DNA of 64,000 bases from Coptis chinensis (Eukaryota; Streptophyta; Magnoliopsida; Ranunculales; Ranunculaceae): NCBI GenBank assembly GCA_015680905.1, contig CM027378.1:88069501-88133500 (forward strand), written 5' to 3'. The notes beneath the pieces were generated by a model. That model did not search any database and had not been told where the DNA came from. It worked only from the letters and a program-made list of their open reading frames with translations. The stretch's first letter is position 1, and every line of letters begins with the position of its first letter. Shown in pieces: positions 1 through 64,000 of the stretch. Both the position numbers and the translations under genes were made by a program.

Positions 1-101
1 TGCAGAGGTGTAGACTTCGAATTGTCAGTGAGAGCACATAAAGACCTCTAACATGGTCCTAGCTTAATTCTTTGTTAGAAGATTTGATGCGGTGCTAATA
101 A

Positions 102-2127
102 TTAGAACTTCAGCTGGTAATTGGCATGTACTGATCCGAAAATTTTAAACTTTGCAGCCCTGCCAAATGCTACTTCTGCATCACTCCTTTTCTTGAACAC
201 CACTTTAGCACTGCTCATGTCCCTCAAAACTTCTGTTTCCGATTCCTTTAAACGTCCAAAGCATCTGAATATCTTATTCAGATTCAATAGCGAGGGAATA
301 CAACCTGAATCAGTAAAGCTCATCGATAATGTTGTCGGAGAAATTTCAGTTAGAGAAGCACAAGAATGTACAGCCCGAGAATGACCATGGACAATTTGTA
401 GTTTCCTTAAATCCACTGGGACACACTTTTCCATGCAAACACCAGCTCCTCTGCTTTCACCAATAGGCTTATCTTTCAACCTCTTATTTTGTGTCAAACA
501 AGAGGACTTCCCATGAGTGTTATAAACTCCGAAAACTTTGCCTTCACTTTCCAAAACCCACTCTTTGTCGATCTAACATTACTTCTGCTGCTACAACTGC
601 TCCAATTTCTTTAGCCACTAATTCCGCAATCACTGCTTCAATTACACTTTCAACTTTTCTTAAACTTGAGTATGTTAAACGTATGGTCCCAAAATCAGTG
701 TTGCAGATTAGGCTAACCTTCATTCAAGCAAACACCATTTTTCCTCAATCGCTCTATACTTTCTGCTATGGTCGACCAAAGAAGTCCCAAAAACCCCATT
801 TCCCACAACTGCAAATGGCTTCTTCCAAGTACAGAAGTATATCGGGTAAAATATCTACACGACATTTTTTGTTCTTATTAGCGTCCAGATTCCTAAAGAG
901 AGAACCATATCTCAATCCATATTCTACATTTGCAATCTTCTTTGCAATCTGTACTGCCAGCTCATCCCCCTTCAGAACCAGGTCCAAGTTCCACATAATT
1001 AGTACATACCCAAGAAGTAATGGCTGAAAACATTTAGGAAGGCAGAATCCAGGTATAAGTACTGGTCCTCCCTGCAATGGAACAAGCCAAGTTAAACTTT
1101 GACAACAGAAACTTATACCTCACAGTTAAACTAAAGGACAAAAAAGACTAACATTTTTTTCCCTCTGCTCCTTATCTCAAGACCTCGATATAGCATCACG
1201 GACTAAATTAATTTATCATGGAAGAACTTCCTTTGGAACTGAGCCAAGAACCCTTGACAAAACTTCCCAAGCGACCAGCTAATAATAACTCGACAAATTG
1301 ACTATTGCTTTCATCCATAATATCATTTTCTACATCATTCTTTGCAGGTCATTCTAACATTATACCACGCACCTCTGCCTCATCAACTGCGAAGAGCATT
1401 CTCAAAGAAGATGCAATGTTTCCTTCTTCATCTATCAATAAAATGAAACACAAATAAGTTGCAACTCATTAAGTTTTAACACTAACTCTCTACATCAGTA
1501 ATTAATTTAGTCAAAGGTGAAATTTATTTGACCACACATTGTAAAGATGATAGATGGCAGCATATAAAAAAAAAAATCGTAATAGGTGAAGCCTAAATAA
1601 GTTAAAGCATGTACTTCTATGAGTGATGCGAAGTCCCTAAAGATTCATCCTCTGCCTTTCTAGCATCTTTGCCTTCTATGTTCTCCATCATATTCTTCTC
1701 TACAAATTCATCACCTTTCCCCTCTTTCTTTGTTGTCACATTGCCTTCACACTCCACAATAATTGGCAGCGTGCTGCAACCATGAGAAGATTAAACCCCC
1801 ATGATGGAATAGGCAAAAAAAAAAAGCGAAAAAAGAAAGTTACCTGTCATAGAAATTGCCGCACAATCACAATGATCTGCACTTCTTTGTGGTGGCTCAT
1901 GTAGCATAAAGGCACCACCTTTCTCATCTTGCTCTTCCCAACATTCCTCAACTGAGGAGTCAACACCCACTTCCTTTTTATCAGCTTCATGAGAAAGCAT
2001 AACATGGAGAAAATCAAAATTTTCCTCTCTGACCTCTACGTTATTTTCTAGCAAAAATTCATATTCATCTTCGGCATCAAGCTCTAAACAAGGGTGTGAG
2101 TTTGCTTCAATACTTTCTTCCGAGTAC
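102..2127 (-). pseudogene. PWWP-protein-like gene, C-terminal part, degraded
   Basis: Minus-strand gene remnant. The last exon (554 down to 102) ends in an RRM-like stretch (FGRLKESETEV, then VVFKKRSDAEVAF and KFKIFG) that resembles the C-terminal segment of plant PWWP-domain proteins, which read or bind chromatin in the nucleus. Further upstream, reading leftwards, are an exon at about 2127-1844 with clean CAG and GT borders (acidic, SVEECWEEQDEKGG), one from 1773 (KGDEFVEKNMMENIEG), one from about 1431 (DEEGNIASSLRMLFAVDEAEV) and a block at about 1077-766 (ELAVQIAKKIANVEYGLRYGSL). Stops and a frame change separate the 1077-600 block from the last exon, so the gene is probably broken. No PWWP domain is visible upstream. 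Assignment rests on the C-terminal segment alone. Confidence 0.45.
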
Positions 2128-4017
2128 CTGAAATATTGTGTTGGTCTTATAGAACATGAACCATAATCAATTATCTACACATATTTTCGACGAATCATAG
2201 ATCATCATGGCAGCAGTTTCATCATCTTGCTAATAAAGAGATAAAAAATGGGGGATAAGATAACTGAAGGTTTTTTATTCAAAACATCGTCAAAAACATT
2301 TGTCCAAAATGTGTACACGTGCTATCTTCTATTACAAATGCAAAACAAGTGGCGATAATTGTAACACTTGGTAATAACCATAATAATATACAAATAAATT
2401 TGGACAAAGGCCTAAAGCCCAAAATAAAAAAATACCGGCCCATTAAAATTAAATATAAATTGAATAATAGACCCACATGATAGTTCTACAAAATAGCGGG
2501 CCCGACCACAGGTCGGGCTGCATAGCTAGTATTGGACTAGTGATCTATTTACAAATGAATTATGTCAATTCCTAATTAAGGAACGATACTTTTTCTCGTT
2601 GTGGTTGTATACCTACATGATTCGTGATTGGATGACTTTTAGCAACCGTGACCAAGAAATCAAGGTTGCATTCAGTTTTATATAGCAGAATCTTAATTTC
2701 TGAGCTGCAACCCTCTCTCAATCTCCAAATAGGTTGTTCAAAAGATTGCGTACTTAGATACTTAAATATTTATAATATACTTTTTAAAAATGTATATAAA
2801 TAATTTTGTTCAACGGCAAGCATTAGAGGTTAAACTTTTCAGTACTGGCTTGCTAATGAAATTAGAAGGACTAAGAAAATTTTGCTAAGAATGCAAAACA
2901 CATTTTGTTAAGGTATTAATAAGCTGTCTTTCTGGCAAATACTGGCATTGCCACATTGGTGAGCCAAATTATTGAAACATTTGCACAAATTCTGGATCAT
3001 ACTCTTAGATTTTCACATTAGTAGTAAAATTTCTTCGAGTACACAACCAGACATGGCATCGAGTTAAACCACGCAGGGCCTGATTGCACCAAAGTCCAAA
3101 ACAACAGTTAATTTTATATTATTATTATTATTATTATTATTTTGGGTAACCAGTTCAAATTTTGTTGACTTGGAGATTATATCTAATTTGCAATAATCGT
3201 TTCCCAACTCCTAGCGGTGACTTCTACAGTCAATGGCGCCCAGTTGTTTAATAGGACTATTTTCTACGTATTATTTGGTTACTATCTCAATTAGTAGAGT
3301 ACACCATAATTAACATGAGATTTTAAATTGGACCAGCCTTTTTTCTACCACTAAATACCCTTGATAAAATATTCAAATAAATTATTCAATGCTTTTAAAA
3401 AAGATTATTTGGTAATTTCAGTTTTTACTACCATTTATACCCTTAACTTAACATAGGAAAAATAGGGCGTTTGTGTAAATTCAAGTCGAAAACCAACAAT
3501 ATATGGATTATACACCTGTATTAATTATTCATAAATTAGACTTTAAATGCACTGCTCTTTTCCCTTTCCGTCTCCCCTCTTTTGGTAAACAATAAAAAAT
3601 AAAAAAAAGTTTTGCAACAAAAGTCAAGTTTCTCATTCCAATCTCATCGCTTCTATTCAGATATTGACTCTGGGGCTGTTCAAGATCTTAACTTTATGGT
3701 GATTAAGCATGTTTATTTGCTAATATTAGTGTGTGAGCTCATTGTAGATTGTGTTTTGATAGAATTATTTTAAGTAAAATGATTTGTAAGTATAATGATT
3801 TCATTTTGATTCATTTGCTTTCATTGTCTTTTGACTTTTGTGAGGCTTATGAGTTAAGCTTTCCCCTTATTGTAGTAAAAACAATTCAATTTTAGTTAAG
3901 CTTGATGAACATGTATTACTTTGTGTGTATAGATCTTGCATTTTAAAACTATTAAGAATCTAACTGATCAATTTAGACTTCTGAGGTTTTGAGTTTATTT
4001 TTTCTTTGTGATTGCAG
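2128..4017. other. AT-rich intergenic stretch with (TTA)n microsatellite
   Basis: No gene recognised. It holds a TTA/ATT microsatellite at about 3115-3142. Short open frames are not supported by any motif. Confidence 0.5.
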
Positions 4018-5020
4018 CATGGTGTTGGGCATGTGGGTGACCCTTTTCATTGTCGTCGTAGTGAAAGAGATGAAACGAAGGACCATTTCCAAAGCCCTCA
4101 TTCAGTCCCTGGCCCAAAGAATGGAATGTTGTATAAGGTACATCATCTATTTCCTTGGTTTAATGAAGTGGTTATGTCGGGTTGGGGTGGTGGTGGGTTA
4201 ATAAGGAATGAAAAAAAAAAGGTGTTTCATGGTCTGCCTTTGTGAAAGAAATACAGGGACGTCCAACCTTTAGGTAGTTCCACTTAGGATATCTTCTGTC
4301 CTTGAATTCCCAATTAGAGCGCACATACATTTTTATTCGTTGCATACTATTGATTGGCAGAGAAATGTTTTCAACAACTATAAAATGTTGATTCTCTGTG
4401 GCTGTAATTATATAGCATGTTCATCTCCATAAGCTGCTACATCATCTCTCTATCCATCTATTGTAAAGGGTATTCTTTCCAAAATTTAACCACCGATGGT
4501 TTTTTTCCCTGGCTTCTCTGTTTTGTTTATGTGTTCACTTTTTACCTGATATTCCCTTTCTCTCTTATTTAGCCTGAATCTTCTCTGCCCTTGCACAATC
4601 CTGCAATGGAGGGGGCTACAAAGTGGGACCCTGTAGGATCGAAAACGTCAGATGAGGTGTATCGGTTTTATGGCCATATGAAGCATCTTGAAGACCAACA
4701 GATCTCTAATGCATCGGTTGTTTCTACTCTTCAAACAGAGCCGAGCAGGCTTCGGGGGATTGATGATGACCTTGAGATCGAAAGGCCGATCATCAAAGCA
4801 GAAACTTGAACACTTTTTAGGTAAGCTGGCTGAGGAAAAGGCTGCTTGATAGAGTAGAGAACATGATAAGGTCCGGGCAATTATTGATGATGTCAATAGT
4901 CAATTGAAAAGAGAAAAGAAAAATCATCATAGGATGGAAATTCTTGGTTCCAATTACACAACAAGAAAAGAGGAAGAAATTGATCAATCAATCCATCTCG
5001 CACAAACCAATTTCAGTTGA
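4018..5020 (+). pseudogene. At5g41620/BRANCHLESS TRICHOME-like coiled-coil gene fragment
   Basis: Two exons can be followed. The first (4018-4137) lies between a TTGCAG acceptor and an AAG/GTACAT donor, 40 codons, ending NGMLYK. The second starts at 4573 after TATTTAG and reads PESSLPLHNPAMEGATKWDP, then DEVYRFYGHMKHLEDQQ and VVSTLQTE, then in another frame KLEHFLGKLAEEKAA and SREHDKVRAIIDDV. These match the conserved core of the plant At5g41620/BRANCHLESS TRICHOME-like family, large coiled-coil proteins linked to trichome and cytoskeletal functions. The frame shifts near 4785, two adjacent stops lie at 4847-4852, and similarity fades after about 4975. N- and C-terminal parts are missing, so this is a partial, dead copy. 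A retained intron argues against a processed copy. Confidence 0.6.
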
Positions 5021-5817
5021 GTAAGAAGAAACATCTCGCACTCTATCAAAGAAACTTTTTTTATGGGTATATCCAATTTCTCCACTCTCTTTCTCTTTGC
5101 GGAATTGTGGCAAGATATTTGATTCTAATCGTCTTTTTTGGTCGGTATGTTCCGCTATTGGGGGGGTTTTTTTTTCAGCACCCTAATTTTATTTTGTGAT
5201 TTTTGATGTCTTTGCAACAAAATTGTTGCGCGCTTTTGCAACTTCGAATGCTACTCTAATGTTTCAACTATTTGTTATTCTCACTTTGACTATGAATTCA
5301 TTGAAGCATTGATTGGATGCTCCAATCATTTTAATTAGAAAAAATTAATTCACTTTTGCTTTTTCCCTGGCTCCATTACCCTTTGTGGGAATATTTGCTG
5401 CACTCCTACTGATCGGCATCTTCTACTTTACATAATGTTATATCTTCTTCTTCTGTCATTTATTTTTTGATGCTGCGCTTTATTTGATTGGTAATATTCT
5501 AAATATGCCCTGTAGCTATTCATGTTAATCATGTGTCGGTACGCACTTAAGGAAGTACTGAGTACAAAGGTGTTTTAGATCATGTTCTTAAGATTATTAT
5601 AAATATTTCATTTTATTTCATGAGCGTTAGAAACCTTTGTACTATGTAGTTCTATATTTTGCAAAAACTCCTTAGAGGGGTTCTTTAAACTATGTACTCA
5701 CTATTTAATCGATGCTATCTTTTGTAAAATGTGATAGACTGCTAATCGTTTGTGAGCAGGAATTATCAAATATTGAACTTTTGGGTTGAGTCTTTAGTCC
5801 TATATAACCTAATTTTC
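5021..5817. other. No recognisable gene
   Basis: AT-rich sequence after the coiled-coil pseudogene. I see no motif, splice-bounded exon or repeat. Confidence 0.4.
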
Positions 5818-5820
5818 TTA

Positions 5821-6301
5821 GGGCATCTCCAATGGAGGGTGTAAAATTACACTTCCACATAGGCGCCACCTAGGTGCCATTAGGATTTTACACTTCTAAT
5901 TGTATACTATTGTAGAGTTCATAAATATCCACTCTCTATACTCCCCAATGGAGAAGTGTAAAAAAAAATAGATTTTAAACTCGGACGTCACTTTAAGTGA
6001 CGTCCCTGTTTAATTTAAACTGGGACGTTACTTAGAGTGACATCCGAGTTAAAAAAATTACTTTAGAATTAGAAAGGGACGTTACTCCAAGTGACGTCCG
6101 AAAATTATTTCACTCAGACGTCAGTTAGAGTGTCGCCCGGGCTTTTTTATTAACTAATAGCGAGAGGGGAAATTCCCCACCCTCTCTATTAGCTAATACA
6201 CTATTACCTACGGTATAGCACCCCCATTGGAGAGAATTTTTTGATATTTGGGGTGTAAAATTTCCACTCTATACAGTTTACACCCCCCATTGGAGATGCC
6301 C
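5821..6301. mobile_element. PIF/Harbinger (Tourist-like) MITE
   Basis: A 481-bp element with near-perfect terminal inverted repeats of about 25 bp (GGGCATCTCCAATGG at the left, its complement at the right), flanked on both sides by TTA (5818-5820 and 6302-6304). A 3-bp TTA duplication is the hallmark of PIF/Harbinger. It has no coding capacity. Inside are four copies of a 23-bp palindrome around GGACGTCACTT/AAGTGACGTCC (5983-6005, 6023-6045, 6077-6099, 6116-6138). Confidence 0.85.
5983..6138. repeat. Four 23-bp palindromes in the MITE
   Basis: Each copy has two TGACG-type half sites in opposite orientation around a 5-6 bp centre. Copies 1 and 3 are closest to perfect dyads; 2 and 4 carry a few changes. 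Spacing between starts is 40, 54 and 39 bp. TGACG/ACGT cores are known bZIP (TGA, C-box) binding motifs, so binding is possible but only inferred. Confidence 0.8.
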
Positions 6302-6304
6302 TTA

Positions 6305-8588
6305 ATTGATAGTTGGCAATGTATAAAATAGTGTATACTCTATCCATATCTAATCAGATTTTGATTTTGAGTTTGAGGATCACTTTATTTTGTAGGTAAA
6401 ATCTTCTAGAATTAACTATAATGTGCCGATGCTAACGTATAATAAGTGTGTTCCTCAAAATGAAAAACTATACATTTGGCTTGTATTTGCTACAAAAGAG
6501 GAATAAGCGTGTTTATCGGTGTTTCATTTTTTTTTGTTCTATATTTGAAACCTCTATTCCGTTAATGCACAAGGTTATAGCTCTCCATTGATTTAGCTAT
6601 TGCAAGCTTCTATCAATAAAGTGCTAACTGTGTGGGTTGTCACTCTACTGATTGGGAAACCGTTGGGACCTTGAAATTCATCAGCAAAGGTTGGATCATA
6701 TTCATTGCGGCCAATGCTCATGTATGAGTATTTTCAGATTGATACTTGCCATCTACTTCTCAATGGAACTAACACTCAAGTAACATGATTTCGAGCTCAT
6801 AAAAACACTTAATGAAGGAACTGGTTATGTTTTATTTTCTCAACAAGTTTTTAAAAAATCTCTACAATTGGTACTGCTATATCCTTATGCTATTACTGAC
6901 GATGCTGTATCAAATTTATGTCCTTTTTTATCTTATGTTATTCCATTTGCTATATTAAATCTTATTCTCTTTTTTGCTCGGTATCTGCTTAATTTATTTG
7001 CGATTAGGTGAATTTTTTTGTTTGCTCTTTTCATCTATTCTTACTTACTTCGCTTTTGTGTGATAATGTATCTTCAGTAAAGCTTACTATGTGTGTGTAT
7101 CCTTATGCACATGTGGTTGTGTACATGTGTCGATTAGGGCATGTCTTACTGTTGATAGAACATATCTATAAGTTAGGTTTGACTTTAGAAGGGAAAAAAA
7201 ACACTATTACTGTTTTGATATAGGCTGACGCTTTTAAAGTTTGTTCTGTGGAATTAGTTTATTATTTAATTAACATTCACTATTTCATTTGAACTTCTTA
7301 ACTTACGTAGTTAGTTGAATCTGATAGTTCTAATTACATTTTTTGCAAATATGAAGTTGGATCTGCAGTGCCTAGAAAAGTGATTTCCTAAGGTGGTCTT
7401 AAAAAACTTTCACTGTTGAAGTATATTCCCTTCCCAGGGCTTGCCATTATAACTGAATCGGTGATTTCCTTCCCAAACAGCAAAAACCATAAGTAGCAGA
7501 CTGCAAGCCATACATAGCAGACATTAGCCTTCCACCATAGCTTGATAAAGAGTCAAAGACTCCTTCGCAGGTACTCTCTCTCTTTCTTGCATTGTATAAT
7601 TAAATCCAATAAGTGTATACACATCAAATAAAATATTACTTTGAGTATCAAAGGAGGTGATGTTTTAGATGAGGATGGGAATAAACTGGTCGAAATTACT
7701 TATATAACTGAGGAAGTCGTCGATTAAGCAACCTTTCAAGTTATAAAATTTGGCTATATGTCCGCTTATATAAGGAATAACCAAATATACAACTAAAATG
7801 CGTTAACTGTTTAAAATTTGGCAAAAAGTTAAAACAGTTAGCGCATTATTGAATAACCAAATATATAAAGAATAACCATTATTGAGATTGCTGTGAAATT
7901 TGATCTCTCTCCTTTTCTTTCTAACTTAATAATTGAAGCAATTCGAAAACAAGAAAGCAAGCACAGAGAATAGGTTCCCAGGCAACAACATGTACCATAA
8001 CACTCTAATTTTATTTTGTGTCTCATATATTAAAGGCATGGTTTTTCTTTTCATCTCTTGCATTCGATATTCTTTGATATTTTAGGGCCTTGATATGCAT
8101 TTCATTCTTAGCTTGGTGAAACTTGAATAGAAATTTGGTTTCAATTTCATAATCTTGACAAGGCTCAAAATAATGTAAAGCCTGCCAACTGGTCCACCCC
8201 TCGCACAGTTCCACAAGAAGCATTGGAACAACTCTTACAACGAGAAGGACAAAGTACATGATAAAACGAAATTCACAAAAGGCACGAGTTTTTTATAAAG
8301 GAAAAATAGGTAATAATGGGATGGGTCATTTTTCAGTGATTGGGTTGAATTGTCGATTCACTGATTGAATCAAGTTGAGAAGAGCTTAAAGCTAATTCAT
8401 TTTCTGTATCTTCATAATTTTGCTTTTAGTCAATATAGTTGTTAGTAGTGTTAAAACTATTGTGATCTATTCCAATATTTTGAAAAATGAGTTTAAAGGC
8501 TGCTTATTATTTGTTATTGGACCTGTAAGTCCCTGTATGGCAAGACATGCAAGTAGTTAAATGATACCAAGATTCTACTCTTAGTGTG
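6305..8588. other. No recognisable gene
   Basis: AT-rich sequence with scattered stops on both strands. Only short unsupported frames were seen. Confidence 0.4.
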
Positions 8589-8760
8589 GTGCTGCTTATA
8601 TGTGGCAGGTTTTGGGAGCAACAGTCATGGCCATCAACTCAGAAATGGATCTGGGGTAACTCAAAGATGATGTGCATCACCTGGGATTCATATGGTGGAG
8701 TTTATGGGATTCAATGAATGCGTCACTGCTGTTGCCACCAGAAGCTGAAAGTTATCAAAG
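8589..8760 (+). pseudogene. Exon-like block, unassigned
   Basis: A more GC-balanced block lies between an acceptor-like TGTGGCAG and a donor-like CAAAG/GTAATA. One frame reads LKDDVHHLGFIWWSLWDSMN and LLLPPEAESYQR with a single internal stop; a second frame is also largely open. I do not recognise the family. Its composition and splice-like borders suggest a stranded exon of an old gene copy, but it could be chance. Confidence 0.25.
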
Positions 8761-8763
8761 GTA

Positions 8764-11124
8764 ATAAAATGCTTTAAGTTACAATCTCTAAATGTTGATA
8801 TTTGTGCTTTCCTTTCTCTTAGGTATTATTTCAAAATGTTTTTTTTAGGCGTGAATTATGTAAATTGGTCATTGTGTGAGATTTTTTTTTTATGGGAATG
8901 CTATAAGTATTATATATTTCTTTTTGGGGTATATGTAGAAGTTTTACATATAGAGATCGAGTCTGATCACACTACAAAGTAGAAGATCTATTTGTAATGT
9001 GAGAACCATATTACATGCCATCTATGTTACAATTGCTTTTTTCTTCAAACTTTTTGAGAAATTGTTTTGTCCTAAATGTCAAACCATTTAGGCAAGATCA
9101 GCCAAGTATCCCCTAGATGGCAATTCATGCTCCAAATACAATAAATATCCCATTCCAACATAAAACGAGGGGTGGTCAACCCAATTGTTTAATTCAATTC
9201 ACTAGCTTCCTTTGTATCTTGGTTTCTATGAGTTTCTTGAAAAGAGGCGATGGTATGTAATTGCATTCTTTTCTTTTTGCTATTACATCTTCTACTTTAA
9301 CTTATTTGATATATCATTTTCCCATGGTTTGTTGAGAAGAGATGGTTGCATCTTGCACTTTTCATCCATGTATTATAAAAAAATCATGATATTATTTTGT
9401 CTCTTAATTTAGATGTTGAGTTAGTTAACTCATAAATCTATGTTGGAGGAAACTTAGATTGTTAATGGAGTAGCAGAGGGGTGTGAAGTGGCTGAAGGGC
9501 CAAAAGTACACGATGTATTATTTTCGTTTACCTGGCCCCCTACATGAGTTGGATGGAAGGGATCAACCAATTCATTTATGCTTTTCGTGAAGGGGTGAAT
9601 TTTTCAGTGAGATGTTAGTTTTCTTAACATATTCATATATGCTTTTGGTTACAATTATGATATGTATTTTTTTTCCCTCACACCAATTTTTTGGCTCATA
9701 CTAGCATACATAAATGCATCCTAGCAAATACCACCTAATAGGCCAGACCATTTTAGATGTTTCATCTTATATGGTGATTGGTGTTTTATGAAATCATTTA
9801 AGCTTAAGTTATTTCTATCACTAACAATATTTATTTGGTTAAGTGAGAACTTATTGACATAATCACAGAGATGCAATTTGGTTAGTACGTACCTGTTGGT
9901 GCAATTTGGACAGTTCTATTTTGACACCTAATTGTAATCTTACCAGGATTTGGTTATATCTAAGAACTTCAGTTGCTATTCCTAATCATTTGAATTCTCC
10001 TCTATCAAGGACAAAGGAGGTACTTTTTTGTTGCCAAAATATAGAGATCGAGTCTGATCACACTTTTATTAAAATGAGTCATTTTACAGTTTTACCATCC
10101 GTGGTTAATTACTTGATTAAGACGAAAACCACAGAGGAAGAGGATGTAAAATGCTGGACCACGAGAAAAAGACAGTAGTGATTATCGTTGAGGAAGGGTC
10201 AATTCATGGTCATTTCAAACAACCTAAGAGTGGTTATGTATACTTTTGGTTCAGTTTAGCAATTATTCATGTTCATCATACATATTTAAAGAACCTCCAA
10301 TTTTCAAGATAATGTTAACTTACCTAATTGTGTTTGCATTTTGGGTGATGTTCCATGGTGGTCGTCGGGCATTATACGCACCATGCATTCATGGTATGTT
10401 CTCAGACACTTCTCCTTTCTTGATTTTTTCCCATTTGGTTAAAGTACACTTGATTTTAATACATGTTGCATTCCACATGTGTTAATAATACCTATCTATT
10501 TGGTTAAAGGAACCTGCTATCAAAAAGTTCTTTGTACGTTTACAATCACAACACCTAAGTAGAAGAAGAATGTTAGTTTGAATTTTCATAAATCATAATG
10601 AATTTGTGTATAATTCTGACTGTTCGAAGTTGAAAGTCGATCCCTCAATTTATTTATAAGGATGCATGGGGAGGACATTGTTGAGTTGTTTTAAAATATG
10701 AAACCAGGTAAAATATCCTTGCCCTTTCATTTTAGTGATAATTTCTCTACATCATTGTTACTTTCAACTGTTGTTGATTAAATAATTGTTGCCATGATAT
10801 ATTAAATTACAAAGATTACCATGAAATTTTTGGCTGTCGACAATCTATATGGGTTTATACCTTTTCCTTTTCAGATTTTGATATGGAAATTCTTTAAATT
10901 AAGATTCACAATCGGGTGTAATGTCAAATTTATAGTTTTGTTCTAAACTTTTCAGTTCTAGGTGGGTAGGTTTATTTGGGTGTTGGTAAATCTATGGTTG
11001 TTTATAATATAATCGTGGGATGTTTGTTTGGTATGGGTTAGTTCATAGTTTAAGTTCACTTGGTGTATTGGTTTTGTATACTAGGATCGTTCTTCATATG
11101 GAGTTTGTAAGTGCATAGAATTAA
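8764..11124. other. No recognisable gene; contains a 26-bp direct repeat
   Basis: The only structure seen is an exact 26-bp sequence present at 8948-8973 and again at 10039-10064 (core GAGATCGAGTCTGATCACAC). A 90-codon frame at 9906-10178 covers the second copy but has no recognised domain. Confidence 0.4.
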
Positions 11125-11294
11125 GCTATGTTACATGGACATGCCATATTTTAAAAATAATTCGTGTACGATACGTGTCCACGTGGGACATGACACACAT
11201 ACATGATATACTTAATTTTTGGTGTTTTGCCGTGTCGGACACTTTGTTACCGTGTCAGATGCAGACATACGTATCCGTGTCAATGTAACTTAGC
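11125..11294. mobile_element. Small MITE (170 bp)
   Basis: Terminal inverted repeats: GCTATGTTACATGGACATG at the left; the complement of the right end reads GCTAAGTTACATTGACACG. The element is flanked by AATTAA on both sides (11119-11124 and 11295-11300). The inside is rich in CGTGTC/GACACG half palindromes. There is no coding capacity. The superfamily is uncertain because the duplication could be shorter than 6 bp. Confidence 0.6.
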
Positions 11295-11300
11295 AATTAA

Positions 11301-14300
11301 GTGTATCTTATTAGGATCTATATATTCAAACATGGTTCTTGACCCCATGTTTGTTTTCACTGATTCATGCCCCGTTGTTGGTAGAAAAATAAATAACAGG
11401 TGCAAAAAAATTGTTTCGTTAGCTCAACATGAGTTAACCACTTGGTTGAAACATGGATCTCTAAAAACCAATTATTCCATGCAAGACACTTTGTATGTGC
11501 CTTCGCCAAAAGAGAGTTTTGGTGAAAATATTTTTAGCTAAAAAATTTGCTTGCATGTAAAAACATTTCAAGTTTTGCACTCTTGATAGTATATGACCAA
11601 TAAGGTGCTATCAATGGATTGCCAAAGTTTCTTATGCAATCTATGTTTAAGATGGCTTATGGGAAGTGGGCAGCCACTTAAAGACTTTTAGTTCTTTGTC
11701 TAGCTTGGAACCACATCCATATTCCACACCCAACGTTAGTTGCTACTTTTCACCTGTCTTTCGATCAAATGTGTAATTTATATATCCCTTAATAAGTATT
11801 TTATTGCTTGATACATTAGTTAGTGAGTCACGAGCAGTTCCATATATTAAAGCGTTAGGACCAAGAGGTACAATGAAAATGGTGGAAGGTATGAAGTAAG
11901 ATGGTGAAGTGGTTGACTCATGTTGAGGAGTATCAATATGACCAATTGATACAACAGTTGGGAATTCAAGTCCTGTTTCTAAAGGTGTAAGAGAATTATG
12001 TGAGATTGGAGAAAGAAGTTGGATTGATAGTGGAACAATAACATGACTGTCCATTGAATGTTAATAGAAGTAGGAGGTAAAGTGTTATTTCTTTGGTCCT
12101 TCCCACTTTGCCAAACCCCAATAGTGCTCATCTCCATAAGAGCCTATCCCAATTGGCAAGAGTATTTGTAAACCCCTTTTAAGGGTCTCCTAACCTTCCA
12201 GTGAAATATTAGAGCATAGCTTGAGTGTTTTTCTTGGCGTTGGTGTTTGTGAATGTGCGCCATTCTCTTCCACTCGGTGAGATCCATTTTGTCTTCGTAT
12301 GTTATTTCCCAAGAACTAAATCTGTCCTCCTAACTTAAGTGGATACAGTAACTTTAGGCTTTACTGGAATGTCCTTTGAAGAACTCATTTTAAAATTTGT
12401 TTGACTTTGGTGCTCTTAGTAGAATGGAATTCCATTTTATAAATAGCATTATACTATTTGAGATGTGGCAGGAAGTTGACATTATAATTCTTATTAATCC
12501 TGGAGCAAAGGAGTTGACCTGCTATTGCAATTGTGCTTGGCAACTAGCTGATTTTATACATTGAACATATGAAGTTAGTGACAGCTAATGTGTTGTTAAC
12601 CCAAGCACAAAAACATCAACCAAACATTTTTTTCCTAGGAATTGTAATAGGATGATCAAGAGCATAACTTTTGAAACATTGGAGTGCTGATAGGAGCAGT
12701 GTAGATATTTGCATTATTTTGTTACAATTTAAATATTGAAATCAAGCTCAAGAAACTGGTTGGATGCTTTGGTTGCAGGAAAAAAGCTCCGCTTTGAACT
12801 CTTGATTGATTGGAATGGAGCTACATGATGAACTCATATTGTTTCTTCATTCAGAAGTTCAGACCTTAAGAAAGTAGAAGAGATAATGTCTTCGAGTTAT
12901 CTTATCAGTCATATGTTCCCAGAAAATGTGAAATGGTAACTAAGACAATTACGATCCTTCTCTATTGCGAGGTAGGAAGTTGAATCTTCGTTCTTCTTTT
13001 AGGGTTGATAGCTAATATACGTATGGATTTTATTAATAAGACTATTGAGGATAACCAAGGAACACTTTGTTAGATTCTTTCTATAATTTATTTTTTCACA
13101 ATAGAGTCACAATGACAAAAATGTTTTTTCCCAGTGAGTCACATGCAGCTGTGGACATGCTCCCTAATAACGTTAGCGTTACTGCTACATGGTTGTGAGA
13201 GATTTGTTCTTGCTACTATAGTTGATGATGCAAAAGATATGCTTTCTCACTAAAGAGATGCATTAGTGGGATGAATTGATAATGTCTGGCAATGTTTCTT
13301 TTGTTCCACGCTAAACAAAGGGGCAAATAATCATTGTATGCATATTATTCTAGCCTCATCCAATCCTACAGTCCTACAGTCCTACTGGTTTATGTTAATG
13401 TTTCATTTCTTCATAAGCAATCAAATGGGTTGATATGCATATGATCTTGCAGACAACAATGATTGAGCATTGCACTTCTGCAATTGCTAATGTGTTACTT
13501 TGTTCACAGAGATATGGCAGGTAAAGGAGTTCAGGAGATTGTCGCTCCATGCCCCTTATTTGTTTATGGTTTGAACCCTGTAAAAAGTATATGTGTAGCT
13601 TTTAATTATAGTGCACATAAGATCACTAGCAAGCAACTTTATTTTTCTTTAATACATTACATGTACTACTATCAAGTGACTTTTAATTTTTTGGGCAAAG
13701 TTGTAAAGATTAAGAGATTTAATGTCTTCTTAGTTCTTACGAACACATGCGGCCAAATTGACTAACTTATTTGTGCTCACTAATGTGTTACCATCCTTTA
13801 GAGCATAGTATCAAAAAATGAATAGGAAAAATAGTCATATTAGTCTTTTACTTTTGGCTTTTACCTCTCTTATACAACTGTAGCTTCTGCCTTTTGATTA
13901 ATCATTCAATCTTATTAATGTCCTCAACTCAAGTTATTTTGAACCTATATGGTTTCGAGTTTCATTTAAATTCGTCTTTTAACATGTTTTTATGGGACAA
14001 AATTTTAGAAGATCTACTTCTGTAGCTGATTCAATTTGACGCCAGAAGGCGTGCACATATGCTAGTTTCTATAATGCTTTACAGAATGAGTTCCCATCTC
14101 ACTAAGTTACTGTTGTACTACTGATTTGCACTCGTGTGTGTTACAATCTCCAAATTATATTAAAAAACACAAACAACATGAACACACAAAGAAAAGCCTC
14201 CTAAGCTGTAAAGTCAGAGTTACCACTATATGATTTCAAGAAAATGAGCACAAAAACATTGGACAAGATTAATAAGATGGTTTTGAGATGGGATCCACAA

Positions 14301-14338
14301 AGGCATAAGTACTAAACTCACATAGCAATGGTTCAACA
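11301..14338. other. No recognisable gene
   Basis: AT-rich with a few open frames (11338-11541 plus, 12054-11743 minus, 13463-13765 plus), none with a domain I recognise. Probably old, decayed repeats. Confidence 0.4.
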
Positions 14339-14381
14339 TTTTTTTTTTATGATCAACTGACATTATTTATATATATTAAAC

Positions 14382-17300
14382 TCAAAGTGGAATATCTACA
14401 TGAGTTCTATCTGCCTCTAGGACGTCCATTGACCAACTAGGTGGCAGTGTAAGCCACTCCGAACGTGGCAGAACGACCATTAACCAACTAGGTGGCAGTG
14501 TAAGCCACTCCGAACATGGAGGGAGATTGTGTCCATTTGATGCTAAATAGTGTGCAACACTGTTAGTAGATCTACTGATCCACTTAGTACAGATAAAGCA
14601 AAATAGATTATAGTCTAGTAGTGCATCCTCCAGTATATTCCTTGAAGTCCAAGAAATGTTCGATGCCTTCCTTCCCAAAAAGTTTTGAATTTCCTTCACT
14701 TCAACCTCTAGTTCGATTGAGTTGTTGAAACTCCTGCTCCACTTGATTCCTTGTAGGGTTCCTTTACATGCAGCCTCTTCAACAGACCCTCCTTTTCCTT
14801 TGTCAGTTCCTGCAGCAATAAAAATACTTTTGTGATCCCTTAGAGTATCTTTAGGAGTGATACCAACCTAGCATCAAACACCAAATTTCGAACAATTTGT
14901 TTTTTCAACTTTAGGAGAGTCACATGTTGATGAAAACACCAAATCAAACACCAAATCGGCCAATATTTGGTTCTAGTTTTGGTGATGTATCAAATCACTC
15001 ACGCGGTTTTAGATCATTTGCTGCTATGTTGAGTTTCAAATTCCCAGTTTGAGGGGGTTCCCAAACTGCTGTTAGAATAGCGTGTGGCCCTAAAACCTGG
15101 TTTTCAAGGTTGAACTTCCGAATGTAGTTGTTAATAATCAGTATCAAAGAAACCCCATTAGGTTTAGAATTATTAAACAGAATTTTACATCTCTCTAACC
15201 AAATGTGCCATGTTATAAACAAGCATGCTCCTGTCCAAAGCTTATTATCAATGGGCCAGTTCTTTGGTGGACTATACCATAAATCAATCCACTCTTTTAC
15301 ATTTAAGTTTTCATAAGCACTTAACTTGAAACACCAAAGAGTTGAATACCAAATATTTCTTGTAAATGGGCAATGAAGCAAAAGGTGTTTCACAAATTTA
15401 ATAGCAGTATTGCAGAGCAAACAAGCTTTGTTAGGTATATAGAAAATAGTACTAAGGTGTTCTCTTGTTGTAACAATGTTATGGTAGCACTTCCAAGCAA
15501 AGAGAGTGGCTCTAGGGCTTAAATCATTATGCCAGAAAGCTAGATTTATGTTATAACTATAAGAAGGTGCAGTTCTTAAACCTAACCTGTGATACACAGA
15601 TTTAACACTATGTATCCCAGATTTTGTAAGATTCCATTTCAACACATCAACCAGATTTGATCGAGGCAGGATTATACATTGTATCTTTAGAGAGGTGTCT
15701 AAGTCAAACAAAAGATTTAATTTGTCTATATTCCAAGACCTAGTATGCATATCAATAAGATCATAAACATATGTATATAAGTTATTATGTATAGTATGAG
15801 CAGGTACTTTACCATTAGGTAGGTCTGGAATCCATGAGTCAGATCATATACTAATATCCTTACTTGAACCTACCTGCCACATAGAGTGGTCTTTGATTAT
15901 CATGAGAACTTGTTGCATGCCATGCCAGAACCAAAAGGAGCCTCTTTTAGGTACAGAATGAACAACATTATTGTGAGGGAAGTATTTACCTTTTAATTGT
16001 GTTGAAAGCAGAGAGTATGGTTTAGTTATAATATACCAAAGGATTCTACTAAGGTGAACAAGATTGTTTAGCCTCATATCTCTTATTCCTAGTTCTCCCC
16101 CTCTCTTAGATTGACATATGAACCCCCAATTTTTCAAATAGAGGGGGTGTTTCTTATCATTATTAGTTCCCCACAAAAAATCCCTTTGAATGCCATTAAG
16201 AGTTGAAGTCACAGCTTTTGGCAAGAGAAAAGTACTCATATGGTAAACATGTATAGCAGAAGTGATAGATTTTATAAGGACAGTTCTAGCTGCTTGAGAA
16301 AGCATCCTACTTTTCCAACCAGCTATCCTAGTGTTCACTTTATCAATGAGATGATTAAAAATCTCAGACTTTGGTTGCCCAAGGAAGAGAGTGGAACCAA
16401 GGTATTTTTCTCCTATAGTGATCTTCTTCATGTGTAACAAGTTCATGATACTAGTAGTTTCATTAGAAGGCAAGTTTTTGCTAAAATGGATGCCAGATTT
16501 CTCATAGTTTATATCTTGACCAGTGATACTACAAAAGATGTTAAGAACATCCAATAATTCCTTTGCCTCATCTAGATTAGCACGGCAAAAAATAAAGGCA
16601 TCGTCTGCAAAAAGTAAATGTGCAATGGGGTTGCTGGTATGAGAAATCTTGATACCATGTATCTTATTGGATTGAATACGATCATTCAACACTCTCGACA
16701 AAACTTCCATATACAGGATAAAAAGGATATGGGATAAAGGGTCACCCTGCCTAAGCCCTCTATTAGACTTAAAGAAACCATATGGTGACCCATTCACCAT
16801 GATAGAAAACTGTGCAAAATTTATGCATTGAGAGACAAGGTTAACAGCCAGCGTGTTCAACCCAAGGGAGTTTAGAATGGAAGTGATGGTGTTCCAACTC
16901 ACCCTATCAAAAGCTTTTGACATATCAAGCTTGATAGTCATAAGACCAGACTTGCCTTTCTTGTGTTTCAAGGTATGCATGATCTCACGAGCAATAATAA
17001 TGTTATCTGTGATTTGCCTGTTCGGCACAAAAGCACTATGAAAAGGAGAAATACAAGGTGCAATGATAGATTTGAGTCTATTGGCAAGTAATTTTGAGAT
17101 AACTTTATAAGAAATATTACACAAGCTTATAGGTCTAAACTCAGAACAAGTAGTAGGATTTGGGCATTTAGGGATTAGAGCAATGTTGGTGTGGTTGATA
17201 TGTTTGAGAGAATAGCCATGTTTAAAGAAATCAGCAACCATCTCAGTGACTTTAAAGCCCACTAAATCCCATGAGGAATGGTAGAACAAGGCCGGGAGCC

Positions 17301-18638
17301 CATCAGGTCCCGGGGACTTAACTTCTTCGGAGGTGACAATTCTTAAAAAATCACTGTTGTGTTCAGAGGAGATAACAGGAGGAAAGAGAGATTGAATAGG
17401 TGTAAGATTGACAACTTTTGTATCATTCAAAAGATTGGAAAAGTGATCAACCAGGGTAGCACCTATCTCTTTAGGGGTGGAGACCCAAGTGTTAGTTGAA
17501 TTTTTAAGCCATTCGATCTTGTTGTATTTTCTGTGCCTTAAAGTTTTATATGAAAATACTTAGTATTTCTGTCTCCTTCTAAGAGATCTTTATCCCTAGA
17601 TTTCTGTTTCCATAACTTCTCTTCACAAGCTAAAAGATAATCAAGATGTTCAGATTCATTTTTTTGAAGCAGTAAATTTTGCTTGTTAGGAATATGAGAA
17701 TTGAAGGTCTCTATGTTTTGCTGAGTTATAGTGATTTGGCGGTGGATATTACCAAAAGTAGTTCTATTCCAGATTCTTAAAGCTTTCTTAGTGTAAGAGA
17801 GATGAATGGATAGACTATTGGTATTGGTGATAATATAATTTGGTGGCTTTACTCTATTCCAAGAAGTTGCAACAATATCATGATAAGTAGGGTGTTCAAG
17901 CCACATAGATTGGAATTTAAAGGGTTTGTGTTGTGATTGTATATGAGGCTGAGTATTAAGAAGTAAGGGGCAATGGTCAGATGTAACAGCTTGAAGATGG
18001 TAAAGAGTAGAATCTGGATAAAGAAGTTGCCATTCAGGGTTTATTAAGGCTCTATCACGTCTTTTTTGGATATTATCTGGTTCTGCTCTTTTATTAGACC
18101 ATGTATAAGGATAACCTTTAAAGCCTAAGTCTATAAGAGCTTGGTTCCTAATGATATCATGAGCAGGGTAACCATCATTAAAAGATTAAGTACCAGTTGT
18201 TTCTCCCGCTGTTAAGATGATATTTAAATCTCCAATAATAAGAGTCGGTGTGGTGTTGTTGTGTAAGTTACGTATAGGGTCCCAACTTATGTTCCTAGTA
18301 ATAGGATATGGACTACCATAAAAGAAACAGGCAGTCCATGGTAAAGCGTTTGGCCCAGTGAAAATAGAACTTGTGATATTATTCTGTGAAGAAGAAGAGA
18401 TGGTGATATGTAATCCTACTTTCCACATGAGACAGAGACCTCCTGCTGTGTTAATAGCAGGGACAATAAAAAAGTTTGGGTAAAGAAGAGAATGTACAAG
18501 ATAAGACATGTTTTGTTGAGAGGCTTTTGTTTCAAAGAGAAAGACAATATCAAGGTTGTTTGTTTTGATAAGAAGTTGAAGCTGACGAATAGTGGCATGG
18601 TTTCCACTTCCCCTACAGTTCCAAGTGAGAATCCACAT
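14382..18638 (-). CDS. LINE ORF2 (endonuclease-reverse transcriptase-RNase H), lightly damaged
   Basis: Starts MWILTWNCRGSG, the classic plant L1 endonuclease N-terminus (exonuclease-endonuclease-phosphatase fold), with LIIGDLN further on. The same frame continues past a TAA at about 18186 through YPYTWSNKR and TSDHCPLL. After a one-base frame change near 17540 comes the reverse transcriptase (SPGPDGLPALFY, LIPKCPNPTTCSEFRPISLC, KAFDRVSW, GLRQGDPLS, LFADDAFIF with the catalytic Asp pair). After a TGA at 15844, standing where Trp is expected, the zf-RVT region follows (CLLCNTAIKFVKHLLLHCPF). RNase H resumes beyond the insertion (RDHKSIFIAAGTD, EEAACKGTLQGIKW) and ends WISRSTNSVAHYLA. It would nick DNA and prime reverse transcription at the nick. 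Confidence 0.85.
14432..14520 (-). repeat. 51-bp in-frame tandem duplication at LINE ORF2 C-terminus
   Basis: The block coding SEWLTLPPSW is present twice with a 51-bp (17-codon) period, so the reading frame is kept. Confidence 0.8.
14842..14996. mobile_element. Insertion in LINE RNase H, MITE-like
   Basis: About 155 bp interrupts the LINE between the end of the zf-RVT frame and RNase H. Its ends are loosely inverted (GAGTATCTTTAGGAGTGATACC against the complement GAGTGATTTGATACATCACC), as in small non-autonomous DNA elements. Exact ends and target duplication are unclear. Confidence 0.4.
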
Positions 18639-18953
18639 TATATCACTACTGGTGACTGCTCTGGTCCAGTCACTAACCCAAGTTTATGATTAACTCCCTT
18701 ATTGTGTCCAATGTTGCTATCAAGAGTAGCATTCCTATTGTGAGCAACGACAGAAATATCTTTTATCATACAAAGTAACTCATATGTCTAGCAAACAAGG
18801 TGTAAATCAGTAATGGTTAAAATACTTATATAGATAGGATGCTCGATAGCTAATACATAACTCATAGATATGAAGCAACCGACTTGAAAAAAGGGAACAA
18901 CTTGATCATAGAAACTTTTTAACATGATAGAATTGGGGCAACAATAGATGATT

Positions 18954-20981
18954 CTAATAGTAAAAACACTCCAGTATGTAACACAAGTGCTTAGAATCTA
19001 ACATATTAATAATAATACTTGGATTGAAGACACTATAAACAGATGGAGTAATTAGGATTGTATTGGAGTTTTGGTTGGTTTTGGTGTTTACTTGAGCTGA
19101 GCCAGCAACATCCATTAGTGAACCACAAGAGAGTGTCATAGATCCTCCAGCTAGATTTTCGAAGGATGGAGTAGGAAAGATGATATTGGATTCCACTGTA
19201 GGTTCCTCATCTGGCAAGGTAAGAAGCTGAATAGAGCCAACTGGAATTTGCATTTGGAGGTTTATGTTCTCCAATTCTCCCATTGGCTTTTGTGGTGAGA
19301 TGGGTACGGCGTTATTATTGAGATCTGTTCCCCATTCCATTCCTCCCCATAATGATCGAATGACCATTCCTTGTGAGAGCAGGTGCTGAGTTACCCTTGG
19401 ATAAGCAATCATATTACTAACAAATTCTGATGTTATGTTGTTGGATGGATTCGTAGTAGATGAGTTAACACCTATGATTTCTTCAGATGGATTTATCACT
19501 TCCAAAGGTTCAAGATTTTGGAGAGAAGGATAGTATGGTGTTGATTGATCTTCAATGGATTGGAATTCAGGTGTTGGGTGAATGAATTTCCGTTTCTTCA
19601 AAGGTTTATCATTTGGGATTGATTTTTTCTTCCCTTTTCCTCTAAACCTTCGTCTTGATGGGGTAGCGGTGGTTGATGACGGTGATTGATTGATCGGTAT
19701 TGTGTTGACATTGTTTTGGATTGGGGTCGGATTGTCTGTTATGATGACTAAGCTATCAGTCGATGAGCTTCCCATAAGAGTTGGGCTTTCAATTTGTGTT
19801 AGGGCTACAAAGTTATGTGGCCTTGAGAACATCTCTGGGACACATGAGTGGATGAGATCCACTGAGAAAGCGTGGCTAGTGTTGTTGCCTGGGTTTAGCA
19901 CGTGGGCATATTGGTTGAGCGCCAGGTTAGCCCCTTCTGCCGGAATTACTGTTGCACGTCCACCAAACAGTACTTCAAGTTGATTTTGTGCCGCATCTGT
20001 TGCAGTGTCAGGTGGAAGTGGCATATGCACAAACACATCAAGTTCTTCTAGCACTTGTGGTTGTTCAATATGTACCATCATCTCATTTGCCATCTGGTTA
20101 TTGTCTCCATGGTTCTCTTGATCAAGGCACTTGTAGGTATCATAACCCAGCATGAAGCAGTTGATGCAATTGTGATAAGGTAGCCCAATATATTCAAATC
20201 CGATCCAAGTTGGCCCGTGATTCACTGTTTGCACCATGATGCCTTGGGTTAGTGATTGATTCAACACAATCATCACTCTAGCTTTGTAACCATATGCATC
20301 TCTTGGTGCGTTATCAGGTAGAAAGACCTCCAGAACTCTTCCAACAGCTACTGCAATCCGTTCAATCACCACTGATAGTTGGTGCTCAAGTTTGAGCCCA
20401 ACAAAAGTTATCCAGAACGGTGAGGTGTTGAAGTCTATATTTCGGGGGACAAGATTTGGCCCGAAAGGTTTGAGCACCAGAAGGTACCCTAAGATTTGCC
20501 ATGGTTGGCTTCTTAAGATTCTCTGCTTATCTTATTCTTTCTCAAAGCGTAGGATGAAGTTATTTTCCTCCAAGACCACTATGTCTAGCCTCCTTCTCAG
20601 ATTCCACTTCTGTCTGATTCCGTGCAGGATATCATTTGGATTTTCTTGAGTGTTGGTGTGGAGTCTGCCTATTAAAGAAGCGAGCCAACGTGATTGGGAT
20701 TGTACTAAGAGATTCCTTGGTAGATCCATGATTTGTAGTTCTTTGTTGCTCTCTTTGTCTGTATTTCCCAGGTAAAGAGACTGATTCATTGTATGAATAA
20801 TGTTCTCCATAATATATAGAGATAGATGATGGGAGATGGGTATAAATAAAAGATATTTATTTGTAATGATGTTCATAACCTGCAAATTTGGGGAGTGTAT
20901 TCTGATACGTTTAAAGAATAGATTTTTAGGTGAAATGATGCGTATTTGCTGTAGATTTGGGTATTGGTTGGTGTTTAGCAA
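18954..20981 (-). CDS. LINE ORF1 (DUF4283/zinc-knuckle protein), one internal stop
   Basis: One continuous frame of about 675 codons broken only by a TAA at 20532-20534. The N-terminal part holds a DUF4283-like domain (DILHGIRQKWNLRRRLDIVV, FILRFEKE, then after the stop DKQRILRSQPWQILG, DFNTSPFWITFVGL). A CCHC-like knuckle follows (CINCFMLGYDTYKC), with Tyr where the usual His stands. The C-terminal half is low-complexity, Ser/Thr/Asn/Pro-rich, with a basic patch (RRRFRGKGKKK). Plant L1 ORF1 proteins bind their own RNA and chaperone reverse transcription. The start codon was taken as the first Met of the open frame; a Met about 58 residues further in (MENIIHTMNQ) is also plausible. Confidence 0.75.
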
Positions 20982-21201
20982 CTTAAAGAAGAGATCTTTT
21001 GTGGTAATAATGTTTTTTTTATGGAGATTTGGGGATGGGTGGGTGCATGGTTATCCGGTTATGGGGGATAATTTTTGTTGAAGTGATGTGAATTTGTTGA
21101 AAGAAAGGTGGTAGGGTTATGGTTATATTGTTGGTAAGAGCTGGATATGGATTTGGTATCTGCTTTGTTTGAGTTGAGGGGACAGAAGAAGGTTGTGTAA
21201 G

Positions 21202-21385
21202 CATAGTTCGTGATTCCGAACGGAACTTCGGAATTCCGTCTAGAATTTCGATTTTTCAAAAAAACGGAATTCCGATTATAGAGTTGAAATTCCGAAATCA
21301 TCCGAAATTCCAAATGTGATAGAGGTCAAAATTTAATGAATTTCGGATTTTGGATTTGTCGGAATTCTCGAAATTCCGAACTATG
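21202..21385. mobile_element. hAT-type MITE (184 bp) with perfect 8-bp target duplication
   Basis: Ends CATAGTTCG and CGAACTATG are inverted. TGTGTAAG stands on both sides (21194-21201 and 21386-21393), an exact 8-bp duplication as made by hAT transposases. The inside is built of repeated CGGAATTCCG-like palindromic units and is non-coding. Confidence 0.8.
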
Positions 21386-21690
21386 TGTGTAAGTGGATCT
21401 TGTGGATCGGTTTTCGGGTTTTCTGGGTTGATGTGACTTATCTTTCTGACTCAATCTTTCAACAAAATCTAGCCGGGGGGATGATCTCTTGTGCTCCACC
21501 TTGTGATGTACATGGATCAAAAGAGGCAGATGTTGTGTATGTCTCAAAGAGTTTGTTAGAAGGAAGATATATAAGATATATGTGTGAGCAAGTAATGAGA
21601 AATGGCAGTGATTTACTTGATAGACTAGGAAGTATCGAAAATGTTTAGAAATGATTAAAATTTAAGGGTTAACTAGTATTACACCCCCAC

Positions 21691-22017
21691 ACCCCCCCCC
21701 CCCCCCACTAGATGAACCAATTAGGATTTCCCCCCCCCCACTAAATGGGAAATTAGGGTCTCCTCCCTAAACACATGGTCAACTTGGTTTGACCGTTAAC
21801 TTTCAAGTCAAACAATTGAAAATTACACAAATGTCCTCATTATTTTCAAAAAGAAAATGTTCAATTTTAATTAGGTGGAGGCATTTATGTCATTTTCTGT
21901 TGTTTGACTTGAAAGTTAACGGTCAAACCAAGTTGACCGTATGTTTAGGGGGGAGACCCTAATTTCCCATCTAGTGGGGGGAAATCCTAATTGGCTCATC
22001 TAGTGGTGGGGGGGGGG
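21691..22017. mobile_element. Long-arm hairpin (foldback) MITE
   Basis: Left arm 21691-21815 and right arm 21901-22017 are long inverted repeats (shared blocks ACTAGATGA, CCAATTAGGATTTCC, GGGAAATTAGGGTCTC, GGTCAACTTGGTTTGACCG, TTAACTTTCAAGTCAAACA) separated by about 85 bp of AT-rich loop. The outer ends are C-runs and G-runs. Transcribed, it would fold into a stem of about 115 bp. The target duplication is not clear because of the homopolymers. Confidence 0.75.
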
Positions 22018-22317
22018 AAGATGGACTGAATAAACCAAAGGGAGAAGAAGAAATACTGAACGACTACAACAACAAAATAGGATGGAATATCGGATAATTA
22101 AGAACTCTGGACTTGAGGAGAATTCATCGGGGTGAGTTTGTAGAACTGTGGACACAAAATGAGGGATTAATGGTTCTTCTTGAATGTTACTGTTGGACCT
22201 ATTAGTAACAGATGAAGGAACCCATTCCTTACGCCTCTTTTGCTGTTCAAGTTGTGTTAACTCTGTATGATGATATTCCTTGGTAGCCATTGTTCTTCCC
22301 GCAGTTGACATCTTCAA
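22018..22317 (-). CDS. Small hypothetical frame
   Basis: About 100 codons, Met at 22317 (second Met at 22311), reading MSTAGRTMATKEYHHTELTQ and KRRKEWVPSSVTNRSNSN, ending in the hairpin MITE. No family recognised. The N-terminal 75 residues are hydrophilic and protein-like, so it may be an exon of an unknown gene. The C-terminal part runs into repeat sequence. Confidence 0.2.
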
Positions 22318-22754
22318 GGGTATATGGACCAGTAGAGATGGTTATACCAAGGGATGCTAAATAGACCTTTAACTTGTCCACTGCATACCAAGGGAAAAAG
22401 AAAAAGATTCAACAATCTACTTGCAGTCAAATGAAATTTATATCAAGTTTCCATGCTTTTATAGCAGATAATTATAACTATACACAACTGATTGCATATT
22501 CCACCGATAGAGGAGTGCAGAATATATTTGTGAGTCTTGGTACTAATGGGGCTGATTCAATAAATCTTGAAATTGATCAATGACATACTCGAAATGTCAT
22601 CTCTCAATTACCCTAAAAGTTATTATATCAATTTTAAAATATTTAGTACGTCTAGCATTTGTTTGGAAGCGATGTTCAAAGTTCAAACTGAAGAGATTTA
22701 TAACACAGTTTAGAGAGAGACATAATTGGAATAGAAAACAGTGCCTTTTAATTT

Positions 22755-23126
22755 CTCTTCAAATGGGCGCTTGTTCTTAGACGAAAAACAGGATTCTTCA
22801 ACGATTAGTACTGTGTGCTTTTGAATAATTCAACAACACGGTGCTGATTGACTAGAATGGATTAACGAATTTCCAAACCCTTGAAAATTTACCGATATTT
22901 AAAATTAAATTTACGGACCTAGTTCTGCTTCTACTTTTAGGGTCAATCAATCAAAACGCACAAATGCACAAATACTTATACGAAGAAATAAATGGACCTG
23001 CTGTCTGTAAAACATTCTGGGATATGAGTAAATGATAGGAAAATTAAATGCGCTTTAAGCCAAAATATTCTGAATTAGTGTGGTCGTGACGATGCTAATT
23101 TAAAAAGTTCAAGCCGTCTATCATGC
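22755..23126 (+). repeat. Dispersed repeat, copy A
   Basis: Shares an ordered series of blocks with 54533-55126 in the same orientation: CAAATGGGCGCTTGTT, GGATTCTTCAACGATTAGTA, CTACTTTTAGGGTCAAT, TCGTGACGATGC, and AAAAAGTTCAAGCCG near the end. Copy B has an extra internal segment. The family is unknown. Confidence 0.65.
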
Positions 23127-23470
23127 CATATGGAATGCACTTACCATAGTATGTAACTGAATATGATTGATTCATCATCCGATCCCCATATTATTATATA
23201 TTGGGATTTGGGAAGCAGCATTTTTTGAACAACTCGAATTAGGCATGTCACAAAAACCTCTGGGGTGTAAGTTTCTTGGGACAAAGTTGTACATGAGTTG
23301 GAGTTTCAGACACCTTCTCCAGCCCAATGAGTCAGTTCTACTGAATTTTCTGTGGTACAAAATCAGCAGACTTGTTTGGGATAAGTTACATTTTTTAAAA
23401 CAGCTATGAACTGTAGAATGAAATCATTCGTGGCAGGCACCAAAATAAATGATGTTCTAAGAACAGAACA
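23127..23470. other. Downstream flank of the transporter gene
   Basis: Presumed 3' flank/UTR of the minus-strand transporter. No repeat or further gene seen. Confidence 0.4.
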
Positions 23471-25264
23471 TCAAGATACTATGGGATTAGGCTCCTGAAC
23501 TTTCAAGTTGTCGCGTTCCTTGACTGTGATAGACTCTAGTGTGTTAGTGGGAATCTGATGCGCCAAATCGTAAGTTGCATGGACACCAAAAAATACATAG
23601 TAAATCAGCATCACTAGAGTGCAGATACCAAACCTCTCGAAAGACTTAGCACCAAGAGACCCCATAAGAAACAGATTTGTTGCAATGGACAGTGATGGAA
23701 GCCATGGAACAAGTGGAACACCCCATACCTTTGGAGTTCGTTGCTGTGGGAGAAACACTGCGAGCCCCAGTGTGCCTAAGAACCAAAAAGGAACTGTTAT
23801 GGCGTAGCCGATCTTACCGTGTGGTTTCAGTCCCCAGTAGGCTGAAGTCCCCATGGAGGAAGCAATGATGATCAGAAGAAAAATGGTCAGCTTCAAGAGG
23901 TTCACTCGAGGAGTGACCCCTCGTACGTAGTATCTCCTCACAAGGAGTGCAACTGCCATCATCATGAATATGAATAGTGTGCTAATGGATAATAAACTAG
24001 CTAAGATATCCAAACTGGAAAAGAATGCAATGCAAGCACTCGGAATAGTGATCAATAGTGTGGCATTGATGGGGGTTCGTGTTTTTGGATGCACGAGAGC
24101 GAACCATGGTGGAATCATGTGAGCTCTTGCAATGTGAGTGGTATAACGCGCCTGCCCAAGTGCCCCTATCAATAGAACAGTAGTCATCCCCTTGAGAGCG
24201 CCAAGAGCAACAAGATACTTGGCCCATTTCATTCCCACGGCTTGAAATGCTATTGAGTATGCCGTGTTACGATCTATATCGGTATACTTCTGCATCATAC
24301 TCAGTGACAGAGCCATTAGGCAATATATAACTGTTATTATGGACATTGAACCAAGCAAACCTATTGGTATATCTCTTGAAGGATTTCGTGTTTCTTCAGC
24401 CATGGTGGCAATGTTGTCAAATCCACCATAAGCAAAGTACACAATAGCAGCTGCTCGAAAGACGCCTTCAGCCCCATAAGGCGTAAAAGGTTTCAAATTT
24501 GAGGAATCAGCATGTGCAAACCCTGCTACGATCACAAAAAGTATAACCACGGTGTTTATTGCAGACGCAATCCAGTTCAAGTACGACGTCTTCTTTGTGC
24601 TGATCATAGCGATAGTTGCGGTAATTATCAGAATTACTGCAGCAATTGGGTCCAACAAACTGAAGTCCTCTGCTAGATTCGTTTGTATTCGTAGTGAGTT
24701 GGTTGGACGATTTAGAAGCGTAGAGAAGTAAGAAGTCCAAGCTCGGGCAACCGCAGCACCACCAACAACGCTCTCCAACAGTATGTTTCCAGCGGCGATA
24801 AAAGCTGCAAAGTCGCCTAACTCTACTCTGAGATAAGCAAATGACCCACCAGCTGCCGGGATTTCCACTGCGAATTCTGTATAACAGAAAACAGAAAGCA
24901 TGGCTGAAAAGCCCGAAGCGACATAGGACAAGACTATCGCTGGACCAGCATGATTATGAGCTTCTTGACCAGTGAGGACAAAGATGCCAGCACCAATGTG
25001 TGAACCAAATCCAAACCAAAGAAGATCCCACCAAGTGAGACACTTTTTCATCTCATATTCGCTTTCTTTACGAAGTTCTCCAAGCTCATTGGAATCACTA
25101 GACCGGCTAACGAACCGATCCTTTATTCTGAAACATGTTTGCGAAAGAGCTAATTTGTATGTGCCCCAGTTTTGGAAGGATTCTTCAGGGAAGAAATCAT
25201 GTTTGCTCCATCTCCAATAACTTTTTGGCTGAATTTCACCATCCACTCCTTCCATGGAACCCAT
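23471..25264 (-). CDS. Cationic amino acid transporter, CAT5/CAT8-like, intact and intronless
   Basis: A complete 597-residue frame from ATG to TGA. It belongs to the plant CAT family (APC superfamily), which moves Lys, Arg and related amino acids across the plasma membrane or tonoplast by proton coupling. Seen: a hydrophilic N-terminus with WRWSKHDFFPEESF (residues 17-30), the TM1 substrate-site motif GSHIGAGIF (87-95), CYTEFAVEIPAAGGSFAYLR (127-146), FAYGGFDNIATMAEE followed by NPSRDIPIG (277-302), GALGQARYTTHIARAHMIPP, PKVWGVPLVPWLP near the C-terminus, and about 14 hydrophobic segments. Length fits the family (570-600). The wording of the N-terminus and TM1 is closest to my memory of CAT5/CAT8 rather than CAT1. 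Position 89 is His where relatives I recall have Val or Ala. A Copia LTR begins within a few hundred bases upstream, so it may overlap the promoter. Confidence 0.93.
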   Translation of the reverse strand: MGSMEGVDGEIQPKSYWRWSKHDFFPEESFQNWGTYKLALSQTCFRIKDRFVSRSSDSNELGELRKESEYEMKKCLTWWDLLWFGFGSHIGAGIFVLTGQEAHNHAGPAIVLSYVASGFSAMLSVFCYTEFAVEIPAAGGSFAYLRVELGDFAAFIAAGNILLESVVGGAAVARAWTSYFSTLLNRPTNSLRIQTNLAEDFSLLDPIAAVILIITATIAMISTKKTSYLNWIASAINTVVILFVIVAGFAHADSSNLKPFTPYGAEGVFRAAAIVYFAYGGFDNIATMAEETRNPSRDIPIGLLGSMSIITVIYCLMALSLSMMQKYTDIDRNTAYSIAFQAVGMKWAKYLVALGALKGMTTVLLIGALGQARYTTHIARAHMIPPWFALVHPKTRTPINATLLITIPSACIAFFSSLDILASLLSISTLFIFMMMAVALLVRRYYVRGVTPRVNLLKLTIFLLIIIASSMGTSAYWGLKPHGKIGYAITVPFWFLGTLGLAVFLPQQRTPKVWGVPLVPWLPSLSIATNLFLMGSLGAKSFERFGICTLVMLIYYVFFGVHATYDLAHQIPTNTLESITVKERDNLKVQEPNPIVS

Positions 25265-25382
25265 TTCCTCACTGCTGGTTCTTGATGCCCCTAGGTGAAA
25301 TGTTCCTATAAGCCAAGGTAGGACTGCTTCTGGCAGAATTGATTGTTATTGATGAGTGTAACTGAATTGACATAGATAATTG

Positions 25383-26865
25383 ATGAGGTGGGGCTATAAT
25401 TTGTACTTTGTTACAACTTGTACGACTTTTTGGAACTTTGGTTTTGGAACCCTGAGTGCAAAGCCCATATATTTTGTTTGGCCCATTTCGTGCCTCGACT
25501 ATGTTTTGGGTCCCTCAGCCAAAGTGGAGTTCGGTGGTAATTATGGAAGAAAAACAGATTGGTGGCGAGATATTGGATATCGATCAAAACTGTTTGTTTG
25601 TTACGAGGGATAAAAACACATGCGAGATTTTTGGATATGAAATATTTTTGAGAGAGTATCATAACAGATTTGATCTAGTGAGTTCGAGGTTGGTTTTAAA
25701 AGCGAAAAACACACACTGGAAGGGGTGTTTTTATTAGAGAGTTTGCTAGAGATATTGAAGTGGATTTTCGAAAAGGACTTCTTCATCTTGTCAATCTAGT
25801 GAATCTATTGTTGTGTGACTACATGAGATCACTAAATTGAGTTCTTCCCATACTTTTTGATTGTCAGTTGCTCCTGCGAAAGGAGTGGTTCTTCTTCTTA
25901 CGAGAAGAGGCGAAATGTTGCAATATTGAAGATTATGGTATTCGGGTAATCATGAGACTTGATCCTCGTTATGAGTATTCCTATTTTGTAACTAATTGAT
26001 TTATTAGTAGATTTTGTTTTTCTATTGTCTGTGAAAGATGACATTGTGGGGTTTCCTTGTGATGGGGTTTTTGCCACATTAATCCTATATCTGTGTTCTC
26101 TTTGTTTAGTCGTATATTTTATGTTTTACTTTCTCTTCCTGTTATAAATCATCGTACTAGTCAGTTGCATCTTTCAAAATTCATTTAAATATATTGGAGA
26201 AATTTTCAATTGGTATTAGAGCGGTTACGCTCTTAAATATTTAAAAGCCTAAACGTGATCCTATTTGGTTCCTCAAAAAATATTTAGATGGAAGTTGATA
26301 AGTTTGGTATTTCCAATCGACCTCCTCAATTTGATGGGAACAACTTTCCCTACTGGAAAGCTAGAATGACAACGCTTACTTACAAGTCTTAGGTGATGAT
26401 GTTTGGATATAGTTGTAGAAGATGGTTGGGTTCATCCTACTCAAACTATCGGGTCTGGTGACACTGTTGTGACTTCTAAAATCTAGAAACAAATGGACTA
26501 ATGTTGAGAAGAAGACATTGTCTGGTCATAATAATAAGGGTCGTAGTGCTATCTTCATGGCCATGAATCCTAATGAATTCAAACGCATTTCAGCTTGTAC
26601 CACCTCAAAAGAGGATTGGGATAAGCTTGTTATGGCGCATGAAGGCGATAGTGTTGTCAAAGAGAGTAAGCTTGAGTTGCTTAAGTACTACTTAATTTGA
26701 GACCATGAAGATAGAAGATAGAAGGTGTTATGGCGCATGAAGGCGATAGTGTTGTCAAAGAGATAGTGTTGTCAAAGAGGATAGTGTTATGGCGCATGAA
26801 GGGATAAGCTTGTTATGGCGCATGAAGGCGATAGTGTTGTCAAAGAGAGTAAGCTTGAGTTTCAG
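25383..26865 (+). mobile_element. Ty1/copia retrotransposon fossil (5' LTR, PBS, start of gag)
   Basis: Plus-strand fragment. The LTR ends CA at about 26208 and is followed by a primer-binding site (TGGTATTAGAGCGG, 26211 on) typical of elements primed by initiator tRNA-Met. Gag starts at 26288 (MEVDKFGISNRPPQFDG, FPYWKARM) and is followed to about 26700 by the usual copia gag wording. A segment of about 45 bp (GCGCATGAAGGCGATAG) recurs three times between 26632 and 26860. The left LTR boundary is only approximate. No protease, integrase or reverse transcriptase remains. The element is broken and old. Confidence 0.75.
26211..26227 (+). promoter_or_regulatory. Copia primer-binding site
   Basis: TGGTATTAGAGCGG right after the LTR end matches the plant tRNA-iMet-type primer site (TGGTATCAGAGC) at all but one position. 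Confidence 0.8.
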
Positions 26866-27040
26866 TCAAACGATATATATCGTAAATATCGGATATATCG
26901 ATTATCTCGGCGATATAAAGTTATATATGAAATTCTGATATATATTGGGAAAAAACGGGTTCTATATTCGGTGGATATATATTAGAAATATCGATGTCGG
27001 TGTACCAAAATACCAATATATATCGACAATATTTTGGTCC
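26866..27040. repeat. TATCG-rich block, possible small MITE
   Basis: Between the Copia fossil and the gypsy element lies about 175 bp made of CGATATATATCG-like units in both orientations, loosely inverted end to end. No clear target duplication. Confidence 0.3.
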
Positions 27041-30000
27041 ATGGTCCTCACCAACCCAGAGTTTGTTTAGGCAAGCCAGGCAGCTCAGTACAGGCTCTGG
27101 AACAGCAAAGGAGGAATCTTGAATGAGAAATACAGTTGCTGAGGCATTTGTATCAATCTGACACAGGGAAGGAGCCACTCATCATCGATCTCGATGATGA
27201 GGACCTTCTAGAAGGTGGTCATGCAAAGAACCCAAGGCATGGGGGTCCAGCTCGACGCAAGACATCTGAGTCGGAGTACATCAACTTAGATGAGGACTTG
27301 GATACAGCATCCGAACCATAGTCAACAGACCAGGATCGTGATGTCAACCCTTGACACAGAAAAAGAGCTCAGACTAAGAAGCATTCTACCAAAGAAGCTG
27401 CATGGGAAACTAAGAAGAATGACCTGATCCGTCAGATGCATCGGATGACAGGCAAGGGGAGAAAAATGCAAGACTCCCTTGTTCAATCCGCCATAGTGGG
27501 GGCAGGCAGATCTCCTTTCGCATCACGGGTAATGAGGAAACCATATCCCCGTGGTTACAGACAAATGAAGTTCAATGTCTTTAGTGGCAAGTCAGATCCG
27601 GTGGATCACGTATTCAAGTATCGTGCCACTATGGGATAATACGAGAGATATGACTATGTCATGTGTCAAGAATTCAAAGCCTCCTTGTCTAGATCTATGC
27701 TCCAGTGGTACCACAGATTACATGAACGTCAGATCAGGTCCTCAGAAAAACTATTTAGGACCTTCATAGATAAGTACTTATGCAATAAGTATTAACCTAA
27801 ATGGGTCGATGCATTATTCAACATCAAGAAAAAGGATGGAGAGGCACTGAGATCTTACATGCAACGATTCATGGAAATTTCCATCCAAATAGAGTCTTGT
27901 GATGAATAGACTACTATAATAGCTTTTAAACAAGGGTTGGATGAAAACAACGCCTTATTCGGATCTCTCTCCAGGAAACCACCCCGTGATTTAGAGGAAC
28001 TCCTTGATAGGGTTGAAACTCATGCGGAGTGGGAAGAAGATGTCCTGAACAGATGTCAGGAAGCAAAGAAATCTATTCGGACAGTTCCTGGAGTTCCTCA
28101 AGAAGGGAATGGAAATTCTTCCCCTAAAAAATCAAAGAAAGACCGTAATCGTGGTTGCCAAAGGGCCGAATCCCCATCAAAGGGATGAATGCCCAGAGGG
28201 CAATACCAAAATGTAGCCGGTAGTGCAGATGGAAAGCAACAAAAGAAGTCAAGTGTGGAAGAAACTGAGGAAGCTCTTCCCTCAATGGACAAAAACTTTG
28301 TCCCTCTAAACAAAATGTTAGATGAGGTTCTTGACTCGATTAAAAATCAGAGTTACCTCAAATGGCCAACTTTGCTTAAGCTAGGTTCCCTGGGGTACCA
28401 AAGACCAAAGAACCTACTGCAAGTTCCATAAGAGTAAGGGTCACAGCACCAGAGCTTGCAGGACCCTAAAAAATGAACTACAGGATCTGATTGGAAGGCG
28501 GTATTTGAAGCAATTTGTGGCACACGAACATGCAAATGTAGTACAGCTTAAGGAGATCAGCACGTCAGTTCAGGACCCCTCAGGTACTGGACCGCTCAAT
28601 GGCTGACTCCAGATAAATATGATTTCTGGTGAAGCAAGTAAACGAAATGGACAGGTCATTGACAAGGGTGCGCGATATCAAATGTGCATCGCCAAGCAGA
28701 TGAGGATCATGAACTGCGAGCTGACTACAGGAGCTCAGGTTAACGCGGTACCCTAGAAAGATCCACTCATTCTTTTCACTGAAGTTGACTGCCTTAACAT
28801 CCAAAGCCTACATGAGGATGCATTGGTTCTCATACTCCCTTTTAGAGACTATGATTTGCATTGCATATTGGTGGACCCAGGCAGTTCAGCAGACGTACTC
28901 TACTATGATGCATTCAAAAAGTTACAGATCCTAGATGCGGAGATGGCTGGCACCAGCTCCAACCTGTATGGATTCAATGGGGACAAAGCTCTCACAGTTG
29001 GGGAGATCCAGTTACCTGTAGCCACTAGTCTGGTAACTCTTATCATAAATTTTGTTGTGGTAAAAACTAACACACCATATCACATGATTTTAGGCAGGAC
29101 CTGGCTACACAGACTCCGAGCCGTTCTCAGCACCTATCACCAATGTTTGAAATTCCCACATCATGGGAAAATTGAGACAATCAGAGGAGATCAGGTGGCT
29201 GCTAAGACATGCTATGCTTTGGCAACAAAGCAATCCCCACTCCCTTTTGAACTAATGGAGGTGGGGCAACCCGCCAAATAGCAATTACAGTTGGATCCCC
29301 CTCTCCCGGACCTGGTCCCAGGAGAGAGGGAGGATCCCCCCTCACTGGAGCCATTGAAGGAAGTGGATATTGGGGGAGGCAGCTCACCAAAAACCACTTT
29401 CATCGATACCATGTTGAGTTCTGGAGAGTGCATGGCTCTAATACAGTTCCTCCGAGAGCACAAGGACGTGTTTGCCTGGTCGTTTGAAGAAATGCTAGGA
29501 ATTAATCCCCATGTGGCTTTCCACCGACTCAATGTCCATAGTGATGCAGTGGTAATCAAGTAGAAACCAGGGAAAATAGGTGCTGACAGGTCCAAAGCTG
29601 TACAAGCCAAAGTTGAAATGCTGAAGGCAGCTAAATTTGTCAGAGAAATCAATTTTTCCACTTGGATTTCTAATATTGTCCCATTAAGAAAGAAGAATGG
29701 GTCATGGAAAATCTATATCGACTTCACGGATCTGAATCGTGTATGTCCGAAAGACAGCTACCCTCTGCCACGAATTGATAAATTGGTGGATGCAACAGCT
29801 GGACATGAACTGTTGTCTTTCACAGATGGGTCATCTGGTTACAACCAGATCCCCTTGCATGAAGAGGACCACAAGCATGCCAGCTTCACAACCGAGGGTG
29901 GCCTGTACTGCTATCAAGTCATGCCGTTCAAACTGAAAAATATAGGGGCTACATACCAGCGATTGGTAAACAAGATGTTCAAAGAATTGATAGGTGACAT

Positions 30001-33000
30001 TGTGGAGGTGAATATGGATGATCTTTTGATCAAAAGCCTAAGACGAGGAGATCATCTCTCCCACATGAAGCGTGCATTCGACATTCTCAGGGAGTATCAC
30101 ATGAAGCCCAACCCTGCAAAGTGTGCTTTCACTGTCTCATCAGGAAAGTTTTTGGGGTATCTAGTTACTAAAAGAGGAATCGAGGCAAACCCAGATCAAA
30201 TCCGGGCACTCCTAGGTTCCAAAAGTTACGGGTAGGTTAGCAGCTCTAAACAGGTTCATCTCCAAGAGTTCAAATAAGTGCAAACCTCTCTTTCTGTTAC
30301 TGTGAAAGAATGCCTCATTTGCATGGTCGGAAGAATGCCAGAAAGCACTTGATCAACTCAAAACATACTTGGGGGCACCACTAATCCTTTCCAAGCCAGT
30401 TGAGGGAGAAGTTTTGGGTCTTCATCTCTGTTCATCTGACTACGATATCAGTTCTGTACTAATACGCGTGGATAAAAAGAAGGTTGAAAAGCCTGTATAT
30501 TTATTGAGCTGCACACTTCTTCCAACATAAGCAAGGTACCCAAAACTCGAAAGAGTCGCTCTAGCACTTGTTTTTGCAGTAGAAAAGTTGCGACCATACT
30601 TCCAGTCCCACACTATCAGAGTAATTACAAAGTACCAATTGCAGTTAATTCTAGAAATACCGAACAGATTAGGGAGGCTAGCAAAATGGTTTGTGCAACT
30701 GTCAATATATGATATTATTTACGTCCCCAGAATCTCAGAGAAGGGTCAAGCACTAGCAGAATTCTTGGGAGATTTCCCAATGACCTACACAGGGTATGAC
30801 TCAACTACCCCCAGTTCAGATGATCGCATCCCGCCTAAATCTCCAGAAAGCCGTCTAGATCCCAGGGAGCCAAGTTTCGGGTGGCGGTTGTTTGTGGATG
30901 GATCTTCGAATGACAAAGGCGTAGGAATTGGAGCTGTGTTAGTCACTCCTGACAATATGCGATTGGAGAAATCCATCCGGTTTGGTTGGAATGCTTCTAA
31001 CAACGAGGCAGAATATGAAGTTACTCTTGATGGCCTCACAATGGCTCTTGATCTGGGCCTGACACACCTAACAGTTTTTAGTGACTCACAGTTGGTTGTT
31101 TTTCAAGTTGATGGTGGATATGAGGCCAGAGATGAGCGAATGGCAAAATACTTGGAACTGGTAAGGGGCCTTCAGAGCAAGTTTGAAAATATTCAGTTCT
31201 ATCAGCTGCCTCGGTCAGCCAATAGACATGCACATGCTTTGGCATATGTTACCTCAATGTTAGGCAATAGCGAGTCTCGTTCAATCCTTATCTAGTTCCA
31301 GGAGAAATCTAGCATTCAGGTCCCAGTTACAACAGGTTGTGTTATTCCAGCCATTACCCCAACTTGGATGGATCCATATAAGTCCTACCTCAAAGAAGGG
31401 GCACTCCCTAAAGATAAAAGTATAACAAGGCGTCTGCTTGCAAAGATACAAAGATTCACCCTCGTAGGAGACGATCTGCACAAGAAGTCCTTTCTGGGAC
31501 CTCATCTCAGATGTCTCTTCCCAGATCTCGTTGAACAAGTTATGCAAGAAGTTCATGAAGGAATTTGTGGCAACCATACTGGGGGCAGAACTCTAGCTCT
31601 CAAGATCCTAAGGCAAGAATCATTTTGGCCTTATATGCAAAAGGATACACAAGTTTTTTCCTATAAGTGCGAAAAGTGTTAACGATTTGCTCCACTTATC
31701 CATGCTCCAACAACAGAACTGTACCCATTGGCTAGCCCATAGCTATTTGCACAGTGGGGAACTGACATTGTAGGGCCCCTACCACCCGCTCCTGGCAATG
31801 TCAGATTCTTGTTGGTCGCAACGGACTACTTTACCAAGTGGATAGAAGCAGTTCCCCTTGTCTTCATTCAAGAGCAGGACGTCAGAAAGTTCATTTGGAA
31901 CGACATTGTCTGCAGGTTTGGCATACCCAAAGTTATCATTTTAGATAATAGGCAACAGTTTGCTAGAGGACTGGTTGCTGAACTGTGTGAGGAGTTTCAC
32001 ATCACCCATCTGTTCTCAACTCCAAGGTATCTATAAGGCAATGGCCAGGCTGAAGCCTCTAACAGGGTCATCTTGGATAACACGAAACGCAAATTAGATG
32101 ACACGAAAGGTTTATGGGTCGAAGAACTGCCTAAGGTCTTATAGGCATACTGAACTACACCCAGGCGGTCAACTGGTGAGTCTTCATTTTCACTAACCTA
32201 CAAAACTGAAGTTGTTATACCTCCAGAACTGGTAGCTCCCACTCAGAAGTCAGATGTGGTGAACACTCTTGATAACGAGAAGCTGTTATGTAGAGAAATG
32301 GATCTCCTAGATGAAAAGTGAGAAGGTGTCGCACTTCGCTTAGTTGCTAACCAACAGACTTTGAAGAGATCATACGACAAGAGAGTCCGGATACGATCTT
32401 TCAAAACTGGCGATCTGGTTCTCCGTGAGATCCCAGAGCCCAACAAAAAACTGGGACCTAACTGGGAAGGACCATACATCATCGACAAGGTTAGTCGAAC
32501 TGGTTTTTACTACCTACGCACTGTTGAAGGTGACGTTCTTGTCAAACCATGGAACGGACAACACCTTCGCAAGTACTATCAGTAAATTGTTATTTCATGC
32601 TTTTTTATGCATATTTTACCATCAATAAAGTTCTTCACTTTGCAATCGAATATATTCCTTGCACATTCTTTATTATCCTCAATAGATTAAACCTTAGGGA
32701 ATTATTTGCTCACTATTTGTTCAAGAATATTGTATGCCAATTTGCTTTGGAACCAGTGATACTGAGTAAGGGAAAGTCGAACTGTCAGTTCCTTTCTCAG
32801 CCCCATGCAGCTGGAACTGTATGCCAGTTCCTTTAAAATGTAAATATCCTCGATGGGTTAAGCCTTTAGGGAATATAACTACACTAACTGTTCAGTAAAC
32901 TGTATGCGAGTTTGACTTGGAGCAAGAGATAGTGTTCTTGCGAGCCTGAACTATATGCCAGTTCTGGGCGATCTCAAAACATCAAACATAGGGGTCTAGG

Positions 33001-33778
33001 AAGATCTAGGTGGGATCCAGATCCTAGCACACCACCATTGGCCTGGAACTATATCGGCATGATGGTGCTGAGGAAGACTCCTCCATTGTTGTTCAGGCGA
33101 TACCCTTTTTATTTTTCAAAAATAAATTGGACTTATCATTATTAGACACAATGTTGTGCTCATGGCACCAAGTTGCTTTCGCAAAGGCATACGCCTCTAT
33201 ATGATCGAACTCTCAGTTACAGTTAAGTTGAAATGGCTCCCATAACATTCTGATCAGATTCTGGTTATGCTCATCTTAATCTATTTAGCCTGCTAGGGTC
33301 ACCTATTGTTGTTCCAAATGAACTTTGGGGGCAACAGGGGTAGAGTATGCACAGTAATATATGTAATGTAACATAAAATAATTTGAAGGCATACATAAAA
33401 TAGAAGAGTTGTAGAGCTCAGTAAGTAAATAGCATGCATAAAATAGAAGGGCTACAGAGCTCAGTAAAGTAAATTGTATGTGAGCTACATAGCTCAATAT
33501 TACAGACCCATAGAATAATTGTTTATGTGAATAATCAACTGAAAGGCTTATGAAGCAGGGGTAGAATCAAACTTTGGTTCACCATCAGTGCTTGCTACTG
33601 CACCATCAGACTATGTGGTTAGATTAGCTGGAACGGTTGGCTGAACAAAACATTCACCTAAAGCTGGAACTGGCAGAAAAGGAAGTTGAACTGGAGGTAT
33701 GTCATCATCGATGTCTTCTTCAGAAGATGAGGAGGCATTAGGCATGAGTTCAGCTTGGATAGCAGAGATGATGGTGTT

Positions 33779-36187
33779 CTAATTAGGGAACATGACACAA
33801 GGGTTGGTTACCCGCCCTTGATCATCTAGCTGAGAAACGTACCCAGTAGCCTCAATTGCCTCCTCGAACTTGACTTGTTTGGCCACATTGAAGAACTCCT
33901 GAGAAACATCCAGTACCCTCAAAGCAAAACTAATGGCATTTTTGGCTGATCTCTTTTTCACCTCCTGCATCACCTCAGAATAGAACTTGGAGGTCTCAAC
34001 TAGGAGGTCATCAGCCTTCTTACTATAACGAAGACGTTTCTCCTTCAGAGCTCTCTCATAGTCTGACATTACCTCATTTGCATGGGCAATGGATTGGCCA
34101 AGGGTCTTCATCTCGGTGTTCCTACGGTGAAGCTCCCCTTGGACCTGGTCACGTTTTACTTGCAGGGTAGTGAAGTGGGCGCGCAGTTCCAAGAACTTCA
34201 CTTTCCAATTGCCAGCATCAGCAGCTCCTTTTTGGGCTCTCTAGAGAGCTTCGAAGGTTAAAGATAGTATTTCTCATATTCTTGAAGTCAGTATCAGATT
34301 TCTTCTCTTTTGCCAAGAGATGGTCAACCTGGATCTACAGCTCCATAACTCTCTTCTCAGCAACTTCTTTTCCCCAGATTAGCTCACCAATAGCCATGGC
34401 ATCAGTGGATGTATCGCCGGTGGCCATAAAGATGGGATCTTTCATGGCCAAAAAGTTATTCACTAACTGGAAAAGAATATAGGATGTGTAAGTAACACAA
34501 TGAGAGAAACCGAACATTGAACAAAAAAAAAGTCTTACCTTGGCAAGGTGAACAGTAGATCGGCAATAGGACAGGTCCAAGGTCCCAGCTATAATGGTTT
34601 CAGCTTTGTCAACAGGAAGTCACGCAGCTTCTAAAACTCCCAATGCGATATCAACATCTTTAACAGAGTGCTTGTTGGTAACGGGTAATTCATCAGTTCA
34701 TCCCCAACGCCTCATCTCCACAATCATCTCCCTCTCAGGGGAATCTGGAGATCTTGGCTAATAGGGAATGTCGTCACTCACCCCCCTCCTATCGCTGGAT
34801 TAAGGAGGGGAGAGAGCGACAGTTACAGTGGTAGTTTCAGCAATACCCTTCCCCTTGCGATTATCAGGGAAGGAGGGGTCAACAGTCAGAGGGACATTAT
34901 CACCAGTTTGTTGAAAACCTATAGAAGGATCTGGAACTGGTGGGAGTACATCTACATTCTCACAAGACTGAATAGGTTGGGGAATACTAGCAAGAACTTT
35001 AAAAAGTTGGTTTTCACTAATAGATAAAAAGCGAAACTTCATTTTCTTACCAGAGGGGGCAACATCAGAAGCAGTATCAGATCTCTTCAATCTAGAACGG
35101 TTGGATGCACAAACTCCCTTTTTAAAATTGCTGGCCATCAGTAGTTCATGAGGCAGTTTAGGCCCCCTTCTGCCAGTGATCACACAATCATCACTAACAG
35201 TAGGCTCCTCAAATGAACCTGACGCCGCAACATCACGGGAGACGGCCTCCGAACTCTTCTCCTTGCGGTTTCCTCTTCTTTTAGTAATCAAAGAGGATTC
35301 ATTCTGAACTGGAGGAGGAAGAAGTTCGACATCCTGATCAGTTGAAGGAGGAAGGGTTATGTCCAGAATTCACAGTATTTATCCTAAAGGGGGAATAGCT
35401 AGGAACAAGTTACAACATCTAGTTCTTCAGTAGACATGTTGAGATATTCAAAAAGACGGGTGAGATCAGGAACTATCACCCAAGGTATCCTCTGTTCCTT
35501 AGGGATATTCTTGATAATTTCCACCGTAGCAGCATCAGTTGCAGTTAGTTGATTCTAGGGGGAAGAGTCACCTAAGGAATAATAGCAAAAGATATTCAGG
35601 CGAAAGACTCCTATATCAAGTTATAAAGTACCTAAGTAGGAAGACTTATTAGTTGGTGCATGGGTATGTTTTCTGGGCACATGAATTCCCATGGGCTCAC
35701 CATCGTTATCAGAGGGGCGAATGTCCCAAGCATCACCCAATACACGAAGGCGGTGATCAGCCCAACCTTCGTCACCCTACTTCCCCTAAAAAAATATAAT
35801 CGGAGAATTTTTGTCTCTGGTAATAAGGTAATAGTATGATTGGTCTCGAATGCGCTGGACCTCATAAAAGTAACCGAACACCTAGAGGTTGAGAGCAAAT
35901 CCATGCCTCTTGGAGAGAAGGGCAGAGTACATAACAGTTCTGTAAAATAGGGGTGTTGCCTGACCAAAAGCAAAGTGAATCAAACACCCTCGTAGCAATA
36001 GGTAGAGGGGAAGATTGAGTCCGGCCCTAAGTTGACCAATAGTGATCAGCGCCACCTCCTTGTAGGCCAACTCATCAGATAACCTCCCCCACTCTAGGCC
36101 AACATCTTCAAGGATGTGAAATTTTGCATGGATTAGTTCCAGGGAGGAATGATCTCCGAAGTTTACAAGTGACCAATTGGGATTCAT
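33779..36187 (-). pseudogene. Antisense gene of the Tat-type element
   Basis: Opposite in orientation to gag-pol. The 5' part (36187-35632) resembles the plant 'putative gypsy type transposon' domain (PF04195-like: LIHAKFHILEDVGLEWGRLS, QLRAGLNLPLYLL). The middle is charged and low-complexity (35291-34800). The 3' part (34201-33779) is a predicted coiled coil (FLELRAHFTTLQVKRDQVQG, SDYERALKEKRLRYSKKADD). Its function in these elements is not established. Broken. Confidence 0.7.
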
Positions 36188-36538
36188 GATCGAGAAAGAG
36201 AAAAACTTTCAAGCTTTTGGTTAAACCCTAGTGAGAGATCAAAAGGTTCAGTATGCAGAAAAAGGTAGCGGAAGAGATAATGAAAATTCTCTCACCAGAT
36301 CCTTTATATACAGATAAGATGGATGCTTAGGATGAGCCCAAACGGTGCGTCTTTTCGGGATGGAACTGCCATCATTACCTTTTTCGGGAAACGGGGTGTC
36401 TATTCGAGCCGTCTTTTCAGAGCCTTAATTAGTTGGGTATGTCAGTAGTTCCAACAAATAGTTTTAGAAAAGTATTCTCGCGCCAAAAGCATCGTCGCTT
36501 TAAGCGCCCACATGCTAGCTGGCACGAGCGGGGGCATC

Positions 36539-37004
36539 TGTAGGGGGATTTCCCATCACTGAACAGATGACACATGTATCGAAAATAACCTAAGACTATA
36601 GATGTCCAGAATGAGACGAGGACAATCGGATCAATTTTGTGAATAAGTGATCTCGTGTTCAGCACGAGTGTTTAGTAGACATCTGCCAAGCACATGACTG
36701 ACCGCCTTCAAGCATAACAGTTACCCAGTCCTTAGGAACTGATATAGACAGTTCCTGAATAAAAGGAAACTAAAGATGGCTATCTTTGATGATAAGGAAG
36801 GAATCATGATGACATATATATCTTAGGAGTTTCCTTCTGAGATATAATCTTCCCATACATGATGGGACATTATTATCAACAAAGAAAGTTACCTCTCATA
36901 AGATATGGTCTAGATTCAGATTTCCATAAGAAGAGGAATCCTAATAGAAAGGCAGAGTCCAAAGATGGAAGGAAACTCACAAGCGGTGAAGACAGCCCTA
37001 ACCC
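36539..37004 (+). repeat. LTR of the first Tat-type element (incomplete)
   Basis: Starts TGTAGGGGG and matches, in inverted orientation, most of the complete LTR at 61505-62188 (shared CACTGAACAGATGACAC, CAGCACGAGTGTTTAG, GACAGCCCTAACCCTAG). It is shorter than that LTR. Confidence 0.85.
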
Positions 37005-38661
37005 TAGTTATCACTAATTTAATACTAACATTTTACACATATAGTTATCACTAAAACTAATATATAATATGTAATATGGTGGCTACACTTTTGCTCAAAG
37101 CTGCCTACATATCCAAATCTTTCAAGATTGGAATCAAGCCTTCGTAGTTCTTAGTCTTATTTGTCTTGCATAAATATCATATATCATTTTTGTAAACTCG
37201 TACTTGTGAGTCACAGCCATCTCTGGGATTTCAATGCTCATAAAACCAAGCCTCTTATGGGCATAAAACTAAGTGGTCATTCCCGTACATTCAAGGAATC
37301 TAGACCTACATTCCCGCACACTCAAGGAATAAACCAACCCGCAAGGCGAATACCTTAGTTCCTCTCTAGGGCAGTTTCCTCCATGACTTCACTAGTCATA
37401 ATTAAACATTTCTTTTTATCTCAACCAGGAGGCGTGGAGAGTTATAAAGATATGGGTGACACGTGTAATTAATTTTCCTGATGTCTAAGTATCATAGCGT
37501 TGTATATCATAAAAGACTGAAATATCACATAGTAGTTAATACACGTATGCACGCATATATATAAAGTCTTAGCCTAGAGCCAAGCATGCTAATAGCCCTC
37601 TAGACCTATCCTAATAGACCTAATCATTAGCCAAGTTAAAGGTCAAACTTTGTCAACTAGTCAACAGTAGTCAACCAGTCCTAAACTCATCTAACCCAAA
37701 AACCCAAAGACTAAGGCCCAAAGTCTTTAGCCTTTCCCAAGCCCAACTAAAACTTAAGCCCATAATTGAAAATTAAAAATAAAACACTAAAGCCCACATA
37801 AACTGATTTCGGCCCAAGCCCAACACAAAAAAAAGGAATATGATCTCTCTCTTCTTCTTCCTCACCAGCACACCACTTAAACCGATCAAGGACCACCACC
37901 TCCACTCTTTGACCACTCTAAACCCATCGATCTTACTCCTTACTAAAAACCCAATATGCCGATACCATCAAATCTCGATTCTCTCACTCCTTACAAATCA
38001 CGTTCGACACCGTTAACGCTCCTGTCAAAGCTTCAACAGCGCTCAAACAACAATCAACCACTACCCATCATCCCCCAGCAACCCATGAATCATAAACCAA
38101 CCCAAAATAATAACCATATGAGTTCAAACCCACAATCAATAAGAGTTCAAAAGGTATACAAGACGATTTCTTTCTATTGGGCTTGCGCCTCCATTAATAA
38201 CCATATGCTTCAACAGTTCAATCTTTCAATAGTAATTCGGAAAAATAGCATACTAACATTTAACAAGTTTTAGAAATTAACAAGTTTTAGAAATACTAAC
38301 AGGATGAAAAAAATATATCGACAGAAGGATAAGCAGAACAACAAAAAAAATATTGAGCGAAAAACTCTGATAATAAAGTTTTTTCTTTGTACCCGTAAAA
38401 CTCTAGGTTCGGTGAAAATAGAAAAAAAAAATATAACTACTCACTCATGATACGCTCTTGCTATCCGCTGATATCAGCTATCAGTAAATCTCCAACAATA
38501 AACCTCTCTTCTCCTCTATGTAAAAAACTCTTTTTTTTTCTTCTCTGTGAAAAAAACCTCTACGAGTGAACTCCTTTTTGTTTTAAAACCCCCCAAAAAA
38601 CAAGGATGAAGGTTTATCTTTTTACCTACGGGGTTAATATCTATCCTATTTTTATTTTATC

Positions 38662-38707
<46 letters not shown>

Positions 38708-39719
38708 TATTGTACTAGTAAATATATATAAAAAAAAACGGGGTGTTATAGCCCCCTTCATGCTCGTGACAAGTTTTTAAATGTTCTATTCCCTTTTAGA
38801 CATGAGCCTAAGGATACCTAAAAGCATATTCTAGCTAGGACAGGTTGTTTGGGTGCCATCACATTAAGTGATAGTTTCATTGTTGGATCTCTTATTCTTT
38901 GGCACTACATGCTTTCAGGTTTTACAATCTATTTGCACTTATCTTGGTGACTGGTATTTTAGGTGGATCTTGATCCTTATGGTTCACCTTCTGTGTTCTG
39001 GGACTCTCTGCAGTGCAATTTGTTGCCGATGAAGGCATATTGATGTGCACAGCCACTGATTTGTCAGTGTTGTGTGGCGGCAATGAGGAGGTTTGTTACT
39101 ACACGTAAGCATATTTTCTTTTCGCCTCGAACAAATTTTTTCTTGTAAACTGAATTTAATCAACTCACTTGTTCTAAAGTAAGCTTTTTACAGGGACAAG
39201 TCTTAATATAGTTTATTTTCCATACTGCAAAAGGTGGGGATCATAATTGTGGCAGTGGTGTTTGTGCATTCTAGGTCCATAAGTTTGACTTGGTAAAAAT
39301 ACTTACACATGTATTGCTTATTTGAGTGCATTTTTGCTTTTTATTGTTTTGGAATTTTTTGTTTGTTTTAAGTTTACTTATGTATTGCTTATTTGTTGTA
39401 CCAGATTGGCCAATCAGTTGTGGTAGATGAATGAAGAAATCTTTGGTAGATGTTAAAATCCGCAGATTGTAAAATCTAGTTTTGCAGAGTGTCTATATTT
39501 AGTTGATTTATGTAAAAATTATGTGATATGATGTATTGTCAAAGACTAATTGTCTAGATGCTTCAAATACTTTTGTATTGGATGATAATAGTTAATGAAG
39601 TATAGTTTGTTATGATTCATTGTTAATTGAATATGGTGTTTTTATTGTATCTACATAAATTTCAATGTGTAGAATTTTCCAAATTAAAAAATCGTAATGA
39701 TAAGTAAAAGGTGTTTAAT
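37005..39719. other. No recognisable gene; (ATT)n microsatellite at 38661-38710
   Basis: Contains a 50-bp ATT microsatellite and, just after it (38738-38752), GGGGTGTTATAG, a wording often seen at ends of gypsy LTRs, but no partner repeat was found. A 105-codon frame at 37956-38273 (Pro/Asn/Ser-rich) has no recognised domain. Confidence 0.4.
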
Positions 39720-40170
39720 ATCTAGGTATGTTATTGCAACCCTAAAGGTGCGGCAAAAGCATCGTTTGAAATAGGCTGCCATACTAAAAACAAACACCCT
39801 TTATTGTGACGCTCTGGGTGCTACTAAAGCTGCAAAACTTTTTGCCATGAGTTACTGGTGTAGCAAAAAGAAACCCTTTTGCAACGCCAAAGGGTGATGT
39901 ACTGCTATTACAAGTAGTTTTTTGTGACGCCAAGTGCTGCAAATAGTTTGAATATCTTTAAATATCAATTTAGTTTAATAAAATGAAGTAGCGACGCAGA
40001 TAAAGTATTAGCAGCACAACTTGACGTGGCTAAAAAATAGAAGCTTTTGCAAAGCCCATTAATGCGTCACAATTAAGCTTTTGTGACTCACTTTTTAGCA
40101 GCACCTTCGTGACGCCTTGTTTAGCATTGCAATTGATCAGTTGCGACACTTTTTAGGACTTTTAGCAAAG
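39720..40170. repeat. Subterminal-type repeat array (GTGACGC units)
   Basis: At least seven variants of TTGYGACGC / GCGTCACAA occur in both orientations within about 450 bp (for example near 39809, 39870, 39925, 39984, 40065, 40108, 40142). Such arrays are typical of the subterminal regions of plant CACTA elements and some MULEs. No convincing terminus was found; ATTACAAGTAG near 39915 is only a weak CACTA-like end. Confidence 0.4.
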
Positions 40171-40336
40171 GGGTATGGCACTGCAGAAAACGTTGTACTG
40201 ATGCATTAATTATTTGTTATCTATATAAACATTAAATAGTATTATATTGTTATTGAAAAACTTACCTAGTAATAATGTTTGTTAATGCATATTAGACTAA
40301 CCATTTTTTTTTTTCTATTTTGGTTATTCTTGAAGG

Positions 40337-41274
40337 GATTTTTCCGTTAGCCATTGCTATAGTGCAGTGGTTAGTGAAACTTATGCAAATTGGTTTTGGT
40401 TCCTAGAACAGTTGAAACTTGTTATTTCAAGTGATAGAATTTTGACATTTTTTAGTGATCAGCATGTTGGACTGGTTAAGAATATTACAATTGTGTTTCC
40501 GGTGTCTTTTCACTTGTATTGTCTTTGGCATTTAAATAACAATGTTGGTTATGCTATATAGAAAGATAACAAGATGAGGAAATATGTTGTGAAGATATTT
40601 TCTGATTGTGCTTATGCAGCTTCTCATCATAAATTTTTTACTTGTGCTGAAAAGTTGAAGAAACATGGTGGTCTTCCTGTGCAAAGGCTTTAATTTTGAC
40701 AGATATTAGATTGAAAAATTGGGCAAATGCATACTTGCGCGGCGCTAGATACGGTGAGATGTGCTCGACACTAGCTGAATATTTCAATGCATGGATCACT
40801 AAGGAGCGCTTTCTGCCTATTACTCCTATGCTTTTTAGAATCATGGAAATGATGGTGGAAATTAGTTGGAACAGATTGGAGGAGTCTATGAAATGGAATT
40901 CCGTTTTATGTCCAAAAATAGAGATAATACTGGCTAGCAAGGTTGAAGCTGCAAGAACTTTAAGGGTGGTTAGATCCAATGAAAATCAGTTTCTAGTTCA
41001 TAGCGACGTTATTCATTCAGTTGATTTGATGAATAGAACATGTACTTGTAACTATTGGCATTTCAATAATTTCCCTTGCATACATGCTATCGCCTGTATT
41101 AGTAGTAAGGGTGATTCCTTTCGTGGCTACATTGATGAAGGATATATAGTGATCACGTTCAGGCAATGCTCACATTCTATCAAGCCTGCAGTTCCGAATG
41201 GTTCTATGCCAAGATGTATGCTTGATTCTCCTGTGGTTTATCCGTGTAGTCCAAAGATTGGTCCTGGTAGCTAG
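40337..41274 (+). pseudogene. MuDR-type (MULE) transposase remnant with SWIM zinc finger
   Basis: Reads IFPLAIAIVQ, then in a shifted frame SETYANWFWFLEQL, FSDQHVGLV and FHLYCLWHLNNNV, all conserved in the MULE transposase core. Further on come NWANAYLRGARYGEMCSTLA and FNAWITKERFLPITPM, then the SWIM-type finger CTCNYWHFNNFPCIHAIACI (CxCx..CxH), and ends at a TAG at 41272. In-frame stops follow LNNNVGYAI and GGLPVQRL and at least two frame changes are present, so it is dead. The N-terminal part with the first catalytic Asp is not visible upstream. It lies tail to tail with the ULP gene at 53.8-42.7 kb; together they fit a ULP-bearing MULE. Confidence 0.85.
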
Positions 41275-41552
41275 ACCCAAGAAGAAAAGAATTGAAAGCA
41301 CTGGTGTGATTCGTTAGTCTGTGATTAGTTTTGATGTTCTCGGCAAACCATATTTTTTTTGTTATCTTAATTAAGATTTTTAAGTTTGGTCTATGAGAAA
41401 TTGATACTCATTGTATACTTTTATTGAATGTTGATAGTCATTTGAGATTATTCGCTAGTCAGTTTGTTTTATTTTTTATTTGTTATAATGGAATTTATAG
41501 CCTGTGAAATTATTCATGTTGTAGTCGTAATTGAGAGTGTAACATCCATGTT

Positions 41553-41813
41553 TTTTTTTGATTGGCAATCCTGTTTCTAGCTTAGTTGGTAAAACCTTTG
41601 GGTGATGATACCAGAGGTCTGGGGTTCGAACTCTGCTATACACAACTGAGTTACTGATCTCTTTAAAAACAGGCTTGCCCACACATTTTTGTAAGTGCCT
41701 TCTAGCTTAGTTGGTAAAACCTTTGGGTGATGATACCAGAGGTCTGGGGTTCGAACCCTGCTACACACAATTGAGTTACTAATATCTTTAAAAACAGGCT
41801 TGCCCACACATTT
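41553..41813 (+). mobile_element. tRNA-derived SINE, tandem dimer
   Basis: Two copies with a 125-bp period. Each has a pol III A box (TAGCTTAGTTGG at 41578-41589 and 41703-41714) and B box (GGTTCGAACTC/GGTTCGAACCC at 41623-41633 and 41748-41758), then AAAAACAGGCTTGCCCACAC and a T-rich end. A 15-bp direct repeat TGTAACATCCATGTT flanks the whole (41538-41552, 41814-41828), as expected of one insertion event. A short T-rich leader of 24 bp precedes the first copy. Confidence 0.75.
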
Positions 41814-41828
41814 TGTAACATCCATGTT

Positions 41829-42643
41829 GTAGTGGGATATTGCACATGAACCATGTGTGAGACTTACTTTTTTTGAACCCATCTCTTTTAGAAGAGACTT
41901 CACCATTTTACAGGTACCATGCTATGTACTACAACTACATAGTTTGATGCTTCCTTTTAAACTGAGTGTTTCTTTGTCTTTGGAATCATGTACTCATAAT
42001 GCAAACAAAGCTAAACCCATTTGTTAGAAACTTGGAATTTAGGAAGCAATTGGCTGATGAGGTATTCAACATGAACAGACATAGGATATTAACGTTTAAG
42101 AACAAGCCACCACCTGCTTGTGACCATCGACAATGAAAAATGGTCTTGTTACAAGTGAAGTCCCAGATTAAATTTTGGTGTTCATTAATGGTCTCATTGA
42201 GGCTTTTCAAAATACGTATACATGAGAATTTATAAATTAAAATGTCATTATCTGTAGCAACTCTTAACAAAATTTGGTTCAATAGATACACATGATTCAC
42301 AATAGAGGATTATTCACTATATCTTACACTTGCAGGCTAATAAGTTGGGGACAAATTAAAATAACTAAAAAGGTGATAACAAATTACAAGAGCAACAGAA
42401 GATAGAACCTTTAAAGGTAGAAGCTCTTGTGTATTAAAGACTTGCAATGTGCTAGTGGTATAGGAGTAACATTTTAAAAGCAATTTAAGATAGTAGTCTC
42501 CTTAAAATGTTGCACATCAAATTGATAACACTAATAATAAATTTTACATAAAATGTGCAGACAGAGGACCCTACGGCCACAACCCGAATAACTACGATAC
42601 TAGCTAGCTAACAACAAGACCAAAATAACTACGAATTAATTGT
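41829..42643. other. Spacer between transposase and ULP gene
   Basis: No coding motif recognised on either strand. It begins with a CAACATCCATGTTG-type motif that overlaps the SINE target repeat. Confidence 0.4.
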
Positions 42644-43934
42644 GCAACATTCATGTTGTATTAAGGTTTCGACATGGCCAACATGGTTTGTCAGACAAAA
42701 TTATGTATACCTTGGATGCCCGATCGCGATGCATAGCTTCCTTTTCTACTGCAAGTGGCATTTGTCATGTGGCTGCCAAAGTTTCCATGAAGAGACGCAC
42801 GTAGAGTGCGCAGTTAGCCCTGCCACATAAAAAATTAAGAACAATTAGTGCAACATTCATACTACTCCAGGGCACAAGTAGTCTTTCTCTTACGACTCTA
42901 CATCAAAATTTAACAACAGAAGTAAGCCAAGTAATTCATCAGTCACTTACGACCCTCGATCTTCTTGTGTGCAAATTGCAGACTTTATCGTTGGCTTATG
43001 GTTTATTATTTTAAGCATTCCATATGTCTTTTGCCATTAATCGCTTGCGTCACACAATTCAACTTTACATTTCAAAATTTAAGGTCAACTCAGCAATTGT
43101 TCCGCATCTTGGAAGCAAATGTCTTCTTTGTTTCTTGGAAGTATTAAATTCTAGTGAGTCTATTTGTCTGAGATTATGTTATAAATGAGTAGAGTCTAGT
43201 GATTTCCTACTTTGTCATTATTGTACTTTCCATGAATCATGGGGAAAAAGCATAAGATGACGTCGTCGCCCAAGGACTCTATCTCGGAAATCAAGTGTGA
43301 TTCCACACGTGCATTGAGATTGTCTCTTACATAGGTCTTGAATACAAATAAAAGTATGAAGTTAGATGTACTCCTTGTAAACTAATATTTAGAGAGAATA
43401 AAGGATATTACAAGTTCAAACTTTACCCAAAGACAATAATCGAATAAAAATGTCTCTTTTTTAGCTCCCTTGACATTTCTTTGCAAACATCGACCATATA
43501 CCAATTAATGATCTGCAAAGAAAAACTAAGAATCATTAACATCTAATTAGCATATTAATCTCATTAATTTGATGCCATTGTAACAGTGCAACAACCATGT
43601 TGCCATGCGAAGTAACAAAGTAACATTATATTCATGTTGCATTGAGATATCCATTGCAAAACAAAACTCATCTACATGTTTGCTATTGAGCCTAATCAAA
43701 TTCAGGCTAGTAGTGAAGGTACAATTGTTATCCTCACCTGAATATCTACGAATCTCCTCAACTAACATGAGGTCCATAACTGTCGTTGCACTGAGTGTTA
43801 ACTATTTCCACTCATCTTCCCACGCTATAGTATTGCGAAATAAACAAAAAAGAAAGAAAAACAATTTATTATGTGCCGCACGCACCAATATAACACATCA
43901 ACAACAACATTAATTTTTAAGCTTTGTTACTTAC

Positions 43935-44598
43935 TCTGGTTTTGCATTCCTGAAAAACTGCTCAACCATCTTCTTCTCCTTTTTCTCCAAATAAGGTCAT
44001 GCCATGCTTGTAGTGACATCAGGGATTTTTAATGACATTGGGTCCACTATTGGAGTAGGCCAATCATCCACAGTCATAGGTTTTACAACCACTTCTTTCT
44101 TCTTTGCCTTTCTCCTCTTTGCCTTTCTCCTCTTTGTGGGGCTCTTTTTATCACCGCCCTCAGGTTTTTTCTCCTTTCTTGTTTCCAACATTGTTCTCTT
44201 CTTTACCCTTTTGACTAATGAACCTATTTCTTCATTCTTTTTTGTTTTCGACACTTTTTGCTAATCTTATTTTCTTCTTCAGTTTGCACGGCACTATCAT
44301 CGTACCATACAATCTCTAATTGCTTCTCATTATCTATAAAAGTATCATGGAACAACTCGCTCTTCTCCTCCTTCAACCTCATATTCTCCTCATCCAAAAC
44401 TTGGACCTCTTTCGTGATATTTTCGATCTTTTCGTTGTTATTATTCCGATTATATCTCAATTCATCAATTAACCTTTTCAGATTTTCATTTTCAATTCTC
44501 ATGGCTTCTTCATTTGAAACAAGTTCTCTTTCAACTTTGAAGTTGAGACCTAACAATTTTTCCTCCTTGCTTGATTTAGTACCCAATTTGACTAATAC
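43935..44598 (-). pseudogene. ULP gene exon 3: coiled coil and Lys-rich region
   Basis: Begins after CTATTTTCAG with VLVKLGTKSSKEEKLLGLNF, followed by a heptad-rich coiled coil (EAMRIENENLKRLIDELRYN, ITKEVQVLDEENMRLKEEKS). The frame shifts by one within an A-run near 44255, then KTKKNEEIGSLVKRVKKR, a strongly basic KRRKAKRRKAKKK (nuclear-signal-like) and PTPIVDPMSLKIPDV. A stop follows just before EKKEKKMVEQFFRNAKPE and the donor GTAAGT. Confidence 0.7.
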
Positions 44599-45112
44599 CT
44601 GAAAATAGTGCACAAAAAACACAGTTAAGATTCAAAACTAGCTTGCAATCTCATTTAATTTATTTGATGTCAATGTAATAGTGCAACATCCATGTTGCAG
44701 TGGGATTTGTCACTGCATGAGAGTTTACAATGGCATTTGACACTGCATTGGCATTTGACACTACAACATCCATGTTATTGTAGTAACTTACATTGCAACA
44801 TCCATGTTGCAGTGGGAGTTTACAGTAGTTGATCCATGTTGCAGTATCATATTTAGACAAAACCATGAGACTTACATTTTCAAGACCCATCTCCTTTAGA
44901 TCGAGGACACTTCTCCATTGTTTCTCAGAGTATATCCAAGCTCCACTTACAAACTTTAGGCTCGGCAGATTCAAATCCATCTATCGGTGTGATTATCTTT
45001 GTATGCTCACACACCCAATACTGTAATTTGAAACAAAAGTATTAGCAAAAGGGATTATATTAGAAATAAAATTCATTTGCAAAACTGAAGCTTGTTGTAT
45101 TGTGGTGTGTTA

Positions 45113-45927
45113 CTTCAAAAGAGTTTGTTTAAAAGTGAGGTTTATCTTAAATTGTTTAGAGGTTGAGTTTGGGAGTTGTGAAGAAGAAAGGTAGACTTTT
45201 GGTATAGATTAGATTGGTTTTAAGCTAATAAAAATATGAAAGCTTTAGTTGTTGGTATTGAAATGACTTGAAAACATTTAAAGAAAGATTGATTAAAGTT
45301 TGAAATAAGAATAAGTAGATAAGTTTGAAGATTGAAATAAGAACAAAGGAAAATAACAAGTTTTAATTAAAAGGAAATGAAGAACAATAAAGTAAAAACT
45401 TGAATTGAAAAACTAGACAAGAAATTAAACAAATCAAATGGTTTGGGTCCTAAGACAATGGATGCTTTCTCTCTCCCCTACTTTTGGATTATATACCCCT
45501 ACTTTTGCCTTTTATAGATTTGCCCTTCTCCAATACAAATGAGACACCTCACACTTCACATACTTTTGCTTTTGCTTTTTGATTTCTTCTTGACCAAGGT
45601 AGGTTTTAAGAGAATGTCATATTTTGAGATAAGGGCCTCCATCTCTGGTATTCTGAGTTGAGGGCTTTGACCTTTGACCTTGATCGTTGACTTTGACCGT
45701 TGACTTTGAGTTTTTCAGCACTTTTCCATAGCAGCTTTTGATCTTCATAATAAGCATGATTAAGGCTCCTTTTAGTGTTAAGATGCAGCTTTTATGATAA
45801 ATAGTCTGAAATACTCCATAATCTGAAAAAGGCAATAAAAGCTATGAGTTGTATTTTCGTTAAGCGTAAGACGAGCTATAATACAGCAATATACAGGTAA
45901 TAAAATGCACATTTGGGAGCTGATCAC
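45113..45927 (-). repeat. 3' LTR of the nested retrotransposon
   Basis: Matches 51707-52991 from CTTCAAAAGAGTTTG to CATTTGGGAGCTGAT once the nested MITE is removed. It keeps the MITE's empty site at 45491-45498. Confidence 0.85.
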
Positions 45928-47914
45928 CACCCCCAAATAGCATCTTGCTTGTCCTCAAGCAATGATGAAAGAAAAAAAACTAAGATCACAAATGAGTGAT
46001 TTATTATAAGTTATACTAATCTCGTTTCGCAAAGTGCGATTGCATTGACCATATGCAACAAGGCCTTAAACCACTAGGAATTCCCTAGTGGACGAGTTTT
46101 AAGTCTCGTGAGAGTTTTCCAATGAAGGTACGCACAAACTTCTTCTGTTTAGTACAAAGGATCTTGTTTCCTTATTTATTCTCAGAAGTTCATACATCTC
46201 ATTAGCAGTGAATAAAGACAAGCTCCTTTGAACTTAGAATAATAACATATGTACAGTAATTTAATCATCTAAAGATAAATGTGAAAAACATGAGCAATGA
46301 AATCCAAAAGCAGAGTTGTTTATGAGGCTTTTGGAGAGCTTCCTTAAGGTGGGTTCTCACAGGGGTGTGTTGCAATCACAACTCTCTGATAAATTTACTC
46401 AAGGTTCATTATCTTCAGTGCATCGGGCACTTATATTCCTCACATACTCAAATGATGTCCAAAGAAACCGGGGTCGATTGATCACGTTTACCACTTACTA
46501 TCACACCATTATATTCTTAATCGAGCTAAATGTCTTTTATTAGGAGTTATGGGGATAGGGTGATGGTTTAGAAAGAAAAAGGAAGGGAAAAACAAAATCT
46601 GATAAGTCGAGAAACTGGGTCTTCAAGATACTTGTAACCAGATAAGAACGTTGTTTTGTTCTTTTGCTTCCGAATTGTGATACATTCTTTTAGCCCTTTA
46701 GTTTTGTGACACCATATGATTTTGAATTTTTGGGAGTTCTAACTCTTCTCTTTTTTTTTTTTATCCTTTTGATTTTAAACTTTTGGGAGATTCGATTATT
46801 TTGACTCCTTTGATTTTTTTGGAGTTTTGGTTTTTTATGGATCTTTCTTTTCTTTTCTTTATTTTCTTTTTGAAGCAAATAATTGTTCTGTTTTTGTACA
46901 AGGTCTTCTTTTATCTTTTTATGATATCCATCCAATTATCAACTTTTCAGATGGATAAGCTTTTTATTGTGTGTTGTAACAGGTTTAAGAATTTTTGGTG
47001 AAGAATAAAAATGTTTTTAGAAAGGGTGAAAGCTCAAGAGGGGTAACTAGAGGAAAACTATCTTTTTGGGTTTTTAACGTTTATTTAGCTATATCGATCC
47101 AAAAAGGGCCTAAATTCCCTCATAGGATATGGCATGGTAATCAAGCAAGTGGTCGTGTGGTCTTTCTATCCGGACATCCTTTGTGTCATCACTCAATAAT
47201 CATTCAGATGAGGTTTTTAGCTAGATTCTCACAAGATATGGAACTTAATTGTTCTAACCTTGGCTTCGGAAACTCACTGCTATATACACACAAATGCTGA
47301 TGCATGCCATTCATGAAAAAATGTAGAAACTATTGTATGTATATTAGTCTAAGTGCGAAGAACAAGTCCTTACTCTATTGCTATAATGAGACTTCTAAAC
47401 TCTTTATTCATCATAGAGAAAGGAAACAAGACTTTTTAATACTAAACGAAAAAATATTTTTGGTTTTTTTCAAAAATATTTTAGAAAGGAAGAAATATAC
47501 TATTATATCTACTATATAGAAAATGTCTAGTTTTTGCAAAATATTACTATACCACCCCCAGATAGAACTATGTTTTATCTTCAAAGTATGAAGAGATAAG
47601 GAAAGATATTACCATAAAAACATGAGCAAAAACGGTGATACACCTGTATTCTGTTTTTCATGATGAAATACGCCACCCCCAAATAAGTTTAGGGCGTGGG
47701 TTGTTTGATATAGAACGAGAAATACATGGTTTACTATACTAGGGATATTTATTCTATTATAAAATCTTTTTGGGTATTTGTATTTTTGAAAACATATATG
47801 TAATGCAGAAAATCTAACATGCATGCATGATTATGATTAGACTACGATTGAAGAAATAAAAAGTATGTAAACAACTATCTATACAAACACATATGAAATG
47901 TGTGCGTGTGGTTG

Positions 47915-47941
47915 TTTTTTTTTTTTTTTTTTTTTTTTTTT
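47915..47941. repeat. T27 homopolymer
   Basis: A run of 27 T's inside the nested retroelement, possibly the tail of a lost A-tailed insertion, but no retroelement body is seen beside it. Confidence 0.8.
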
Positions 47942-50900
47942 AGTGTAATTGCTTTCCTCAACCTAAAGATATCTCTAACCATATAGAGGTTTTGACAAAA
48001 AGATAAAATAATACGTTGATATGGTATCATTTTGGTTACTTCGAGGCGTATAATTTTCATTTTTATATCTTCAGGTTTTGAAAACTATGTAAAGATGTTA
48101 TAAAGAGACTCATACTCAAAAGTCATGATTCTTAATGCTAGTTTTTGAAAACAAACCATAACTGGTGATCTCAGGCAACTTTCGTGTCGGCTCTTTATTG
48201 AACCCAATCTAGTCAGACTGTGGCTTCAATTATGTGTGTGTTAGGGGATTTACTACACAAGATGTAATGGGAAGGTTTATCTGATTTGACACTAGTGGAT
48301 GGTGGAACTAGGTCTCTTTGGTGGATTTTGGTAGTTTTGGTTAAAATATGGTGGAACCAATGCTCTGTTCTGATTATTGTAGGTACCTTGTCCTTGTTTG
48401 AATGTATTTGGTGGTTTGACAAACCCTGGAGGTGGTTGGGTTTGTGGCTTTGGGTGTTGCCTCCATGGTGCATTTGGTACATTGAAAACACACACTTTTT
48501 TTGGTGTAAGTGATGGTATGATGGTGAGCAAGGGACAATTGGTATCTGGTTTAAGTTGAGACAGAAAGTGCATGGTGATATGTGCGACCCTTAGTAACAC
48601 ATAACTGATCCTCAAACCGCCCTTAGAAGAATAGAGATTGCATACTTCTAAGGGTTGGTCTATATGGAATCCATTACCCGTTTTATTTTTGGAAAATCAC
48701 ATCACTATTGATGTATCGAGAATGTTTGCATAATGAAAACGGAGAAAAACAATTATTTTGACAAAGAAATGAAAATTTGTATTCTCGCTCCACAGGTTTG
48801 CACTTACTCAAACAACGAGTAAAAAGTATTTTACAAAGAATATACGAGATATATGTGGACTAAGGCTCCAGCACTTACAACCACACACTCCAAATGGAGC
48901 GGTCCAGTTACCTTAATGATGCATTTCCATGAAATGCATCAAGAAACCATGCTATGAATATTTATAGTCAGATATTCAAGATTATATATGTGGTCGTTTT
49001 AAGTAAGATTCCCCAAGACTATGCATATGAGATGGATGATATGCTATTAACTATATACTAATAATATAAATAGTTGGGGATCTTTATAGAAAAATATATG
49101 AAAGCATACACCCCCAATTCAAATAGAATGAAATGATGTAGTTGGAGTGTAATATGCAGAATGATAAGAGAATATTTGTGTAACCCATCATGGAACTTAT
49201 GTAATAACTCATTATAGTTGAATTGTCCAAAAGAGTGAGATGTTGGTAGTATATATCCTTCATGAGGCTCAATTGATGGGGAATAGGACATACCAGGTTT
49301 CTTAACTACTGAAATGATGGACTCTTGCGTTTGTATATTGGGCAAAGTCTCTTTACTAGAAAGGTTTAGAAAATTATGAATGATCTTAAAGGCAATTAGC
49401 TTAAGTGCAAATTTGAGGTTTCTTTGAAATGGTTTCGTGGTGCAGTCCTCAGAAATGGGTGGATTTTTTATGAATGGAGGTTGGATTTCAAGAGGTGTTA
49501 AATTGGGATGGTGGTGGTTGGGTGGTGGTTGTTCACATGATCTCAAAGACTTAGAGAATTCTTCATCTAGGTTTGGCGTTTCCATAAGATTATGGTTCAA
49601 TTCATATCTGTAATAGTAAGGATGTCACAAATTTGTTCTATCGATAAGTCTTGAACGACCAAACTAAATTGAAATCCACTTTCCACCATAGATTTTATTC
49701 TCTATTTTCCAAGCACTTCATTTTCTTTGTCCTCTCTGCCTAGATCTTCATAAAATTTCTCAATGCCATTTTCCAATACATACTCTTGAGTTTCTTTTGC
49801 CGGAGTTTCTCATTTATAGGTGATGATGCATTAAGGGATGTGAGAAAAACTGTGAATTCAGGTATATAGTCATCATCATAAGATTTGGAATTCTCATGAT
49901 AGTCACGATAGTCATCATCATTTAACTGGTTATGAGTATCAAGATGGGCTTTAGCAATGGGCTTTGTTATAGTAACACCTTGTTTCTCTTGTTAGTATTG
50001 TTTGCTTGGCCATTTCCTGGTAGAGTTAGCTGTGATGAATGGTGTAGTGGAATATGAATTTGATATGGATGGTGATGTGAATGGTAATGGGTTTTGGGTG
50101 AAACCATACTCTAACTAACCATATGGATACATGAATGATGGTTGACTATTTGTGGTGGAACTCCATGAATTGTCGGCATGATTAGAAAACTTTTGAGTGT
50201 ATGGATTACTAGGGAAACTTGAAAATTGAGGTTCATAATCATAAGGATTTCCCGTAGTAAACTCAAATTCGGTATATGATGGACAATGAGATAACTAGTG
50301 ATAAGGACTACCTCGAAAAGAACAAGGTTCTAGGGTTTCATTGTAATTCCATGACGGTTGCGATGCATATTGATAAGACATGAATGCTCAATCAATGATG
50401 ATGCACAAACAGTAGAAATTTATTTTTTTAGATTTTTGAAAATATTTGCTTGGTCTATAATTTACTATACCCTGTTCAGAGGAACAATTGGGCGTGAGAC
50501 TAGGATGGCTCTACTACACGTCTCAGAAGAGTAGGCAGTCACTTCACCAAGTGGTGTACTACCAAGAATCTCACTCACGATAAATCTGGGGGAGGGGAGT
50601 GAGGAAGGTAGTTGGTCCACCGGAATCTGGTAACTTATTACTCTAAATCCTTGTGGCTATATTTTTGTTCTTTTCTGGAGGAGCGTGACTACTTTGGGCA
50701 CTAGTTGATTGATTTTAATAAAGCAACGTCCAATTTACCTACATTGGGTAATGACTTCCCAATGGTTGTTATGTGACTTGGGTTTAGCCTTATGCGCGAA
50801 TGTAAATTGCAGTGCTAAAAGTAAAATTCAAACAATCACGTAAGCATGCTTGAACACACAAGATATCCTCTTACTTAAGCTTCAAGGAGGTTTAGAATTT

Positions 50901-51706
50901 ATATTTCAAACCATGCTTACACGCTGCTTGAGGAGAAGGCGACGTCGGTTGGCGCGTGATCTGAGAATCAGGCCTAACCTTTCGAGCTTTACCATATTTT
51001 AAATTACAATAAAGGCCCACTTAAAAAGCCTACAGGTTGGGTTTTTGATAATTTATACAAATTTGCCTTCAAGGGCCCAAACTTAAAACTAAACTAATAT
51101 TATACTAATATAATATATTAACTAGTTTTAGATTGATAACCTAGATTAACTAGAGTTACCAAGTTGATTCATAGTGTGTGAGCTATGATCCACAACTTGC
51201 CTCATACACTTGAACTTCCCAATGCAATTAAAACTCTAATTCCTTGGTAAGTATATAACTTAAACCAAATTTAACTCATGTTCATCATAAAGAATCAATC
51301 AAAAACTTATTTTTCCTATTTTTTTTTCATTTTTTTTTTTATCTTTAACTATTACAAATAAGTTCCACTGACTTCTCCTACTCTATTACAAAATCTGGGT
51401 TCATAGTACAACTATTCATCAAAAACCAACTGAGCTTCAAAAAAAACTGGACCCACATCTCTGGAGGTGACTAAGCGGTCGTCCCCTAGGTAGCTCACGT
51501 TCGCCCACTGACACCGGTGAAGTTTTGTTGTCTTTTGGCTGTGTCTTCAGCTCCTCTCCAGGTTGTTGGTCCTGCACCCTGATTTGCAAGAAAGTAGATC
51601 AGTACTAAAAAACAATAAAATAAAAAGGACAAAAATTGAAAAAAATAGAAATGGAGGGATGAGAATGATGCTTCCTTCATATATTCTCAACCAAGCACTC
51701 TTCTTC

Positions 51707-52991
51707 CTTCAAAAGAGTTTGTTTAGAAGTGAGGCTCATCCTAATTGTTTAGAGGTTGAGTTTAGGACTTGTGAAGAAGAAAGGTAGACTCTTGGTATAG
51801 ATTAGATTGGTTTTAAGCTAATGAAAATATGAAAGCTTCAGTTGTTAGTATTGAAATGACTTGAAAACATTTAAAGAAAGATTGACTAAAGATTGAAATA
51901 AGAACAAGTAGATAAGTTTGAAGATTGAAATAAGAACAAAGGAAAATAACAAGTTTTAATTAAAAGGAAATGAAGAACAATAAAGTAAAAACTTGAATTG
52001 AAAAACTAGACAAGAAATTAAATAAACCAAATGGTTTGGATCCTAAGACAATAGATGCTTTCTCTCTCCCCTACTTTTGGATTATATACCCTAGGGGTGC
52101 AAGTGGATATCCAAATATTCGAATCCGATTCGAATTCTTATTCAAAAAATCAAATATTATCCGAAAATTTCGGATATCAGATTCAGATTCAGATAATTTT
52201 TTATGTCCAAACTAGTTTCGGATACGGATTCAGATACTGCCATATCCGCATCCGAAAATATCCAATCCGATTTTAAAAATTAATAGTTATTATATATAAT
52301 TTATTTATTTATTTATTATTGTATAAAATATTATATAAAATCATAAACTAATAATATAAAATTATAATAACAAAATAATAACAATAAATGACAAATATAT
52401 ATATTTATAATAGTTTTTATAGTGGTAAAATGAATTATTCATAGCAAATAAAATTTTAATTAATATTAATTTTCGGATCGGATATTATCCGATATCCGAT
52501 TCGGATAATTTTTTTAATATCCGTCGGATTCGGATTCGGATATCGGTATAAATTTTTGGATGTTTGCACCCCTAATATACCCCTACTTTTGCCTTTTATA
52601 GATTTACCCTTCTCTATTACAAATGAGACACCTCACACTTTACTTTTGATTTTGTTTTTTGATTTCTTCTTGACCAAAGTAGGTTCTAGGATAATGTCAT
52701 ATTTTGAGATAAGGGACTCCATCTCTAGTCTTATGAATTGAGGGCTTTGACCTTTGACCTTGACTGTTGACTTTGACTTTTTCAGCATTTTTCCATAGCA
52801 GCTTCTAGTCTTTATAATAAGCGTGATTAAGACTCCTTTTGGTGTTAAGATGCAGCTTTTATAATAAGTGGTCTGAAATACTCTATAACCTTAAAAAGGC
52901 ACTAAAACCTATGAGTTGTCTTTTCGTTAAACGTAAGACGGGTTATAATGTAGCAATATACAGGTAATGAAACGTACATTTGGGAGCTGAT
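51707..52991 (-). repeat. 5' LTR of the nested retrotransposon, with nested MITE
   Basis: Same sequence as the repeat at 45113-45927, longer because of the hAT MITE at 52092-52574. Confidence 0.85.
52092..52574. mobile_element. hAT-type MITE (483 bp) inside the LTR
   Basis: Ends TAGGGGTGCAAG and TTTGCACCCCTA are inverted and match the hAT terminal consensus (TAGGG-TG). An exact 8-bp duplication ATATACCC flanks it (52084-52091, 52575-52582). The inside is AT-rich with repeated ATCCGA/TCGGAT units and no coding capacity. The sister LTR has a single ATATACCC at the same place (45491-45498), which proves the boundaries. Confidence 0.92.
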
Positions 52992-54532
52992 AAAAAACAA
53001 AACGAAACCTACCAAAAGTGCAACCACACAACCAAAAACTGTCACAAGCTTGTTCTTTTTACGTTTTGTTTGATCCATCAGCTCCGCATGGATTACTTTT
53101 AGCCACGAGATTCTTCTCATCCCATTCAAATCTTCAATATGTGGAACAAAAGACCAATTGATTCATGTTGGGTTAGGGAAGAAGATTTTCGTAGTCAAGT
53201 ATAGGGACATCAACCTCACAAGATCGTCTTCCATCTCAATCTTCTTTATAACACTTGTAATCTCATTATTTACTCCTAACAATTTGATTTCGTCCTCTCC
53301 TCCAAAGTAGATCTTCATAAACTCCGACTTGTTACTCTTTCGAACACTTTTTGCATACAACACCACAGTTTTCCCTTTCAAAGGCAACCCAAAAATCAAG
53401 GCAACGTCTTTCGCTCATCATCTACTCCTAAGTATGTCTCCAAAACTAACCAAACATCAATGTTTGCTTTTATTGTAATGTTAACATTCAACCTATTTTC
53501 AATAAAGACACAAAAAAGGCGTGTAAATGGTGTGTCCATCATTGTTTCCTTGTGCACTTCCGTTATGTCACCTCCAATCAAATCCACAATCTCAACCATT
53601 AACTTCAAACTTGACCTATAACTCAACAACTCACTTTTCACCAAATTTTGTTTACCCTTCCCCTCTATCTTTTCTTTGCCTTTCATTTTTGGGTTTACAC
53701 TTGTTGAGGTAGTTGAACGTATCCTTACTTTGTTTGGGAATACTCAGTTTAGATTTAGATTTTCCAACAACATCGACCTTCCCTTGCAGCATAACCTGAA
53801 AGAAAATTAATGATTTAGTAGCTTGTTTTAACCAATTTCCACTGCAACATTCATGTTGCCATTGCTTTTTTGACTACAACATGGATGTTTCAGTGGAAAA
53901 CATGCCTCAAAACTCAAACAAATATCACCAATTTAAGCCTCAAACAACACTCATGTTGCATTCGACCCAAACACTCATGTTGAAGTGGAATTTAACACTA
54001 CAACATCCATGTTGCATTGGGATTTGACAGTGCAACATTATTCTTGTTGCAATGGTAAGGCACACTGCAAATCAACCCTAGTATATTCAATGCAACACTC
54101 ATGTTGCAGTGAATACATTCAACAAGTTTTAACCAATTTATTTCCAATTTTTCATAAAATGAAAATCGTAGTATATCAAAATGGTGAAACTATCAATGAA
54201 ATTTGGGTTCTAACCTTTTTGCCATCTGGTTGTCCTTTTTTTGGAGTAGATTTTGTGCTTGCTTGCACATGATTGTTTGAATCGTTACTTTTTTTTTTCA
54301 TTACGGTTCTTCATTTTGAAATTTGGGTTTAATTTAGGGGAACTAGGGTTTTTTGTTTGCAATCTAATTGTTATTGGTGTATTTCTTTTTTTATCTATTT
54401 ATCTAATTTTGATTTATGCTTAAGGGACAAATTTTTAATATTACCAACAAATGGACCGGGTGGGCTTTTGACATAATTAGAAAAGTCAGTGTCTTTTTTC
54501 CATAATTAAAATGGAACATTGGACCAATCTTC

Positions 54533-55126
54533 TATTCAAATGGACGCTTGTTTGAAGACGAAATTAGGATTCTTCAATGATTAGTAGAATGGCTTAAAGA
54601 ATAATTCAACAACAGGATTTTGATTAAGTAGAATGACTTAAAGAATTTCTGAGCCCTTCAAAATTCGCTAATATTTGAATGAAATTTACGAACCTAGTTT
54701 TGTTTCTACTTTTAGGGTCAATTAGATCAGAACGCACAATGATGGTGTTCTCCGTAATGATGGTGTATGGCTGTAATGGTGCATGTATTATAGTGGGAAA
54801 GGGGTTTAAGGGTAAGCCAGTAATAATGACAGTAATAGGTGATTATGTCATGAGATGAAGTCAAGTGATGAGTCACCAATCCATTGAATATGTGAATGTT
54901 GTTGAGTGTGCAAGTGTTGCTGAATGTGCAAGTGTTGCTAAGTGTGCGAATGTTGCGGGTGTTAGTTTGTCTAGGGGTCGCATTACACTAAGGGAGTCAT
55001 TGTGTGTGCACATCACGTGACTGATGGGATGTCCCTTACACCCCAGATATTTTGATTTAGTGCGTTCGTGACGATGCCTGGTTTAAATTAAAAGAGAATT
55101 AAAATAAAAAGTTCAATCCGTATATC
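54533..55126 (+). repeat. Dispersed repeat, copy B
   Basis: Ordered matches to 22755-23126 (CAAATGGACGCTTGTT, AGGATTCTTCAATGATTAGTA, CTACTTTTAGGGTCAAT, TTCGTGACGATGCC, AAAAAGTTCAATCCG). An extra segment of about 300 bp (54740-55040), including an 18-bp minisatellite, is absent from copy A. It lies just upstream of the ULP gene and could be part of the MULE's outer end. Confidence 0.6.
54891..54960 (+). repeat. 18-bp minisatellite, about four units
   Basis: Unit TGTGCAAGTGTTGCTGAA and variants, four in a row at 54891, 54907, 54925 and 54943. Confidence 0.8.
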
Positions 55127-55127
55127 A

Positions 55128-56350
55128 TGTTGGAATCTCTAAGTAATATTTCAATCTACTTAAGTGAGAGCAAAGTAGAGGAGGAGAACTTTGTGAGTTC
55201 TCTCCACTTGTGTGCTTGAAGATAGTCCCACATTACTTATCCACCACTAACACAACAAGTGTAGGAACCGTTATGGTCGCATCGAATGACTACGAACCGC
55301 GAAACACCATGCGCAGCGGAATAAAGGTGTTTCACGATTTTGTTTAGGAATCAAACCTTTAGATCAGCTGTGATAACTCTGAGAATCCAAGCTCTATGAA
55401 TCAGCAACCTCTTGATCTTCTATTGTATTCATATCCTTAGAATGGACATTGTGTGGGCAACGATCTACCACCCTTTTCTTTCTCTCTTGGCCTCTCTCAC
55501 TCACAAAGTCAGAACCGATTTTGGAACTAACCTTTCTTGAGAAAGCCTTGAGTAATTTCGGCCAGAGAAAAAAGGTTTCTATTTATATGCTACAACAAGG
55601 ACCATGAGGAGAAATCAAGGTTAGGTCTTATGACGGGCTTGGGCTTCCCATGTTCGCCCAGAACACACGGCCCAAGTCCGTCAACAAATGGCTTATTCCA
55701 CTAAAGGTCATTGTTGCACTACCGCCCTAATCCTAAATTACGTGTTACGTTTATGGGCTCCATATTATATGCTTGTTGATCTCCCCGTGTTTAAGATATC
55801 GAATGCCCGTTGATTAAGTCAAGTTACTGACAACTACATTAATCAACTTCTTATGTCTTTGAGTAGTACCACTCAACCTCATTGTCATGTCGGATTAAAT
55901 CCACCTGCAGGGTTTACATGACAATCCTTATGAGCTCCTCAAGGGGACATCATCAACCCGACTTCCTGCGAGTCACGGATTCCTTCTATAATCAATAGCA
56001 CACCTTACATACAATGTCATTACCCAATCCATTGAGTTTGTTGATTCATAAATGAATCTCACTCATTGATGATTTAAAGCAATGTACAATGCACATAAGT
56101 GCTCGTTATTATATCCGGATTAAGAGGACAAGCATCCATAATAACAGAGGTGTTTGTTCTCTTATATAGTCAGTATAAAGATAAACAACCTCACTTGGTC
56201 CTGTTCAATACACACAAAGTGTACTAGTGTAATTCTGTAGTCAAGATAGACTAATACCAGATTATACTACAACCGTACCAATGGTTTATCCAAATCCATC
56301 TAGGTTGTGAACGTTTACTTATACTTTATAAGGGTATACCGAACCTTCAG
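55128..56350. mobile_element. Ty1/copia LTR fragment
   Basis: Starts TGTTGGAATC and carries phrases I associate with long plant Copia LTRs (CATGCGCAGCGGAATAAAGG, CATAATAACAGAGGTGTTTG, CTAGTGTAATTCTGTAGTCA). No gag-pol is attached. It ends where the integrase of the neighbouring gypsy element begins, so one has cut the other. Orientation not determined. Recognition is from memory of such LTRs. Confidence 0.5.
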
Positions 56351-59300
56351 ACAATGTTGTTCTAAATGAACTTTATGACGTCATGTTCTCGAATGAAGAC
56401 AAAGGGAACTGCTTCTATCCACTTGGGGAAGTAATCCGTAAGAATCGGATATTGTCAGGAGCAGTTGGTAGAGGTCTTACGATATCAGTTCCTCACTGTG
56501 CAAATGGCCATGGATTGGCCAATGGGTGCAGTTCTGTTGCTGGTGCATAGATTAGCGGAGCATAGCATTGATATTTTTCACATTTGTGAGCAAAAACTTG
56601 TGCATCCTTTTGCATATAAGGTCAAAAGTACCATTGTCTTAGGATCTTGAGAGCTAGTGTTCTGCCCCCAACATGGTTGCCACAAATTCCTTCATGAACT
56701 TCTCGCATAACCTATTCAGAAAGGTGTGGGAGAGACATCTGAGATGAGGTCCTAGAAAAGACTTCTTGTACAGATTGTCTCCAATGAGGGTGAATCTTTG
56801 TATATTTGCAAGCAGAGGCCTTGCTATATTCTTATCCTCAAGGAGTATTCTATCTTTGAGGTAGGACTTATATGGATCCATCCAACTTGGAGTAATGGCT
56901 AGAACAACACAAACTATTGTAACTGGGATCTAAATGCTAAATTTCTCTTAGAAATCTATAGAGATGGAACGTGACTCACTGTTGCCCAACATCAAGGCAA
57001 CATATGCCAAAGCATTTGTGTGTCGATTTTCAGATCAAGGCAGCTGATAGAACTGAATGTTCTCAAACTTTCCTTGAAGGCCCATTACCAGTTCCAGGAA
57101 TTTGGACATTCGTTCGTCCCTGGCCTCATACCCTCCATCAACTTGGAACACAACCAGCTATTAGTCACTAAAAATTGTGAGGTGTGTTAGGCCCAGGTCG
57201 AGGGCCATTGTGAGGCCAGCAAGTGTCACCTCATACTCTGCCTCATTGTTAGAGGCGTTCCAACCTAATCGAATGGATTTTTCCAGCCGCATATTGTCAG
57301 GAGTAACTAACACAGCTCTAACTCCTGCACCTCTGTCATTTGAAGATCCATCCACAAACAGCCGCCATCCGGAGCTCGAATCCCATGGGTCTGGACAGGA
57401 CTTTGGAGATTCAGGCAAGTTGCCATAATCAGAACTGGGGGTGGTTGAATCGTACCCCGTCTAGGTCATTGGGAAATTTCCCAAGAATTCTACTAGTGCC
57501 TGACCCTTCCTGAGATTCTGGGGACGTAAATAATATAATATTCTAACAGTTGCACAGACCATTTAGCTAGCCTTCCTGACCTGTTCGGTCGTTCCAAAAT
57601 TGATCGCAATTGGTACTCTGTGATCACTCTGATGGTGTGTGACTGGAAGTACGGTCGTAATTTCTCTGTGGCAAAAACCAGTGCTAAAGCGACTCTTTCG
57701 AGTTTAGGGTACCTTGTTTCTACTGGTAGGAGCGTCTAGCTTAAGAAATAGATAGGTTTTTCAACCTTCTTTTCATCCACGCATATCAGTACAGAACTGA
57801 TGCCGTAGTCAGATGAATAGAGATAAAGACCCAGGACTTCTTCCTCAACTAGCTTTGAAAGGATTTGTGGTGCCCCCAGGTATGTTTTGAGTTGATCGAA
57901 CGCCTTTTGGCACTCTTTCGTCCATGCGAAGGAGGTGTTCTTTCGCAGTAACTGAAAGAGGGGTTTGCACTTATCTAAACTCTTGGAGATGAACATGTTC
58001 AGAGCTGCTAACCTGCCTGTAACTTTTTGAACCTCTTTCGTGTTTTTAGATGAGGGCATTTCTATGAGAGCTCGAATCTGATCTGGGTTCGCCTCAATCC
58101 CTCTCTTAGTAACTAGGTACCCTAAAAACTTTCCTTATGATACAGCGAAAGCACATTTCGCAGGGTTGAGCTTCATGCGATATTCTCGAAGCACGTCAAA
58201 TGCACATTTCAAGTGGGAGAGATGATCTCCTTGTTTCAGACTCTTGATCAGGAGATCATCCACATACACCTCCATAATGTCGCCTATTAATCTTTCGAAC
58301 ATCTTGTTTACCAAACGCTGGTATGTGGCTCCTGCATTTTTCAATCCGAATGGCATGACCTGATATCAGTACAGGCCATCCTCAGTTATGAAACTAGCAT
58401 GCTTGTGGTCCTCCTCATGTAAGGGGATCTGTTTGTAGCCTGACGATGCATCTATGAAGGATAGCAATTCATGTCTAGCCGTCGCATCCACCAACTTGTC
58501 AATTCGTGGCAGAGGATAGTTGTCTTACGGACATGCACGGTTCAAATCCATGAAGTCAATATAGATTCTCCATGACCCATTCTTCTTTCTTACTGGGACA
58601 ATATTAGAAATCCAGGTAGGAAAATTGATTTCCCTGACAAAATTAGTTGCCTTTAGTTTTTCAACTTCAGCTTTTACCGCTTTAGATCTATCAGCACCTA
58701 TCCTTCTCGATTTCTGCTTGACTACTTATGCATCACTGCGGACATTGAGCTGGTAGCATGCCATGTGGGGGTCAATCCCTAGCATTTTTTTGAATGACCA
58801 AGCAAACACATCTCTGTGCTCTCAGAGGAACTGTATCAGAGCTTGGCACTCTTCAAAACTCAACAAGGTGCCGATGAAAGTGGTTTTTGGCAAGCTACCA
58901 CCTACAATTTGCACTTCCTCTAACGGCTCTAGTGAGGGGGGATCCTCCCTCTCTCGTGGGACCAAGTCTGGGAGAGGTGGATCCACCTATAATTGCTATT
59001 TGGCAGGTCGCCCCACCTCCATTGGTTCAAAAGGGAGTGGGGACTGCTTTGTCGCCAGTGCGTAGCATGCTTTGGCAGCCACCTGATCCCCTCTGATTAT
59101 CTCAATTTTCCTATTATGCAAGAACTTCAGACATTGGTGATAGGTGCTAGGAATAGCTCGGAGTCTGTGCAACCAAGTCCTGCCCAAGATCATATGATAG
59201 GGTATGTTAGCTTTTACTACGACAAAGTTTATGATGAGAGTTACCAGACCAATAGCTACGGGTAGTTGGATCTCCCCAACTTTCAAAGCTTTGTCCCCAC

Positions 59301-61481
59301 AGAATCTATATTGGTTGGAGTTGGTGGCGACCATTTCAGAGTCAGGAATGTGCAGCTTTTTTAATACGGCGTAGTATAGCACATCTGCTGAGCTGCCTGG
59401 ATCAACCAATATGCGATGCAAATCATAATCTCCAAAAGGAAGTGTCAAAACAAGTGCAACCTCATGGGGGGTCTGGATGATGTAACAGTCAGCCTCAGTG
59501 AAGAGGATAAGCGGATCTTTGTGGGGTACCGCATTAATCTGAGCTCCTGTAGTCAGCTCACTGTTCATGATCCTCATCTGCTTGGCGATGCGCATTTGAT
59601 ATCGCGCACCCTTTTCACTGATTTGTCCATTCCGTTTACATGATTTTCCAGAAATCATATTTATCTGGAGTCGGATCCAGTACCTGGGGATCCTGAACTA
59701 ACGTGTTGATCTCCTCAGGCTGTATTGCGTTCGCCTGTTCGTGTGCCACAAACTACTTCAGATACCCCTTTCAATCAGATCATGTATTTCATTTTTCGTG
59801 GTCTTGCGGGCTCGTGTCTTTGTGACCCTTTACTCTTATGGAACTTGCAAGTAGTCCTTTGGTCTCTGGTACCCAGGGAGTCTGGCTTTAGCGGAGCTGG
59901 CCATTTGAGGTAGCTCTGATTTTTTATCGAGTCCAAAACCTCATCTGGCATTTTGTTCAGAGGGGCAAAGTTTATGTCCATCGAGGGAAGAGCTTCTTCA
60001 GTTCCTTCCACACATGGCTTCTTCTGTGGTTTTCCATCTGCACTACTGGCCACATTTTGGTATTTCCCTCTGGGCATTCGTCCCTTTGATGGAGATTCGG
60101 CCCTTTGGCGATTATGATTACGGTCTCCCTTCAATTTTTGAGGGGAAGAATTTACATTCTCTTCTCTGGGAAGCCCAGGAACTGTCCGACTAGTCTTCTT
60201 TGCTTCCTGACGTCTCTTCAGGACATCTTCTTCCTACCCCGCATGAGTTTCAACCCTGTCAAGGAGTTCCTCTAAATCGCAGGGTGGTTTCTTAGAGAGA
60301 GATCTGAATAAAGCGTTGTTTTCATATAACACTTGTTTGAAAGCTATTATAGTAGTCTGTTCATCACAAGACTCTATTTGGATTGAAATTTCCATGAACC
60401 GTTGCATGTAGGATCTCAACGCCTCTCCATCCTTTTTCTTGATGTTGAACAGTGCATTGATCCATTTTGGCTTATGCTTGTTGCATGAGTATGAAGGTCC
60501 TAAATAGTTCTTTTGAGGACCTGATCTGATGCTCAGGTAATCTGTGATACCACTGGAGCGTAGATCCAAACAGGGAGGCTTTGAACTCCTGACACATAAC
60601 ATGGTCATATCTCTCATATTGTCTCATAGTGACACGATACCTGAATACGTGATCGACCAGATCTAACTTGCCACCAAAGACACTAAACTTCGGTTGTCTG
60701 TACCACGGGGATATGGCTTCCTCATCACCCATGATGCAAAAGGAGATCTGCTTGCTCCCATTATGACGGATTGAACAAGGGAGTCTTGCATTTTTCTCCC
60801 CTTGCCTGTCATCCGATGCATCTGACGAATCAGGTCATTCTTCTCAGTTTCCCATGCACTTTCTTTGGTAGAAAGTTTCCTGTTCTGAGTTATTTTTTGG
60901 TGTCGAGGGTCGACATCACGATCCTGGTCAATGGACGCCGACTCTGAGGCTGCTCCTGAGACCTCATCTGAGTTGCTATATTCTGACTCAGATAGCTCAC
61001 GCCGAACTGGGTCCCCACGCCTTGGGTTCCTAGCACGACAACCTTCCAGAAGGTCGTCATCATCGAGATCGATGAGTGGCTCCTTCCCTGTGTCGGACTA
61101 ATATAAATGCCTTAGCAGCTATAATTCTCGCTCAAGGTTGCTCCTTTGCTGTTCCAGAGCCTACACCGCCTGACTCACCTGAACAGACTCTGGGCTGGTG
61201 AGGACAGCATTCTCGCTATTTTGACGTTCCTCCTGAGAGTTATTCCAGGGACCTGGTCCGGGAACAACTGGTCCATCGGTGCTAGTCATAAGTCCTTGGG
61301 GGGATCATTCGCATCTTGGCGACCGACATTCTCACCCCCTTCAGGCATCTCGTGCACTCCTTATCTGATGGCAATGCTGCACGTGGTAGCGCCACCCTTT
61401 GTTTTCTTTGCTCCTGCCATCACAACAGTAAAAGTTTTTAGAATAAATCAATCGTTTGAAACGAATATTTACCTGCTTTCG

Positions 61482-61500
61482 TCCCCACAGACGGCACCAA
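61482..61500 (-). promoter_or_regulatory. Primer-binding-site region of the second Tat-type element
   Basis: Directly inside the LTR, read on the minus strand, stands TTGGTGCCGTCTGTGGGGAC. The TGGYGCCG start resembles tRNA-Asp-type primer sites used by plant gypsy elements; the primer assignment is an inference. Confidence 0.6.
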
Positions 61501-61504
61501 AAGA

Positions 61505-62188
61505 TGTAAGGGAAATTTCGAGTATCCCCTGATCTTCCTCTGTGTCTTGTGATCTGGAATCCTTTGCTGAATAAAGAAGGGATGAGATGATGGTGAGTTC
61601 AGGGTTGAACCGTCTAACGGCTGCCTACGTATCTCCTTTGTTCTATTGGAGAATCAAACCCTATTTTGCGTAGTTCCTAAGAGCGAATCCCTATGGTTTA
61701 TATAGGAAGGGTGACGAGAGTCCTAGGGTTAGGGCTGTCCTCACCGCTTGTGAGTTCCCTTCCATCTTTAGACTCTGCCTTCCTATTAGGATTCCTCTTC
61801 TTATGGAAGTTTGAATCTAGACCATATCTTATGAGATGTAAGTTTCCTTGTTAATCATAATGTCCCATCGTGTATGGGAAGATTATATCTAAAAGGTAAC
61901 TCCTAAGATATGTCATCACAATTCATTCCTTATCATCAAAGATCGACATCTTTAGTTACCTTCTATTCAGGAACTGTCTATATCAGTTCTTAACAACTGG
62001 GGTAACTGTTATGTTTGAAGGCAGTCAGTCATGTGCCTGGCACATGTCCACTAAACACTCGTGCTAAGCACGAGATCATTTATTCACAGAACTGATCCGA
62101 TGGTCCTCGTCTCATTCTGGACATCTATAGTCTTAGGTTATTTCTCATACACGTGTCATCTGTTCAGTGACGAAAAATCCCCTTTACA
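61505..62188 (-). repeat. Complete LTR of the second Tat-type element (684 bp)
   Basis: Bounded by TGTAA and TTACA on the plus strand, so TG...CA in either direction. It is the best reference copy of this LTR family in the window. Confidence 0.88.
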
Positions 62189-62589
62189 AGGTCCATAACC
62201 AATACTGCACTGAGTGAGCCAATTCCCTAATAGTGAATACATGCGAAACAAGAACTGCATCATATTCCACATTGAATTCGACCTGCACTAATAATCTTTT
62301 TTCTAAACAAACATAATCCATCAAGTTTCAAAATAGTATTCATAAACACTTATTCCGTTGAAACTTTACAAACCAAGATAGACTTGGATAACCGATGAGA
62401 CCATATTTAACATAGCTGGTGAGCCAATTCCCTAAAATCCAATCCAAGCCAAGGCATCATCATTCCTCTTATCCCAGACATCATACCCGTACTATTTGCA
62501 CCAGGTAGCATACGAATGCCATGATTTTTTGCAAGACCCAGGAGTAACCACACCGGAATGTTGAATGTTTTTACTAGGAAGCATTATTT
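62189..62589. other. Junction between gypsy LTR and amylase remnant
   Basis: Frames on the minus strand (CKKSWHSYATWCK and nearby) do not match the amylase family. No other feature seen. Confidence 0.35.
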
Positions 62590-63468
62590 GATTGCTTGAA
62601 TCCCAGTACTCCCCAACATAAAAGATTGGTTTTACCCCCTCAATGTATTCTTTGACATACTTTGGCGCATAGCTAAGTTGAACATCAAGAAATGTATATT
62701 GAGCTAATAAGTACGAAAATCAAGTTCACAAAGATTATAAAAACAATTATGATCTACTGACCCTTTTACAAAGTCGAAACGAAAATCCTGGAATCCAACA
62801 TTATTGCGGAGCCAGGATAGCCACTGGATAATATCTTTCCGAACAAAAGTTTGGGTATGATCTATATTGGGAATCCCATGGAAGTTGTCACCAGTGCTTT
62901 GGTTTCCCTAGACCAGTCATGCAAATAGGTTTACACATGTACAACTCTACTTGTTGATGAAATATCTAAAAACAGTACTTAAAGCAATTCAGGAGGGAAA
63001 ATGAAGCAGAATAAATAATTTTTACCAGTCCACCAGAACAAGAGGTGATAGCACGTTCATCCCATGATAATGGCACCCCATCATAACAATTATATCTTCC
63101 CCCATGCCCTTGGGTAGTTCCAACACGATGATTAATAACGATGTCGAATTGTTTGCTCGACATTGTATTGCTTCATATTTTGCAAGTAAAGTTTTTAACA
63201 GTGCTTTCGGACCCATAAGCGGAGTTTAGCGAATAAAGATTTTGTGGTAGGTAACCTTCAAGAGAGGTCAAAAGAAGGAGATAAAACCACAAGCTGTGTA
63301 TACGTAAAGTAACATAATTGGCAAACCACTTCTAAGATAGCTGACCTTCAGGTGAGAAGGAATTTGTTGCAGGTGGTATCCATACTGATCTAAACCCAGA
63401 TTTTGAAATATTAGGAACCTTTCTAAGTTTTGCCACCAATCATTTTTATGCAACTCCCAATTGAAAGC
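62590..63468 (-). pseudogene. Alpha-amylase (AMY2-like) gene, truncated and frame-broken
   Basis: Glycoside hydrolase 13 alpha-amylase of the plant AMY2 type, which hydrolyses starch alpha-1,4 bonds. Exons from right to left: 63468-63346 (AFNWELHKNDWWQNLE, then after a frame slip VPNISKSGFRSVWIPPATNS), 63255-63026 (YLPQNLYSLNSAYGS, FDIVINHRVGTTQGHGG, YDGVPLSWDERAITSC), 62908-62762 (STGDNFHGIPNIDHTQTFVR, GFQDFRFDF with the catalytic Asp), and 62672-62590 (YAPKYVKEYIEGVKPI, VGEYWDS with the catalytic Glu). Borders fit GT-AG. The middle exon has a frame problem and stop around AYGSESTVKNF. The first exon and everything after EYWDS, including the third catalytic Asp region (DNHD), are missing. 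A gypsy LTR ends 400 bp away. Confidence 0.85.
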
Positions 63469-63597
63469 CTGGTTTTCATCAAACCAGTGAGCATAGCAAT
63501 CACGTAGTATAGACAAACAACGTGGTATTGCATGGATTTACTGTAAACGATTGATTCTAAAGCACACAGACCGTTGCTAATATTCTCGTTTTAATAA

Positions 63598-63730
63598 TAT
63601 ATAACAAGTTTGAAACGCTAATACCACAAACTAATATTGGGGAATCCTATGTACAAATAGAAATATAACAAGTTTGAAACGCTAATACCACAAACTAATA
63701 TTGGGGGAATCCTGTGTACAAATAGAAATA
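63598..63730. repeat. 64-bp tandem duplication
   Basis: The block from ATAACAAGTTTGAAACGC to GTACAAATAGAAAT occurs twice in a row with a 64-bp period and one or two differences, so it is recent. Confidence 0.85.
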
Positions 63731-64000
63731 TTTTCCCAATCAATTAAAATATTTAGAATGTCATCTTTGTCGACTTTACTTGGATAGGATTTCCTTTCCA
63801 TCCTGTAGCATTGTACCTACATATGATTACAAATGCAAACTGTAGTCAGCATCGGCGAGTATCAGAACATGTCCTTCTCCAAAGTACATGTTGTAAGGTG
63901 TTGCACAATAACCCACTGAACATAATTAGTTTTTTTACTGAAATATTTATATAACAAACAATTGGAATAAAAATCCACAAACAAGAAAAAGCAATACTTT
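63731..64000. other. No recognisable gene at right edge
   Basis: AT-rich. The missing first amylase exon was not found here. Confidence 0.35.

Follow-up and report, generated by a model that had tools for sequence, protein, structure and literature searches.

The segment at 40337-54340 of the window, by which we mean the whole 64,000-nucleotide stretch analyzed, may be the relic of a MULE whose VANC-like accessory gene recognized its own element and countered its silencing, a reading by analogy to which we give a probability of about one half. The segment carries part of a MULE transposase, a broken gene on the opposite strand and an excess of the near-palindrome GCAACATYCATGTTGC, which in this window is confined to the unit and lies mostly in its non-coding DNA.

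A MULE transposase remnant and a decayed gene tail to tail

The two gene blocks are laid out as follows:

40334..41274, plus strand: MULE transposase remnant (Pfam profiles, ORF breaks)
42650..54301, minus strand: accessory gene, broken, multi-exon (GT..AG junctions placed by eye)
E1 54215-54301, E2 53013-53795, E3 44876-45020, E4 43935-44598, minus strand: accessory exons E1-E4
E5 43738-43824, E6 43427-43512, E7 42951-43336, E8 about 42650-42819, minus strand: accessory exons E5-E8
53013..53414, minus strand: Plant-Mobile-Domain-like segment (PF10536; 134 aa with one in-frame TGA)
43935..44598, minus strand: coiled-coil-like region (by eye), then a frame change, then a lysine/arginine-rich stretch (from the translation)
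42650..43512, minus strand: Ulp1-like exons E6-E8 (by eye against Ulp1 signatures)

The remnant is placed among the MULEs by PF10551, the MULE transposase domain, which it matches at E 1.5e-8 and 35.4 bits (curated cut-off 27.6) over profile positions 32-99 of 99, so that the first third is absent and the later two thirds are present. A SWIM finger (PF04434, E 4e-7) is found on the plus strand within the same 40334-41274, and together these matches bear out the MuDR-type transposase remnant with SWIM finger that the first-pass annotation had placed on this strand. By eye, its frame is broken near 40.37 kb, by a stop at 40.56 kb and by a frame change before 40.7 kb; no MULE N-terminal part was seen by eye among the plus-strand ORFs of at least 25 aa in 36500-40600 or among 57 ORFs of at least 90 aa elsewhere on both strands.

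Tail to tail with this remnant, the proposed accessory gene runs on the minus strand from an ATG at 54301 down to about 42650, and such a reverse orientation relative to a mudrA-type transposase is the arrangement of KAONASHI/ULP-MULEs. Its eight putative exons were assigned by eye from the sequence alone, and their edges vary by up to 3 nt between computations. The segment at 53013-53414 in exon 2 matches the Plant Mobile Domain (PMD), a domain of the host silencing proteins MAIN/MAIL, over residues 2-125 (PF10536, E 2.7e-4 and 6e-4), and at 20.7 and 19.5 bits, below the curated cut-off of 34.9, is here termed PMD-like. One reversed and eight shuffled control sequences gave nothing at E<=0.05; the PMD-like part had no match among PDB sequences at E<=10, and its single-sequence structure model is not interpretable (mean pLDDT 42.1). 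DUF1985, a domain found in VANC proteins, was absent at E<=10 from a profile search of exon 2 and 3 pieces, and its loss by decay is possible since the gene is broken. In exon 4, bZIP_1 matches at no better than E 0.092, and the lysine/arginine-rich stretch holds the short tandem peptide repeat KRRKA KRRKA, with a 15-bp tandem repeat at 44095-44136 in the DNA.

Exons E6-E8 we take to be Ulp1-like from residues read by eye against Ulp1 signatures, with a stop codon coming after the presumed catalytic His, and on this basis the accessory protein probably carried an Ulp1-like end. Pieces of exons 5-8 gave no Ulp1 match in Pfam at E<=10, nor did two pieces of the gene in NCBIfam at E<=10, such weak-match searches being limited in that HMMER filters discard most matches above about E 0.1. 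Against PDB sequences at E<=10, a 39-residue piece containing exon 6 matched nothing and exon 7 gave three matches, none of them an Ulp1 protease, the best being a C2H2-type protein (E 0.0031, residues 82-116). The single-sequence model of the exon 7 piece is not interpretable (mean pLDDT 39.9); in Foldseek it drew 772 matches at E<=10 and 0 at E<=0.001, and a SENP/Ulp1-type entry was absent from the best 50 of the 772. The DUF1985/coiled-coil/Ulp1 gene claimed earlier keeps its minus strand, its tail-to-tail position and, by eye, its coiled-coil-like region, but neither DUF1985 nor Ulp1 obtained a profile match.

Nested insertions

Three further insertions, all of which the first-pass annotation had pointed out, were recovered within the unit:

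41553..41814, plus strand: SINE-like dimer (125-bp period, two tandem copies, 95% alike)
45110..52991, minus strand (by eye): LTR element in intron 2 (paired repeats)
52092..52574, no strand: hAT-type MITE in the right LTR (TIR and 8-bp duplication)

The dimer lies between the two genes and consists of two 115-nt units, 96% alike (41575-41689 and 41700-41814), flanked by the 14-bp target-site duplication GTAACATCCATGTT (41539-41552 and 41815-41828). As to a tRNA origin, ARAGORN gave no match anywhere in the window and Rfam none at E<=1 in 41000-42300. The two LTRs, at about 45110-45924 and 51704-52991 and identical in 746 of 823 aligned columns, lie inside intron 2, the rest of which amounts to about 110 bp. 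The orientation of the LTR element was read by eye from a purine-rich tract adjoining the left repeat. No 5-bp duplication was established for it; the hexamer CAAAAC was rejected as its target-site duplication, lying, by eye, outside both repeat ends and not at them. The MITE within the right LTR has the TIR TAGGGGTG..CACCCCTA and the 8-bp duplication ATATACCC expected of a hAT MITE. The succession of events proposed earlier is readable in part: the unit preceded both the SINE and the LTR element, and the LTR element preceded the MITE, but SINE and LTR element cannot be ordered relative to each other.

Extent and unity of the element

The unit had been drawn to 55126, but 54530-55129 belongs to a different repeat, with another copy at 22753-23125, and 55126 is therefore not established as a MULE end. 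A comparison of 54300-55400 and 36900-40340 with the whole window showed neither TIRs nor a 9-bp duplication. That transposase and accessory gene belonged to one element is supported, if not proved, by the DNA between them, which contains motif-like sequence (41509-41570 and 41815) and an exon3/intron3-like segment (41820-41907, a 93-bp copy at 73%). Of the ULP-bearing KAONASHI-type MULE originally described, there remains a MULE transposase beside a reverse-oriented gene, but with DUF1985 undetected and Ulp1 recognized by eye alone. Scans of viral contigs with two protein queries and an exact pattern, and of prokaryote contigs with an exact pattern, found no relatives, as expected since the DNA is from a plant.

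A near-palindromic motif confined to the unit

The sites of GCAACATYCATGTTGC, listed without strand, are distributed thus:

53844..54107: intron 1 sites with <=3 mismatches at 53844, 53876, 53944, 54000 and 54092
53968 and 54032: weaker intron 1 sites, in 32-bp register
44683..44842: intron 3 sites at 44683, 44763 and 44795; 44827 weaker
43588..43640: intron 5 sites at 43588 and, weaker, 43625
42850..42865: weak intron 7 site (4 mismatches)
42644..42659: site over the presumed stop codon, at the 3' end of the accessory gene
41539..41830: intergenic site doubled by the SINE dimer (41539 and 41815, the target-site copies)

All 12 window sites with <=3 mismatches, and all 9 with <=2, fall inside 40337-54340, as against a mean of 0.45 and a maximum of 4 sites at <=3 mismatches in 100 whole-window shuffles, the motif having been discovered in the same data used for these statistics. 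Independent of the chosen 16-mer are the counts in the unit minus the LTR element and SINE, where the 8-mer ATGTTGCA occurs 14 times (simulation maximum 9) and the 10-mer AACATCCATG 7 times (maximum 4), or 6 without the second SINE target-site copy; the maxima come from 300 second-order Markov simulations, with low-complexity words excluded. Of 302 16-mers drawn at random from other parts of the window, a single A-rich one had at least 12 near matches, the median being 2. When the SINE duplicate is dropped, 10 of 11 sites lie in introns or intergenic DNA (non-coding DNA makes up 2468 of 5816 bp) and only one touches an exon, while the LTR element has zero sites at <=3 mismatches. A short motif that recurs in the non-coding DNA of its own element but is rare outside it is the VANC pattern, seen here in one copy and one window. 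Against a VANC-like reading count, besides the domain results above, the 5-mismatch sites, of which the window has 53 (shuffle mean 35, maximum 51), 24 of them outside the unit. That only one copy was seen weighs against inferring selection on the motif.

The sites are only partly regular: 2 of the 6 intervals below 100 bp between <=3-mismatch sites equal 32 bp. At 7 of 16 sites AGTGGGA (<=2 mismatches) adjoins the core on one side, and at 3 of the 16 it is mirrored, so that a common orientation is merely a tendency. No literature match to spellings of the motif was found.

Proposed function and rival explanations

On the reading favored here, the second gene, opposite to the transposase, would have encoded a protein recognizing its own element, made up of a PMD-like segment, a coiled-coil-like region bearing a basic stretch, and a probable Ulp1-like end. 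As a dimer it may have bound the copies of GCAACATYCATGTTGC spread over the element's introns and intergenic stretches, with some sites 32 bp apart, about three helix turns, within the proposed binding array. Such binding would free the element from host silencing, in the manner of VANC proteins at Arabidopsis VANDAL elements, and the protease end would take SUMO or ubiquitin-like marks off the silencing proteins at the element. A further-reaching version, which we consider doubtful, would see here a second MULE anti-silencing lineage, in which a relative of the MAIN/MAIL domain was turned against silencing: its protein, PMD-like in place of DUF1985, would carry an Ulp1-like end and recognize a dyad target in its own introns, partly at three-turn spacing.

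The most serious competitor, possible if on the unlikely side, is that the sites are functionless minisatellites, one intron segment having spread by slippage and gene-internal duplication. It can draw on the 41 bp at 88% that introns 3 and 5 have in common around their sites (which multiplication of motif blocks through duplication would also produce), the 93-bp exon3/intron3-like copy between the genes, the 32 nt alike at 78% around 42644 and 42850, and the tandem array of period 32 at 53976-54038 in intron 1. However, over the 11 sites mean pairwise identity falls from 0.83 in the core to 0.37 and 0.45 within the next 16 bp and to 0.31 and 0.30 farther out, random pairs giving 0.28. The core identity, like the core information of 1.33 bits versus 0.35-0.47 bits (16 sites), is inflated because the sites were selected by core. 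Of 5 pairs with 32-bp spacing, 4 have a core better conserved than the spacer, and the remaining one, with the better-kept spacer, favors neutral spread; the rarity of exon contact and the near-perfect dyad of the core also speak against neutral spread.

An ordinary KAONASHI/ULP-type relic, with the motif incidental and both genes possibly from separate insertions, would account for the KI-MULE-like layout, the decay of both genes and the fact that no shared termini were found, but sits poorly with the motif statistics and with the motif site and exon3/intron3-like segment between the genes, and we judge it improbable. Still less credible is that the repeats served the transposase, as subterminal-repeat-type binding sites, and not the accessory protein: their confinement to the unit in the window is as expected of transposase sites, but they are internal and intronic along the accessory gene, with no recognized end nearby, and we reject this as the main reading.

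Relation to known systems

In Arabidopsis VANDAL MULEs, the VANC protein recognizes short motifs that recur in the non-coding DNA of its own element and removes silencing. Binding of the motif together with loss of DNA methylation marks a VANC protein. VANC21 is located on short motifs, often arrayed in tandem, in introns, between genes and in terminal non-coding DNA, the motifs being YAGTATTAY for VANC21 and AGTTGTCC and AGTTGTAC for VANC6, and the variable parts of VANC proteins contain tandem peptide motifs (PMC5735166). The relic resembles these systems in its non-transposase MULE gene, its motif in its own introns and intergenic DNA but rare elsewhere, its tandem motif blocks and the tandem peptide repeat in a variable part of its protein. 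It differs in having a PMD-like match instead of a detected DUF1985, a longer, near-palindromic motif and binding that is predicted. Unlike VANDAL21, which has motifs upstream of the transposase, the relic has no <=3-mismatch site there, the corresponding part of the element not having been found here.

In the KAONASHI layout, the ULP domain and mudrA point in opposite directions (PMC2528002), and Ulp1-bearing VANC (KIU) elements also recognize motifs of their own kind, according to a review (PMC13317346). With the KAONASHI (KIU) MULEs, the relic shares a reverse accessory gene beside a MULE transposase and a probable Ulp1-like end; unlike them, it has a putative Ulp1 with no profile match, ends that were not found and a PMD-like part. 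Captured PMD-C fused to a MULE transposase occurs in several grasses and Amborella, and an anti-silencing use was speculated by the authors (PMC5418596). The relic likewise has a PMD-like segment within a MULE, although this sits in a gene of its own, one with motif arrays in its introns, and is not fused to the transposase. A PMD-ULP MULE with intron motifs was not found in the literature searched, and work on eudicot VANC evolution may describe related cases.

To the question of why a DNA transposon keeps an ULP gene, the relic offers a testable answer, namely that what the gene probably targets lies within the introns of the element itself; should intact relatives share the dyad, protein and target would be jointly testable. 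If true, the proposal would tie the PMD to transposon counter-defence, in line with the speculation in PMC5418596.

Composition of the unit

In character the window resembles transposon-rich nuclear DNA of a plant; judged by eye, its open reading frames include a transporter gene as well as coding stretches of Ty3-type and LINE elements. Within it lies a unit that belongs, by its transposase, to the MULEs:

40334-41274, plus strand: remnant of a MULE transposase, with Pfam hits to MULE (E 1.5e-8) and SWIM (E 4e-7)
41553-41814: SINE-like dimer, flanked by a 14-bp duplication
54301 (ATG) to about 42650, minus strand: broken accessory gene, opposite to the transposase
Exon 4 of that gene: a coiled-coil-like stretch is encoded first; the frame then changes, and what follows is rich in lysine and arginine and includes a short peptide repeated in tandem
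About 45110-45924 and 51704-52991: LTR pair in intron 2 of the accessory gene
52092-52574: MITE with an 8-bp duplication, ATATACCC

The SWIM-bearing transposase remnant, the gene opposite to it, and the SINE dimer between them, the intronic LTR element and the MITE, all described in the first-pass annotation, were recovered. The MULE profile is matched only from position 32 onwards, and the preceding part of the domain was not seen among the ORFs inspected to the left of the remnant. Also to its left, 38974-39105 (plus strand) holds part of the coding sequence for a tRNA dimethylguanosine methyltransferase of TRM1 type (PF02005, E 5.5e-7), either a captured gene piece or a pseudogene. The two LTRs are identical in 746 of 823 columns, and apart from this insert only about 110 bp of intron 2 are left.

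For the accessory gene we infer eight exons from GT..AG junctions read by eye. Exon 2, in one frame, codes for 134 aa with one stop, and residues 2-125 match the Plant Mobile Domain (PMD, PF10536) below the curated cut-off (E 2.7e-4 with X at the stop, 6e-4 with the stop as W); nine control copies (eight shuffled, one reversed) returned no hit at E<=0.05. The DUF1985 domain claimed for this gene found no match at E<=10 in profile searches of pieces of exons 2 and 3, and the claimed coiled-coil part is retained as the coiled-coil-like stretch in exon 4 preceding the frame change. As to the claimed protease, exons 6-8 carry residues that by eye resemble the Ulp1 domain (IINWYMVDVCKEMSRELKKRHFY; PMIHGKYNNDKVGNH-stop-TLLIYN; ANCALYVRLFMETLA); profile, sequence and fold searches lent this likeness no support, and a Ulp1 identity is probable rather than established. 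Between the two genes, 41820-41907 aligns with the exon 3/intron 3 junction at 44832-44919 (93 columns, 73% identical), and may be another incomplete copy of that gene's sequence, the accessory gene being duplicated there in part.

A motif concentrated in the unit

A repeat search uncovered one word recurring between 41.5 and 54.1 kb, the 16-bp near-palindrome GCAACATCCATGTTGC. With <=3 mismatches it has 12 sites on both strands of the 64 kb (11 in a first, single-strand scan), all 12 within 40337-54340, against a mean of 0.45 and a maximum of 4 in 100 shuffles of the window. With <=4 mismatches 14 of 19 sites lie inside the unit (shuffle mean 5.0), and with <=5, 29 of 53 (shuffle mean 35); hence, the weak sites alone prove little. 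A word test not built on the chosen motif agrees with this excess: the unit without its inserts holds ATGTTGCA 14 times and AACATCCATG seven times (both SINE target-site copies counted), the simulated maxima being 9 and 4 (300 runs, low-complexity words excluded). Of 400 random 16-mers drawn, the 302 falling outside 40337-55126 were used for comparison; a single A-rich one of these had at least 12 matches, the median being 2. All these motif statistics rest on one decayed copy of the element; viral and prokaryote contig scans, where plant relatives are not expected, returned no relatives. Another locally repeated word (CGCCATAACA, TGTTGTCAAA) occurs at 26628-26834, mostly as a compact cluster at 26.6-26.8 kb, in contrast to the dispersed motif.

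The site at 41539 is the SINE-made duplicate of that at 41815. The remaining 11 lie in intron 1 (five), intron 3 (three), intron 5 (one), between the genes (one) and over the presumed stop codon of the accessory gene (42644); the chance of at least 10 of 11 being non-coding is about 0.0013 (binomial, 2468 of 5816 bp non-coding), tandem copies not being independent. Two of the six intervals below 100 bp between sites with <=3 mismatches equal 32 bp, as do five of ten once weak sites are added, some of these chosen for being in register; a single array with a 32-bp period (2.0 copies, 80%) is detected by Tandem Repeats Finder. Compared pairwise, the 11 sites have an average identity of 0.83 across the core; the value is 0.37 and 0.45 for the 16 bp on either side, and 0.31 and 0.30 farther out (random pairs, 0.28). 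In four of the five pairs spaced by 32 bp, conservation of the core exceeds that of the spacer; both figures favour the core because the sites were picked by it. Flanks are shared by the intron 3 and intron 5 sites (41 bp, 88%) and by 42644 and 42850 (32 nt, 78%).

Comparison with anti-silencing systems

An own-element motif, mostly intronic and partly arrayed near three helix turns, recalls the target-site pattern of the VANCs, the anti-silencing proteins of Arabidopsis VANDAL elements. Motif density and helical periodicity reportedly matter there, in Sasaki's 2022 work. In VANDAL21, VANC21 binds YAGTATTAY motifs located in introns and in the non-coding DNA between genes and at the termini, and it removes DNA methylation; blocks of the motif are often tandem repeats, and VANC6 motifs differ (PMC5735166). 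According to a 2026 review citing Sasaki 2022, Ulp1-bearing VANCs (KIU) recognise motifs only in KIU elements (PMC13317346). Unlike a VANC, the accessory gene gave no DUF1985 match in the pieces searched, and hence we do not file the unit as one. Its PMD-like part instead brings to mind the MAIN/MAIL silencing proteins and the PMDs captured by MULEs; an anti-silencing role has been suggested for the latter (PMC5418596).

By analogy, the accessory protein would have bound the motif sites in its own element and thereby lifted silencing from it. The dyad target and the coiled-coil-like part together suggest that it may have acted as a dimer. In the least supported step, its protease end would have removed SUMO-type marks from silencing proteins.

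Right boundary and neighbouring repeats

The position formerly given as the right end, 55126, falls near the terminus of a different repeat (54530-55129) and so is not established as the end of the MULE. This repeat is collinear with 22753-23125 (213 bp aligned at 80%, and two further short blocks), a copy that lies 3' of an ORF (23474-25345, minus strand) that is cationic amino-acid transporter-like by eye. Further, inverted copies at 36900-37007 and 61723-61830, 94% identical, lie beside two oppositely oriented Ty3-type elements, whose coding parts span roughly 27.4-32.0 kb (plus) and 56.7-61.1 kb (minus).
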